DNA from: Bryoerythrophyllum caledonicum
Taxonomy: Eukaryota; Streptophyta; Bryopsida; Pottiales; Pottiaceae
Length of the DNA: 64,000 bases
Assembly: GCA_963971425.1 (NCBI GenBank)
Contig: OZ020520.1
Span: 6,676,553-6,740,552 of the forward strand
Reading direction: 5' to 3'
The notes under the pieces are model-generated. The model ran no database searches, had not been told where the DNA came from, and worked only from the letters and a program-made list of their open reading frames with translations. Positions 1-64,000 of the stretch are shown one piece after another; positions within the stretch are counted from its first letter, which is position 1, and each line of letters opens with the position of its first letter. A program made the position numbers and the translations under genes.

Positions 1-686
1 AGTCGAATTGCAGTCAAAAAACCTTTTTTGACAGCTCGTCACATGTCTCAACGATTAGCTTTTGCTCAGAAGTATCGTGGATGGAGTGCAAAAGAGTGGG
101 AGCGTGTTGTTTGGACAGATGAATCTACTTTTGAAATTGGAAAAATTCTCGGCAAATTCATGTTTGGAGAAGTGCATACGAGCGTTATTCATCAAGTTGT
201 CTAGCTCCTACTTTTAAAAGTGGAAGGACTTCTTTAATGATTTGGGGCGCATTTGCTGGAGGACAAAAGTTAGAACTTGTCTTTATGCCTAAAGGTCAAC
301 GTTCTGCTAAGGATTTTATAGAAGTGGTTTACGATGCCAAATTGGTTCATTTCATGGGTCAAATTCCACAAGGAGTGCTTATGGAAGATGGGGCACCCGT
401 CCATAGGAGCAAAATATGTGAAGAATGGAGACAAGGCCACCTTCTCGAAAAGTTCTACTGGCCTGCAAACTCTCCCGATCTCAATCCAATCGAGAACGTT
501 TGGAGGATGTTAAAAGATGTTGTGCAACATGGCAAACAATGCCCTAGAAGCTTAGATGTGTTGAAGGTAGTTCTTGAAAGAGAGTGGAAGTTAGTCAATG
601 GTACAAAGCTCCTTCAACTATGTCATTCTATGCCTTCTAGGTTACTAGCAGTGATTGACGCTAATGGAGGACATATACGTTGGTAG
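1..686 (+). pseudogene. Tc1-like transposase, 5'-truncated by the window
   Basis: Cut-and-paste transposase of the IS630/Tc1/mariner superfamily. Visible motifs are VVWTDEST (first Asp, about 115), LMEDGAPVHR (second Asp, about 385) and SPDLNPIENVW (catalytic Glu, about 495). I count 34 residues between the second Asp and the Glu, hence DD34E. The frame is open from the window edge to about 140 and again from before 200 to the TAG at 684-686. The two parts differ by one missing A in the run GGAAAAATT near 140; with that base the frame reads continuously and matches element B. So this copy has one homopolymer frameshift, which may be a real mutation or a sequencing error. The N-terminal DNA-binding part is outside the window. 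Confidence 0.88.
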
Positions 687-1254
687 ATATGGAATAACTT
701 TTTTGTGTACATCTTTTGGCTTTGAAATTTATCTCACATGTTACCAGAGTAGAGATGATCTTGTGCCAAAAATTTCATTATGTATCAACAAAAACTCAAT
801 CCTAAAGAGGGCGTCAAAGTTGGAAGTAGTAAAATGGTTTTCCCCTTTGTTTCTCAAAACTACACATGTTGGTAGATTTGGAATATTATTTTTTGTGTGG
901 GTCTTTTGGTCTTGAAATTTTCCACACATGCAAACAACATAAAAATGTTTTTGCTCCAAAAATTTCATGGGCAAAAAATTAATTTCCTCAATTCTTGGGA
1001 GGGTGTCAAAGTTGGCAGCTGTGACACTTTTCTCACAGCTATCCCATGTTGGTAGATCTTGCATAAGTTTTTTTGTATAAGTCTCCTGGACTTGAAATTT
1101 GGTATGCATGTTTTCAACATAAAGATGATGCTGTCCCCAAATTTTCATGGTAAAATAACAATTTCTCAGCTTTGGGGAGGGTGTCAAAGTTGGCAGCAGT
1201 GTAGGACACTATCCCTGGAACTACTAAACGGCCAATTTGAATGTCACCCCATTG
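1..1254 (+). mobile_element. Tc1/mariner (DD34E) element A, 3' part
   Basis: Right-hand part of a Tc1-like DNA transposon; its 5' end lies before the window. It holds the transposase C-terminal two thirds (to 686) and then three imperfect tandem units of about 180-190 bp (about 681-868, 869-1048, 1049-1254). Each unit begins near TTGGTAGAT and contains GGGTGTCAAAGTTGG. The terminus reads CACCCCATTG at 1245-1254, followed by the dinucleotide TA at 1255-1256. Element B starts on the other side of that TA in opposite orientation with CAGTGGGGTA, so the termini match as inverted repeats on a TA target, as expected for Tc1/mariner. Confidence 0.85.
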
Positions 1255-1831
1255 TACAGTGGGGTACAAATCAAAATGTCGTTTTTGAATTCGCAATGAG
1301 AAAAATTTCAGAACTGCCAACTTTGAAAGCCTCATGAGAGCTCAAAAATTGGTATTTTACCACAAAATTTTTACCGAAGAATTATCTTTAAGTTAATTAC
1401 ATGCATGCCAAATTTCAAGGCCGAAAGATTCACCAAAAAAAACTTATTCAAAATCTACCAACATTGGTAGCTGTGGAAATTTTTTCACTGCTGTCAACTT
1501 TGACAGCCTCCCAAAGATTTAATTATTTTTTTTTGCCATAAAATTCTTGGAACATGAACCTCTTTATGTTAATAACATATGATAAAAATTCAAGGCCAAA
1601 AGATTAATACAAAAAAAGAAATCCACAATCTACCAACATGTGTAGTTGTGGGAAACAATGGGGGAAACCATTTCATTGCTACCAACTTTGACACCCTCCC
1701 AACGGTTGAGGAATTGTCTATTTACCATGAAATTTTTGGCACAACATGATCTTTATGATAACAACATTCATGCCAAATTTCAAGGTCAAACTATATCAAA
1801 GAATTTATACAAAAAAAATATTTACAATCTA
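681..1831. repeat. Inverted pair of three-unit tandem repeats (about 185 bp units)
   Basis: Three head-to-tail units on the plus strand (681-1254) face three on the minus strand (1257-1831), giving a long imperfect inverted repeat centred on TA at 1255-1256. Each unit has a conserved core GGGAGGGTGTCAAAGTTGG and a TTGGCCTTGAAATTTGGCATG-like box (variable). The same three units occur at 22351-22922, so they are a built-in 3' part of this transposon family and not a local amplification. Confidence 0.8.
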
Positions 1832-3475
1832 CCAATGTGTATGTCCTCCATTTGCCTCAATCACTGCTTGTAACCTAGAGGGCATAGAATGACATAGTTG
1901 AAGGAGCTTTGTACCATTGATTAACCTCCACTCTCTTTCAATAACTACCTTCAAGTCATCTAAATTTTTTGGACATATTGGGCTATGTTGCACAACATCT
2001 TTCAAAATCTTCCAAAAGTTCTCAATTGGATTGAAATCGGGAGAATTTGCAGGCCAATCAAGCTTCTCCAAAAGGTGTGTTTGTCTCCATTCTTCACATA
2101 CTTTGCTACGATGGACAGGTGCGCCATCTTCCATGAGCAATCCCTATGGCCCTCTACTCATAAAATGAAGCAACTCGACATAGTAGACCACTTCAACAAA
2201 ATCCTTAGGAGAACGTCAATCTTTGGGCATAAAAACAAGTTGTGACTTTTGCCCTCTAGCAAATGCACCCCAAATCATCAAAGAAGTTCTCCCACTCTTA
2301 AAAGTTGGAACTATACAACTTGATGAATAGCGCTCATATGCATTTCTCCAAACATGAACTTGTTTAGAATTTTTTCCAACTCCAAAGGTAGACTCATCTG
2401 TCCAAACAACTCTCTCCCATTCTTTTATAGTCCACCCACAATACTTTTGAGCAAATGCCAATCGTTTAGACATATGACGATGTGTCAAAAAATGTTATTT
2501 AACAACAATTCGACTAAAAATGCCACTCTCATGTAAGGCCCTTCAAATAGTCGATCTAGACACTTGGGTAGAACATATATTAATGATCTCAAAGAGTGTC
2601 GAGCGACGATGAGTTTTTGAGACACGTATAGTAGCACGGACATCTCTATCACTAAGTTTTTTAGCATAACTTCCACCACAAGGTTTGCACTTATAGGTTC
2701 TATCTTCTCAAAATTTCTTCACTACCCTCTGAACTGTTCTAACATGGACTCTAACAATAGCTGCAATGTTAACTCCTCTCTTCCCTGCCTCACTCATACC
2801 TACTATGCGAGCACGAATTTCATCTGAAATAGCCATTACTCAGTGACCATGATCTAGCCTTCACTTAATCACCATGATCCAGCCTCACTCACTGGGCACA
2901 TATATAACCTCACTCAGTCATCAGAAAAAAATCTCATACCCTCAATCACTCACCATCATCCTGCCTCACAGCCTTCACTCATTCACCAGACTTCACTAGT
3001 CACCACATGTAAGTTATAACCTCACTCACTCTTAAAGAAAATCTCACATACCTCCATATATCCTCAGACATTCATCCCATGCCTCATCCACTGCCTCATC
3101 CACTCAGTTATCACATAGCCTAGACTTACTCAGTTATCACATAGCCTAGACTTACTCAGTTAACTCATCTTTCATGCACTCAATCACTCATGTTCACAAA
3201 GTTCCAATCATGTGCTTAGAAAATAATCACACATCACTTGCTTCTCTCATCATCTCACATCCCACCTCCTATAATGCTCTATTGTAAATGCAAGCATTCT
3301 TATTGAAACACCATATTCGTTATAATGGGAGATTTCCATGATTTTGAAGATATATGATCTTTAAAGTATCAATATACATAGACAATTGCAGGTGCAAAGC
3401 ATATCAACAATGCACCAAGAATACTATATTTCATTACATGGATGGACCAAATTAGCCGAATGTCCCAAAAAATGG
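1257..3475 (-). mobile_element. Tc1/mariner (DD34E) element B, complete but decayed
   Basis: Full-length sister of element A in opposite orientation. Its 3' terminus starts at 1257 with CAGTGGGGTACAAATC next to the shared TA. Three tandem units run inward (about 1257-1465, 1466-1640, 1641-1831), then the transposase (1829-2836), then a 5' leader rich in CACTCA motifs. The other terminus is probably at 3475: the segment 3445-3475 resembles the inverted repeat (ATTAGCCGAATGTCCC) and is followed by TA at 3476-3477. That outer end is less certain than the inner one. Total length is about 2.2 kb. Confidence 0.75.
1829..2836 (-). pseudogene. Tc1-like transposase, multiply broken
   Basis: The start codon at 2836 gives MAISDEIRARIVGMSEAGK, a helix-turn-helix of the kind found at the N-terminus of Tc1 transposases. 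It is followed by a second DNA-binding region and the catalytic core: VVWTDESTF, LMEDGAPVHR, SPDFNPIENFW. Compared with element A the frame is interrupted about five times: TGA after VVKKF, TGA after VSRSTI, TAA in the stretch equivalent to VKKPF, TGA where A has Gln, and TAG at 2144-2146 where A has Gln (CAA). At least two of the TGA codons are likely CGA to TGA. The copy is clearly inactive. It ends flush with the tandem repeats, as in element A. Confidence 0.88.
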
Positions 3476-3590
3476 TAACGCTAAAAGAAGCATGTACCAT
3501 TATTCCAAGCTTTATTTAAAACTTCATGAAAAAAATCACAAACAACACTCATTCACCCCGAGGCAAAACACAATCGTCCTATCACTAATC
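2840..3590. other. No gene seen; CACTCA-rich transposon leader and AT-rich spacer
   Basis: 2840-3240 is a low-complexity stretch of CACTCA, CATCA and CTCAGT motifs including a short duplication (ACTTACTCAGTTATCACATAGCCTAG-type, about 3108-3160) and forms the 5' leader of element B. A segment around 3318-3348 (ACCATATTCGTTATAATGG) recurs inverted at 22110-22130. From 3478 to 3590 I see nothing recognisable. Confidence 0.5.
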
Positions 3591-3597
3591 AAATGGT

Positions 3598-3906
3598 CTA
3601 CGGAGTTCCACCATAAGCTTCTATACGCGTCTTCAAAAAAGCCCTGTGACGTTGCCTTGTCCATGTTGCGCCATTCTCTTGCATTAATGGACTCTCTAGA
3701 AGACGTTGCAAACCCCGCCTACGCACCTCGTCACTGTTTGATTTGGGCAGCGAGTGCCGGCGGGTGGGGGAAGGAGAGCATTTGCCTCTAGCAGCATCTC
3801 CTGACAAATTTCGGGGACGGAGACATTTACCGGATGGTTCCTGCACAATAGGCGCCACACACAATCCAAAGAAATACACTTTAGGTCGAATACTGCTACA
3901 CAACAC
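3598..3906 (-). CDS. Possible terminal exon, unknown protein
   Basis: An open frame ends in TAG at 3598-3600. Its last 50 residues (DEVRRRGLQRLLESPLMQEN, then GATWTRQRHRAFLKTRIEAY) have a balanced, protein-like composition, while the first part is Pro/Ser/Arg-rich and may be intron or UTR. It lies downstream of the frame at 4075-4476 on the same strand. I do not recognise a family. It may be the 3' exon of the same transcript unit. Confidence is limited because no homology or splice pair can be proved by eye. Confidence 0.35.
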   Translation of the reverse strand: MLCSSIRPKVYFFGLCVAPIVQEPSGKCLRPRNLSGDAARGKCSPSPTRRHSLPKSNSDEVRRRGLQRLLESPLMQENGATWTRQRHRAFLKTRIEAYGGTP

Positions 3907-4074
3907 ACATCAAAATTTAATCATTGAGATCCATCCTAGCGCACATTAGGTTGGATGGAGCTAAAATGCAGAAGGAAAGATCCACAGAGCACATTTAACC
4001 CCCAACAAAAAAACAAGCTCAAATGAACCAAAACTACATTAGTGCAATGTAGCTCAACAACAAACCAAAATTGT

Positions 4075-4476
4075 CTAGGCCAAAACATCGCAATAGTGCA
4101 ATAAATTGGAGGTCATCATAACACGCACCGCAAGCGAGCGTTGGGAAGTACCATCCCTTAAACCGTCGTAGAGAATACGCTTTGCTGGAGTACAATTATC
4201 CGGATTTAAAGGCGGGGACCCAGGAACTAAACGAGGCCACTGCGGCGAAGGTGAGTTGTTCCTATCATGAATTGGCTCCCGCGCAATAGGGCTTTCAACA
4301 ACTCCGTCGTCCACTACCATGGTCGAATAATCCATGGTTGATTGCACGGTTGCAGCAGAGTGCAACAAAAGCCCTTTACTCCGAAGAGAAAGGACGAACT
4401 CCTCTGGGCCTAGCAAGGAATCCACGGATGCTCGACAGTCACATACCTTAGAACAATAGATGAAAATTCCAATCAT
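4075..4476 (-). CDS. Possible exon, Pro/Ser-rich unknown protein
   Basis: Open frame of about 130 codons with protein-like segments SVDSLLGPEEFVLSLRSKG and LVPGSPPLNPDNCTPAKRIL. There is no known domain. A donor-like AAG|GTATGT lies on the minus strand near 4450, so the true exon limits may differ from the open frame. It sits between the phosphatase gene (upstream on this strand) and the frame ending at 3598, and may be part of a spliced gene with the latter. No function is proposed. Confidence 0.35.
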   Translation of the reverse strand: MIGIFIYCSKVCDCRASVDSLLGPEEFVLSLRSKGLLLHSAATVQSTMDYSTMVVDDGVVESPIAREPIHDRNNSPSPQWPRLVPGSPPLNPDNCTPAKRILYDGLRDGTSQRSLAVRVMMTSNLLHYCDVLA

Positions 4477-4679
4477 TCAAAATAGCACGACATTCCATCA
4501 GCAGTAGATATCCAATTCCCACAACAAACAAAGCGGTGAAACATCTCAGCTTCATTTATAAAAAAAATATACACAAAAAATGGTCCAACAAAATTTACAA
4601 CATCGAGCTGCAGTCAATCGATACAGTTTAGCTCTATGCGACCTAAAGTGTAAAAGGCATCTAAGCGTTTCCAACGGCA

Positions 4680-5881
4680 TTAAGAGCGGAGATTCTGAAA
4701 CGCTTGGATTGCGTTCCAGATACTCGCAGACTGACCACACGTCTTCTGATCATTATAAAACATCTCCCGGCCAGAGGGATGTTCGGCCCGGTACTGCGCT
4801 AGACCACCCGGAAATTGATGAAGGTCAGAGAGATATGGCAGCAATTCCTCCAACAATACAGAGTCGTCTCTTGCGCCAACATGTTTGTGCGACCATGATG
4901 GAAGAAGAAGGACGTTCTCCGGCAAATTGAGCATGTGCTTAATCGGGCTGTCGTCAATGACAAGAGTATTTGCCGGAGTATACTCACGACCCAACCTATT
5001 GAAGAGATGGCTCGATAAGGTCTTCAAGAAGATGTCCTTCTGAGTGCCAGATTCCTTCATGTAGAATGTTCTGCTACCGACTCTACGCTCGGGAACCCTA
5101 TCGCAACTCTCCTGACCAAAGATCTTGAGAGGGTACGAAGAACTATGCTAAAAAAGATAATTACATATTTGACGCGTTGTAGATTCCATCATCGAACTCC
5201 AGATCATGATGGTGGCAATCTTAGACAACTTTGTAAGGAATTCAGCACAACCAGGGCGCACTAGAACTAGTTTAGGGCCTACTTCGGCCGGCAGCGAAGC
5301 CGAGTGAATGGACGGGATAGAGTCCCTGGATCCTCTGGCCTGCCACGACGGCTCACACGTGCATAGAATCCCATTGAGGTCCAGCACAATGTTCAACCAC
5401 CTGCCCTCGATATCTGATTGGACTCTAGGTATTTCTTCTAGATTATTGGCATCATTTATTGATGCCTCGCTGACCTAGTTCGGAAACGCCAGGAGAACGA
5501 CCAATATTACTACAGATTCATTAACAACGACGAATCAACAATACGTAGAACGAAAGAGATAAATGGGGGGAGGAGTGATGGGGGAATGAGTGGAGTTCGA
5601 AAAGAGTTAGAAGAATACCTCGAGAACTTCATCGTCCTGCATCATTTCGTCTCGGGCACCCATCGATCCCAACGAACCCTGCATGCTGTCAAGGGGCCCG
5701 GAGTGCCCGACATCCATTTGGGGGCACGGTTCTGGGACAAGAAGAGGTGGCTCAGAATCATGATTGATCTCGTCTACGAGCACGGCTGAAACTTGGACGA
5801 CCTCTTCTATGACTGGGACTGCAGTTTGGACGACCTCATCTATGACTGGTTGAGCAATCGCGTCATCACCGAAACTTAGAT
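4680..5881 (-). pseudogene. FCP1/SCP-like HAD-family phosphatase, one in-frame TAG
   Basis: Two exons on the minus strand. Exon 1 (5881-5619) follows an acceptor TTTTTCCAG, encodes an acidic segment (VIDEVVQTAVPVIEEVVQVS) and ends at donor GAG|GTATTC. Exon 2 (5474-4680) follows acceptor GAACTAG. Both joins keep phase 0. Exon 2 carries HAD motif I as VLDLNGILC (5375-5395), motif II as ATIMIWSSM, and motif III as TLVIDDSPIKHMLNLP (about 4950). This is the order of the FCP1/SCP/TIM50-type catalytic domain, which removes phosphate from Ser/Thr such as the RNA polymerase II tail. Motif I has Asn where the second Asp usually is. A single TAG (5148-5150) interrupts the otherwise continuous frame between NYLF and HSSSYPLK. 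An upstream first exon with the start codon is not identified. Confidence 0.7.
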
Positions 5882-6086
5882 CTGGAAAAATTCAACAACT
5901 TCACCCTATCAGCGGATGGGCACAGAGGACACGGATACAAGTCACAGTGGTTAGATGTCAAGCAGTTTAGCTCGAGTCGAGCTGAAGTGCTCGCCGTGCA
6001 CTATAATATTAACAAAAAAAATACTGGAGTACAAAATTGGACATTTACAAAATGTTCTGCCTCTATACACTCGCAACTACGTTACA
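5882..6086. other. Intergenic or intron stretch with one palindrome copy
   Basis: Between the phosphatase exon and the stop of the next gene. It contains one slightly decayed copy of the TTTAGCTCGA palindrome at about 5963-5990. No other feature was seen. Confidence 0.6.
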
Positions 6087-7049
6087 CTAACATGACGATG
6101 ACCTGGGGACATCTGCGATAGATTCGTCCCGATCGAGCGACTTCGGAGGGGAAGAGGGGCGGGCCGATGCGGAAGGGAGAACAGGAAGCAATTGAGCCCC
6201 ACTGGAGACGGGGGAGGTACCCGACGGATATGGTAGCTGCAAATCGCGAGACGGACTCGCAGACCCGCCGTCCGGTGATGCGGGAGGCTGGGGGATTGCA
6301 GCAATAACTACGGGCGGTGCTGTGGCGGCAGTAGGCAAATTAGCCGACATGAATCTCTGCATCATGAGCATCATCTCGGCATGCCTCTGATCTTGGTCTC
6401 TCTACATTTCATCGTCACGCCTTCGCTGCAGATCCCTGAGCTCCTCGTCGCGCTCCGCAAGCCGCTGCTCCATCAACCTCATCCGGGTGGCCTCCTCTTT
6501 GAGCTTCTTCTCAAGGGAGATCAACCTGCTGTCATCCTGAGCGCTGCTCGCGATAGCCGACGGAGAGCGCGTGCTCGCGCTAGCAACCTTCCTCTTCTTG
6601 GCCGCCGGGCGAGCGGTTGAAGTGCCCAAGGTGGGAGCTGAATTAGGCCTGTCGGAAATCTCCAATGAATCCAACTCCGGGAAGTCGAGTCGTTGTCGCG
6701 AGGATGCGATTGTGTCTCCTGCTTCAGATTGAGAGGCACTCTGAAACTCAGGCGGAGTAGCGTCAACGAAGTCGTCCTGGGATTCATTATCCGGAGTGAC
6801 GGTGCTCGAGATCGGGCACGCAACCACATCGCTCAGCTCCACATCTTCCTCCTCATCGCCGAGGTCAATAATGGCTTTCCCCTTCCCCTTTCCAACGGCA
6901 TCTCCAAGCTCGGGGAAGATCTCCGAGTTGACGTTATACGCAGAAATATCGAAATCGGCCCGATCCAACGTCAAGGCGACCTCAAAGGCGTCGTCGAGAT
7001 CCTGCTCATCGGTGTCGTGAGAAATGGAGAATGCCTCCAGGTCCAGCAT
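6087..7049 (-). CDS. Exon C of three-exon gene: acidic then coiled-coil, Pro-rich tail
   Basis: Starts after acceptor GTGTGCAG at 7050 with MLDLEAFSISHDTDEQD and runs to TAG at 6087-6089. Order of parts: an acidic segment (LGDEEEDVELSDVV); a basic nuclear-localisation-like patch (ARPAAKKRKVASAS); a heptad-like, strongly charged helix (LEKKLKEEATRMRLMEQRL, then AERDEELRDLQRRRDDEM); and a Pro/Ser-rich tail (PPVVIAAIPQPPASPDGG). One TAG at 6402-6404 interrupts the coiled coil, between DDEM and RDQDQRH, in the same frame. It probably forms the C-terminus of the protein encoded by exons A and B. The composition suggests a nuclear protein, but the function is unknown. Confidence 0.6.
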
Positions 7050-7079
7050 CTGCACACCAATGGATTGAACAAGATTCAA

Positions 7080-7316
7080 TTTAGGTCGAGTCGAGCTAAT
7101 TAACTCACTACAAACAATTGCTGGTACGAAAACTAAGCCATTATAACTTCAAATCATACGAACGAAGTAAATGACATCCATAAAATTGTACAAGTAAAAG
7201 CCGACACTTTAGCTCGAGTCGAGCTAAAGTGACACCAAAAGAGCATAGGCAAGACCTCTTTGAAACTAAGAGGTCAGAAAGGGAATAAACAGTTTAGCTC
7301 GAGTCGAGCTAAACTG
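7080..7316. repeat. Intron with three palindromes
   Basis: The intron between exons B and C (7050-7329) contains palindrome copies at 7080-7100 (decayed), 7205-7231 (perfect, outer arm CACTTTAGC) and 7290-7316 (perfect, outer arm CAGTTTAGC). The two perfect copies differ at the third base of the arm, and in each case the partner base on the other arm differs to match. Confidence 0.9.
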
Positions 7317-7329
7317 CAGGGATGCTTAC

Positions 7330-8696
7330 CACACTCGCTGTCAGTAATTTCGTCCCGCCAAACAGTTGGACAACAAATTCCCCCTCTTGCAGAACAACTC
7401 TAGGACCTTCATGAAGAACTCCATCCTCAGCTTGTTCAAATTCATGGAGTACGCCAACTCGTTGTACTTGCGCAACTTCGTGTACAACACATGCTCTGGA
7501 GCTGCGTAGATCTTCTTTACGGCCGGGATCTCCGTAAGCTCCTTCTTGAAGAGAAAGAGGAGCCGAACCGGGTCTAGAGCGTTGTTGGTCTTCGACGCGA
7601 TCCCTCCGAGGCGCTCGTTCTCGGAGGGAAGATACTTCGACTGCAGCACATCGTATGCATGGCACAAGGACGGGCCCTCAGCAAACGCTGTCACTTGAAG
7701 GTGTGACTGCTCGTTGCCGCAAATGAAGAGCCAAACTGGAAGATCGGTGAGGGGAGGCTGCCCTTTCGATGCGAACATCGTCATGAACTCGTTGAAGAAG
7801 GGCCTCTCCAACGACGACGATGACGTCCCAGAGAACCTAGGGATGTTCCGAAAGTCGATGATGCCGAGCTTCACATTGCAGCCCAGGTTGCGCCACGAAT
7901 CCGAAGGCCACGTCCCGAGCGAATTCGTTGCCGCCTTGTAAGAACGGAAGTGCAGGGCTCCCACTGGTGAAACGAACCGCGACCGCACATCGATGAAGAC
8001 TTTGAAGAACTCCTTCGCGTACGGAGAGAGATCTTCACATTTGCAGTTGCGAAACTGCGTCTACCTCGAGTTGGCGTAGTACAAATCCGGTGGACCCCAA
8101 TCCAAGAGGGCACGCTTGGAGGCCTTGCTGACGTTGTAGTTCTTCTTGAACGTCCGCCAATTTGAACGTCTGTACGCTCCAGTGCTGTTGAAGAAGGCCA
8201 GCTTCGGCCTAATCAATTGAAGCTCCATCCGAGCGACCTCCTTCCTCTTCCTCCGATCCACCCAGTCCCGGGCTGTATAGCAATCCTCCAGCGCAGAATT
8301 TGGCAGCTTGATGACCACCTTAGGGTAGGGCAGTTTCCGAGATGGCCCTGATCGATTGAGAATGTGCTTGCACATTTTTGCGTGATCGGCTTCGGTCATG
8401 TTGCCGAGAAACTTGAAGAACTCGCGCGTCAGAACCCCATCCTTCTCAGGAACCCAAGACTTTGCGTCCTTGAACTTTGCCAAGGGCGTCGAAGTTGAAT
8501 CGACGTTGATGAGGTCGCCATGCGCCGCAGAAGAGATGACATCGGACCAGAGCTCGAAGGTTTCATCTGTCGCGGTGATGATCTTCACCTCGTTCGTAAT
8601 TGAAAGCTCCTTCGCCTTCCCGGCTTTCTTGAGCGCCGCCTGGCTCTTCGCAACGTCGATCATTGCGAAGCGCTCACGAACCGCGTTAAGAAATGG
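7330..8696 (-). CDS. Exon B of three-exon gene, unknown domain
   Basis: Begins after acceptor TTCTGCGCAG (phase 0) with PFLNAVRERFAMIDVAKSQA and ends at donor GTG|GTAAGC at 7330. It encodes about 455 residues of well-balanced protein with no family I can name; sample segments are LIRPKLAFFNSTGAYRRSNW and LPVWLFICGNEQSHLQVTAF. Two interruptions are visible. A TAG at 8061-8063 lies between YYANSR and TQFRNC in the same frame. A one-base shift lies in the G-run (C-run on plus, 7380-7384), after which the frame continues as EFVVQLFGGTKLLTASV to the donor. Neighbouring introns carry palindromes at 7080-7316 and 8773-8898. Confidence 0.6.
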
Positions 8697-8772
8697 CTGC
8701 GCAGAACATAAAAGGGTCGTTTGAGTATACAATAAAGCAGGAATATTAACATGTCCAGTAGAGTCCAAATAC

Positions 8773-8898
8773 TGCAAGTTAGCTCGAGTCGAGCTAACTT
8801 GCAACCCATGAGCAGACAATGACGATTTCTTATCTATACATATGAGTGTACAGATACAGAGCAAATTTGCACTTTAGCTCGAGTCGAGCTAAAGTGCA
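8773..8898. repeat. Intron with two palindromes
   Basis: The intron between exons A and B (8697-8921) contains two perfect copies: 8773-8803 with arm TGCAAGTTAGCTCGA and 8868-8898 with arm TGCACTTTAGCTCGA, each followed by G and the exact reverse complement of its own arm. The arms differ from each other at several positions, yet each copy is fully self-complementary. Confidence 0.92.
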
Positions 8899-8921
8899 TG
8901 AACTTGGTTATGATATATTAC

Positions 8922-10368
8922 CTCAAACTTCTTGTCATTTGCAATCTCCGCTACCGTTCTCTGACCTGACTTGTGAGACCCGCAAACGCCTGTGGCGGAG
9001 TGTTTCGGCATTGGTCTCCCAGCTTGGATCCACAAAGCACGGGAGCCGAGGATATTTGTTGCCCACGTCGGCTTGAACTGGACCAAATGATTCACACGAT
9101 TATAATACGCGGAAATCTTCCTCAACTTCTCCGGATCTTGCGTCCAGACAATGTAACATTGCCATGTTCGGAAGTGCCTTCTCATCACCTCCGGAACGTT
9201 GCCGTTAATCATCTCCTTCGAGGCAGCAACGCTATGCTGGCCGTTGATGATGTAGAAGTCGCAGTCGCTGAGCTCCTCCACAGTCGTCGGCATAGTGTCG
9301 AGCTTCGGCATGACGCAGAGAGTCTGCTTCTTCGTCTTGTCTGGCATTTGGAGGTAGTAATGCTTCAACTCCTCCATGCCCCGAGGCTCAAACGCACGGA
9401 TCGTCTACACCGGCGGTGCATTATGCAACCTCATCACGTCAAGCTCGATCTTCATCTCTCTCTCGTCTTTGAAAAAGCAGCTCTGACACTCTGTCCAGAA
9501 GTTCTGGTAAATCTGTTGGACGTTGTTGTAGTCGATTGTCTCTCCGTATCCGAGCGCCTTGGAGAGCTCTGAGAGTGCAGAGGCCATCGAATTGGCTAGC
9601 TCCTCCTTTGATACGAGCTTCGACTTCTTTCTTGAAGAGGTCTCCGGCTTCTTGGCAGCTGAGCGCTTCTTGACGGGGGAAGCAGACAACGTGTTGCGCA
9701 GAGTGCTTCGACTTGTTCTCGCACCTGGAGTTCTAACCGGTACCGACGCTTGACTCATGTCCTGGCTACCGGTCACGACCCCCGAAACCATTGAAAGTTC
9801 TATCGGGCGTCTTGCCGCGATATTCTTCGCCTTATCTAGAGCGGCAAAGGTACTCATTCTAGAGAGAATGACGCGCAGTTTATTAGCTATAGCCTTTGCT
9901 TTCAGTGGCTGTCCGCTACTAGTCTCCCATTTCTTAAGGGAGATCTCATGCTCGACCTGAGTCACTATTTCCTCAAATTTGGAAGACCTAAGAGAATCGA
10001 CTAAATCCAGGATACAGAAGGGAGATGAACTATTGTTTACTATAATAGTAAAGAAATACGGATCTAAGGACTCAGTGGTCGTCTCACACGACAACTTAAC
10101 GTGATCGTTATCTTCGTGGACTACATCAGTAACTTTGGTCTTGAAGTCCATGTGCTGGGGATCGACGATAGCACTAGCGAAGGTCTGACCAAACACTAAA
10201 TGATCCGTATAGGTCGCCCACAAAAGCGTCCACTTCAGTGTCATCGATGGGTCCTTCAGCTCCCAGCAGTCTAAGTGGTTGTTGTCGTCCCCATCGTCAT
10301 CGTCAACGTCGACAGGCTTTGGCTGGAAGAAGTGCTGCAGCTGCGACACCATCCTATCCCTCTCAGAT
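8922..10368 (-). CDS. Exon A of three-exon gene, ParB-like nuclease motif
   Basis: Follows acceptor GTTTGTGCAG at 10369 and ends at donor GAG|GTAATA at 8922 (phase 0). It encodes an acidic stretch (DVDDDDGDDNNH), a basic patch (ASPVKKRSAAKKPETSSRKK), and then a region around 9222-9250 reading FYIINGQHSVAASKEM. The form hydrophobic-x-G-Q-H followed by small residues resembles the ParB/Srx-like nuclease signature (usually DGQHR or GHHR). The residues after it (IVWTQDPEKLRKISAYYN) are unrecognised. A TAG at 9405-9407 (APPV then TIRAFEPRGM) breaks the frame just before the ParB-like part. The first exon with the start codon must lie upstream and was not found. DNA binding or nuclease activity is inference only. 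Confidence 0.6.
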
Positions 10369-10440
10369 CTGCACAAACACGAAACAGAGCAAAGATATTA
10401 GATTGCTCTATTGATCATCCGATTAGGACGGCGAGGTCAC

Positions 10441-10790
10441 ACATTAGCTCGACTCGAGCTAAAGTGTACCGATATTCAAGTATGTGAGTAATACTCTACA
10501 ACAAAATTTAGTCATTTAGAACGTTCTCTTAGACGCTTACAATCAACTCATGCCTACTTCTCGTTCAACTTTCAGAAATGTGGGAGAGCTTCAGTTCCCC
10601 CTTAAATCACTCACGAACCTCACTCTTTGAGGTTCTCAAGTGGTTGAAGCGGGACTGAAGCTCTTGCACGATTTATGAGAGGTGAACGGAAAGTAGACGT
10701 GAGTTGAGTTAGGAGACTGCAATTACACCAATGTATCAATGTTGTATTCAAGTTTTAGCTTCATCTTTAGCTCGACTCGAGCTAAAGTGC
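10441..10790. repeat. Palindrome copies upstream of exon A
   Basis: Two copies with centre base C: 10441-10467 and 10763-10790. They flank the first foldback MITE. They lie in the presumed intron or promoter region upstream of the minus-strand gene. Confidence 0.85.
10544..10706. mobile_element. Foldback MITE, copy 1
   Basis: About 163 bp forming one imperfect hairpin. The left arm runs from CAACTCATGCCTACTTCTCG to ACGAACCTCACTCTTT. The right arm starts GAGGTTCTCAAGTGGTTGAA and ends at TAGACGTGAGTTG. The inner part GAGCTTCAGT pairs with ACTGAAGCTC. There is no coding capacity. A close second copy lies 160 bp away, so this is a dispersed or locally duplicated miniature element. Confidence 0.8.
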
Positions 10791-10867
10791 TCATGCATGG
10801 AATGCATAGCTGAACAGTTCTGACACTTGCAGTATTCATTCAAACGACTTTCCTATACATTTTAATT

Positions 10868-11029
10868 CAAATCATGGCTACTTCTCGTTTAACTCTCAGA
10901 ACTACGAAAGAGCTTCAGTTCACGCTTCAATCACTCACGAACATCACTCTTTGAGGTTCTCAAGTGGTGGAAGCGAGACTGAAGCTCTTGCACACATGTG
11001 AAAATATAACGAGAAGTGGACATGAGTTG
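10868..11029. mobile_element. Foldback MITE, copy 2
   Basis: Same hairpin element as copy 1, similar along its whole length (shared GAGCTTCAGTTC, CTTTGAGGTTCTCAAGTGG, GACTGAAGCTCTTGCAC). Its ends are CAAATCATGGCTACTTCTCG and GAAGTGGACATGAGTTGG. The differences from copy 1 are scattered, so the two are not a very recent duplication. Confidence 0.8.
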
Positions 11030-11102
11030 GGTCGTCGGTATCATTGGATTACTATACATTTGGACTGTGTAAAGTCCTAATGTTGTTGTGTTTGAGTTGT
11101 TC

Positions 11103-11636
11103 TCACTTTAGCTCGATTCGAGGTAAAGTGTGTAGGCTTTACAGAGAGGCCATGTTTTATTTTAAACCCAGTGTTTAAGAGTTTATATTAAGATTTTATT
11201 TTGAGGAGTCGCTTTTAGCGCAACCGAAGACGTACGCAGTCGTACATTTAGCTCGAGTCGAGCTATTATGTGACCTCGATAGTGTATTATAGTCCACACT
11301 TTAGCTCGAGTCGAGCTAAAGTGGGACTTTTCTGTGCACATTTGGCACACTTACGCTCTAGTTGCGCCAAAGTACGCTTTCGTGTTTGCTTCATTGATCA
11401 CACTTTACCTCGAGTCGAGTTAAAGTGTGGCCAGATGTGCACAGAAAAGGTCCACTTTAGCTCGACTCGAGCTAAAGTGTGGCCAAAGGTGCACAGAAAA
11501 GGCCCACTTTAGCTCGACTCGAGCTAAAGTGTGGATATTAGTGCACAGTGGAGGCACACTTTAGTTCGAGTCGAGCTAAAGTGTGGACAATAGTGCAATA
11601 TGGATTTCCCACATTAGCTCGACTCGAGCTAAACTA
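11103..11636. repeat. Palindrome array 1 (period about 53 bp)
   Basis: Copies at 11103-11130, 11245-11271, 11297-11323, 11400-11428, 11453-11479, 11505-11531, 11556-11584 and 11610-11635. From 11400 on they are regularly spaced by 51-54 bp. The spacers are related to GGCCAAAGGTGCACAGAAAA. The spacer after the 11297 copy is the inverse of this (TTTTCTGTGCACATTTGG) and that palindrome has centre base G, while most of the later copies with the direct spacer have centre C. The array lies on the upstream side of the minus-strand gene. Confidence 0.9.
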
Positions 11637-11857
11637 TGTTCAATGAATAGCGTATTTATCGCAGATTGTACAGATTCGTCATTCGTTATATGATACTGAA
11701 GGCGTAGGGTTTAGGGCTCCTGGGTGAGAGTATGGATTTTACCTTTCAGCCATTGCTTATGAACCTTAATCCCAGACAAATTCTGCTGGAACTAGACTTC
11801 CAGCAACAACAATTACAAACCCACACACAAAATCAATCAAAGTAGCACATGGAAACC

Positions 11858-12130
11858 AAAACATTGAAATCTTTCACATTGAAATCAACACTTTGAAATG
11901 GGCACATTGAAATTCAGCACTTTGAAATAAACACATTGAATTCAGCACATTGAAACAATGACATTGAAACCAGCACATTCAAACTAGCAAAAAGTAGCAC
12001 ATTTACACCAGCACAAACCAGCACATTTAAACTAGCACAACAAATATCCACAAACCACCACAAAACCACCACATTCAAATCACCACATTCAAATCATCAC
12101 ATTCAAACCAGCACATTGAAACCAATACAC
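11858..12130. repeat. CACATTGAAA minisatellite
   Basis: Imperfect tandem motif of about 14-16 bp based on CACATTGAAACCAG and drifting to CACATTTAAACCAG and CACAAACCAC. It has no open frame of interest. Confidence 0.85.
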
Positions 12131-12344
12131 ACTCTCAACTACGTGGTGACACATACATCAAAAGCAATGCTACACATATATTATGTTTCAACACATCATA
12201 TCAAAAGCAAAACTACACAAATATCAAAAGAAATGCAAGAGTGAATGAGTGCACTTACCTTTAAAACTGAGAAATCCGACTGGAAAAGCTGGAAGTCTTG
12301 TTACTTGTTCACGTCAATCCTCCACGCACGGCCGTTTCAGACTC

Positions 12345-12605
12345 TACGTGCTCACAGAAACTCACAGAAACTCACACTCACTTACAGAAACTCACACGCT
12401 CACAGAAACTCACACACACTCACAGAAATTCACAGACACTCACAGAAACTCACACACTCACAGAAACTCACACAAACTCACACACGCTCACAGAAACTCA
12501 CACACACTCGCAAAAACTCACACAAACTCACACAAACTCTCACAAACTCACACAAACTCTCACAAACTCACACAAACTCTCACAAATCTCACACAATCTC
12601 ACGCA
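12345..12605. repeat. ACTCACAGAA simple-sequence tract
   Basis: Irregular repeats of CTCACAGAAACTCACA, then CTCACACAAACTCTCACAAA. All three plus-strand frames are open here only because the repeat lacks stops, so I do not call a gene. Confidence 0.9.
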
Positions 12606-13605
12606 AACAGCCCTAAACTCTGGCGCTACAGTGTACACGAAGTCACACAACAACAAATCGCACGTCCTACAAACCCTATGCGCAGGAAACCCTAGACTCC
12701 AGAAATTGCACGCGGAACCTATACGCAGCGCTACAGTGTAAAAACATAACAATCCCTGTAGATAACGAAACTAACACAAACCAACGCATCAACTCACAAA
12801 ACTCACAAAACATCAACGCCTGGAAGTACACGGAAAACCTGGACTGCAACGAAAAGAATAGAAAAATGGCTCGCGCCACGACTTCGTGGGGAAGTTTCTA
12901 GGCCACCTAAAGCCGTGAGGGTCGAAACCCTGTGGCCGTTTGGTGGTCCCGAGATACCCTCGGGATACCCTTTGCGATATTGGGGTGTAACTCCCGGGTA
13001 TTATGCCGGATGCTCCACAAATCCTAAACCTTCGTTACTGATACCCGGACTTTTAAGAAGCCAATTTAATTTTACCAGAATAAGTTCAAGATATTACGCG
13101 CCTGTAGTATTTGTGTACTCGTAAATTTCCAACACAATTTTTCGGAGCCATTAACACTACAATTTTGCATATTTTGGGGCAATGAACACGTAGCAAAAGG
13201 AAAGTGATTATTTCCAATTTCATTCGTATGATCTCAATTAAAACTTCTAAATTGACATTTTCTCAATAATACACAAACTTAAATTGGACGAAAGTGAACG
13301 TCAATAGTATTTAGTGTTTAGTTTTCTTTCATGGTTTTAGTGGATCAACTGGCTTTCACTTCACTCGATTTCAATTTTTGCATTACACAAGGAGTAAATT
13401 CATTACCATCGATATATATAAGTTCCTCCTACACCAATTATTAGGTGAAGCACACTTAAAAGAGTTTTAAAGCTACGATTTTAAGATTCTATTACTTTGA
13501 ATTCAAGTTTTGCTTTTTTATGAGTTTGATATTAATTTCTATGACAATCGAACAGACAATAGGTATGTTAAGACCACATCTTGCAATTGTATAATTATAA
13601 AATAA
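12606..13605. other. No gene seen
   Basis: 12606-12900 contains two copies of GCGCTACAGTGTA about 106 bp apart. 12900-13050 is a short GC-richer stretch (GATACCCTCGGGATACCC). The remainder is AT-rich. I find no convincing frame, RNA or transposon end. Confidence 0.5.
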
Positions 13606-13616
13606 ATGCCAATGCA

Positions 13617-13713
13617 TGCTTTAGCTCTAATGGAGCTAAAGTGTGCGTATTTGCTTTATAGTTCCCTACATTTACTGATGGTGTACACTTTAGCTCTAAT
13701 AGAGCTAAATTGT
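13617..13713. repeat. Second palindrome subfamily, site 1
   Basis: Two copies of a related palindrome with core AGCTCTAATGGAGCT instead of the CTCGA core (13617-13645, 13686-13713). They are separated by TGCTTTATAGTTCCCTACAT and GTGATGGTGTACAC-like spacer sequence. The same spacer type recurs at 15353-15455 and 21459-21632. Confidence 0.8.
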
Positions 13714-15240
13714 GAATTTTTTCTGTACTTTTCACTTCATTTTGCTTTTACTATAACGGTACAAATACAGTTGTTAGAGCATCTCCCCCCCTGACAAAGA
13801 ATTTTCCACGCCAGCGGGAAGGTGCCCAAGTTTGAGATGAAGTGAGGGGGGTCACCCTTTTCCCCCCGCACCGTCCCCGAATTGGCCACTGTGAGGGAAC
13901 GCCAGCGCCCAGCACTAACGCCATAGTAGGCTAATTTTTTGGGGGGTTTTTATTGATTTCTTTTAATTCCCTTGTGTAATTTCATGCTTGAACACATGCT
14001 CTCGGGGAATTTTGGTGTCCCCTGTACTTTTTGTAAATTTACTATTTAGAGGAACCGGCGCCGCCACTCCAATGGGCCGGGACACCGGCCTAGGCCTCAC
14101 AGAGTCGGTTTTACCGTGTTTATTCTTGCATTCCAGTCACTCGGCCCCGGTGGAGATTATCTTTTTCTAGTACACTATTTGTGAACAAGTTGGCAACTAG
14201 TTTTAGCCACCATTGTCCTGAATATTATCCCTCATTCGTTCACCTACTACAGTTCATTTCGTAATAGCCCTCTATCAAAACTCTTCCCTAGCACACAATT
14301 TTGATACTTGATAAATAGTATAAGCTCAAAGTCTTCAGCCTACCGGTCGCCATGCATTTATTCTTCGTCTCATCTTCAACCTCAATTTCATATCCTCTTA
14401 TCCACAACTATTCTCATTCCCATCTCTTGCATTTTCTTTACATTATTTAATATTATCTAATGAATATTTAATGTGTAATCAAATATTTAGCCAATAACTA
14501 ATGACTTTGTAATGATTTTTTAGAGGATAATTCATGTATATTGGTATATCTGTAACTTTTATGCACAATTAAAGAATATTGGAATTTTATTTATTGAATG
14601 TTGGAAGTTTTAAAAGTATATTTATGATAGTTTATTAATATTTATATATTTAATGATTATTTAAAGAGTATTAATGCACTGTTAATGAATAGTTAATGAA
14701 TAGTGCATAAATTTCTAATGTAAAATTAATGTGTATTTGAATATTTAATGAGTATTTAATTAATATTTACTGAATATGTAATGCACATTCAATGCGTATT
14801 ATGTGATGGATATCTAATGAGTATTTTACTTGTACTCCTATATTTATTGTATGTTTAAGTTTTTTCCTTTTCCAATATTCCTTTTTTTTCTCATTTTCGT
14901 TTCCAGAAGAATGTTCTTATATTTCCAGTCTTCTACTTGTAGTTTCATTTTCCCTCCATATTTTACATTCTACTTTGTCCAATTTTTTATATTTTCCTTT
15001 TGCTCCATACCTACGTCCGCTTATTCCCAAGCTCTTTCTTGCAAATTCTTCCTTTTCTACATGCACTCAACCCTTCTTTACTATGATGCTCAAGATGTAA
15101 TCAAATCATGATTAAGGTTCCCTACAATAATTGTCCACAAGTAAAAAACTTTATGTTCTACTATTTACTAGGATTGACATTTAGTGTAGTAGTTGGCATT
15201 TAGTGTAATATAGTTTTGTCACTACACTTATTGTAAATTT
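13714..15240. other. AT-rich stretch with AATATTTAATGA minisatellite; no gene
   Basis: 14455-14830 is a degenerate repeat of TTAATGAATATTTAATG motifs. 13780-14160 contains poly-C and GC-rich pieces (CACCGTCCCCGAATTGGCC). The short open frames here have T-rich, hydrophobic low-complexity translations and are not supported as genes. Confidence 0.6.
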
Positions 15241-15352
15241 TACAATTACTGTGTGCATTCCTATTTAGTTTCCACTTCTCTAGAAGCCATCTTCTGTATA
15301 CTGGAGCTACATAGTGCATTTTTGCTTTCTAATCCACTCCATTTAGTGATGG

Positions 15353-15455
15353 TGCACAATTTAGCTCTAGTAGAGCTAATCTGTGCATATTATCTTTTTA
15401 GTTCACTGCACCTAGTGATGAGGCACACATTAGCACGAGTGGAGCTAAAGTGTGT
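15353..15455. repeat. Second palindrome subfamily, site 2
   Basis: Copies at about 15353-15386 and 15423-15455, about 68 bp apart, with spacer TTTTTAGTTCACTGCACCTA. Downstream sequence 15530-15660 (TTTCCACTTCTAC, CATTTTGAACTCCGTAC) matches 21645-21760, so site 2 and site 3 are copies of one larger dispersed repeat of a few hundred bp. Confidence 0.75.
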
Positions 15456-15499
15456 GCACACACTCCTTTTAGTTCACTGCATGTAGTGATGGTGCACAC

Positions 15500-16900
15500 C
15501 TCTGCTAAAAACCGATCTGATGTTTGTGCAATGTGTATTTCCACTTCTACAAACAATCATTTTGAACTCCGTACTTCTCTTTATGGATAAGTATTTCACA
15601 AGTGGAATAGTAATCTTTTGAATTTTAAAAGGATTTTCATAATATGTGGATCTAAATCTCTAATAGTAATATTAAAAAACAAAAAAATATGACGATCCCC
15701 TAGTTTTTAGTGGATATGAAGTCTAAGTATTCTTGGTACCCTAAATCAATAATATGTGACAATGTGAAAAATAGATGAATGAATATGTAATCTTATTTTT
15801 CACTAGAAAAATAACATATTTTTTCACAATATCATTTGTTCTAATATTACTTCTATGTATTGAAAATACCACATTCCATACTATGTCATAGCAAAAGGTT
15901 TTTTAGGTTGCTTGATGTGCCGGCAATCGAGAAGTTTCTCTTTTGGCTCGCATAACTTTTAATGAAGACGTTCATTGAGAAAATAAATTACTTTTAAATA
16001 TGCCTCTCATTGAGAAAATACATTACTTATAAATATGCCTCATTACTTTTATCATCCTTCTACAAAATTTTGAGAATTTAAAATATAATTTGCGACCACT
16101 AGAACGTGCTCAAAAACTAATTATTCCATTTTTGCATGTATAAATAAATTCAAAATTACTTACATTACGAACATTAAATTATGCCTGATGCACTAAGTGA
16201 TACACTTTGTATTAGTTATATTTTATATTTTGATTATCCTTTTTTTGTCGTGAGGAGGTCTCTCCGTTTCTTATTTAAATCTTTCAATATTGTTCCACTC
16301 TCTATGTTTTACAAATGACAAAGTCTTCAATTTCACGTCAAATCATGAAATAAATTGTATATGGTCAAGAATTCTTCCATCTTTTATGTCATGCTTAGAT
16401 TGCCACACCCTAAAGTCATGAAAATACAATGTGAACTCAAGAATAAGATATTTTAATTGAAATATTAGTTTGCGCACATTTCAAGTCTTTGAGTACCTCT
16501 AAGTGGAAAGTAACCAATTTCAATTGCAAATCCAGACCATGGGGACATTGGGATTCTTGCCAAAGAATGCACATTCTAAATTGATGACGAAATAGTTACA
16601 TGACGCACATTTTTAAAACCCCAAAGAAATGATGTCCAAAGCATGTTTGAATACATTTGTTTTGGCTAAAAATACAGGTGCACATATAATATGTTTTTTT
16701 GTTTTTTTAAATGCTACTCGTCTGTTAAGGTCTTTGATTTCAACATAATAGATAAGTCCTATTTGGATTGTAATAAAAACTATTTCTAATCATCTCAATA
16801 TCTTCTCTACATTTCCCTATACCTTAGTTGAATTGTCAATATCATGAATCTTCAAAGTATTATTATATTGAAATGAATTGACATCAGAAGATATCACCTA
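15500..16900. other. AT-rich, no gene seen
   Basis: Stops occur frequently in all frames. Apart from the 15.5-15.7 kb part of the dispersed repeat, nothing is recognisable. Confidence 0.6.
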
Positions 16901-16911
16901 AACCAAGGATC

Positions 16912-17035
16912 CTAAACCGTGAACCCTAAACCTGAACCTAAATTCCAAACCCTAAACCCGAAACTCCAAACCCTAATCCCTAACCCTAAACCCTAAACCT
17001 AAACCTATCCAAAACCCTAAGCGTTACCCTAAAAC
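16912..17035. repeat. Degenerate CCCTAAA (plant-type telomeric) tract
   Basis: About 120 bp with many CCCTAAA, CCTAAACC and CCAAACC units (for example AACCCTAAACCCTAAACC). This is the complement of the TTTAGGG telomere repeat of most green plants. It is imperfect throughout, so it looks like an old interstitial copy and not a live telomere. Confidence 0.85.
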
Positions 17036-17113
17036 CGTGTATATAACTCGCATGTGCGAGTATATTCGAGGTATTGACCTTTCCTTATTTTAGTCAATCG
17101 GGAAATAGTTGAT

Positions 17114-17623
17114 TCAGTTTCCCGCTAAGATTTCGAATTTGCACTTTTTAGGGGCTGTGAAAAAGTCCCCCCCCCTGGGCCAATTATGAAGTTTCCTCCC
17201 GCCAATTCTGAAACGTTCGTGTGTCCGTGAGTGACCTCGCCGATACTCGAAAACTTTCTTCATTTGTTTCCTTCTCACTTTGGTTGTTGTGCAAGGTTGT
17301 TGTGGAGAGGCTTGGAGGTAGTATGACTGTCGGAGCTTGAAGAGGGCAACACCTATAGGTTGCGCACGGTTGAACAGGTGAGGCAACAACGTACCGGTTG
17401 TCTTCTTCATAAGGTACACAATGTATACTTCTTGCATTCTCCGTGCACAGTCTCTAGCAATTAGGATGTGATAATGTGTAGGGTTATTGCGCTGGTTCCA
17501 GCTGCTACTGTGATTTTGAAGCATCAGTGAGAGGGTCTTGATGACTAATAGAAAGATTTGGGTTGTAATATACAGAGAGTCAGATTCATAGGCGGAAGAG
17601 TTTTCCCATACGAATCCCGACAA
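17114..17623 (-). CDS. Unsupported open frame, hypothetical
   Basis: 169 codons; the first half is hydrophobic (IFLLVIKTLSLMLQ) and the second half basic (TKVRRKQMKKVFEYRRG). It has no family resemblance. It ends near a poly-C run. Its only attraction is position: it reads away from the 47-bp palindrome array, head to head with the gene at 18312. It may be chance. Confidence 0.2.
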   Translation of the reverse strand: MSGFVWENSSAYESDSLYITTQIFLLVIKTLSLMLQNHSSSWNQRNNPTHYHILIARDCARRMQEVYIVYLMKKTTGTLLPHLFNRAQPIGVALFKLRQSYYLQASPQQPCTTTKVRRKQMKKVFEYRRGHSRTHERFRIGGRKLHNWPRGGDFFTAPKKCKFEILAGN

Positions 17624-17644
17624 AAGCGCCGAGAATCGCGGAAG

Positions 17645-17999
17645 GACAGTTTAGCTCGACTCGAGCTAATATGTCTTACGTTCTTTCGAAGGACAATTTA
17701 GCTCGACTCGAGCTAAACTGTCGGTCAATATCATTATTGTCAGTTTAGCTCGAGTCGAGCTAAACTGTCCTTCGATCGAAGGTAAGACAGTTTAGCTCGA
17801 GTCGAGCTAAACTGTCGATTCAATATTGTAGGACAGTGCAGCTCGTATGTAGCTAAACTGTCCTACTGTAATGTTTCGACAGTTTAGCTCGACTCGAGCT
17901 AAACTGTCTTACCTTCTTTCAAAGGACAGTTTATCTCGACTCGAGCTAAACTGATCTACCTTATTTTCTATGTCTTTTTAACTCGACTCGGGATAAAAT
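17645..17999. repeat. Palindrome array 2 (47-bp period)
   Basis: Eight palindromes of about 31 bp start near 17645, 17692, 17739, 17786, 17830, 17878, 17925 and 17972. They are separated by 15-16 bp spacers, so the period is 46-47 bp. The arm is GACAGTTTAGCTCGA in the good copies. Spacers fall into two related sets. TTACGTTCTTTCGAAG and TTACCTTCTTTCAAAG follow centre-C copies, and their inverse CTTCGATCGAAGGTAA follows a centre-G copy. A further single copy is at 18128-18154. The array lies just upstream of the DUF7869-like gene. Confidence 0.92.
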
Positions 18000-18311
18000 T
18001 ACATTGCATCTTATAGTCATTAAATCAGGTCGGATCGGGCCAAATTGTCACTGTCGAGGGTGAGATTATTTTATATTCGGATTAAAACTAATCGCATTAA
18101 ATTTTCTACTTGTCATATAATACCGCATCAGTTTACCTCGAGTCGAGCTAAATTTGCCTGTTCTTTAATGTCAATTCACTTGTATCAAATATATTTTCAA
18201 GCGCCAGACTTTACCTCTTCATATGCTTCTTCATTGATGTCTATTCCTATAAGGTATTCACCTATTCTTATTTGGTAGGGTTATTTAATATTTACCTCAT
18301 TGGAATGCACA

Positions 18312-21146
18312 ATGTCGTCTTCGGAGGACGACGATGTTCATGTTGACGCTCCCGTGAACCCTGACCTTCCTGAGTTTGATGTTATTCCTCGCCGTCTCTG
18401 GGTTGGGATGACTGTTTCGCTTCACAATGGTTCGGGTGTTCGCGTTGCAGTGGGGTTGGTTCGCAATGTCCGGTCCAGTGCAATTCTAGGTTCCTCTGGT
18501 CCTCTTGGGGATTCGAATGTTGTAGTACAGGTGTCCAGTACTAAATTTATTCTAGAGGAAGCTCCTGATGAGTGGAGGTACTCGTTTAAGTCCTGGCCTA
18601 TTCAACAAGTCTTCTTAAACGGTGTGAGTCTCTTCCATCATTGCCTTAGGGACGTTTACAATGTCTGGTTGGTTGAGCGTAACAGACCTCTAGGTGGGAG
18701 CTCCCGTTCTTATGACAATTCCTCAAGGAATACACGTCCAACAGTGTCCAGGAATGCTGAATTTCTCATGACCCCTGTTTCCATTAACGCAGTTGCGAGC
18801 AATAGTTGTTGCAGTGAGAACTGTGTACAACACTATCTTAGAGATAAAATAAAAGTCCTTCGGATGCGCTTGTACTGTGAGACCATTGTGCAGTTTAGAA
18901 ATCATATCAAACTCGACGTTCATAGACAGTTTCATAGAAACTCTTCGGGTAGGAAGGTTGTGACCCTGGAGGGTGTGGACGTTTGTGCCCATGCTTGGAT
19001 GAAAATCATGGGTGTAAGTTCGAGTACTTTCTATCGGAATGCAAAGGACGCTGCCGCTGGTCATGCGGCTCAATACCATGGGAATACCGGTTTGCGTAAG
19101 CCTAGAGGTCATACGGTTGTGGCTACTGCCGCTCTTGGAGCCATTCTCGATAGACATGCGGACCACATGCCTCACAAGTCCCGTATTCTCCCATCTGGTG
19201 AGAAGGCTGTGGCAAAGGTCCTTCCTGCAAGTTTTAAGTGGAAGGATCAGATACCGCTTCTTGATGATCATCTCGTTGATTGTGGATTGCTGCCAATCTC
19301 AACCTCAAGCTTGAGTAAGATTCGGTGAGTGAGCTTTCCTAAGTCCTATGCCAAGAGAGGTGGAGACAACTTCGCCCGTTGTTCTACGTGTGACAAATAC
19401 CAGGATCAGAAGAAGCTTACTCAACCTGGAACACAAGCATCGGTGCTATGGCAAAAGAAGATGCAGGTTCACATCGATTTTGCCTTCTCACATCGGGACT
19501 TGTACTACTTGAACCGATTTCGATCAAAGTCGTCGCCCCAGGAGGTTCTTACCATCATGCATGATAAGATGGATCACTCAAAGACCGCCTCCCCAGTTTT
19601 TTCACATAAAACAAAGCACTTAGATGGGCTTATGAAGTTGCCTCTTGCAATCATAGGCATGCTTGCCCATGGTCATGTGGACCAACGTTACGCCCATTAC
19701 GGCCTTGATTTATACTTCCATGATGCCAATTACACGGTTGGGTCGTTCGCAAAACTATTGCGTGACTTGGAGGCGCCTCCGAAGTCATCGTCCCGGCAAC
19801 TCTTTCCTGAATCTTGCTCTCATCCATTGTATGCGGCCGTGTTACGGGGTGCAGAGTTGTGTTTGGATCCATTAGGGCAGATTCCTGATATCCCAGTTCC
19901 TGGGAGGCCTTTGCCACCAATATTGAACGTGCAAATGGACAATGCTGTTGGTGATAACAAAAATAGATTTATTTTCTGTTTTTGGTCTCTTCTTGTTGCA
20001 AAACGCATCTTCCGCGAGGTATATGTTAATTTTATGCTAGTTGGTCATACACATGATGATATAGATGCATTATTTGGACGTTGGAGTATGACACTGAGGA
20101 AGGAGAGTTTTCCAACCATTCCTTTGCTCATGAGGTCGTTCATGAAAAATGAGAGTGTTCCCACAATCCCGCATCTCATTCAAGAGGTTCCTGACTTTAA
20201 GAAATTCATTGGGGATATGATTGCAGACGGTGATGAAGCTTTGCAAGGTCATACGAAGGCTCATCAGTTCAAGTTTTATGTGGACTCAAGTGGTTGTCCG
20301 GTAATGAAGTTTAAAATCCTTTGCCATGATGAGGATTGGCTTCCTAAGGGAGGAGAAGGTAGTGGCATCAAATTGAGGAAGGAGGATTGTGAAGGGAGGT
20401 CTTTATGGCCTCGCGGAGAACCTGATGCATTGAAGCCTTCTACGATGCGGCATCTCCATGAAGTGGTGAAGGGACTTTCAGGATTCATCGATCACTGGGA
20501 GCAATCATCGCGGGAGTCTGTTGAAGCCCGTTCGCGTTTGGAGCCGCTATCGTATTATTGGCGCGATGTTAGAGATGCTCTGACACTTCCAATGGATACA
20601 CCGATATCATTGGAAGACGGCTTTTGGCCAACGACGCGAATTGCCCATGCCATTGAAGATGAGTTTTCAGCGGAGGGTGAGGTTCGCGAGGAGTACCGTG
20701 AAGATGAGCATTTTGTTGGCCAGAGACGCGATCGTCCACCTCCTTCTTTTAGAGTTGGCCGTGATCTTTTTGCTGGCTATTTTGTTGCATTGCGGCCTTG
20801 TGATGGGGACGAGCGCCCATTTTGGATTGCTCAAGCGGTTTCAGATTCTAGTTCTAATCCGGATATGCCAAACACCGTGCGTATCCAATTCTACCGCCCT
20901 ATATCGCACGATCGGGATGTTGTGAAGTTCTACAAAGATTGGGATACTGATAGCAACCTTCGTTGGACAATTGAAAAGGGGATAGCCATAACGTGGGAGA
21001 GTACCGATTCAATCATGACAGCATGGAAACCTAGGTCTTCAAAGAGGGATGGAGGTCATGTGCAAGATTCAACTACAAAAATTCCGAAGGGACAAGTAGC
21101 GATTATCAAGGCCTCTTTGGAAGCACTTGCCAGGTCCGAGTCGTAG
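18312..21146 (+). pseudogene. DUF7869-like, transposase-related protein with one TGA
   Basis: Start at ATG 18312 (MSSSEDDDVHVDAP); about 944 codons to TAG 21144-21146. The N-terminal third is unrecognised (WVGMTVSLHNGSGVRVAVGL). The middle has a CSTCDKYQDQ motif (about 19380). The C-terminal half has VHIDFAFS, then ILNVQMDNAVGDNKNRF (about 19925-19970) and NFMLVGHTHDDIDALFGRWS (about 20030-20090). QMDN..GDNKN plus VGHTHxDID is the signature I know from the DUF7869 family, which has an RNase H-like fold and transposase-like acidic residues. One TGA at 19326-19328 splits the frame between SLSKIR and VSFPKSYAK. CGA to TGA would explain it. The same bases look like a donor (G|GTGAGT), but no intron is needed because the frame continues. 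Palindromes flank it on both sides. Confidence 0.7.
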
Positions 21147-21458
21147 TGGACTTAGATCAATGGACTTTCCTTTTGCAAGATTTTGGATTCTCATGCGTAA
21201 TACTTCATGTAGTATGGTTAGATCCATTGGTGCTGAGATTATAGACATTTGTATTTGTTTACACTCTGTATGACTATTATATGTGATGCCAATGATTGCT
21301 ATGAAATATTCTCTCCATTATTTTTGCATATCGGTGATAATTTGCAGTATGTTTTATTTTCTTTTTAAAATAACAATATGATAAATTGCTTCTAATCTTG
21401 AAACCAATAATACCAGTAATTGTCTTCATGGTGAATGATAGAAAGTAAATGTTGAGTC
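21147..21458. other. 3' flank of the DUF7869-like gene
   Basis: AT-rich. I saw no clear polyadenylation signal, RNA or frame. Confidence 0.4.
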
Positions 21459-21800
21459 GCACTTTAGCTCTAGTGGAGCTAAAGTGTGAGTAAATCTTCT
21501 TATTTAGTTCATTGTACTTAGTAATGGTGCGCACTTTAGGTCAAGTGGAGCTAAAGTGTGTGGAATTGCCTTTTTGAGTTCATTGCACCTCTAAGTGATG
21601 GGGACACTTTAGTTCGAAGAGAGGTAGTGTGTATGCAATTTTTTTCCCACTTCTGAGCACCATCATTTGAAACTCGTTATATATTTTTAGCCAATGTGTA
21701 TTCCACAAGGAGAATTGAAATTCTTTTAAATAAAAAAAGGCTCATCAAAATATGTTTAGCTAATTCTCTTACAAGTGGATATTTGTCCGTCATTTAGCTC
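21459..21800. repeat. Second palindrome subfamily, site 3, with dispersed repeat
   Basis: Copies at 21459-21488 (core CTCTAGTGGAG), 21530-21560 (decayed) and 21603-21632 (strongly decayed), 70 bp apart with spacer TTATTTAGTTCATTGTACTTA. Sequence at 21640-21790 continues into the same flank seen at 15530-15690. Confidence 0.75.
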
Positions 21801-22109
21801 ACTTTTAGCTAAATTGGAGCATGGTGTTAATCCGGGTTAATAGGATCGAGTGTGAATATTTAGCTATTCATATTCAATGAACACATGTGGTATAAAAGAA
21901 GTGTCGACTAATGTGTTCTTCTTTTCAATATTATAGTTAGATTCGTAATGCAATGTTATCCGTAGTACTTATTTTTCTAGGGGTTTTTGTAGAAAACATT
22001 ACCTCCCAATTTAATGGAAACTCATATCCCTCCATATTGTAGAAATTAGATGTGCACTTTAGCTCTTATGATCTACATGTGTTAATTTGGGAGTTGCTAA
22101 ATCTCCCAA

Positions 22110-22922
22110 TATAACGAATATGGTGTTTTGAGAGGAAAAAGCTTCACCATGCATATATGGTCTCCAATTTTTAAACAAGTGCAGTCTTTGAGATGTGACA
22201 AGTGCACACAACTAAATTTGGCTATCCTTGATTTTTTTGAGAAGCATTTATGATTAGAGATTGCATCATCTGGAGAATTTCAATCCGGAAGCATGATTGT
22301 CTGACATACTTCAACAATTTCAATGTCTTTAATAAAAGGTATCTCACAACTACACACATTGGTAGATTGTGAATGTTTTTTTTAAATAAATTTTTTGACC
22401 TTGAAATTTGGCATGAATTTTTTTATCATAAAGATCATGTTGTGCCAAAAATTTCATGGTAAATAGACAATTTCTCAACCGTTGGGAGGGTGTCAAAGTT
22501 GGTAGCAATGAAATGGTTTCCCCCATTGTTTCCCACTACACATGTTGGTAGATTGTGGATTTCTTTTTTTTTATTAATCTTTTGGCCTTGAATTTTTATC
22601 ATATGTTATCAACATAAAGAGGTTTCTATTCCAAGAATTTTATGGCAAAAAAAAATAATTCAATCTTTGGAAGGCTGTCAAAGTTGGCAGCAATGAAAAA
22701 ATTTCCACAGCTACCAATGTTGGTAGATTTGAATAAATTTTTTTCGGTGAATCTTTTGGCCTTGAAATTTGGCATGCATGTAATTAACTTAAAGATAATT
22801 CTTTGGTAAAAATTTCGTGGTAAAATACCAATTTTTGAACTCTCAGGAGGCTTTCAGAGTTGGCAGTACTGAAATTTTTCTCACTACGAATTCAAAAACG
22901 ACATTTTGATTGGCACCCCAGA
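22110..22922 (+). mobile_element. Non-autonomous derivative of the Tc1 family
   Basis: The three tandem 3' units occur at about 22351-22540, 22541-22725 and 22726-22922 and end with GACATTTTGATTGGCACCCC, which matches the element terminus. Just upstream, 22110-22130 (ATATAACGAATATGGTGTTT) matches the 5' leader of element B in the corresponding orientation. No transposase remains, so this is an internal-deletion product. The 5' terminus itself is not visible. Confidence 0.7.
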
Positions 22923-23740
22923 GCACTTCATTTCTTAGCCACCACTCAACCACAATAATGTCTATGTGAGGCCATAAAAGCTAACAAAGGCCTACAACAA
23001 AAATGCACTTTAAATACTTTACATACATTCTTCCCTACATTTAACCCTTTAACCCCTAAAGGACAATTTGTTCTTAAGGGGGACAAATTGATTTTGGATG
23101 GGTTCCCAAAAATCCATTTTAAATTATAACTTCTTGAAATTTTTACCGCTTTTAGAAATATGGATTATCTTTGCAATGAGTTGTTTTTTTTTTGGACTTA
23201 TAGAAAAAAAGATATGGTGCTTTAAACATAAAGAGCTTGATTCTTTTGGCAGCTGGGTAGGGTACTGTAGAGATGAATAGTGCTACTATAGAGTTGACAA
23301 TTGTACTTTTTTGAGGCAAGTAGTAGTGAAGGAAATTTCTTGGCTACCTTCATTGATTTTACTTTAAAATACATAGAAATTAAGGATTTTATTTTAAAAA
23401 TATTTTTCTATTATAAAAATATGACATAATGATTCTATTCACCATTTGGATATTTGATCCAACAATTATTTATCTATTTAAAAAATAAAATGGCTTTTCT
23501 AAGTAAAGAGCCACTTTCTATATCACTAGTTGAGGATTGTCATTAAAGACAGACATGGCCTAAATCCGGTGGACCGGACGGCCAAACGAGCGAATGGACC
23601 GATCGGTCCCCAAGAAATAAAGGACCAAGCGGAGAGTAGAAAAACTACCAACTTCAAATTTTCTTTTACAAATTACCAAAAGTAAGAAGGATATGATGAT
23701 ATGGAAAATTACTTCATGACGTGGAAATCCACATGTGCAA
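22923..23740. other. AT-rich, no gene seen
   Basis: Contains short A/T runs and one small frame (23098-23280) with a hydrophobic, Phe-rich translation that I do not believe is coding. Nothing else is recognised. Confidence 0.5.
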
Positions 23741-23822
23741 GGGGGCACGAGTCTCTAGTAGGGGGGGCATGAGCGTCTAGGAGGGGGGGCACAAGCATCT
23801 GAGAGGGGGGGTGGCACGAGCG
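23741..23822. repeat. GGGGGGGCACGAGCGTCT tandem repeat
   Basis: Three to four imperfect units of about 25-30 bp, each a run of G followed by CACGAGCGTCTAG or CATGAGCGTCTAGG. The plus strand is strongly G-rich, so it could form a quadruplex. Confidence 0.8.
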
Positions 23823-24063
23823 CACATCCGCACATATGGATGGCATTCAAGTTTAAAAATTGTTCTTTTACGTTTTAAAAAGTTGTCAAGGGCGGTTAAA
23901 AAATTAGAGATCACTTCAGTGACAAGTGTGTACAATTTCCATTCACTCAATGTAATACTCGTCATTCATGAAGTATAAGATGTGTTGGATAATTGTGAGG
24001 CAAAAAATATGTCATTTGATTTAAAATCAAAGATTTACAAAAATTATAGTGGCCATTGTCCTC

Positions 24064-24702
24064 CTACTCATCCTCATTTACTCCCGCCATGTTGCTAAGT
24101 CGTGCTCCATCATCACAAAGAATGTTTTGCCTTGCCCGTGTTAGAGTTTGCCAAAATGGACCATCCACGTCAATGAGATTACTCAATATTAGCGAGTTTC
24201 TCAATTGTTTCAACGTTTGCAACGTCGCTGGACTTTGCTCATCCAAAAGATAGCGGATTGCATTGTTTCTCCATTGCTCTCTCCACTCTAAAAGATACAT
24301 TTGGATTGCAATCCGACTATCCATGTCTGAATTTCCACAATGATCCGTGATCAACTTCCTCGCTTTGTTCCATACGAGGCCTTGGGGGTGTTGACCAAAC
24401 TGGAATCGATTGTTCTCAGAATCTCAATACCCGTTCAAAGTTTGATAGAAGAAATTCTGCTTGCCTTGGTCACTTAGAGCAGATCCAATGATCTTCCGGC
24501 ACACCCTCACAATCTCTTGGTGGTTGTGCTTCCACCACCCGAGGACGTCTTCCGCTACCCGAGGATGTCCTGTGACACCTAGGATTTTGGGTAGTTTATC
24601 CTTAGGTGAAACTTGAAAGGCCGTCCGCCTCGCCGTCCACCCAATGCCGACCGCCCGACGCTTGCCGTGACGTCCGTAGGGCGTCGCCGACAATTCATCC
24701 AC
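24064..24702 (-). pseudogene. Unknown gene family 1, copy 1 (one TGA)
   Basis: The frame is open from 24702 to 24064 apart from TGA at 24424-24426, where the copy at 40578-41252 has Trp (TGG). Shared segments: copy 1 GWWKHNHQEIVRVCRKIIG and KQNFFYQTLNGY; copy 2 GWKNDHEEIVRLRKKLISG and KQNFFYQVMGGYW. The C-terminal part LLDEQSPATLQTLKQLRNS pairs with LLEEHSPATMKTLKALRNS. The region before GWWKHN is not shared. I recognise no known domain; the Trp/Lys-rich helical look is compatible with a Myb-like or transposon accessory protein, but this is inference. It lies head to head with a hAT 5' end across a GC-rich promoter region. Confidence 0.65.
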
Positions 24703-24850
24703 CCGGCTGACCGCCTTGCGGACGGCTTGTGGCTATCCGCCCTGCCGACTACACGGCGGATGGCGTCCGTCCCGCCTCCGATCTTGCAACGGTCACTAAC
24801 TTTTACGTGGCAAGGATTATTTTCAATTTCTATGGCCCATGTGTATAAAG
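24615..24850. promoter_or_regulatory. GC-rich CCGTCCG tract and TATA box of hAT fragment
   Basis: 24615-24790 is rich in CCGTCCGCC, GCCGACCG and related motifs. TATAAAG at 24844-24850 lies about 200 bp before the hAT reading frame. The same layout occurs at 37791, 47742 and 61522. Confidence 0.6.
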
Positions 24851-25313
24851 AAGACGGTAGGTGACGCCTTGGTTCACTTCTAAACTTTCATTTTCTAAAG
24901 GCTTAGAGCTGCACTTTGCATTCATTGGTTGGTAATTATTGAGTTTGGAAGTTGGAGGTGTCGGAGTTTCCTTAGAAACTGATGACACCTTATTTTTCTC
25001 ATACCGCATATCATATTCATTCATTGGAAGATATTTAACTCATCAAAGTGGCTACAAAGCCTTGGTCTGCTTGGTACTCGAAAATAACAGAAATACTCGG
25101 GAGAAAGACTAATTCCCTTAAATGCAATCTTTGTTCCCGTATTTTTGCAAGAAGGCGAGAACGACAACTTAGTCATCTCGGTTACGAAGAAGTCCCTAGC
25201 AAGCGCAACAGTGGTGTTGTCATCTGCACCAAACTGACACCGCGTATTCATAGTCTTTTCAAAAATTGTGCTGGTCATTATTCTTGACATAACGGAGAGC
25301 TTTTCTGTGAACA
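24844..25313 (+). pseudogene. hAT transposase 5' fragment (BED zinc finger), cut by an LTR
   Basis: Closely matches hAT copy 2 at 61522-61960 in leader and coding sequence. The frame (from 25048) reads SLKCNLCSRIFARRRERQLS, a C-x2-C and downstream His arrangement of a BED finger, then GYEEVPSKRNSGVVICTKL. Its start codon is GTG where copy 2 has ATG. The match runs to 25313, where an LTR (family C) begins. The rest of the gene is not found on the far side, so this is a promoter plus first-domain fragment. Confidence 0.75.
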
Positions 25314-28300
25314 TGTCATAGCCTAGTAGTTCGTTATTCTCAAAATTAACCAAAATGAACCTTAAGCAAGCCCACCTAACCAGATTGTTTCTAAGAATTT
25401 TAAACGTGCATCAAAATCTTTAAATTTTAACAACACTTCACACTTAATACCTCACCACAGCTCGGGGGATGGCTTCCCCGGTACCTTAGTAACGGTAACA
25501 AGTAACCACATGTGTTTCAGTTAAACTCTCTTGAGCGTCAGAGTAGTTTTCCGGTAAGTTTTTACAGTGCTCGGAAAGTCACTACCCTCCGTTCTCGCAG
25601 TCCATAGGCCACAATATCCACAATCTAACCCTACACCTTGAAAGAGTAAAAAGGTCGCAGCCGGTTACCGGTCTTCACAATCAACCGTGAACTTGTCTTG
25701 GTAAACCGGTCACGCAAGCCCCGTTTCCAACTACAACCACACCCAATGAATCAAACCAAGAAAATACAAGACTCACAACAAGTTAGTACTACGCAAATCA
25801 TATGATTAAGACAATCTTCCATGGAGATCGTCGAAAGTTGTCTACTGCAAGGGTAGAAACCCTCGAATTCTCCGGACTCAGGCTTAGCCGAGATCTCTCC
25901 CAATGTACCAAGAGGGGGGATATCACCCCTCCTCCCCACCAATCCAAACACTTCCCACTAAAGGAAGGCTATTATAAATAGCCGTCGGCTTCTCAGATCC
26001 CATTCGGTAAAGCAACTCTTCCCCGTCCTATCGGTGAAGGATCTGGAGTATAGATCCTGGATCTCACTCCACCTATCTAACCTGGATATTCTACACCCTC
26101 GGGATGTCTCTATTCACACTCAATCACATAACAGCCAACAAGTCACAACATTGCACACCTAGCAAAGACTCACTAGGAAGACTCAATCCTCTCCCGGTCT
26201 ACTCACACAAACTCAACAAAGACTCTAGGCACAAGCAATGAAGGCAAGACACAAGCAAATCAATAAAGAGAAAAGTACTTAATACAAGAGCCTAACGCTC
26301 TTTAAGTACACAAAGGCTACTAGCTACCCTCCAAAAATAGATCCCCAAAAGGTGGAAATGGCATCTAGAGCGTGCACTACAGTCAATAGCTACCCTCTAA
26401 AAGTAGATCCACAAAAGGACAAAATGGCATCTTGATCCTAAAATCAAGGATAGCATAGTCACCAGCGGATTACCGGTAGACCGGTAAACCGGAAGACTCT
26501 TGGTCCGGGACCAATGAACCTTTCCCTAACAAAAGTAAGTAGCCGGAAAAACCACTCTAGTGGTAGTGACCGGGTGCGCAATGGGGCCCCATTGACATCA
26601 CTATTCTCACCCTAGTGTTTAAATCTAGCAACTGAAAACAACATTCCACCAACCGGTGGGATAAATCAACAATAACATATAACATATAACAAAGGCTCAA
26701 CCGGAAGACTCTTTCGGTTGATCCATATAGGTATTGTCACTACGGTTGGAAATACCCACATGGTCAAGAGAATCTACCGAGCGGTCGGATGTCTCAACCG
26801 GGAGGTCTATCGGTGGATTGGGAATATCTACCGGGAGATCTAACGGCAGAGTGGGAATATCTACCGGAAGGTTGGGTGTATCTATAGATACAAGCGGACT
26901 CTCCTTGAGATCAATTAGTATAGCCACAAAGGATTCCATCAAAGACTCCAGGGGTGAGGATGGGAGGTCAACTGATTCGTTTCTGGTAGAAGTTACCGGG
27001 AGGTTTCATTTTCTCTCATAGACATTCACGCCCCATTCCTTGGAGGATGGGGAATCCACCTAACTCACCGGTGTTTGAGCAGATGGGTCAACCTCCTCCA
27101 AAGAGGGAGATTTGGCGTAGACCAATTTCCTCTTCTTCCGGGGTAGACTTCGGTCTTGCAACAGTGTGGTGATACTTGGTCGCTTGGCAAGCATCTTCGT
27201 TAACGTCATGATGGTCTCTTGGAACTTAGCTTTCGATTCGTGGATCTCCTTCTGAGCGGCCTGGAGATCCCTCTTCAACTTGGCCACTAGCTCTCGCTTC
27301 TCCCCGGCCGTTGGTAAGATGTCCCGGTTGTCCTCCACTTTGAAGATCTTCTGGAGAACCCTTTGAAGTCCTCTTGCCTCCATTAGTTCTATCTCCATCT
27401 CGTGGATCTCCTGGGTCACTTCCCGGTTGAACTTGGATATGTTCTCGACGAGAGTGAGTTTCTTGGATATCCTGGGTAGTTGTGGTGGTTTTTCCCGCTG
27501 AGACCGGGAGGTCATTCCCTCACTTGGGATTGCTTGAGATGAAGAGGCTTCTCATGGAGTTGCCAATTACACCGACCGTGACTCCGGTTGTCGAGGAGGA
27601 TCCAGGGGAGGATGATCTAAAGGAGACATCTCTTGTCTCCACATCTTCTTCTCATCCGAATCTAAACAATAGAGGTGCTCATACAAATGCAACCTAGGGT
27701 GTTAAGAATGTCTTGGAGCCTCCACCTTGTTGAATTGCCCAAGATTGAGACACAATTGCCTCAACCAACAAAGATCCCTAATTCGAGGAGGATTCTTCAA
27801 AAAATGCTTTGATGTAGGCGGTGGCCAACCGGGATGTGACCCTTTCACGGCAATTGAGATGGAGGATTGGATTTTGAAACTCAACCGCCCTTCTCAACCG
27901 GTGATTCGTGAAGTGATCGCTCTGGTAGCATTCCGATGAACTGTAAAGATGCGATACATGTTCTTCTAATAGCTCTCGGTTGACCTCGGCTATCTACTCA
28001 CTCTCTTGACAAAGAGAGTACACTTCGCGCCATACATCTGTGGTCTAAGACCAGGGATTGGTCCGGTAGGCTTTTCGGGAGGTCCTGGGAGGCTGCAACT
28101 CCAACATCGCACGTCCCCTCTAGAATACCCACGGCTTCTCGTAGAGTCCTCTACAACCCATCCGGATGAGGTCCTCCTCCAACTGTTCACCTTTCGTAGT
28201 CCCCTCCCACTTATTTGGGTCAATCTTTGAAAGAGTTATCGACACCGGTAGAGCCATGTTGTCCGGGGTGGACAAAATCCTCGAAATGCTTGCACTTCCA

Positions 28301-29956
28301 CCAATCTTCCTATCAACTTGTCACAAACTCCGGTCCGTCCCGGAAACACAAATCTACTGGTCAACCAGTAGAGTACTCCAGAATACTTTGCTAGAATATG
28401 TGGATATAGGTGTCTCACATATCTAGCAACACACTAACGACACAAGGTCACTTAAAATCATCACAAGGAGAGAACTTGGGAGACAAAGACTTACAAAGAG
28501 GTTTTCCCGGTTGATCGGGAAGACCGGGAAGAAGATAGAAAATGTGGGCAAGACCTAAAAATGATAGAAGGATGGAAAAAACTTAAAAGAAAGACTTGCC
28601 ACAAGGCTAGGACAATAGAAAACAATTAATATGACATCAACGTAGACTCACATGTATACTAAGTTACAATATGGTCTAGATAGGGTCCACCAGGGGACTT
28701 TTTCTCTAGACCGGGGAGGATATTATCGGGGGTCACCCTAGTAAAAAAAAAGAAGACTTACAAACAAAGAAATTTGCATAAACAAGAGAAATCCAACATA
28801 AAAAAGAATCACCTTTGTTTCCCAACTCCTTGTTGCACCCGCAACCTCCTTACTTTTTGTCTCTTTTGATCTTCTTGCCTTGGCCACAAACCTCCTCTAC
28901 CTCCAAACCCTAGGAATCTCCACTACCACCAAATTCAGGAATCTCCACCAGCTTGTCCAGAAAGGCACCTCCTCTTTAAAACCCTAGTTGCACTACCTCC
29001 TGTTCAAATCTTCTCTCTTCTCTGAAACCCCAACTTGCACCTCCTCTTCTTCTTCCTTGAAACCCCAACTCCAAAAAAATATAGGACTAAACTAGGGAGA
29101 AAGAAAAACTAGGAGAGAGAGGGAGAGAGAAAGAGAGAGAGAGATTAAAAAAATAAAAGGGGGAATTTTTGGAAAGGAGGGGGGGCTAGAAGAGCTGCAG
29201 CTTGGAAGACTCAAGCTGCGGGGAGGTTGGGGAGAAGTAAGGAGTGGAGGTCGGGGGTCGGAGAAGTCAACAGGGTCGGGGGCTGGCTCCCTTCGAACCA
29301 GCTAGCCAAGGCCCGGATCAATGCCCGGGTTGGCGCCGGTGCCTGGATCTGCTCTGACCCAGCCTGGTGGGCCAGTACCCGGCCCCGGTGGGCGGGTACC
29401 CCCCAAGCTAGGAGGGCACAACCCCCCGGCTGGGTTTAATTAATTTATTATTATCATTTTTTAAATTTTTATTTGTGTATTTCTTTTCTTTTCTTTTTTA
29501 TATTCTTTTATCTTTTCTCGTTTCTATATTTTTGTTTCATATAAAACTAAATCCTTACTCTTTCAAATAAGAATTTAATTTTTTTACAACAATTAAAGTA
29601 GAAAGAAAACCTTGTAACTAAACTAAAAAAAACACTACTAAATAGACTATGAATTTGGCGAAGACTTTACTAATTAATTTAGCACTAAGTAGTGATTTGG
29701 AGCTTTGTCCCAGAGACTTTCCCGGACATGCTCTTTTAGGTTTTCCGAGCACGAAAACTAATTAATTTAAGACCTAGTTTTATCACTGCTATAATGCTAA
29801 TTAACAAGTTAAGCTTTTCACTACTTTTGCTATTTGCTATCTAATCTAATTCTATACAATACTAACTACTTTTCTAGTTAATTAAGACTAAAATTTTATT
29901 TCAACTAATTTTTTTGTAGGGGCAATTGTGGGAATCCGTTCCCACATGGTGCCGGA
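25314..29956 (-). mobile_element. Long LTR, family C, copy 1
   Basis: Fossil LTR of about 4.6 kb, minus orientation. Its 3' end (TATGACA) is at 25314. Its 5' end is the palindrome TGTGGGAACGGATTCCCACA at 29956-29937, shared with LTR A. It is homologous along its length to the solo LTR at 43388-46814, which lacks about 1.2 kb present here. Parts: remnants of open frames, one with repeated PVDLP/PVDIP motifs (about 26697-26942) and one coiled-coil-like (about 27060-27515), a polypurine GAGAGAG tract (29105-29150) and a GC-rich stretch (29200-29430). It lacks a target duplication because its 5' end is fused to LTR A. The frames look broken. Old insertion by divergence from copy 2. Confidence 0.75.
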
Positions 29957-32900
29957 AGTTAACCTAAAAATCCGGAAAAAAATTAAAAAATAATTAAGAA
30001 GTGACGATAGTTTGTGCTAGAATAAAACCTATAGTCGGTTTGTACGAATAAAGACGGATGAACCCAGCTGAAAGCCCTAATTGATCTTTAAGCTGCTAAA
30101 CTGACGGCCGGAGTAGTTATCGGAACTCCGGGAAAGTCTGTCATCTGGAGCTGTCACCATCGGCCGTATTTTTTCCAAAAACCCTGACGGCTAGCTACAA
30201 AAGGCTGTGATGCGAGGGAAAACTCTTTCTTTTTCTGTCTTCTTCGTGTGTTGCTCTTTTGCTGCCGTGCGCTCTCTCTCTCTCTCCCCTCCCATTCTCC
30301 TAACTGTTGGCTGTTAGGGTTTGTTAGCTTAGACGGTTAGAATGGACGTGTGTCCGTTAGGGAGGATTTTTGTCAGGACGGTGCGTGCAGGGACAACACA
30401 AAGAGAAGGTGAGGAAATAGGCAGCCCAAATGAAGACTGTCCCCATGGCTAAGAGGAAGAAAACAAACAGAGATGGTTGAGGGAAGCGAGACAAAGAGCC
30501 GGCCGCTGCGCTTCTATCCTTGACGAGGGTGCTGCCGGAAATCCCCACAAACCTGGATGAATACAACCTTCTGAAGGAGAATTTGAAGACCATGGGCTGC
30601 GACGGATTTCTTGACGTTGCTTGGGGCATCCGGGAGGAGGTATACGTCCGAGAGTTGATAGGCACTCCGGATCCCAAGTACGAAGGGTTGCTCCGGGCCC
30701 ATTTGGAACTCTGGGGAGTTCCGGAATGGATACAAGCGTACGGCTTCCGGGCTGGCCATACCAAGGTGATAGAACGGCGTGACGAGTTCTTGGTGGAGGA
30801 GTTTGAAGGGAAGGCCGACCCATAGGAGGCGTACAACTTTCAAGATTTGAAGCATTAGGACGCCAAGTTGGTGCTAGGGTTTCTAAACTCTATCTTCCAT
30901 CCGGAGAAGCCGAAGCGGCTGGTGTCAAAGTGGGCGTGCACTTTCCTCGGAGCACATTGAGGAAAGATACTAGTGGATTGGGGCACGCTCATGAGCCAGA
31001 TGATCAACCTGCTGGTGGCCAACCTCCAAAAGGTGAAGAAATGGGCAACCTCGTTGGCCTCCTATGTGGCCCACTTCTATTGCCACCATTAGCAACTCAC
31101 CCAGACGGAGCTGAGGTTGTATGACGAAGTCATTAGCCTCCAGAAGAATGGAGGTGAGGAGATTGAAAAAAAGTCCGGCGAGGCAGCTGAGACATGGCCA
31201 GAGCCTGCCAAAGCGGACACTCCGGAAGAAGACCGGAGGGCCCAGAAGAGGGCTCAAGACAAGGAGCGGGCACCGGAGCGTACGGACAACGGTAGTTTGT
31301 CCAGATCGTCCGGCGCAGACGAGTCCGGACCGTCCAAGGAAGCCAGCCGAAAGAAGAGGAAGCTTGACCCAGAAGACTCCAAGGGCCAGTTGAAAGAGAT
31401 TCATGACATCGTGCGTGGGCTAAGCTAGAGAGTGGCAACTCTCAAGGAGCTCAACTTCATCGTGACAACTACGGTGGAGCAGGTCTTCCGGAGTCTGGGT
31501 GTCGACAAGCTGGAAGACGCCATCCACCGGGTAGAGGATCTCTGGAGCAAGGAGATGTTCCTAAAGGCAGTGCACCTACAGGTCACCACCCTGTACAAAT
31601 CCAATACGGAGATGGAGAAGAAAGTAGTGCACTTCCGCCAGGAGACGGTACTAGTAGTGGTGGCCCGGAAACAGGCGGAGACAAGAGCCAACGCATCGGC
31701 AGCCGCCTTGACGGAGGTCCGGGAGGCTCTGACCTTTCCGGTGGACACGGTCAACCCGAGCAAGCTCTTTACCGAACTGGTGGAGAAGGAGAAAAAGGTG
31801 ACCGGGACCAACATCTTCCGGTTCCTCCTTGATCAGGCGGAGAAGATGGGCCAGACCTGGGAACAGATGAAGTAGCTGGTGAGCAACATCACTCTGGTGG
31901 AACCGGAAGACCAGGTGGCCCAAGTACCGGAAGATTTCATGACTCCAGACCAGACCACGACTCCTCCGGGACTGCCACAATCTGATTCGGTTCCAGCTCC
32001 GGGTACCTCAGCTAATCCAAAGGACCTCGATACTCTGCTAATCCAAAGGACCTCGATACTCTGCTAATCCAAAGGACCTCGATACTGCTTAGGAGGCACT
32101 TAGTTAGTACTTAGTAGTGAAGTTTTGGAAAAAACTCCTCATCTTGTTTTCTTGCGCTGAATATACTTCAGACTCCTTTTACTAGAATTGCTCCCTAGTC
32201 TCATGGGTGTGGAGTGTCATCGTTGTGACTAAACGGATCCATTCTTGTATGTATTGTTGTGTAAGTATTCTTCCGGAGTGGAGTGATAAACTGGTTGCTA
32301 GAGAGGGACCGGTCAGGACCCGTATTAAGAGATTGCCTGGGAGAGCTGGAGGGCTATTGCAGAGGTGTTCCTCGTGATCTCTAGGGTCCGGAAGTAGCCA
32401 GGAGGGGGAGAGATGAACTGCAGAGGTGAACTTGGTAATCTCTGGGACACAGAAGAATCCGTGTTAACCTGGATTTTGGTCAAGGCCAGAGATTTCCCCC
32501 AAGATAGGAAAAAGCCTGATGCGTAGGTCTAGACGGAGTACTCCTCGTAAATGGTAACATTTGCTCCGGAGAATCACAACGGTACTTATCGGAATGTCGT
32601 TGTAGTCCGGACTTGTCTTTGCGTGACCACGTCCGGAAGGCCATCCGGATGATGTGAGAGTACAAGTCCAGCAGCATCAATCAATCACAGGTTAGTAGAG
32701 TAGCAAGAGTGGTGTCCGGTCACTATAAGTTCCGGGGCAGTGGGTATCTAGCCACTTAAAGTCACAAGGCAGTGGGGAATTTGGCCACTTACACAAAACA
32801 TGATCAGTGGCCTTCCGGTCACTTGTTTAAACCTTCCGGAAGACTCTTTGAGGGGGACCAGAGAATAATCAAACTACCCGCCGCTTCACTGGAAACTAAT

Positions 32901-33129
32901 ACCGGCAATCATTGTACATACTTCGACTCCGGAAGGATCTGGCTCCAGAATACATGTGTGAATAGAATAGCTAACCCATGAACGATTGATTTGGTAACTT
33001 TTAGTTTTGTAGGATATTCAGAGAAGAACACTAGGTCTCTGTGGGAACGAAACCGGAGCGGTTACTTTAGATGCATTTAGTGACAATTGGGTGCATTTCG
33101 GAGGAATACAGACTCTACGAGCTGCAACA
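29937..33129 (+). mobile_element. Long LTR, family A/B, 5' LTR of element A
   Basis: Fossil LTR of about 3.2 kb starting TGTGGGAATCCGTTCCCACA (29937-29956) and ending GAGCTGCAACA (33129). It is homologous over most of its length to solo LTR B (33400-37291). It contains remnants of a long plus-strand frame (about 30440-31900, with segments such as LKTMGCDGFLDV and WACTFLGA) that is broken in several places. A primer-binding-site-like sequence follows directly at 33137. The family looks Ty3/gypsy-related by that site. Divergence from LTR B suggests considerable age. Confidence 0.75.
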
Positions 33130-33394
33130 CAATTTTTGGCGCCGTTGCTGGAGACCTAATCTTTTTTTTTCCCAGTATCCCTAAACACTAACCCTAGCGA
33201 TAGTATAATGGAATATTTATATTCCGGTTAAGAGTGGCTGTGAGACAACACCGTATGAGTCAAAGTGTACACCGGAGTGAAGGCAATTGAAGATTAGCCC
33301 GGAAGAAGACCACCGCCGGTCAATCCGGGGGCCGATCTCTTACTCCGCCAAGTTCACCGAGAAGAGACGTACCAGAGACCAGAGAACCTTCAAC
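33130..33394 (+). mobile_element. Internal region of element A with primer-binding site
   Basis: TGGCGCCGTTGCTGGAGACC at 33137-33156 directly follows the LTR end and matches the TGGCGCC primer-binding sites common in plant gypsy elements. The leader continues to 33394, where solo LTR B is inserted, and resumes at 37297. Confidence 0.7.
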
Positions 33395-33399
33395 CACCA

Positions 33400-36300
33400 T
33401 GTGGGGCTCCGTTTCCACATGGTGCCGGAAGTTAACTTTAAATCCGGTTAAAACAAAAAAATTAGTTAAGTAGTTATGATAGTTTCCACTAGGATTCATC
33501 CTATAGTCGTCAGAAAAGAATAATGATGGATGGACTGAGTTGCGAACCCTAATTAAGCCAAAACTTGTTAAAATCGGAGCCGGAGCGGTTACCGAATTTC
33601 CGGGGCAGGCAGTCATTCGGAACCATCAGCCGAAACCGTCGCCATCAACTGTCATCATGGCTCCGTACTAACTGCCGGACTACTTAAGGATGGGGTTCGG
33701 GGGGAGAACTCTTTCTTCTCCATTCCTTCTACGCGTGCAGGGTTTTCGTCTTCAGGCTTTCTTCCTCTCCCTCTTTCACTTCCTCGCTCCCGGTTTCTAA
33801 CCTCTGGCCGTTAGGGTTTGAAGCTTAGACGGTTAGAACAGACGTGTGTCCGTTAGGGAGTGCTTTTGTGAGGACGGTGCGTGCATGGACTACCTTGAGA
33901 GACAGTGAGGATTTAGGAAGCTCTCATGAAGTCTGTGCCGATGGCCAAGAAGAAGAGGACGGATAGAGATGGGCGCGGCAAAAGAGACGAAGAGCCGGCC
34001 GTGGGACTTCCCCCTTTGGCCCACGTCCTCCCGGACATCCCCGAGGACCTGGACGAATTTAACCTCCTGAAGTCGAGCCTGAAGACTATGGGGTGCGAGG
34101 GTTTGCTCGAAGTCCCCTGGGGTATGCGGGAGAAGGTCTACGTTCAGGAGCTTATCGGCACTCCGGACGAGAAGTACAAGGGGTTACTGAGAGCCCATCC
34201 GGAAAACTGGGGAGTTCCGGAATGGTCCCAGGCATACGACTTCCGGGGCGGACGCACCAAAGTGGTGGAACGACGAGACGAATTCCTGGTAGACGAATTC
34301 GCGAGTCCGGTGGACCCGAAGGAAGGCTACAACATGCAGGACCTTCGGCATCTGGATGCCCAGCTCGTGCTAGGGTTATTAAACCCTATCTTCCATCCGG
34401 AAAAGCCGAAGCGGGTGGTGGCGAAGTGGGCCTGCACCTTCCTCGGGGCACTCCGGAAGAAGATAGTAGTGAATTGGGGAACGCTCATGACGGACATGAT
34501 CAACCGTCTGGTAGCCAACCTCTAGAGGGTGAAGAAGACGGGAACCCCCTTGGCCTCCTATGTGGTGCATCTCTATGCGCACCACCAACAACTCATTGCG
34601 GCGGAAGTCTGGAAGTACGACATCGTCCTCAACTTCCAGAAGTACGGACGGGACGAGTCTGAAGAGGAAGAATCCGGAGAGGGGGAGCCAGTGTCGGAAG
34701 CAGCCACCACCAGCACTCCGGAGGGCCGGAAGGCCCCAAAGAGACCTCGGGGGAAGGAACCTGCGACGGAAAGTCCGGGCATCCGTAGCTCCTCTGCATC
34801 ATTCGGAGAAGACGAGTCTGGACCCTCAGAAGGGACCAGCCGGAAGAGGAGAAAGGTGGACCGGGACGACTCCAAGGGTCAGCTCAAGCTGATGGATGAG
34901 CTCACCCGCGACATTGGCTGGAGGGTTGGGCTCCTCAAGGAGACCAACTACATCATCACCAGCAGCGTGGAGCAAATCTTCCGGAGTCTGGGCGTCGAAC
35001 GGCTGGAGGACGCCATTAACAAGGTGGAGGAACTCCGGAGCCGGGAGGTGGGCACGTAGGCGCTGCACATCGAGATCGCTTCTCTGTACAAGCAAAAAAC
35101 GATATGGAGAAGAAGATGAAGCAGTACCTAGCGGAGGCAGCTGTGGCGGTGACGGCCCGGAAACTGGCCGAGGAAAAGGCCAACGCTTCCGCAGCGGCTT
35201 TACTGGAAGTCCGGGCCTTTCTGGACATTCCGGTCAACGTGGTCAACCGAAGCCGGCTCTTCACCGAGCTGGTGGAGAAGAAAGAGAAGGTCACCCGGGC
35301 CAACATCATCCGGTTCCTCCTTGACCAGGCTGACAAGATGGGAAGGACTTGGGAGCAGATGAAGGTGCTGGTCGACAATATTGTCGTCGAATTTCCGGAA
35401 GAACCAGCAGCACCTGGATCGGAAGGTACGCCGACCACAACTCGAACAGCAGCCACTCCAGAACCACCGACCAAGACCACCCCCGCGCCGGGAACCTCCG
35501 CGAATCCAGAGTCCCTGGACACTCCGCCACGGACACCGACGGAGGGGATCGTGCCCCCTAATCCGAGTACCAGCGAGATCCTGAAGACGCTTCCGGATCT
35601 CCTGTCGCCACCCACTATGTGGCTTCCAGATCCTCCGATAGAGGGCGGCCTCCCAGCTCCTCCAAGGTCTGTGTCACGGAGGTTAGCATCCGGAGCCAGG
35701 AGTCGGTCTGGAAGCTACAGGGACTTGGTACAGGAGACCGGGTCAGCTTCCGCGGCGGGTACCCCAGCATCCCTGCTTCCAGAAGGATTTCCAGCCCAGC
35801 CCCCTCCATCGCCGGACGCCAGTACTCCGCTAGTGGCTGTTCCCCCATCAGCCGGTCCGTCCAACAGGAAGACTAACGTTTCACTGCAGTTTCAAAGAAG
35901 GCAAAGGGTAAGACGCGCGTTCCGGTGGAGATCTCTCCATCCCGCCGGAGTGGTAGAAATAGGGGCCTAGGATCTTCCACTTAGGAATAGTTAGAACCTC
36001 TGTTCTATTCTTTCTTTTTCTCTGGATTAGAATCCGGATCCGCAGCGATTAACGATGGGGCCCCAAGTGTACCCGGCTGTTGACCGGAATCAAGTCAGTT
36101 TTTTTGTAGTTAGAATGGAAATTCCAGAAGCTGGAATTGTTCCGAGATTTTAGGATCTGAGATCCGATCTGGGACTTTTCCGGATTTCTCGGATCTTTTA
36201 GATAAGATCTAGCGGATTTCTCGTGGCATAGGTAGAAGGAAATCTGAATTAAGGGAATTGAGAGAGTACTTAGTAGGAGGTTTTTGGGAAAACCTGTATC

Positions 36301-37291
36301 TTGTTCATTTCACTCGGAAATATACGTTACCTTTTTCACTAGATTTGCTACCTTGTGTTATTATGGGACGTATAAATCCTGTGAGTGACGGATCCTTTCT
36401 TGAAGGTGTGGTTGTGTGAGGAATCCTTCCGGACTAGAGTAACTCACTTGTTTTGCCGGAGGGGGAAGTTATCGAGGGTAGTATCAGAAGATCGCCCGGG
36501 AGAGCTGGAGAGAACTATTGCAGAGGTGTTCCTGGTAGTCCCCAGGGTCCGGAAGTAGCCAGGAGGGGAAGAGATGAACTGTAGAGGTGTTCCTGGTAAT
36601 CTCTAGTTTGCGGAAGAAACCGTGTTAAACTGAATTCCGGTCAATATCGGAGTTCTCCCCTAAGATAGGAAAGAGCTTGATACCAATACCTAGATAAAAT
36701 AACCATGGCGAATCGCGAGTCTCTGATCCAGAAATTTACAATCATACCCCCTGGAATGCCGTTGTAGCCGGGTTAGTCTCTGTGTGAGCGCATCCGGAAG
36801 GCCTTCCGGATGTCGTGAGAGCCGAAGTCCGGTAGCAGCAATCGAATTACCAGTTAGCATAGTAGGGAGAGTGTTGTTCGGTCACTCTAAGTTCCGGACA
36901 GTGGGTGCCTAGCCACTTTAAGTCACAAGGCAGTGAGAAACCCAACCACTTACACAAAACATGGTCAGTGGACTTCGGCCACTCGTTTAAAAACTCCAGG
37001 AGACTCTCTGAGGAGGAATAGAGACTAATCAAACTACCCTCCTGATTTCCGGAACCTCTTCTCTGGAAACCATTGTATAAAATCTGGATCCAAAAGGATC
37101 AGGATCTAACCTAAGTAATAAAGGACTATAGCTAACTCGTAACCGAATTGCTTTGGTAAGATTAGTAATCCGGAGTATTGGAAGAAGATATTTAGGTCTC
37201 TGTGGGAACGAAACCGGAGCGGTTACTTTGGGAAGCTCTTAGTGACGATTTGGAGCAATCCGGAGGAATACTGTCTCTACGAACTGCAACA
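33400..37291 (+). mobile_element. Solo LTR B (family A/B) with CACCA target duplication
   Basis: Fossil solo LTR of about 3.9 kb, TGTGGGGCTCC to GAACTGCAACA, flanked by the 5-bp direct repeat CACCA at 33395-33399 and 37292-37296. It sits inside the internal region of element A. It contains a long plus-strand frame of an unrecognised protein (about 33926-35970) in which the N-terminal part (DLDEFNLLKSSLKTMGCEGL) is followed by a Glu/Ser-rich linker, helical segments and a Pro-rich tail. The frame is less broken than in LTR A, with a few interruptions. A TATA-like start region and a conserved 5' leader precede it. Confidence 0.82.
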
Positions 37292-37296
37292 CACCA

Positions 37297-37400
37297 CAAC
37301 TGCCGAAATGGCGCTGGCACGATCCACTTTTTGCTTGAAGTACCGGAAGTTCAAGGGAGACGGACGAGATGATGGAGGGTTACCAATCTGACGTCCTTAG
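37297..37400 (+). mobile_element. Continuation of element A internal region
   Basis: Sequence after the right-hand CACCA carries a gag-like start (KFKGDG motif near 37350). The element is lost after about 37400; no pol region or 3' LTR is present. Confidence 0.55.
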
Positions 37401-37559
37401 GGCTTTAAGAGCGTTATAGGACGTCCTATGACGAGGACTTCCTGACGTCACGTCGGACGCACCATTCGAGGGGGGATTAATCGCATTTACGGAAGGCCCT
37501 GGTAAGTATCTGGACTGTCGGATTTGACAAAGTGCCACGCGGCCAGTTCGCAGCCGTCA
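37401..37559. other. Unassigned spacer
   Basis: GC-intermediate DNA with repeated GACGTC motifs (GACGTCCT, TGACGTCACGTCGG). No frame was seen. Confidence 0.4.
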
Positions 37560-37798
37560 AATTGTAATAGGCCATCCGATTGAAAGCTGCCATCGGGGCG
37601 ATCGGACGACACCTCGGCCGTCTGCCTGATCGGATGGCCAGCGGACCGATCGGACGGCTGCGATTTGATCGCGCGACGCCGTCCGATCAGGCCGACGGCC
37701 GCCCGGCTGTCGGATCGGACGGCGGACTGATCGGACGGTCGATTGGAGGCCGGCTGTGGTGGCGGTCGGCCTCATGGCCGTCCGCCACCCTATAAAAG
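37560..37798 (+). promoter_or_regulatory. CGGACGGCC tract with TATA box
   Basis: 37560-37790 is dense in GATCGG, CGGACGG, GGCCGTCCGCC motifs on both strands. TATAAAAG at 37791-37798 is followed by CCGTCCGCC and a pyrimidine-rich leader. The layout matches the hAT promoters at 24844, 47742 and 61522, so this is probably the start of another element of the group. Confidence 0.6.
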
Positions 37799-38032
37799 GC
37801 CGTCCGCCCTACTCTCTCTCTCACTTTTTCCTTCCGCTCTCAAGAATATATTTTTGAGTGGATGCAGAGTGGCTTTGGCTTGCATTTTTCCATCCATTTC
37901 TGCTCATCTTTGGGAGGAAAAAAGTGATTCTCATTAGAGGGGGAGGTTTTGCCGTTTTTTGAAAAGTTTTTCTAAAAACTTGTTCTAAATTTTTTTTTTA
38001 AAAAAACTTCGAACGGCGGCGGTTTTAAGAAG

Positions 38033-38220
38033 ATGTCGAAGGACAAGAAGAAGTAGAAGGTTGCGGACTTCGGTCCAAAGCTTCATCCAATCCGCAACGT
38101 TCCATCTGAGGCTTGCAAGAATTTCCTTGTAGAACTGACTGTCAGATTCTATCAGTGTTGTTCGGCCGTCCGTCTGTCCGGTAGTGTACGTCCGTCTAGC
38201 TGTCCGCCCGGTAGGGGCTG
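38033..38220 (+). pseudogene. Possible gene start, early TAG
   Basis: The ATG at 38033 lies 242 bp after the TATA box and begins MSKDKKK, then TAG (38054-38056), then continues in frame as KVADFGPKLHPIRNVPSEA and on to about 38220. No domain is recognised. It may be the truncated first exon of a transposon gene. The support is position and open frame only. Confidence 0.3.
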
Positions 38221-38289
38221 TTGTCCGCCCGATAAGGGTCAACCCTAGTTTGACCACGAAGGCGATTGCGTGGCTGACACGTCGTCAAC

Positions 38290-38640
38290 AGGGTCACGCG
38301 CGTGCAGACATGGGGGCAGGCGCGTGAACGGGGCCGACGCGTACGGAGATGGGCTGGGCGCATACTAAAGGGGTCGGGCGCATACAAGGGAGGACCGAGC
38401 GCGTACCATGTTAGGCCGGGCGCGTACCGTGTGGGCCCGGGCGCATGTAGGGAGGATCGTGTGCATACCGCAAGTGGCCGGACGTGTGCGGTGAAGGGCC
38501 AGGGGCATACTTTGGGGGCTGGCGCGTTCGTGGAGGGGCTGCGCACGTTTGTGGGGGAGGATTGGGCACGTTCGGGGAGGGGGCTGGGCAGGGCGCGTGG
38601 CCTTTGGGGGCGCGTGCGTACGGGTATTGAATTCGGGGGT
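38290..38640. repeat. GC-rich minisatellite, minus orientation
   Basis: About 20-bp irregular units of the form GGGCGCGTACNNNNNGGGGC. It is the reverse complement of the CGCGCCCGGCC arrays at 40365, 41455, 47430 and 60830. Confidence 0.85.
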
Positions 38641-38818
38641 CACGCTCGCTCTTTGACTTCTTAACATGCATAAGCTTCATGTCGCAATGTGTATGAAAAA
38701 TGTACATCTTTAATTTATTATAAGATGGGCAAAAAGAGCCGTTACATCACAATGCTAGTACATATTGCAAAATGATCAACAATTAAAACCTTCACTATCA
38801 ATGCACTAAGTCAAATTT

Positions 38819-40330
38819 CTATATCTCATAGTAGAAGCAAGCGTCCAAAAATTCAAAGTTGAATGGTTTAGCCATTAGCTCGTCAACCANNNNNNNNNNN
38901 NNNNNNNNNNNNNNNNNNNNNNNNNNNNNNNNNNNNNNNNNNNNNNNNNNNNNNNNNNNNNNNNNNNNNNNNNNNNNNNNNNNNNNNNNNNNNNNNNNNN
39001 NNNNNNNNNNNNNNNNNNNNNNNNNNNNNNNNNNNNNNNNNNNNNNNNNNNNNNNNNNNNNNNNNNNNNNNNNNNNNNNNNNNNNNNNNTACCCAATGTC
39101 GTCTACAGCGTTGATTGTCAAGCTTTGTGCCGATCCGGAATCCATATTTTGATGGCTCTTCGTATAATACACGGCTCCCAATTCCCCAATCACAAACGCC
39201 TATGAAGATGGACCCTGGTTTCTCTGGAGGAAAGTGGAGAAGCACGTTTGTGGGAGCGATGTCATTGTGAATGACATTTGCCTTGTGGACTTGGGCCATG
39301 GTGTACGTCAAAGCCCAGGCAAGCCTTGCTCTATTCTTCCGGAAGGCCAAGATTTGTGTTGTATCCTCCGTCGAAATATATGGAGCTGAAAGGATTGAGT
39401 TGCTCGAAGCCGCCGGATTTGCCTTTGAATCAACGTTTTTATAATAGGCCCAGCTACCACCATTCCACGACAATGTGTACGCCTCCATATTCTTCGTATT
39501 TACCGCCCAAAACTTTATAACTCCTGGGTGTGCAATATGACATATCATGGCCTCATGAGACCGTTGTCTAAATTTCTCCTTCAGATGAGACGCCGTTGTC
39601 ATTTTCCCGGCAAACTCCATGTATGCCGAAATGGCTCGCACACCTACGATGCGGACATTCCGAACCTTTCCGTATCCACCAACGGCGTCATATCCGGAAA
39701 GTCCATAAACTCCGATATCTTCTGGAAGGAATTGCACGCTGTGCAACATATGCGCCTCCATGGCTGACTTCATCGCTTGTTCATTCCAAGGCATATCTCT
39801 CGTACGAGAGCTTGAAAACCTGCCGATGGTGGTATTCACACCTTCAAGGAACTTGCGAAGTTCCAAGTCTTGTGGCTGATGTTGGCCCCCGCGAGGTTTT
39901 TTCACCTTACAATCAAATACATGCGATGCATTACTCGTGCATTGAGTGATTACTCTCTCTTTGAATGAGGCATAGTGATACATGCCATATGCATCCTTGA
40001 ACGATTCAGAACTCTTGAGAGCGCGCTCGAATTTTGACTGGAGGTCGGCCTGTAGGTACATGATTCCTGGCTCTCCCTTTTCTAAATAAACTGGACGGAA
40101 TCGCACCACGTCAGTTCACACCATCGACGGTAATATTGTATTGCCACACCTCAAAGAAATGCGGTATACTCCTTTGGTGGATAACCGGCATCCTTCTCGT
40201 GCGCAGACATTTTTTGCTTCGCCCTCTTCGATGGTGCCTTCAGTGCATTGGAAGGATTGCGGCTCGACTCTGCAACGCTAGCAGGTGGAAGCTCCGCTGC
40301 ATTTGGAGCATCTAAATCAACATACGAAGG
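38819..40330 (-). pseudogene. Protein-kinase-like gene, frameshifted, split by gap
   Basis: The minus-strand frame from 40109 reads through a kinase fold: glycine loop GGYGKVRNVRI (about 39680), candidate beta-3 lysine FAGKM, helix-C Glu in SHEAM, HPGVIKFWAV, catalytic loop VIHNDIAPTNVLLHF (about 39265) and metal-binding CDWGIG (about 39190). HND replaces HRD and DWG replaces DFG. The gap removes the activation segment; VDELMAKPFNFEFLD after it gives a plausible C-terminus ending at TAG 38819. Upstream, 40330-40110 encodes ALKAPSKRAKQKMSAHEKD and FEVWQYNITVDGVN in other frames, separated by two one-base shifts, so the copy is damaged. It lies between two inverted GC arrays. The role and substrate are unknown. 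Confidence 0.65.
38890..39089. other. Assembly gap (200 N)
   Basis: Exactly 200 undetermined bases inside the kinase-like gene. The round number suggests a placeholder gap of unknown true length. Confidence 0.98.
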
Positions 40331-40364
40331 CCGCTTTATAGTGAAATGGAAAACCGTGGCCTCG

Positions 40365-40560
40365 CATGCGCGTCCGCATGCACCTGACTAAGACGCCACA
40401 CGCCCAACCCGTTCCCGCTCGCGCCCGGCCTTCCAGCAAACGTGCCCGGCCCTCTAGCGTACGTGCTCGGCCCTCCTGCAAACGCTCTCGACCCTCTAGC
40501 GAACGTGCCCGGCCCGTTTCCATATGCGCCCAACTCGTTCGCGCACGCGCCCGATGTGTC
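40365..40560. repeat. CGCGCCCGGCC minisatellite
   Basis: About ten units of roughly 20 bp based on GCGCCCGGCCCTCTAGCAAA. Homologous to the other GC arrays; orientation is opposite to the array at 38290. Confidence 0.88.
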
Positions 40561-40577
40561 TCCTAGGTGGTATCTAG

Positions 40578-41252
40578 ACACGTAGGTTTTGCGCAAAGTG
40601 TAGAGCACCATTTCATAAGCGCTTGTATGAATTGTTTGGCCTCACCACCTATAGGCCACCTAGTTGGAAGTTGAACCCGGAGACTGCACCTGGAGATGCC
40701 TATGCTCAAAAGTGGGGAGAAGATTTGGTGTGGAATTGGCATACAGGGTGCCACTAGCTACATAAGTCCAATGTAAGCTCGCAATTTGGTTGGAAAAATG
40801 ACCACGAAGAAATTGTACGATTGCGTAAGAAGCTCATATCGGGAACCACCGCGGACCATGATGGTAAACAAAACTTCTTCTACCAAGTCATGGGCGGATA
40901 TTGGGATGCTAGACGGAAGCTATTTCAATTCAGGCGACGTCCTGATGGGAAACTGTGGAATCACTAGGGACGTGTGGTGTCAGAATTGGGAGAGGCCACT
41001 GATCTTGACCTTTGCAATGCGTTGAAATATGAAGAATTGCAATGGAAGGAAACTTGGAAGGAGGAAGCTATTGACTTCCTTCTTGAAGAACATAGTCCGG
41101 CGACTATGAAGACTCTCAAAGCACTTCGGAACTCCGAAATGTTATGTGCTCTGGTAAACTTGGATGAGCCTCACCGGAGGACGCGAGCGGCTCGTAGATT
41201 GTTGGATGATGGGGCTGGAGGAAGTGGTGAACCATGTGGAGCTGATGCGTGA
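40578..41252 (+). pseudogene. Unknown gene family 1, copy 2 (two TAG codons)
   Basis: Open from 40578, just after an acceptor-like TATCTAG, to TGA at 41250-41252, apart from TAG at 40755-40757 and 40965-40967, both in frame. It begins RFCAKCRAPFHKRLYELFGL, where CAKC could be half of a metal site. It continues RPPSWKLNPETAPGDAYAQK and then the part shared with 24064-24702 (GWKNDHEEIVRLRKKL, KQNFFYQVMGGYWDARRKLF, SPATMKTLKALRNS). The 5' part is not seen in copy 1. It is flanked by GC minisatellites at 40365 and 41455. No function is assigned. Confidence 0.65.
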
Positions 41253-41454
41253 TGAAGTGGAGTATAGGCAAATAGAATGCAAGATGAAAGCATAGCATTT
41301 ATAACCATTTTGTATGCTGCGGCATTTGCATGTGCAATATAAATATAAGGACATCTTTAAAGCATTGACCCATTTCTTGCAGCTCCTTTGAAACATTGAA
41401 ATGATTTTGTAACATTTAAGATAATCCAATTTGCAAGAACTGAACTTTTCATGG

Positions 41455-41640
41455 TCCCTGTTCGCGCCCGCTCGACCTCAAAGCGCACGCGCCCGACCAC
41501 TGTTCGTGCGCGCCCGACCCCCATTCACGCGCACCCGGCCCTAAAGCGCGTGCGCCCGGCCTCAAAGCGCACGTGCCCGACCCCAAAGCGCATGCGTCGG
41601 ATCCCATTCCCATGCGCTTTGGCCTGCAACTACCACGTGG
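41455..41640. repeat. CGCGCCCGACC minisatellite
   Basis: Units of about 20-22 bp such as CACGCGCACCCGGCCCTAAAG. Upstream of the coiled-coil gene. Confidence 0.85.
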
Positions 41641-41756
41641 CGGCTGCTCGCTAAGCACTATTGAGAAGTGGGTCTCGGTGTCTATTGACACCCTTTTACT
41701 CCTGGTGTCTATTGATACCCTTTTACTCCCGACACCCCTTCACGCTAGTTTCAAGC

Positions 41757-42710
41757 ATGGACTCAAGTGGGCCTTCTGAGATTCGGGCTTCCGAGAAGAA
41801 AATGAAGAAACGACAGCGTGATGCGGAACGAGTATGCAACCACAAGCAGAAGAAACACATTCACATATTCATCGATGGTGAGTTGAAGGCATTTCGAGGC
41901 TGGGGAGATGTACCAAGTCCATGGACATTTACACAGTGTGCAAAGTACATTGCCTAGTGTCATTTGGGACGAATGTGGCCACATTCGCAGTATTCGCAAC
42001 TTCGAAAATACGACAAGGGTAATTTAAATTACTCCACCAATGAAGTATTCAAAGAACGGTGCATCCAAGCGTACGAGCACATCTACAACACGGCAAAGGT
42101 TCACTGGAACGAGGTGAATCTATCCATTTTACGTTTGGTGTATGCTGAAATTATACTCGAAGTACTAGTTGATTGGAGGACGATGGAAATACAACCAAAC
42201 TCCATGATGACACCAGTATCCACGGCGTCACTACCAATAGAGCGCAAGTTTCCGGGCGAAGCTCTAGGAAAAAAGGCCAGAGAGGTTGAAGTTTCAAACG
42301 AGGAAGTCGTGTGGTCTGACACTTCCAGTGACAACTCGGATACTGGGTGTGACTCAACTTATCGCAAGGAGATTGAAGGCTTTATTAAATGCCATCGGCT
42401 AGATTCTGCCCTTCAAGAAACACCGACAATTGGAGAAGATTCCGGCAAGGATGAAGATCCAACTGAGATGGACGCGGTTGCATATGAGAACATCAATGAA
42501 AACCTAGAGTCTTCTGATGATGTTCCAATTGGCCGAGAGGCTCATATTCAACTTCTTGCTAAATATCAGCAGAGTTTAGAGGAAAACAAGAATCTAGTAG
42601 AAGAAGCCAACCGCAACAAAGAAGAACTTCAAAAATTACGCGCTATACTCCAAGAAAAGGACAATCAAATCCAGGAATACACGAAGCTGGTGTTTACTTT
42701 AAAGTCGTAG
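41757..42710 (+). pseudogene. Coiled-coil protein gene, copy 1 (one TAG)
   Basis: The ATG at 41757 begins MDSSGPSEIRASEKKMKKRQ. The frame runs to TAG 42708-42710 and is interrupted only by TAG at 41955-41957 (between KYIA and CHLGRMWP). Parts are a basic N-terminus, a Trp/aromatic segment (FRGWGDVPSPWTFTQCAKY), a predicted helical segment (RLVYAEIILEVLVDW), an acidic linker (SDTSSDNSDTGCDS) and a C-terminal coiled coil (QSLEENKNLVEEANRNKEEL). AATAAA at about 42900 may be the polyadenylation signal. The family is unknown. A second, 5'-truncated copy follows at 43276. If the TAG is real, only the shorter downstream frame would be made. Confidence 0.6.
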
Positions 42711-43275
42711 ACGTTGATAGCAATGGAAGTAGTGCCATGAATGATAAACGGACAATTTTGTAACATTTTGAAATCATAGACCTTGTGAATTTTGTAAATT
42801 GCACTTCATTTGTAAAAGGCTTTAGTTCAAAACAATATTGTTTACCTCTGATTTCAATCAAGTTTGTATGGTTCAGCATGTTTTTGAATTTGTACAATGT
42901 AATAAAGTGAATGTTCTGTACAGTCTTGTATACATTTAAATTAAATATTTGATGACTGTGTTATAATCTTCGATGATTGTAGAGTACAACTTCATGCACC
43001 CTAGTCAATAAATGAAATTCACTTTTGTCTAATATTTGATAACCGACTACAATAGTCTGTAGTATCATCGTGAGTTTTTTGTAGTGGAATTTATATCATG
43101 TGTTGAAGAATAAAACTTAGATTTTTGTCTCAAACATGTAAATCATAAGACTAAACAATAAAAATCATGATACTTTCTTGCATTATAAATGATTTGGGAT
43201 GTAACAAAATCCCCAATATTAATGCAACATTATTATTCTTGGCGCCAGCCATTGGATTAACAATACTGTTTGTGC
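42711..43275. other. AT-rich 3' flank
   Basis: Contains AATAAA-type signals (about 42899) and no further gene. Confidence 0.5.
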
Positions 43276-46200
43276 GGAAGTTTCCAGGAGAAGGTCTCGG
43301 GAAAACCATGGAAGTTGAACCTTTGGATCAAAAAATCGAGTGGTCCGCGTCTTCATCTGACAACTCGGATTTTGGATGTCATCAGTTGTGGGAGTCTAAA
43401 ACTCCCACTTGGTCGCCCCTACCAAAAAAATTAGTTAAAATAGGGTTTTTAGTATTAGTTAATTAGAAAAGTAGTTAATATTATGTGAAATTAGATTAGA
43501 TAGCCAATAGAGAAAATAGAGAAATGCTTAAGTAGTTAATGAGGTTTATAGTGGTGATAAATCCGGGTCTTAAAATCACTAATTTAAGTCCCGGGAAACA
43601 ATATCTAAAGAGTCCCAGGAGAGATCTCGGGACGTTAGTCTAAAACCACCACTTAAATCTAAATTAACTATTTAAGTTTAGAAGGTAGTTAGTTGTAGTT
43701 GGGTTCTTCTAGATGCTAATTCTTGTTTGAATTAGCATTAGTGGTAGAGAAAAGAAAAGAAACGACAAAAAAGAAAAGATAAAAGAAAAAGAAAAATAAA
43801 AGAAAAAGATTCCAAAATAAAATAAAATAAAAATATTTTTAAAAAAAAAAATACATATTCGGGTATCAACGCGGGTATGAATTAGCCCGGGTACCAACTC
43901 GGGTATGGGCTCATACCCAGGTATCCGGGTATCACCCGGGCAGCAGCCCGGGTATCTCCAACCATCTTGGCCGATCCCCTCTCCTCGAAATTTTCTTCTT
44001 CTCTCCAGAAACTTTTCTTCCTTCCCTCCAGAACACTTCTCTTTCCCCTTCCTTCTCTAAAATCGCCCTTCCCTCAAATTTTCTCCTCTATCTCCCTCTC
44101 TAGTTCTCTCTCTCTCATAGGTTCTCCCTCTCTCCCTATTTAGTCTTTGTTTGGAGTTGGGGTTTAAAGAAGTAGTTGAAGAAGTGCAAAGAAGGAGATG
44201 CAACTAGGGTTTCAAGAAGAGGAGGTTTCAAGAGGAGGTAGCGCAGGAGGTTTGAAGAAGAGGTGCACGAGCTAGGGTTAGGTGGAAGAGGTGCATGAGC
44301 TAGGGTTTAGAGGAAGAGGTGCGCAAGTTAAGGTTTGGTGGAGATTTCTAGGGTTTGCGGAAGTGGAGGAGATTTGTGGCCAAAGCGAGAAGATAAAAGA
44401 GACAAAGGAAGGGGGTTGCGGGTGCAACAACAAAGGTGACTCTTGCCCATGTTGGATTTCTTTTGTTTGTGCGAAATTCTTGTTTGTGAGTTTTTTCCTC
44501 TCTTGTCTACCGGGGTGACTCCCCCGGTAACATCCTCCGCGGTCTAGGGAAAAAGTCCTCCAGGGAACTTCATCTAGACCTTATTGTTTACATGTGTAGT
44601 TGTTGTCAACTTGCCACATGTGCAAAATTCTTGTTTGTGGCAAGTTGTTATTATCTCCCTCCTCCTATCATTTTAGGTATTGCCCCCAATTCCTATATTT
44701 TTCCCGGTCTTCCCGGTCAACCAGGAAAAACCTCTTTCTAAGTCCTTGTCTCCAAAGTCTTCTCCTGATTATCATTATATGTGACCTTGTGTTGTTAGTA
44801 TGTTGCTAGATGTGTGAGACATCCATATCCACATACTCTAGCAAAGTGTTCCGGAGTTGTCCACCGACTGACCGGTAGACTTATGTTTCCGGGCCGGACC
44901 GGAGTTTGTGACAAGTTAATAGGGAGATTGGCGGAAGTACATGCAATTTGAGGAATTTTGTCCACTCGGGACAAAATGGCTCTCCGGTGAGTCGGGTGGA
45001 TTCTCCATCCTCCAAGGAGTGGGGCTTGAAGGTCTATGAGAGAAAAAGAAGCCTCCCGGTAACTTCTACCGGGAAGGAACCGGTAGACCTCCCTTCCTCA
45101 ACCCTGGAGTCTTTGGTGGAGTCCTATGCTGCTATACTAATCGAGCTTAAAGAGACTCCGCGTGTATCTATAGATACACCTAACCTTCCGGTGGATACCG
45201 CCACTCCACCGGTAGACCTCCCGGTGGATATTCCCAATCCACCGGTAGACCTCCCGGTTGCGACATCCGACCTCCAGAGGGATTCTCTTGACCATGTTGG
45301 TACTTCTATACGTGGTGACAATCTGTATACGTCTCATCCAGAAGAGTCTTCTGGTTGAGTCTTTGTTATATATAATGTGTTGATTTACTTCACCGGGTGG
45401 TGGGATGTTGTTTTAAGTTGCTAGAATTAAACACTAGGGTGAGAGTAGTGATGTCGATGGGGTCCCATTGCGCACCCGGTCACTACCACTTGAGTGGTTT
45501 CTCCGGCTACTTAATTTTGTTAGGGAAAGGTTCACCGGTCCCAGGACCGCCGGACCGGGAGTCTTCCAGTTTACCGGTCTATCGGTAATCCGCCAGTGAC
45601 TAGGCTACCCTTGATTTTAGGATCTAGATGCCATTTTGTCCTGTAGTGGAGCTAGTTTTGGAGGGTAGCTATTGGCTTTAGTGCACTCCCTAGATGTCGT
45701 TTTGTCCTTTTGAGGTCTAGTTTTGGAGCGTAGCTATTGACTTTAGTGCACTCTTTAGATGCCATTTCCACCTTTTGGGGATCTAGTTTTGGAAGGTACC
45801 TAGTGGCCTTTGTGTACTTAAGGGACTTGGGCTCTTGTGTTATGTACTCTTCTCTCTGTTGATCTCCTCGTGTCTTGCCTTCATTGCTTGTGTCTAGAGT
45901 CTTTGTTGAGCTTGTGTGAGTAGACCGGGAGAGGGTTGAGCCCTCCAAGTGTGTCTTTGCTAGGTGTGCAAAGTTGTGACTTGTTGTGTGTTAAGTCATT
46001 GAGTGTGAGTAGAGACATCCCGAGGGGCTAGGATATCCGGGTTAGATAGATAGAGTGAGGTCCGGGACTTGTGCTCTAAACTTTTCACCGGTGGAACCGG
46101 GAAGAGTTGCTTCACCGGATGGTCTCCGGGAAGCCCACGGCTATTTATGATAGCCTCCCTTAAGTGGGAAGTGTTCGGATTGGTGGGGAGATGGGGGTGA

Positions 46201-47159
46201 CATCCCCCATCTCTCGGTACACCGGGAGACATCTCGGCTAAGCCTGAGTCCGGTGAATTCCGGGATTATTACCCTTGCAGTGGATGAGTTCCGACGATCC
46301 CCGTGGTAGGTTGTTTTGCTCATATGATTTGCTTAGTACTAACTTGTTGTGAGTCTTGTATCTTCTTGCTTTGATTCATTGGGTGTGGTTGTAGTTGGAA
46401 ACCGGGCTTGCGTGACCGGTTTACCGGGACAAGTTCCCGGTGGATTGTGAAGACCGGTGAACCGACTACGACCTCTATAACTCTTTCAAGGTGTAGGGTT
46501 AGATTGTGGATATTGTGGCCGGTGGACTGCGAGAACGGAGGGTAGTGACTTTCCGGGCACTGCAAAAACTTACTGGAAATCTACTCTGACGCTCAACAAA
46601 GTATAAATGAAACACATGTGGTTACTTGTTACCGGTTACTAAGGTACCGGGGAAGCCATCCTCCGGGATGTGCCGAGGTATTATGTGTGAATTTTTGTTA
46701 AGATTTAAAGAGTTTGTTGCACGATAAAAATCCTTGGAAACGATCTAGTAAGGTGGGCTTGCTTAAGGTTAATTTCGGTTAATTTTGAGAATAACAAACC
46801 ACAAGACTACGACATCAGTCTATGCGTCGGCAAGAAGAATTGTCCATCATATCAGGCTTGAACCCTAAACCGTCGGTTTCACAATAAGACGGAGATGCCA
46901 CGAAGACGGATGCGGTACCTGAGGAGGGCATGGATAATAAAAAAATTCTACCGAGGATGACTAGGTGAGTAGTGACGATTATCTTCGTGTTGTAGAGCGA
47001 CTAAATGAAAGCTTGAAGGTAATTGAGGATCTAGGAGAAGATCTCGATGAGAAGGAAAATGAAGTTGCGGAATGCCACGAAGAAATTCAAGACTTGAAGG
47101 AAAAAGTTCGGGAGAAAGACCATCTTCCTTCATTTTTTACTGGCTTTAGTGGAGTTTAG
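43276..47159 (+). pseudogene. Coiled-coil gene, copy 2, split by solo LTR
   Basis: 5'-truncated duplicate of the gene at 41757. Left part 43276-43387: RKFPGEGLGKTMEVEPLDQK then EWSASSSDNSDFGC, matching copy 1 RKFPGEALGKK and WSDTSSDNSDTGC. Right part 46815-47159 ends with coiled-coil sequence (RLNESLKVIEDLGEDLDEKE) and TAG 47157-47159, followed by AATAAA at 47270. A solo LTR (43388-46814) with TCAGT duplications separates the parts. The right part also needs a frame change and has an in-frame TGA (PKPSVSQ then TGA), so it was decaying apart from the insertion. Confidence 0.65.
43388..46814 (+). mobile_element. Solo LTR, family C, copy 2, with TCAGT target duplication
   Basis: Fossil solo LTR of about 3.4 kb from TGTGGGAGTC to GACTACGACA, flanked by TCAGT at 43383-43387 and 46815-46819. 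The start forms an imperfect palindrome (TGTGGGAGT ... ACTCCCAC). It is homologous to the LTR at 25314-29956 but lacks the roughly 1.2-kb segment with the coiled-coil-like frame. It keeps the PVDLP-repeat frame remnant (about 44948-45358). Inserted into copy 2 of the coiled-coil gene. No internal region or second LTR. Confidence 0.88.
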
Positions 47160-47429
47160 AACTACAACAGTGCTAGAAATGTACATAGAGCAATGTTGAA
47201 ACGTTTTGGAACAAGAGCTTTCGAAAATTTTGTAACTGCCATTTAATATTGAGCGATATTTTGTATATTTAATAAAACCTTGTAAATTGAGTGGCATAAA
47301 GTATATTTAGTGGATTTTTATGAGTTGTTTTACATATCAAAATGTTAAGTGTTGCAATGTTTCAATATATTGTCGAATTAGTGCAAACCTTGAAGTATTA
47401 TGGAAGAATCTAAACCGCCAGCTCAACCC
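47160..47429. other. AT-rich 3' flank of coiled-coil gene copy 2
   Basis: AATAAA at about 47270; nothing else seen. Confidence 0.5.
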
Positions 47430-47735
47430 TTAGAGTGCGTGCCCGATTGCACAATGCGCACGCCTGGCCCCAAATCTGCACGCCCGACCACGCATTAAAT
47501 GCGTTCGACCCCTAAGTGTGCGAAATCCGCTACATAAAGTACGCGCACATCCCAATATTGTGCGCGTCCGGCCCTAGAGCGTACGCGCACAGCCCCACAG
47601 CGTGCGCGCCCGGCCACATGGAGTACGCGCACAGCCCTACATTGTGCGCGCCCGGCCCCACAGCGTGCGCACCTGGCCACATAGCGTATGCAAGCGGTCC
47701 CCCTTGTGCGCGCCCGGCCCCACATGCTCGTGCTC
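47430..47735. repeat. CGCGCCCGGCC minisatellite before hAT copy 1
   Basis: About fifteen irregular units of roughly 20 bp (GTGCGCGCCCGGCCCCACA, ACGCGCACAGCCCTACATTG). Followed immediately by the TATA box of the hAT gene. Confidence 0.9.
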
Positions 47736-47741
47736 CAGCAC

Positions 47742-47749
47742 TATATAAG
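47742..47749 (+). promoter_or_regulatory. TATA box of hAT copy 1
   Basis: TATATAAG, 197 bp before the ATG at 47939 and 7 bp after the GC array. Confidence 0.6.
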
Positions 47750-47938
47750 AACCATATGCGATGTGCTTGACTCACCTCACATCCTTGGCTTTGTGTCCTG
47801 GAACTCCTTATTGGGCTCCTTGCATTAATCTACAAGTTTGTGAGTGACCTTTGGGTCCACATTTTCTATTAGCATACAATTTCCTATTACTTTTGGTGAA
47901 TTCTCCTTGGCACAACATTGCGCGCCGATTTTATTGTG

Positions 47939-50689
47939 ATGTCGTCTCAAGAAAGGGCTCAAACAAAGGAGTGGGCCCTATGGTACACATTTAACAAGAA
48001 GGATCAAGTGACATGTGTTTGGTGCAATTACACTTTCGCATACAAACGTGGGAGGTGCATGTCACACTATGGGTATCTACAATGGACGAAGACTTTGTGC
48101 ACTAAGGCCCCAGCAGCTGTTAAGGCCCGTTTTAAAAGATGCGGGAATATTATTCCTACTAGGATGACCGAGGCAGAGATCGTTGGCCTTCCTAGCGCAC
48201 CAGCAACATGTTCCACTGAACCTTGTTCTAGCCAATCCATCCAACAAGGTAGTTTCTTGGAAACTCGAAATGAGGAGAACACGCAGTCCACAAATCCTCT
48301 AAGCCAAGCAGCATCATCAACACCAAGATCTGTACGACATCGAAGCTTTCCAGAGGCTTACCAAATAGAAAAACGAAAAGAATTGGACGAATTATAGGCA
48401 CAATTTTTTTATGAAGCCAACGTTGCATTCAACGTGGTTAGACATCCGGCCTTCATGAAGGCCACCCTCGCAACGTCAAAGGCGGGTTTCGATTATACAC
48501 CGCCATTGTACAATGCCATGAGGACGACATACATTAAGCCTCTAAAAAAAAAGTGAAAGACCTTGTGGACAAGAAGACCGGCGTAGATATTGCCAAGTAT
48601 GGCGCAACAATATGCTCGGACGGGTGGGACAATGTTACACGTCGCCCTCTCATGAATATCATGCTCGTATGTCCAATGGGTGATATCTTCTTGGAGTCTA
48701 TAGACACCACTGGTATGAAGAAATCTACGGCATATATAGGGGACCAATTGAAAAGTTTTATCCATAAGGTTGGACAATTGAATGGGGTCCAAGTGTGCAC
48801 CGATAATGCTTCAAACATGTTGGGGGCAATGAAAAAGGTCAACGATGAGTACCCGCACATATATACTCAAGGATGTTGTGCACATATTTTGGACCTCCTC
48901 CTCGAGGACTGGGGGAAGGAAGGCATGTTTGCAGACCTCGTCCAGAAGGCGAAACAGATTGCATTGTATATCCGGAACCACCATGTGCCCTGGCCCTTTT
49001 TCGTCGATTTTTGCCAAAATTGTCTTTGTTGTGGCCAGCAGCAACAAGGTTTGCATGCAATTACATAATGATCCATTGTCTGTTGGAAGTGAAGAATGCC
49101 CTGGAGATGGTTGTGATAGACCCAGCATGGATATTCTATATATTCTCTCTTTTCGATAGGCAAAACGGGCATTGTGCCCATGCGAAGGCATCGCAGGTGC
49201 GAGCCACCGTCCTAGACAAGACTTTCAGGCATCGGTGCACTAACTTTGAATTTGTAGTGGCACAAGTACTAAAGGCATTGTGGACTTTTGATGGTGACAC
49301 TCTGGCAATGGGAATTGCTTGGATGACCATGAACAAGCTAAAAGAATACGTGTTCAAGCTGCGCAATGCGCCATTCAACATGCCAGCCGGAATTGCAACT
49401 CGCCTCGAAGGATCATTCCTTGCCCGTTGGGAGATGATGACAAGAGATCTTCATTATGCAGGGGCTTTATTGAATCCTTATCTAGCCAATAATTTGCAAA
49501 TTCAAAATAATGGTGAGGCCAAAAGGGCCCTAAACAAGGTTGTTATAACGCTCTGTCGTCCACTCGGAGTGTCTTTTATGGCAGTTTTGCTCACAATCAC
49601 GGAGTATGAAGAATTGCAAGGCCCATATTTACCAGTGGAAGCTGGGGAGATTGAAAACAACAACCTGTTGCCTCACCAATGGTGGAACTGTGTGGGCGGG
49701 CAATCATTGCCTATCATTGCAAAGAGTATACTAGCACAAACCTACTCAGCCTCGTCATGTGAGCGTAATTGGAGCATGTATTCGTTCGTGCATAGTAAGA
49801 GCCGAAATCGCTAGGGAGTGCAGAAAGCGGAAGATTTGATTTACATCTACACGAATAGTCCATTGCTTCGAGAACGTGCTCGACTAGACCTGATTCGATG
49901 GTATGAGGAAAATGTGCATTCGGAGGAGTCTGATCGAGATGGGGGACTTCCTTCAAACACAAAGGAGAAGGGCTTAAAGTCAGATGATGGCGGTTACAAT
50001 TGGATGGGCGGCGATTGGGAAGACCTTGCCGGTGACAAGATTGTTATGTATGATCATAGCCCACCTAGAGACAACTCTACAAACAACGAGCACGGTGGAA
50101 ATGCACTACATGACCATTTTCACAACGTCCACGGTGACCTAGTGGATCCTGTTGTGTTTGATGATGTCGGCGTAAAAACAGTCCATGCTGTAGTAGAATT
50201 ATCGGGTGAAGACCGTGCCCAAGAAGCTAGGACAGACGAAGATGGAACGGCATTGGGGGGCAATCTTGATGGAGATAACATCATCTTTGAGAATCAGTCT
50301 ATGAACTCAAACGGATCTAGCGCCTCGGGCCCTTCTAGTCGCGATGGCCTTGATCTCGACGGTCATGGCATTGGCATTGTAGCGCACAATGCATTTCCTC
50401 ACGATGGAAACGAAGTGAGTAATGGTGGAAACAATAATGAGTCCCATGAGCCAATGGCCACCACGGGGTCCATTAAAGTTGTGAGACGCACTGCGGTTTT
50501 GCCTGAAGCAATAGAACCGAACTCAGAGGAAGACATGCCACTCCGAGATTTGTTTCGGCGGCAACGTGCTCAAAGTACCGCATTGATCGAAAGAGCTCTT
50601 TTACGTGTAAAGGAAAAGACCTCTTCAACTATAGTTCGGCCACCCGTCTACCGTAACGCACTTGACCCAAATGGTGGTGTGGAGCGCGC
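47939..50689 (+). pseudogene. hAT transposase copy 1 (BED, DUF659, dimerisation domain)
   Basis: MSSQERAQTKEWALWY opens a BED finger (VTCVWCNYTFAYKRG, then MSHYGY). The DUF659/catalytic part follows (ICSDGWDNVTRRPLMNIML; VQVCTDNASNML; CCAHILDLLLEDW; with the conserved Asp residues). The C-terminal hAT dimerisation region is at about 49680-49800 (WWNCVGGQSLPIIAKSILA; SSCERNWSMYSFVHSK). A long acidic, Asn/Asp-rich tail (from 49818) runs into the LTR element at 50690. Breaks: TAG at 48395-48397 (sister copy has Trp), TAG at 49812-49814 (sister has Leu), one extra base in the A-run near 48545, and one shift near 49012. The cut-and-paste transposase is inactive as it stands unless some breaks are sequence errors. 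Confidence 0.85.
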
Positions 50690-52276
50690 TGTTGTGATGC
50701 AATACAGTTTATGATATAAAAAGTAAGATTGAGAAGAAAAATGGGGAATTTAGCTGGTTAAGGTAATTGTGGAGAATAAATGGCTTTTTCCTCAATTACC
50801 CTACCAGTCCAGAAGCTTATCTTAGAGGATCTTTACTGCATCTTGTCACTAGCTCAGGGCTTAGGAGCGTCCACCAGCTGGATTTGCTGCTGATTCCGGC
50901 AGTCCCCTGACCGCGCGAGCGCCAGCCGCTCTGACAAGCCAAGGAATCGAACCCGGACTGGCGAGGTGCAACGAAAAGCTTAGCCAGCCGAACTAAGCCG
51001 CGGTTGATGGCCGTACGTGGGCTCTAATGATATTTAAGCTATTCTCTAACTCTTCTGAGATCAAAAAACTTAAACAGAGTGTTATGGTATTATAGTTTGT
51101 AGTAGAAATAAGAAATGTTTAGTTTGGGGGTTAGTTAAGGGGAGAAATATAGTGCCAACTTGTAGTAGAGTTATAGATTAGGAAATAAAAGTCAAGCTAG
51201 GCTTATGTGGGAAGATTTGGATAAGATTTGGAGGTAAATAGACTTTGGTGTCCAAGGGTGAGTCAAAAGGAGGGCTAGAGAAGCATGGGCTGATTTAGGC
51301 CCTTGACTTTTCTTCCCTCCTCCCTCGGCCAAAGCCTCCTCCATTTAGTATAAAAAGACGTTCGGATTTTCGGGTGTGAGAGGTAGAGTTTTGTGATTTT
51401 TGACGTCAGTTTTTAGGCTGTTGTAGAACTTGTTAATAGCTTTTCAACAAGCTATCACACACTCCAATCGGAGTTATGTAGAAGCTGTGGTGTGGATTTG
51501 AATAAACAAGGGTAATGCTGCCATGAATTTTCGAGAGCAGTAACTTTGATTCCATGTAGAAACTTGTATACAAAGAGTGAGATAGTGAGTCTTTGTGTGT
51601 ATAGTGGTGGTTGAATTAGCTTTCCAATGAGCTATCACAAGCTCAAATCCGAGTTGTTATGGATTTGTGGCACTTGATCTATTGAAGGAGTATTCTCGGA
51701 GGAGCGGGTTTTATTCCACAAGTTTCAAGCAGTGACTTTGAGCAACTATAATTCATTGCGTATAGAGTCAGTAGGATTGAAATTTTTTTCACTTGTTCAT
51801 TTTGTTGTTAGCTTTTCAAAAAGCTATTACATGTTTATTTCCAAGCTATAGTGCAAGAGTTTTGCTAGTTTGAATGGGAAGGGGTTGGCTGCCTTCATTA
51901 ATTTAGAACAGTAACTTTGATTTTTCATAGAAATAGTTGTAAAGATCTTTTTGTGTTGAAACTTTGGATATAGAAACCTTACTGTATTAGCTTTTCAAAA
52001 AGCTATTGCATGTATTTATATCGTTAGTTTAGAAATAAAATAACCCGATTTAGTGGGAAGGGGTTTAACTGCCCATGTTTATATAACTTCATGTTTGACT
52101 ACTTGCAAGGGTCTGTCAAGATGAACCAAAAACTCGACTTTCTATGCAGATCAAGACTTTGGTCATTATTGTAGATTAATGGAATTCATATTTGTGGCAT
52201 CTTCCTTTTTTTTTACTGAAACTGGTAGCAGTCAAGAACCCAGCATTTTCCCAAGGCAAATTCTCTCTCCACGACA
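50690..52276 (+). repeat. 5' LTR of the gypsy element
   Basis: Contains a minus-strand tRNA-derived segment (about 50780-51003), a TATA-like AGTATAAAAAG at 51349-51359, and four degenerate units of about 165 bp (51425-52080). Each unit has a small hairpin of the type TTAGCTTTTCAAAAAGCTA. Confidence 0.92.
50780..51003 (-). ncRNA. tRNA-derived SINE-like segment in the 5' LTR
   Basis: On the minus strand, from 51003 downward: GCGGCTTAGTTCGGCTGGCT contains an A-box match (TAGTTCGGCTGG, 50984-50995). The B-box GGTTCGATTCC is a perfect match at 50943-50953, about 40 bp further. This is the internal RNA polymerase III promoter layout of tRNA genes and tRNA-derived SINEs. The sequence does not fold as an intact tRNA and continues into a non-tRNA body, so a SINE is more likely. 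Its 3' limit is uncertain. Confidence 0.65.
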
Positions 52277-52329
52277 TTTGGTGCTTCCACTAAGAGCGCC
52301 TTGGGGCTACTTATTTGGTCAAGACAAGA

Positions 52330-54962
52330 TGGGAGATCACGAGAGTGGATCATCCTCTGGAGGTGGTGTTGGAGATATTGGTGGTGGTGTGAATTTCACG
52401 GCGGATTTTGTTCGGGCCATGCAGTTGTTTATGGGCCAACAAGCTACTGATATGGCAGGACAAGGAGCTACGAAAGCATTGAGGGATGTCATCTGTAAGA
52501 TTGGAAGATTTGATAGCAAGAATATCACGGGGTTTTTGAGGGCATACACTTGTGAGATGGAGATTTATCAGGTGTTTGTGGCACGAATGATAGAGACGTT
52601 TGATCTTGCGGTTGTGCCCGAGATTCGAGAAAGGGTGAGAGAACTCCATGATGCAGTGAATGTAAATACATGGGCAAGGTTTGCTGAGAGGTTGAAGGAA
52701 GAGTATTTTGATGAAGATTCTCAGCGAATGTCTAAGAGGGCATTCTTGGAGTAGGTGGAAATGCAGCCTCGAAAGACCATGGGGCCGAACGAATTCTTGA
52801 GAGAGTTTGGGAAGAAGTATGGTCAACTTCCACTATCTGAGAAGCGGCTTCTTGATACGAGGAAGTCTGAGTTGTTTCTCGAAGCTGCAGATGATGTGTT
52901 GGAAGACAGACTCCTTCTTATTCTTCAAGACGTGACAGCCGAGGGAGGTTTTGATCCCGACTGGAGGAGATTGGAGGAGTCAATGAGTCTTATTGCCAAG
53001 CAGCAACGTGTAAAGGCTCGTGGAGTTATATCGAGGGGTGATGCACCATCGGTATCATTTTCCAAGACTCCAACATCTTTGGTATCTTCAACGTCATCAA
53101 GTTCTTCTAGAGGCAAAGTCCTTGATAATGACACTCTTGAAGATCTTGTAAAAGGCCTCAAGGATCTGAAGGTAGAGATGAGTGCTTTGAAAAAGGGCCG
53201 TATAACAAACGACTCCCGTCTTGCTGATGGCTCGAGAGGATTTGTTGTGCGATGTATCTATTGTGATGATCCGAGTCACGAACGTGGAGACTGCAAGTTT
53301 TTTGCAGATGACTTGAAGGCGGGTATCATCATTTTCAGAGAAGGGATGATCAGAGATGCTGCATCGGGTGATCCATTAGCTACGAACTTTGGCAAAGGAG
53401 GGATGAAAAAATTGGTGGATGATAAGTTAGGTTGGACAAGCTCTGTTCATCTCAAAGATGCTGAAACATATAATATTCAAGCAGTACAGAATGGGGTGGA
53501 AGCATTATCAAACCCCAATCGAGAAGTTATGATTAGCGGGGCTCAAATTATCAGAAGCCTAACGGGTTGGGATGATCCAGTGGACTCCAACACCATCAAA
53601 GCCTACTTGGGAAGTGAGAATGGAGAGAAAAAGCCTCAGGATGTGATTGTAGAAGTGAAGAGAGGTAGAAATATAGAAGAAGAGACTGAAGAACCTGCTA
53701 GCAAGAAGAAGACACCTATTGGGAAGGAAAATATTCAGAATCAAGGGCCAGTAGGTCAAACACGTCAGAGGCATGAAGGGCGACCTTCTACCTCTCATCC
53801 AGGAGATGCACCGCTCCCGAAGGAGAAGTGGGAGGAAAGAATGAGTGGTGAGAAGAAAGGGAAGGAAGATAGAGTAAAGGGGAAGGGCAAAGCACCGGTT
53901 TACAAACTTCAATCTGATATTGAGACCTCTATCGATATGAAAGGTATTCTAGAAGAGAAGATTTTTTATGCCAAGATTGAGTTTACTCTGAAGGGAGCCC
54001 TCGCCATAGCCAAAAAAGACTTTCATGAGCTCATCATTGATGTCATCAAGAGGAAGAGACAGATCACTGTCGAAACAGTGATGACCAGAGCATTGGACAC
54101 TCATATGACAGAAGATGAAGAAGAAGAAATTGGCCAAGTGTTTGCTTTGATGTATGACCGTGTGGGTATAAAAAGCCAAGACCAGAAAGTAAAGTGTGAT
54201 GGAGATGATGAAGGGATTGAAGAACTATTAGATGGAGAAATAGAGGATGAGATTTTGAAGATGTTTGCTTGCAGTTGTGAAATCAAGAGTATAAATGAAG
54301 CAAACAAGAACCAAGAAGAGAAGGTGGCGGGAGAGAAGGATGGAGCACTTGTGGTGGACGAGATACTACAAGTCAGTGGAGAAGAGGCTTTTATAGAAGC
54401 CAATGTTTCTTGTTGCTTGCACAACAAGTCTCAAGTGATGCGTGGGAATGAAGCAATGACAGCCTTTACTCATCCATTTTGGGCAAGAGCCACTACAGAG
54501 ACACGTGTTAAACTTGGAGACTTGGATGAGACTTTTTTAGCCCTTGTGGACCATGGTTCAGAAATTAATATCATATCCAAGAAGTTATATGAGAAAGGAA
54601 AATGGCCTATTGATATTAATCATGGATGGGTGATGCGGGCAGCAAACAATGAGAAAGGCAAGTTGTATGGAGCATGTCCAGCGGTCAAGACCAAGATTGG
54701 AAATGTTGAGGTGGAACAAAACTACTTTGTTCAAAACTATGGGTCTTATCCTATTATTCTTGGTCAGCCATATATTACAGCAACAAGGATGGAGACCAAG
54801 GTTTTGGATGATGGCTCACACTATGCAAGAATTCGTAGTTTGGATGGGATGCAAGTTATACAGTTTCTCACCGTGAAATCAAACAATGAGAGACATAGGG
54901 ATCAGCTTAGAGATGAACCTATCGGTTATGACCGTGGCAACGAAGACTTTCAGGATTTCTAG
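52330..54962 (+). pseudogene. gag and protease region of the gypsy element
   Basis: Starts MGDHESGSSSGGG. It has a capsid-like helical part, a CCHC zinc knuckle (about 53255), a long charged linker rich in Lys/Glu, and an aspartic-protease-like part near 54545 (LVDHGSEINII). Fossil; interrupted. Confidence 0.8.
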
Positions 54963-55519
54963 ATTGCACGCATGGAGACTGGGGATCCACGGGTGCTAAC
55001 AGATCATTGAATACTACATTTTCCAGTGTAAAGAATGGTGGTTGTGGACTTTTAAGTTTAGCAAAGGATGGTTTGGTCAGCTTTACAAAAATTACAGAGT
55101 TGGACCGTGTACATAAGAGATGGATTAGAAAGACTGAAGAAAAGTTAAAAAGAGTGGGTGTAGAATTGAGTAATGAGTGTATTACAGAAGTTATCGAAGA
55201 GGAAGGTTTTTCAGACGATATAGTAAGGACTTTGGAAGGAGTGTTAGCTCAAAGCTCGGGACCAAGAGATGTTACAATCGAGATTCATTCAAGGGAACTT
55301 TATGACGAGGTACTGAAAACAACAACCATGAAGTCTACCGGAAGTTATGTTTCTCATCTTGAGGCTAGGGTTAATACCAAATACAAGACCGTGGCGAAAA
55401 AAGTGAGGCCGGTAGCAACTCAATTGCCACCAGACACTGAGGAACATATCAAGCAGGCTTAAAAGGAGCCAGGGCTAAGAGAAACAAGGAAAATTGGGCA
55501 CAAGTTTACTGAGGAGTCA

Positions 55520-58519
55520 TTGGCTGGACTAAAGATTAGAAGGGATGATTTCTTACATGTATATGAGAGAAAAATGTTCCAAGATATGCTCTCTAAACAT
55601 GGGAAATCATTTTCCTCTTCACCAAAAGAAATTGGATGTGTTCATCCTAGTGTGGTTGTACCAATGGTGATTTTTACAGTTCCTCATGTGCCGTGGGACT
55701 TAAAGCCTATACCAGTGCCAAGAGCATTACTTCCTAAGTTGGTGAATTTGTTGAAAGAGAAGATGCAGATGGGTATACTTGAGCCTTCAATGGCTCCATA
55801 CTCCAACCGTTGGTTTACAGTGCCAAAGAAGTCTGGTGCACTTAGATTTATACAAGATATGCAGTCAGCCAATAAGGTTACTATTAGAAAGAAAGGGTCA
55901 GGGCCAATTGAGGATGAGGTTGCTGAAGCATTTGCGGGACATGCTATCTATTCCATTGGAGACTTATATTCTGGTTATGATCAGTTCCAACTTGCGAACA
56001 AAAGCAGAGATCTGACTACGATGAAGACTCCATTAGGACCTGTTAGAATGTGCACATTGCCCTAGGGAGCCACTAATTCGGTGGCGCATATGCAAAACGC
56101 GATGAACCAAATCCTCAAGGATTTTGTACCTGAGAAAACTATACCCTTTGTAGATGATATTCCCATTAAAGGCTGCAAAGAAGAAATCAAGGACTTGACT
56201 ATGGATGACGATGGTTGCAGAGTATTTGTCAAGAACCACATAAGAGATGTGGAAATGATCTTAAACAGACTTGGAGAGGTGGACTTGACATTGTCCGTAG
56301 AGAAGTCCAAGTTTGATGTTGATGAGATTATTGTGGTTGGTCACTTGTGTGGAGTATACGACAGAAAACATAACCCTGAGAAAGTAGATGCTATCTCTAG
56401 GATGAAGCCATGTGGTAGCATCACTGAAGTAAGGAGGTTTTTAGGGGCTTGTGTCTTCTACCAAATATGGGTTCCACATTTTGCTCATCTTGCTGATCCA
56501 TTGTACAAGCTTTTGAGGAAAGGGATTAAATTCAAGTGGGGGCAAAAACAAGAGTTAGCCATAGAAGGCTTGAAAGAAACTTTGATGTCTCCACCAATTT
56601 GGAAGCAAGTGGATTACAATTGTGGTAGACCAGTCATTATAACAGTTGATACCAGTCCAATTGCTACAGGTTGGGCTGTTGGTCAAGATGATGTAGAAAG
56701 ACGAAGGTATGCCATAAGATTTGGAGCAAGAATTCTCACAGAACGTCAAAGAGCGTATCCACAAGTGAAGAGAGAACTTTTAGGGGCACTTATAGCATTG
56801 AAGGTAGAAAAAAACTATTTAATTGGTGCTGATGTTGTGCTTGAAACTGATTGTTTACCATTACTCGGAATGGTGGCTAATTGCTCTACTTCAGATATTG
56901 CGATGCTGAGATGGATAGCATATATCAGATCACTGAATCATGTGGTAACACATATTACTGGCAAAATGAATTCAGTGGCAGATATGTTATCAAGAGCGAG
57001 ATTTATGTGCGAGGAAGAGATGGTGGCATAAGAGATTGCAGATGACTATGAGGAAAAGGATTATGGTTATGTTATGACACTTGATGGGTTGAACTTAAGT
57101 GATGGTGATTTACCTTTCAAGGTAAATCTATTTGAAGGAAGACTAAAGGATATTGGCTTATATCTCAGCACTTTGAAGAAACATAGAGACTGGTCAAACA
57201 AGACATATAAAGATATTAGACACCAGTCTTATGGTTATCTTTTGAGAGATGGATTGTTATGGAAGAGGCCAAAGAGGAAAGATGGGGTGCCGTTAAGAGT
57301 GGTTGGTGATACTGATACCAAAAATCAAGTCCTCAAAGAATTTCATGACACACTTTGGGCATGACACAAAGGGATTTGGGCCACTTTCAACAAAATCAAA
57401 GAACGGTATAGGTGGAAGGATTTGTACAACGATGTAGAAGAATTTGTAGCTTCATGCATTGATTGTCAACTCCAATCAAAAATTAGATACAGAGATGAGT
57501 TGCATCCAACCTACCCACTTGCCATACATTTTCAATGGGTAATTGGCTTAGTCGCGATGCCATCAGGTTTGTGGAGTATGAAGTACCTGGTTTTGGCAAG
57601 GGAAGAACTCTCAAACTTTGTAGAAGGTAGAGCCTTAAGAACTAAGTCTACCGAAGGAATTTGTAGGTTCATCCTAGAAGACATTTTCAGCAGATATGGT
57701 AGTGTTGGCAGAATGAGAGCAGATCGTGGAGAATTAAATGCAGCTGAAGCTAGAAGTTTTTTCCAAAGGTATGGTATGAAGCTGAGGCTGACTACTGCTT
57801 ATAACCCTGAGGCTAATGGCAAGAGTGAACGAGCACATCCTCCAATTATCAACGCATTTGTCAAAGCCTGTAAAGGAAAACCAAAGCATTGGCCTAGACT
57901 TCTACCATTTGCATTGTGGGCAGACAGGACTACACATAGTACTGTCACTGGCTATATGCCAATTGAGCTTATGATGGGGCAAAAACCAATATTGCCTGTA
58001 GAAGACTCATTGCCTATCTCGGTGTTTTTGGATTGGGAAGATGGAATTAGCACAGGAAGATTATTAGAACTCTGCATAAAGCAATTGGAAAGATTGCCTG
58101 AAGCCCACAACGTGGCCTTCGAAAGGATGAAGATAGCGCGGTTGAAGAACAAAGCCAGATTTGATAGAACTCATCGGTTGAGAACAAACCAGATTCGAGT
58201 TGGGGATTGGGTATTAGTGTTTGATAACACTTTGGAGCATCAACATAGTACTCTCAGAAAGTTTGCACGTAGATGGTTTGGACCATATGTAGTGGTGGAA
58301 GTACATGATAATGCTACTTATACACTTCGTGAGTTAGATGGAACGCTGTTGAGAATTCCAGTGGCTGGCAAGAGAATCAAGGCATTCAAGAAGAGAGATC
58401 GCAGATATTGCTTTGAGGACATATCAGGAGATGATTCAAGCTTTACCCAACACGAAGACAATGATTCATACATTCAGGACGAGAACGAAGGCATGGAAGA
58501 TACATCGGAAACGGACTAA
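55520..58519 (+). pseudogene. pol region: RT, RNase H, integrase
   Basis: Reverse transcriptase (WFTVPKKSGALRFIQD; IGDLYSGYDQFQL; FVDDIP), RNase H (ITVDTSPIATGWAVG; RELLGALIALK) and integrase (MRADRGELNAAEARSF; YNPEANGKSERAHPP) occur in the Ty3/gypsy order. A chromodomain is not evident after the integrase. Fossil; interrupted several times. Confidence 0.88.
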
Positions 58520-58561
58520 CTTGGCACATCACGGAGGATGTGCAAGTTTAGAGGGGGTGAA

Positions 58562-60148
58562 TGTCGTGATGCAATATAGTTTATGATATAAAAAATAAGA
58601 TTGAGAAGAAAAATGGGGAATTTAGCTGGTTAAGGTAATTGTGGAGAATAAATGGCTTTTTCCTCAATTACCCTACCAGTCCAGAAGCTTATCTTAGAGG
58701 ATCTTTACTGCATCTTGTCACTAGCTCAGGGCTTAGGAGCGTCCACCAGCTGGATTTGCTGCTGATTCCGGCAGTCCCCTGACCGCGCGAGCGCCAGCCG
58801 CTCTGACAAGCCAAGGAATCGAACCCGGACTGGCGAGGTGCAACGAAAAGCTTAGCCAGCCGAACTAAGCCGCGGTTGATGGCCGTACGTGGGCTCTAAT
58901 GATATTTAAGCTATTCTCTAACTCTTCTGAGATCAAAAAACTTAAACAGAGTGTTATGGTATTATAGTTTGTAGTAGAAATAAGAAATGTTTAGTTTGGG
59001 GGTTAGTTAAGGGGAGAAATATAGTGCCAACTTGTAGTAGAGTTATAGATTAGGAAATAAAAGTCAAGCTAGGCTTATGTGGGAAGATTTGGATAAGATT
59101 TGGAGGTAAATAGACTTTGGTGTCCAAGGGTGAGTCAAAAGGAGGGCTAGAGAAGCATGGGCTGATTTAGGCCCTTGACTTTTCTTCCCTCCTCCCTCGG
59201 CCAAAGCCTCCTCCATTTAGTATAAAAAGACGTTCGGATTTTCGGGTGTGAGAGGTAGAGTTTTGTGATTTTTGACGTCAGTTTTTAGGCTGTTGTAGAA
59301 CTTGTTAATAGCTTTTCAACAAGCTATCACACACTCCAATCGGAGTTATGTAGAAGCTGTGGTGTGGATTTGAATAAACAAGGGTAATGCTGCCATGAAT
59401 TTTCGAGAGCAGTAACTTTGATTCCATGTAGAAACTTGTATACAAAGAGTGAGATAGTGAGTCTTTGTGTGTATAGTGGTGGTTGAATTAGCTTTCCAAT
59501 GAGCTATCACAAGCTCAAATCCGAGTTGTTATGGATTTGTGGCACTTGATCTATTGAAGGAGTATTCTCGGAGGAGCGGGTTTTATTCCACAAGTTTCAA
59601 GCAGTGACTTTGAGCAACTATAATTCATTGCGTGTAGAGTCAGTAGGATTGAAATTTTTTTCACTTGTTCATTTTGTTGTTAGCTTTTCAAAAAGCTATT
59701 ACATGTTTATTTCCAAGCTATAGTGCAAGAGTTTTGCTAGTTTGAATGGGAAGGGGTTGGCTGCCTTCATTAATTTAGAACAGTAACTTTGATTTTTCAT
59801 AGAAATAGTTGTAAAGATCTTTTTGTGTTGAAACTTTGGATATAGAAACCTTACTGTATTAGCTTTTCAAAAAGCTATTGCATGTGTTTATATCGTTAGT
59901 TTAGAAATAAAATAACCCGATTTAGTGGGAAGGGGTTTAACTGCCCATGTTTATATAACTTCATGTTTGACTACTTGCAAGGGTCTGTCAAGATGAACCA
60001 AAAACTCGACTTTCTATGCAGATCAAGACTTTGGTCATTATTGTAGATTAATGGAATTCATATTTGTGGCATCTTCCTTTTTTTTTACTGAAACTGGTAG
60101 CAGTCAAGAACCCAGCATTTTCCCAAGGCAAATTCTCTCTCCACGACA
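58562..60148 (+). repeat. 3' LTR of the gypsy element
   Basis: Same length as the 5' LTR, with the few differences all transitions as far as seen. Preceded by a polypurine tract at about 58550. Confidence 0.92.
58652..58875 (-). ncRNA. tRNA-derived SINE-like segment in the 3' LTR
   Basis: Identical layout to the 5' LTR copy: A-box 58856-58867, B-box 58815-58825. Its presence in both LTRs means it was in the LTR before this insertion. Confidence 0.65.
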
Positions 60149-60596
60149 GCTCGATACTAACCCCACAATTTCCCTCCGCGTGGGTTGGATCGTCTACTAT
60201 GAGCAGCCATTTAGGGACACGGAGGGGCGAGAACAATGGTACTCTCCCTTTCTTCATAGATCCTTGGCGAAGCGGAACCACGGAGAGTCATTGAGGCCCC
60301 GCTCTAAAAACATGGATGGAGTAACAAACAAAAGGAAGAATATCCGAGTAAAACGACTAGTGAAGGCCGCATCAACTATTGGCGCCGAGCTACAATTACA
60401 AAACTTGGCCTCGGGGATTGAGGAGTACGTGGCACCAGTCTTGAAAAATTTTGCGGAGAACTTCTCATCATCGGGCGATGATGCAGACGATGAGGATTGC
60501 GATGAGGCACCTCGTAACAATACGGTGGTGCTTCGTAGGCTCTCTTTTTCTCAAAATGTTCGCCTATCAAAACGGAAGCGGAAACACAATGATTAA
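60149..60596 (+). pseudogene. Probable 3' part of hAT copy 1, displaced by the gypsy insertion
   Basis: Directly after the 3' LTR, an open frame reads LDTNPTISLRVGWIVYYEQP and RDTEGREQWYSPFLHRSLAK, then a helical part and an acidic stretch (SSSGDDADDEDCDE), and ends LSKRKRKHND at TAA 60594-60596. It has the composition of a C-terminal tail and lies where the hAT gene interrupted at 50690 would continue. It has no recognised domain. Alternatively it is a separate gene whose start was removed by the insertion. Confidence 0.5.
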
Positions 60597-60829
60597 AAGA
60601 TGATGGACACGAGGGTACTACAAGTTAAAACTGTCTTTAGTGGTGTGGTGATTGCATGGTACAATAGTACCGTGGCTTAAAATATGTACTTGGTGTTTAG
60701 AGTGCCCATTCATGAAGGCACCACGTTGAAATAAATAATTTTAATGTTAGAGCACCCTTGTACAATTGTATTCTTTCAAATTCTCTAAACCTCAGCCCTT
60801 TTGAGGGGCAAATGCAATGTTCGAGCGCG

Positions 60830-61210
60830 CACGCCCGGCTCCTAACCGTGCGCTCCTGATAGGCAGGTGCGCGCGCGATCCAGAATGGTATGCGCTAGGC
60901 CCGTGACGCTGCGCGCCCGACCCCTAATGATACGCGCCCGACCTTGACGGTACGCACTCGGCCCTAAGTGCTACGCGCCCGGCCTTGATATGAACACGCC
61001 CGGCCCTGAGGGGTACGCTCCCGGCCTTGTATGTACGCGCCTGGCCTTAATTGGTACACGCCCGGCCTTAATTGGTAACCGCCCGGCCTTAATTGGTACG
61101 CGCCCGGCCCTAATTGGGACGCGCTCGACTCTACATGAACGCGCGCGGTCCAGATTGATATGCGCCCGACACCAAATGCTGCGCACGCGGTCCGAAGGCA
61201 CACGCCCGCC
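60830..61210. repeat. CGCGCCCGGCC minisatellite after hAT copy 1
   Basis: About eighteen irregular units of 20-21 bp (CGCGCCCGGCCTTAATTGGTA repeated several times near 61030-61110). Same family as the array at 47430, so such arrays bracket hAT copy 1. Confidence 0.9.
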
Positions 61211-61319
61211 CCTTGATGTGACGTGGAAAGTCGTCTGACGTGTCGTGCACATGTGTTTTACTAGGGAGTAAGTAGAAAATTTGATTTAGGGTTTGTAATA
61301 TTTTTTTTACACGCAATTG

Positions 61320-61528
61320 TCCGCCAAAAATTGTTCTCCGCCCTGTCCGTCCGACCGACTGTCCGTCCGTCCGCTGTCTTTGGGCCCCTGACCGTCTATG
61401 CAGACAACTGTGGGCGTCCGTCGTCCGCCGTCCGCCGTGGCGGACGGCCTTTCACAACAGCTCCCCCGTCCGCTATTTGATTGACATTCTATCATCTCCC
61501 AACGGTCAGAATCATCGTGAGTATAAAG
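61320..61528 (+). promoter_or_regulatory. GTCCGTCCG tract and TATA box of hAT copy 2
   Basis: 61320-61460 is rich in GTCCGTCCG, CGTCCGCCG. TATAAAG at 61522-61528 lies about 200 bp before the ATG at 61723. Confidence 0.6.
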
Positions 61529-61722
61529 AAAACATCACATGGAGCCTCACTTTACTTCTGAACTTTTGTTTCCCAAAAGCTTTGAGTTGTACTATGTATC
61601 CATTGTTTGGTAATCATCGAGTTCGGAAGTCTTGAATATCAGAGTTTCTTTCGGAACTCCTGATATTTCTTCCACATACTACCTATCACGTTCGTTCATT
61701 TCTCGATACTATACCCATCAAA

Positions 61723-64000
61723 ATGGCCACCTAACCTCGGTCTCCATGGTATATCGAAATCACTGAAGTACAAGGCAGGAAGACAGACTCCCTCCAATGC
61801 AATCTTTGTCACCACGTTTTTGCAAGAATGCTTAAACAACAGCTAAGTCATCTCGTGTACGAAGAACTCCCTAGCAAGCGCAACAACGGTGTTGGCCTCT
61901 ACACCAAATTAACAACCTGCGTACAGATTTCATTTAAAAATTGTTGTGGCCACTACCCAAAATATGATGAAGAACTGTTCTTCAAACATTGCCCCACCCT
62001 ACCATTGAAATTTGCACCTGCCTCAGAATATAGCACGTCCAACTCCGCTGGTGGAGATTCTTGTGTAGGGTCCACTCAAGCCCCCCTCCCGTGATTTTAC
62101 CATCAACTATGGTTGAACCAACCCCCACCTTCCACGACTTCACCGAACAAGGGAGTGTAGGTGCCAAGTTCCCCAGATTGATGAGGCAATCCGTGCTCGA
62201 AGAGGGTTTTCAAGAAGTGGAGCGGCGGGAGCTAAACAAAGTGTGGGCAAAGTTTTTCTATGGAGCAAACGTGCCGTTTGCTATAGCACGGAATGTTGCA
62301 TTCAAAGAAGCCGTGATGAAGACTGCCTCTTTCAAAAAACCATATGCCCTACCTTCTTACCATGACATTTGGACAAGGTTGTTGGGACAAGCGAAGGCTG
62401 ATTTAGAAGCACAACTCAATAGAAGACTGTTCGAGACTGTTCGGAAGTTTGGAGGAACTCTAGCCATAGATGGGTGGACATCTGTGACTAGTCGCCCTTT
62501 ATGCAATGCAATGCTCGTGTCTCCCGCTGGAGAGCTCTTCTTGGGAGCTGTAGATACTACGGGCAAAGAAAAGAACATTGCGTACCTGGCATCCATCATG
62601 TTCAAGTTCATTGAACAAGTTGGCCCCCACAACATTATTCAGGTGTGTACTGACAATGCTCTAGTCATGCTCAATGCCTCAGAATTAGTCGTCAAGAAAT
62701 ATCCACACATATACATTCAAGGATGTGCCGCGCATACCATGGACTTATCGTTGGAGGACTGGGGGAACGCTACATGGATAAAAGAAACTCTCGAGAAGGC
62801 CAAGTTCTTGGTTAAGTTTGTCAAGAATCCGCAAATGCCCCTCGCCGTGTTTCGTAAACACGAGGCCAAGTTCAGCCTATTACTGCCCGGGCAAACAAAA
62901 TTTGCATGTAATTTCACAATGATAGATCGCCTACTGAAGGTCAAGGAATCATTGGAGCAAACCGTTGTTGATCTTGAATGGCGGGCATACGCCTCCAAGA
63001 AGTCACTCTCGGCTAGAGATAAAGTAGTCATCTCTCGAGCCATTAAAAGAGTGGTTCTAGATGAGCGTTTCTGGGAGCGGTGCACGAACTTCCAGGAGAT
63101 GGTAGCCCCTGTAGTGTATGGGCTTGGGGAATTCGATGCCAAGGAACCTTGTATGGCCAAGGTTTTGCAAATCTTTCGCGACCTTGAGAAGCACGTCCTA
63201 GCGTTGCGTAATGAATCATTTTGTCTTGTTAGCGATTTAGCGGTCATTGTTGAGGACGAGTTCTACGCACGAAAACAAATGATGACAACGGATTAACATT
63301 CCGCCGGTGCACTTCTCAATCCTTATTTACTCCATGATGAAGAATTGGCCGATGATCCGGATGTTATCACGGCATGAAAACGAGTACTACAAAAGCTATG
63401 TGATCCTAAGACTAACCTAGACATGGTGAATGAGTTCCTAGCATTTCGAAACAACGATGTACCATTCCATGACATGTTGGATCCTAAGGACCAAAAATGT
63501 TCTCCGTATGCTTGGTGGGATTTTGAAGGTGCTTGTGGAAAGCTCCTTGCACCAATTTCAAAGAGAATACTAGCGCAGACAGTGTCATCTTTTTCTTACG
63601 AATGCAATTGGAGTAGCTACTCTTTCGTCCATGACAAGAAACGGAATCATTTACTACCGGGAAGGGCTGATGACTTGGTCATTGTGTATACAAACTCCAA
63701 GTTGCTTGCGAATGCAAAGTTGATGGATGAGAAGAGGTGGTACGCGGAGAACTTGTATTAGAGGATCCACAACCACGTAAGTCGGACTATCCAAACTACT
63801 CTGACGATTCAAGCACCGGTGCCCTTGCCAATTACGATGCAGAGCATCTAGACGATGACATCGACAGCAGCCCTTCTCAACGTATGGATCATACTCACGA
63901 CGCCCCAATCACCGAGTATGATTTTGTTGATAACAACATTCTTGCAGAGAAAGAAGATGACTTGTTGCCCATAGCGCGGTACTTGAATGGAGACGGCATG
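61723..64000 (+). pseudogene. hAT transposase copy 2, runs off the window
   Basis: The ATG at 61723 is followed three codons on by TAA (61732-61734). Then comes a BED finger (LQCNLCHHVFARMLKQQLSH), a Ser/Pro linker and a one-base shift in a C-run near 62080. After that one long frame to 63296 has the DUF659/catalytic core (LAIDGWTSVTSRPLCNAML; IIQVCTDNALVML; CAAHTMDLSLEDWG). Further stops are TAA 63294-63296 and TGA 63375-63377. The dimerisation region is at about 63500-63640 (WWDFEGACGKLLAPISKRIL; YECNWSSYSFVHDKK). After about 63755 the acidic tail continues in another frame (ANYDAEHLDDDIDSSPSQ) to the window edge. Homologous throughout to copy 1 and to the fragment at 24844-25313. Confidence 0.85.

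What the first reader, a model, noticed from the sequence alone, without database searches (positions are those of the whole stretch)
5963..18154. Palindrome family whose outer arms vary but stay self-complementary
More than twenty copies share the inner arm TTAGCTCGA, a single G or C at the centre, and the reverse complement. The bases further out differ between copies (CACTTTAGC, CAGTTTAGC, GCAAGTTAGC, GACAGTTTAGC), yet in most copies the opposite arm differs to match. Independent mutation would break pairing, so the hairpin is either maintained (structure-dependent copying, gene conversion between arms, selection on RNA or DNA hairpin) or made anew by a mechanism that copies one arm onto the other. 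I know of no named element of this form.
Basis: partly seen in the sequence, partly recalled or inferred. Interest (0 to 1): 0.85.

Follow-up and report, generated by a model that had tools for sequence, protein, structure and literature searches.

The report
Flipping palindromes inside a giant transposon
The palindromes are conserved, repeated control-like sites inside an 18.8 kb jumping gene present in hundreds of copies, and their single central base flips between G and C far more often than ordinary mutation explains, as if the palindromes were repeatedly inverted in place.

Summary
The palindromes are real but not free-standing. They are 38 positions (22 within one mismatch of the core) inside one 18,821-bp DNA transposon, window 3307-22127, with 28/29-matching terminal inverted repeats and a 4-bp target duplication. 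The 19-bp core occurs 4292 times in the 437-Mb genome. Arrays lie upstream of both large genes; others lie in presumed introns. At single-copy sites the arms change several times more slowly than their flanks, which suggests cis-acting, probably protein-bound dyads (inferred, about 0.55). Outer arms do co-vary between sites to offset 15, but on a tree of 8 copies arm changes are mostly uncompensated: 108 one-arm, 13 two-arm. New finding: the centre base changes between G and C about five times as fast as flanking G/C positions at single-copy sites, in all combinations between sites, and is rarely A/T. One asymmetric site also exists as its reverse complement in 15 of 100 listed copies. This suggests arm-guided minute inversion. 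Closest systems: VANC motif arrays of VANDAL transposons, piggyBac 19-bp palindromes, chloroplast hairpin inversions.

The parts
3307..22127 (.). 18,821-bp DNA transposon that carries the palindromes
   Evidence: Homology with other copies starts at 3306-3307 and stops at 22127-22128; copy E4 aligns over 3307-22127 at 95.5%; ends; coordinates checked
3307..3335 (+). left terminal inverted repeat
   Evidence: 28 of 29 bases match the reverse complement of the right end
22099..22127 (-). right terminal inverted repeat
3303..3306 (.). 4-bp target duplication TTGA, left
   Evidence: TTGA on both sides; of the 5 copies with both ends read, window, E3 (TAAT), E4 (CATC) and E5 (CCTA) match, E2 does not
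22128..22131 (.). 4-bp target duplication TTGA, right
10444..11632 (.). 11 palindromes upstream of the minus-strand gene: 10444, 10767, 11108, 11248, 11301, 11352 (degenerate, 6 mismatches), 11405, 11457, 11509, 11561, 11614; 11401-11633 is a 52-bp tandem array
17651..18151 (.). 10 palindromes upstream of the plus-strand gene: 17651, 17698, 17745, 17792, 17838, 17884, 17931, 17978, 18025, 18133 (17838 and 18025 degenerate); 17641-17953 is a 47-bp tandem array
8779..8892 (.). two perfect palindromes (8779, 8874) in a presumed intron of the minus-strand gene
   Evidence: intron inferred from frame breaks and splice-like ends only
7081..7312 (.). three palindromes (7081, 7209, 7294) in a presumed intron of the minus-strand gene
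   Evidence: intron inferred
5967..5985 (.). imperfect palindrome whose mismatches are identical in the 7 copies that carry it
13621..13708 (.). palindromes of a CTCTA type, about 70 bp apart (13621, 13690)
15361..15448 (.). two further palindromes of the 70-bp-spaced group (15361, 15430)
21464..21812 (.). palindromes of the 70-bp-spaced group (21464, 21536, 21609, 21794; the last two weak); 21464 is the site seen in inverted form
3881..4646 (.). three decayed palindromes (3881, 3946, 4628)
6402..10352 (-). large gene A of unknown family, several presumed exons; the window copy has an in-frame stop that the 6 other copies aligned there lack
   Evidence: ORFs; no Pfam match above cut-off
4680..5147 (-). 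piece of gene C, similar to NLI-interacting-factor phosphatases
   Evidence: PF03031, E 8.4e-07 in the window, 7.5e-18 in copy E2
18312..21146 (+). gene B with DUF7869 domain, candidate transposase; the window copy has an in-frame stop that the 6 other copies aligned there lack
   Evidence: PF25273, E 1.7e-41

Best explanation
Shown: the palindromes are fixed internal positions of a multi-copy 18.8-kb terminal-inverted-repeat transposon, in DNA upstream of and between its reading frames. Shown: at 9 single-copy sites and in the two arrays the arms change several times more slowly than adjacent DNA; this is not clear for the 70-bp-spaced group. Shown: the centre base changes between G and C above the flank rate for that change. 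Inferred: each good palindrome is a dyad-symmetric binding site for a dimeric protein, most likely encoded by the element, acting on its promoters or silencing state as VANC does on VANDAL elements; density is raised by tandem duplication. Inferred: because the arms are perfect inverted repeats, replication or repair sometimes uses one arm in place of the other (hairpin or template-switch copying). This inverts the middle, visible only as a G/C flip when the arms are perfect, and occasionally copies outer flank from one side to the other. Ordinary one-arm mutations then erode the outer arms.
For: Element. Placement. Constraint: at 9 single-copy sites pairwise divergence is 0.044 (offsets 1-5), 0.008 (6-9), 0.079 (10-13) against 0.20-0.23 beyond 14; arrays 0.074, 0.074, 0.139 against 0.18-0.30. 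The four fastest 300-bp bins (0.213-0.338, mean 0.106) all hold palindromes. Centre, tree of 8 copies: C<>G is 20 of 25 changes from G/C at the centre against 84 of 394 in flanks (p 3e-9); single-copy sites alone 6 of 8 against 33 of 155 (p 0.0026). C<>G per G/C position 0.75 against 0.15 at single-copy sites (Poisson p 0.0015), 0.87 against 0.13 over 23 G/C-centred sites; selection alone cannot raise a rate above the neutral one. Genome-wide core centres: G/C 4292, A/T 198. First 100 listed: site 7294 C 68, G 32; site 7209 G 49, C 49, A 1, T 1; site 8779 G 89, C 10, T 1; all four G/C combinations occur for each pair of sites, the rarest resting on one or two copies. Site 21464: E5 is the reverse complement of the core but for one base; of 100 listed, all on C1, 76 native and 15 inverted, none with the other allowed mixtures except T.G.A 5, C.G.A 3 and one A centre; the inverted 11-mer occurs nowhere in the 8 copies. 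Imperfect site 11108: centre T in 99 of 100 listed, the one change T to A, its complement.
Against: No protein was shown to bind the site. Structure predictions of genes A and B failed (mean pLDDT 33 and 29); the only hint of a DNA-binding domain is a sub-threshold Xre-like HTH match in gene B (E 0.22). In the 70-bp-spaced group core and flank divergence are alike (0.072, 0.000, 0.080 against 0.076-0.101; at 15361 the core is worse than its flank), as at array site 11614 (0.205 against 0.197). G/C flips could come from conversion between palindromes sharing the core. The inverted 21464 form could have arisen stepwise, since T.G.A and C.G.A intermediates exist, and may be one old event. A flip occurred at imperfect 5967, while perfect sites 8779, 8874, 11509 and 13690 show none among the 8 copies; 7081, 10767 and 18133 show only a transition. 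Arm-to-flank ratio is as low on the youngest terminal branches as elsewhere (0.27 against 0.29), which selection on dead copies would not give. Transitions at the centre are not significantly fewer than in flanks (p 0.19-0.38).
Confidence: 0.55

Rival explanations
1. Symmetric binding site only: the centre must be G or C for a dimer, which reads both alike; flips are ordinary mutations filtered by selection, with no inversion process.
For: A/T centres are rare in intact cores (198 against 4292); the arms are constrained at single-copy sites.
Against: Selection cannot raise the C<>G rate above the neutral one, yet it is about 5 times the flank rate at single-copy sites. The inverted core at 21464 changes three bases together. 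Sites with A or T centres persist unchanged: 11108 T in 7 copies, 13690 A in 6.
Confidence: 0.2
2. Ectopic gene conversion between the many palindromes of the element homogenises the arms and swaps the centres; no in-place inversion is needed.
For: Many sites share the core exactly; sequence around the arrays diverges fast; 8874 in copy E6 has partly taken the 8779-type arm.
Against: Fixed one-arm mismatches at 5967 and 11108 are not overwritten in any of the 7 copies read. The inverted 21464 11-mer occurs nowhere in the 8 copies in element orientation. Flips occur while site-specific outer arms and flanks stay intact (exact-match rows).
Confidence: 0.3
3. RNA hairpins: transcripts of introns and leaders fold, and selection keeps the pairing (small-RNA source, splicing or silencing decoy).
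For: Perfect inverted repeats with arms of 13 bp or more lie in presumed introns and upstream regions.
Against: No clear strand bias of broken pairs: G.T 7 and A.C 7 at single-copy sites, 6 and 5 in the 52-bp array, 12 and 9 in the 47-bp array, 3 and 1 in the 70-bp group. Pair-to-pair two-arm changes are 5 of 121 events. No Rfam family reaches its gathering score in the window.
Confidence: 0.1
4. Passive satellite or foldback repeat: a few founder palindromes amplified without function.
For: Two tandem arrays (47 bp and 52 bp) and a few arm classes; the 70-bp-spaced group shows no clear extra conservation.
Against: At single-copy sites arms are several times more conserved than spacers; separate single sites keep fixed places in hundreds of copies.
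Confidence: 0.07

Closest known systems
VANC-recognised motif arrays of VANDAL transposons in Arabidopsis (PMC5735166, passages read)
   Same: Short motif repeated many times in noncoding parts of one transposon family; sites in introns and upstream of genes; multiplied as fast-changing tandem repeats; motifs evolve together.
   Different: VANC motifs are 8-9 bp and arrayed in one orientation; here they are dyads up to about 31 bp with a toggling centre. No direct comparison with VANC proteins was made; Pfam shows only DUF7869 and a phosphatase-like gene.
19-bp palindromic repeats in the ends of piggyBac, bound by two cysteine-rich domains of a transposase dimer (PMC11707139, passages read)
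   Same: Palindromic repeated site of the same size in a DNA transposon; shows that a dimer can read such a dyad.
   Different: piggyBac sites lie at the ends; here the good copies lie kilobases inside, next to genes and in presumed introns. Duplications are TTGA, TAAT, CATC, CCTA, not a fixed TTAA (TTAA recalled); gene B matches DUF7869.
Hairpin-associated minute inversions of chloroplast noncoding DNA (PMC2903610, passages read; Kelchner and Wendel 1996 seen only in its reference list)
   Same: Sequence between inverted repeats occurs in both orientations, recurrently.
   Different: Loop of 25-27 bp between 18-bp repeats in the trnH-psbA case; here the loop is one base, in a transposon with hundreds of parallel copies.
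Template-switch mutations that create and maintain hairpin stems (PMC8794818, abstract and outline read)
   Same: One event can copy one arm onto the other; would give matched outer arms and inverted middles.
   Different: Described there for RNA genes and their compensatory changes; here two-arm changes are rare in recent lineages and the centre flip is the main trace.

Membership tests
TIR (cut-and-paste) DNA transposon | terminal inverted repeats flanked by a target-site duplication | tested here: met
   28 of 29 bp TIR and 4-bp duplication in the window copy; duplication in 4 of the 5 copies whose two ends were read: window, E3, E4, E5 yes, E2 no
TIR (cut-and-paste) DNA transposon | DDE transposase | tested here: inconclusive
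   Gene B carries DUF7869, a domain of unknown function; structure prediction failed; no PDB sequence match up to E 1
VANC/VANDAL-like anti-silencing system | family-specific motif dense in noncoding regions, introns and upstream regions | tested here: met
   the introns are presumed, and that other repeats lack the core was not tested beyond the shared spacing of listed hits
VANC/VANDAL-like anti-silencing system | VANC protein or VANDAL (MULE) transposase | tested here: inconclusive
   No such Pfam match in the pieces of genes A, B and C scanned; no comparison with VANC sequences was made. It may work like, but is not filed as, a VANDAL
VANC/VANDAL-like anti-silencing system | motif-bound protein causes loss of DNA methylation | not testable with these tools
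   needs binding and methylation data
piggyBac | TTAA target site (recalled) | tested here: not met
   duplications TTGA, TAAT, CATC, CCTA
Hairpin-associated minute inversion | middle sequence occurs in both orientations between intact arms, recurrently | tested here: met
   G and C centres at intact sites with all four combinations between sites, though exchange between sites is not excluded; three-base inverted core at 21464, number of events not settled
RNA hairpin kept by compensatory change | excess of two-arm over one-arm changes | tested here: not met
   108 one-arm and 13 two-arm changes, 5 pair-to-pair
Known RNA family | Rfam match above gathering score | tested here: not met
   0 matches in the window

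The most novel reading that the evidence does not exclude
The transposon's control sites maintain themselves: perfect palindromes provoke template switching or hairpin inversion, which resets one arm from the other, keeps the binding dyad intact even in dead copies and extends its outer arms. The central base then serves as a visible counter of inversion events in hundreds of parallel copies.
Probability: 0.22. Interest if true: 0.75.

Novelty: new variant of a known kind. Interest (0 to 1): 0.5.

Why it matters
Inversion of a short perfect palindrome is normally invisible because it looks the same afterwards; a one-base centre makes each event visible. With hundreds of copies in one genome (446 matches at site 7294; 420 at 21464; 381 at 11108) the rate of arm-guided inversion could be measured directly. 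If the sites bind an element-encoded regulator, this is a second, palindromic design of the repeated-motif control known from VANDAL elements.

Tried and rejected
Rejected: stand-alone foldback or MITE elements, because the spacing of hits recurs in other copies of the 18.8-kb element and two groups are tandem arrays. Rejected: known RNA gene or tRNA. Rejected: continuing compensatory evolution as the main process. Led nowhere: close relatives of the DUF7869 reading frame in viral contigs (none), in the PDB (none up to E 1) and in papers (term DUF7869, 0 papers). AlphaFold models of genes A and B were useless, so no fold search was made. Paper searches for a prior description showed no title on this element in their listings; of those only PMC11707139 was opened. 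The organism was not identified. Dropped rows: of 40 rows in the scan, I left out 8219 and 21218 as chance-like. In one search I used 12 of 17 sites; one search repeats it with 13 and with all 17. Array alignments are uncertain: 5 of the 9 two-arm events there, 2 of them pair-to-pair, lie in one doubtful site, 11614 of copy E3, so single-copy sites are quoted apart. Match totals are not pure copy counts: the pattern (569) also matches the same place on the other strand with 3 mismatches, and that (516) also matches site 11301 with 3; the 100 rows listed are all exact matches, and 90 exact and 10 with one mismatch, so the centre counts are not affected.
Full report
WHAT IS THERE. The half-site occurs 37 times in the window (0.51 expected) and the palindrome with up to two mismatches 26 times (mean 0.00 in shuffles). 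A looser scan, up to six mismatches over the first 24 kb, gives 40 rows, of which I keep 38 as family members, from 3881 to 21794. The window belongs to a 437-Mb assembly held as G000; the exact 19-bp core occurs 4292 times in it.

THE PALINDROMES ARE PARTS OF A TRANSPOSON. The spacing of genome hits repeats the spacing in the window. Seven places on contig C1 were fetched. Homology to the window starts at 3306-3307 and stops at 22127-22128; one copy aligns over the whole length at 95.5%. The ends carry a 29-bp inverted repeat (28 matches), and the window copy is flanked by TTGA on both sides. Of the five copies with both ends read, three others have matching 4-bp flanks (TAAT, CATC, CCTA) and E2 does not. 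The element is therefore an 18,821-bp terminal-inverted-repeat transposon. First-look candidates were 559 for an exon, 967 for the left end and 861 for part of the DUF7869 reading frame, of which 40 were scored in each search.

GENES. Gene A (minus strand, from 10352) has no Pfam match above cut-off. Gene C (minus, near 4.7-5.1 kb) resembles NLI-interacting-factor phosphatases. Gene B (plus, 18312-21146) has DUF7869 at E 1.7e-41 and a sub-threshold Xre-like HTH match (E 0.22); it is my candidate transposase by position and size only. The window copy has an in-frame stop in A and one in B that the six other copies aligned at each place lack; the reading frames of several other copies are broken elsewhere. 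Exon and intron limits are inferred from frames and splice-like ends; there is no RNA evidence.

WHERE THE PALINDROMES LIE. Eleven lie upstream of gene A (10444-11632, partly a 52-bp tandem array), ten upstream of gene B (17651-18151, mostly a 47-bp array) and five in two presumed introns of gene A. Others are 5967, a mostly weaker group with about 70-bp spacing at 13.6, 15.4 and 21.5-21.8 kb, and three decayed ones at 3.9-4.6 kb.

CONSTRAINT. In an alignment of eight copies, nine single-copy sites have pairwise divergence 0.044 at offsets 1-5, 0.008 at 6-9, 0.079 at 10-13 and 0.20-0.23 beyond 14; the arrays have 0.074, 0.074 and 0.139 against 0.18-0.30. The 70-bp-spaced group does not follow: 0.072, 0.000 and 0.080 against 0.076-0.101. 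The four fastest 300-bp bins of non-core sequence (0.213 to 0.338, mean 0.106) all hold palindromes, while arms of the nine sites differ by 0.032; the right terminal repeat is lower still (0.023). Site 5967, mismatches included, has no arm difference among the seven copies that carry it, which favours sequence recognition over pairing there; whether it is coding was not tested. Against simple selection: on the terminal branches of the four youngest copies the arm-to-flank ratio is 0.27, against 0.29 elsewhere.

ARMS: COMPENSATED OR NOT. Among 132 palindromes within one mismatch of the core in eight copies, pairing exceeds the column make-up at offsets 10 (112 against 101.1), 11 (93 against 48.7), 14 (66 against 47.0) and 15 (81 against 33.8), also at 17 (46 against 33.7) and 18 (41 against 34.2), not at 12, 13 or 16; these rows are related. 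Reduced to majority arms of 12 sites, own-arm pairing at offsets 10-15 is 53 of 72 against 42.3 after shuffling, reached by 24 of 20,000 shuffles; offsets 14-18 alone are not significant (20 of 60 against 17.2) and 16-20 are below chance. With all 17 sites it is 80 of 102 against 63.1, 1 of 20,000. Along the tree it does not: single-copy sites have 22 pair-breaking, 5 pair-making and 1 other one-arm change, and 1 two-arm change; the 70-bp group has 18 and 3, the arrays 62 and 9. I infer that most matched outer arms are old features of each site.

THE CENTRE BASE. On the copy tree, 26 of 28 sites had enough copies. Changes from G/C at the centre are 20 C<>G and 5 transitions; there are two more changes from A centres. 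Flanks of the same sites show 84 C<>G and 310 others (p 3e-9); single-copy sites alone 6 of 8 against 33 of 155 (p 0.0026). C<>G changes per G/C position are 0.75 at the centre and 0.15 in flanks at single-copy sites (p 0.0015), and 0.87 against 0.13 over 23 G/C-centred sites. Intact cores genome-wide have G/C centres at 4292 sites and A/T at 198. Pattern searches list the first 100 matches for sites 7294, 7209 and 8779: C 68 and G 32; G 49, C 49, A 1, T 1; G 89, C 10, T 1 (tallied). Linking listed sites of the same copy (35, 40 and 34 links) gives all four G/C combinations for every pair of sites, the rarest class resting on a single copy in two of the three pairs, so states changed repeatedly or were exchanged. 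At the imperfect site 11108 the centre is T in 99 of 100 listed of 381 matches, and A once. At 21464, whose core is asymmetric, copy E5 carries its reverse complement but for one base. Of 100 listed of 420 matches, all on C1, 76 are native, 15 inverted, 5 and 3 are intermediates and 1 has an A centre (counted by eye). The inverted 11-mer occurs nowhere in the eight copies.

READING. I take the good palindromes as cis-acting dyad sites of the transposon, probably bound by a dimer and used in control of its genes or of silencing, by analogy with VANC motifs, which lie in introns and upstream regions of VANDAL elements and grow by tandem repeats (PMC5735166, passages). Binding is not shown. I take the centre flips as minute inversions guided by the arms, as known for chloroplast hairpins (PMC2903610, passages) and as template switching could give (PMC8794818, abstract and outline). 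Conversion between palindromes remains the main rival for flips at perfect sites.

WHAT IS AND IS NOT NEW. Repeated binding motifs, palindromic transposase sites (19-bp repeats of piggyBac, PMC11707139, passages) and hairpin inversions are each known. The combination, with a one-base centre that could report inversions in hundreds of parallel copies, I did not find in the searches, which were few and cover open-licence papers only.

I corrected the claim that arms are the slowest noncoding DNA, added the 70-bp group and 13690 as results against, lowered the copy counts, and marked the VANC protein test inconclusive.

Noticed in passing
15357-15661 and 21460-21769: A direct duplication of about 316 aligned bp inside the element (70% identical), each copy with palindromes of about 70-bp spacing.
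   Followed up: partly
4680-5147: A gene like an NLI-interacting-factor phosphatase is carried by the transposon (E 7.5e-18 in copy E2); captured host gene or element function is unknown.
   Followed up: partly
18312-21146: DUF7869 occurs in the large gene of a terminal-inverted-repeat element with 4-bp target duplication, which suggests the domain may belong to a transposase.
   Followed up: partly
38395-38590, 40423-40515, 41456-41596, 47539-47724, 60912-61124: Several G+C-rich arrays of about 21-bp period with units resembling CGCGCCCGGCC, scattered through the window.
   Followed up: no
52125-58519: LTR-retrotransposon-like reading frames: RNase H and integrase zinc-binding domains above cut-off, reverse transcriptase and integrase core below it.
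   Followed up: no
48538-49068 and 62034-63296: Two reading frames with DUF659, a domain I recall from hAT-like transposases.
   Followed up: no
135-686: DDE_3 transposase fragment about 2.6 kb left of the element.
   Followed up: no
38890-39089: 200 N in the window, within a minus-strand reading frame that has no Pfam match in the part tested, 39261-40115.
   Followed up: no
8707-9006, 11107-11706, 17707-18006: The 300-bp bins with the best palindromes hold the most divergent non-core DNA of the element, 2-3 times its mean, as if palindromes raise local mutation.
   Followed up: partly
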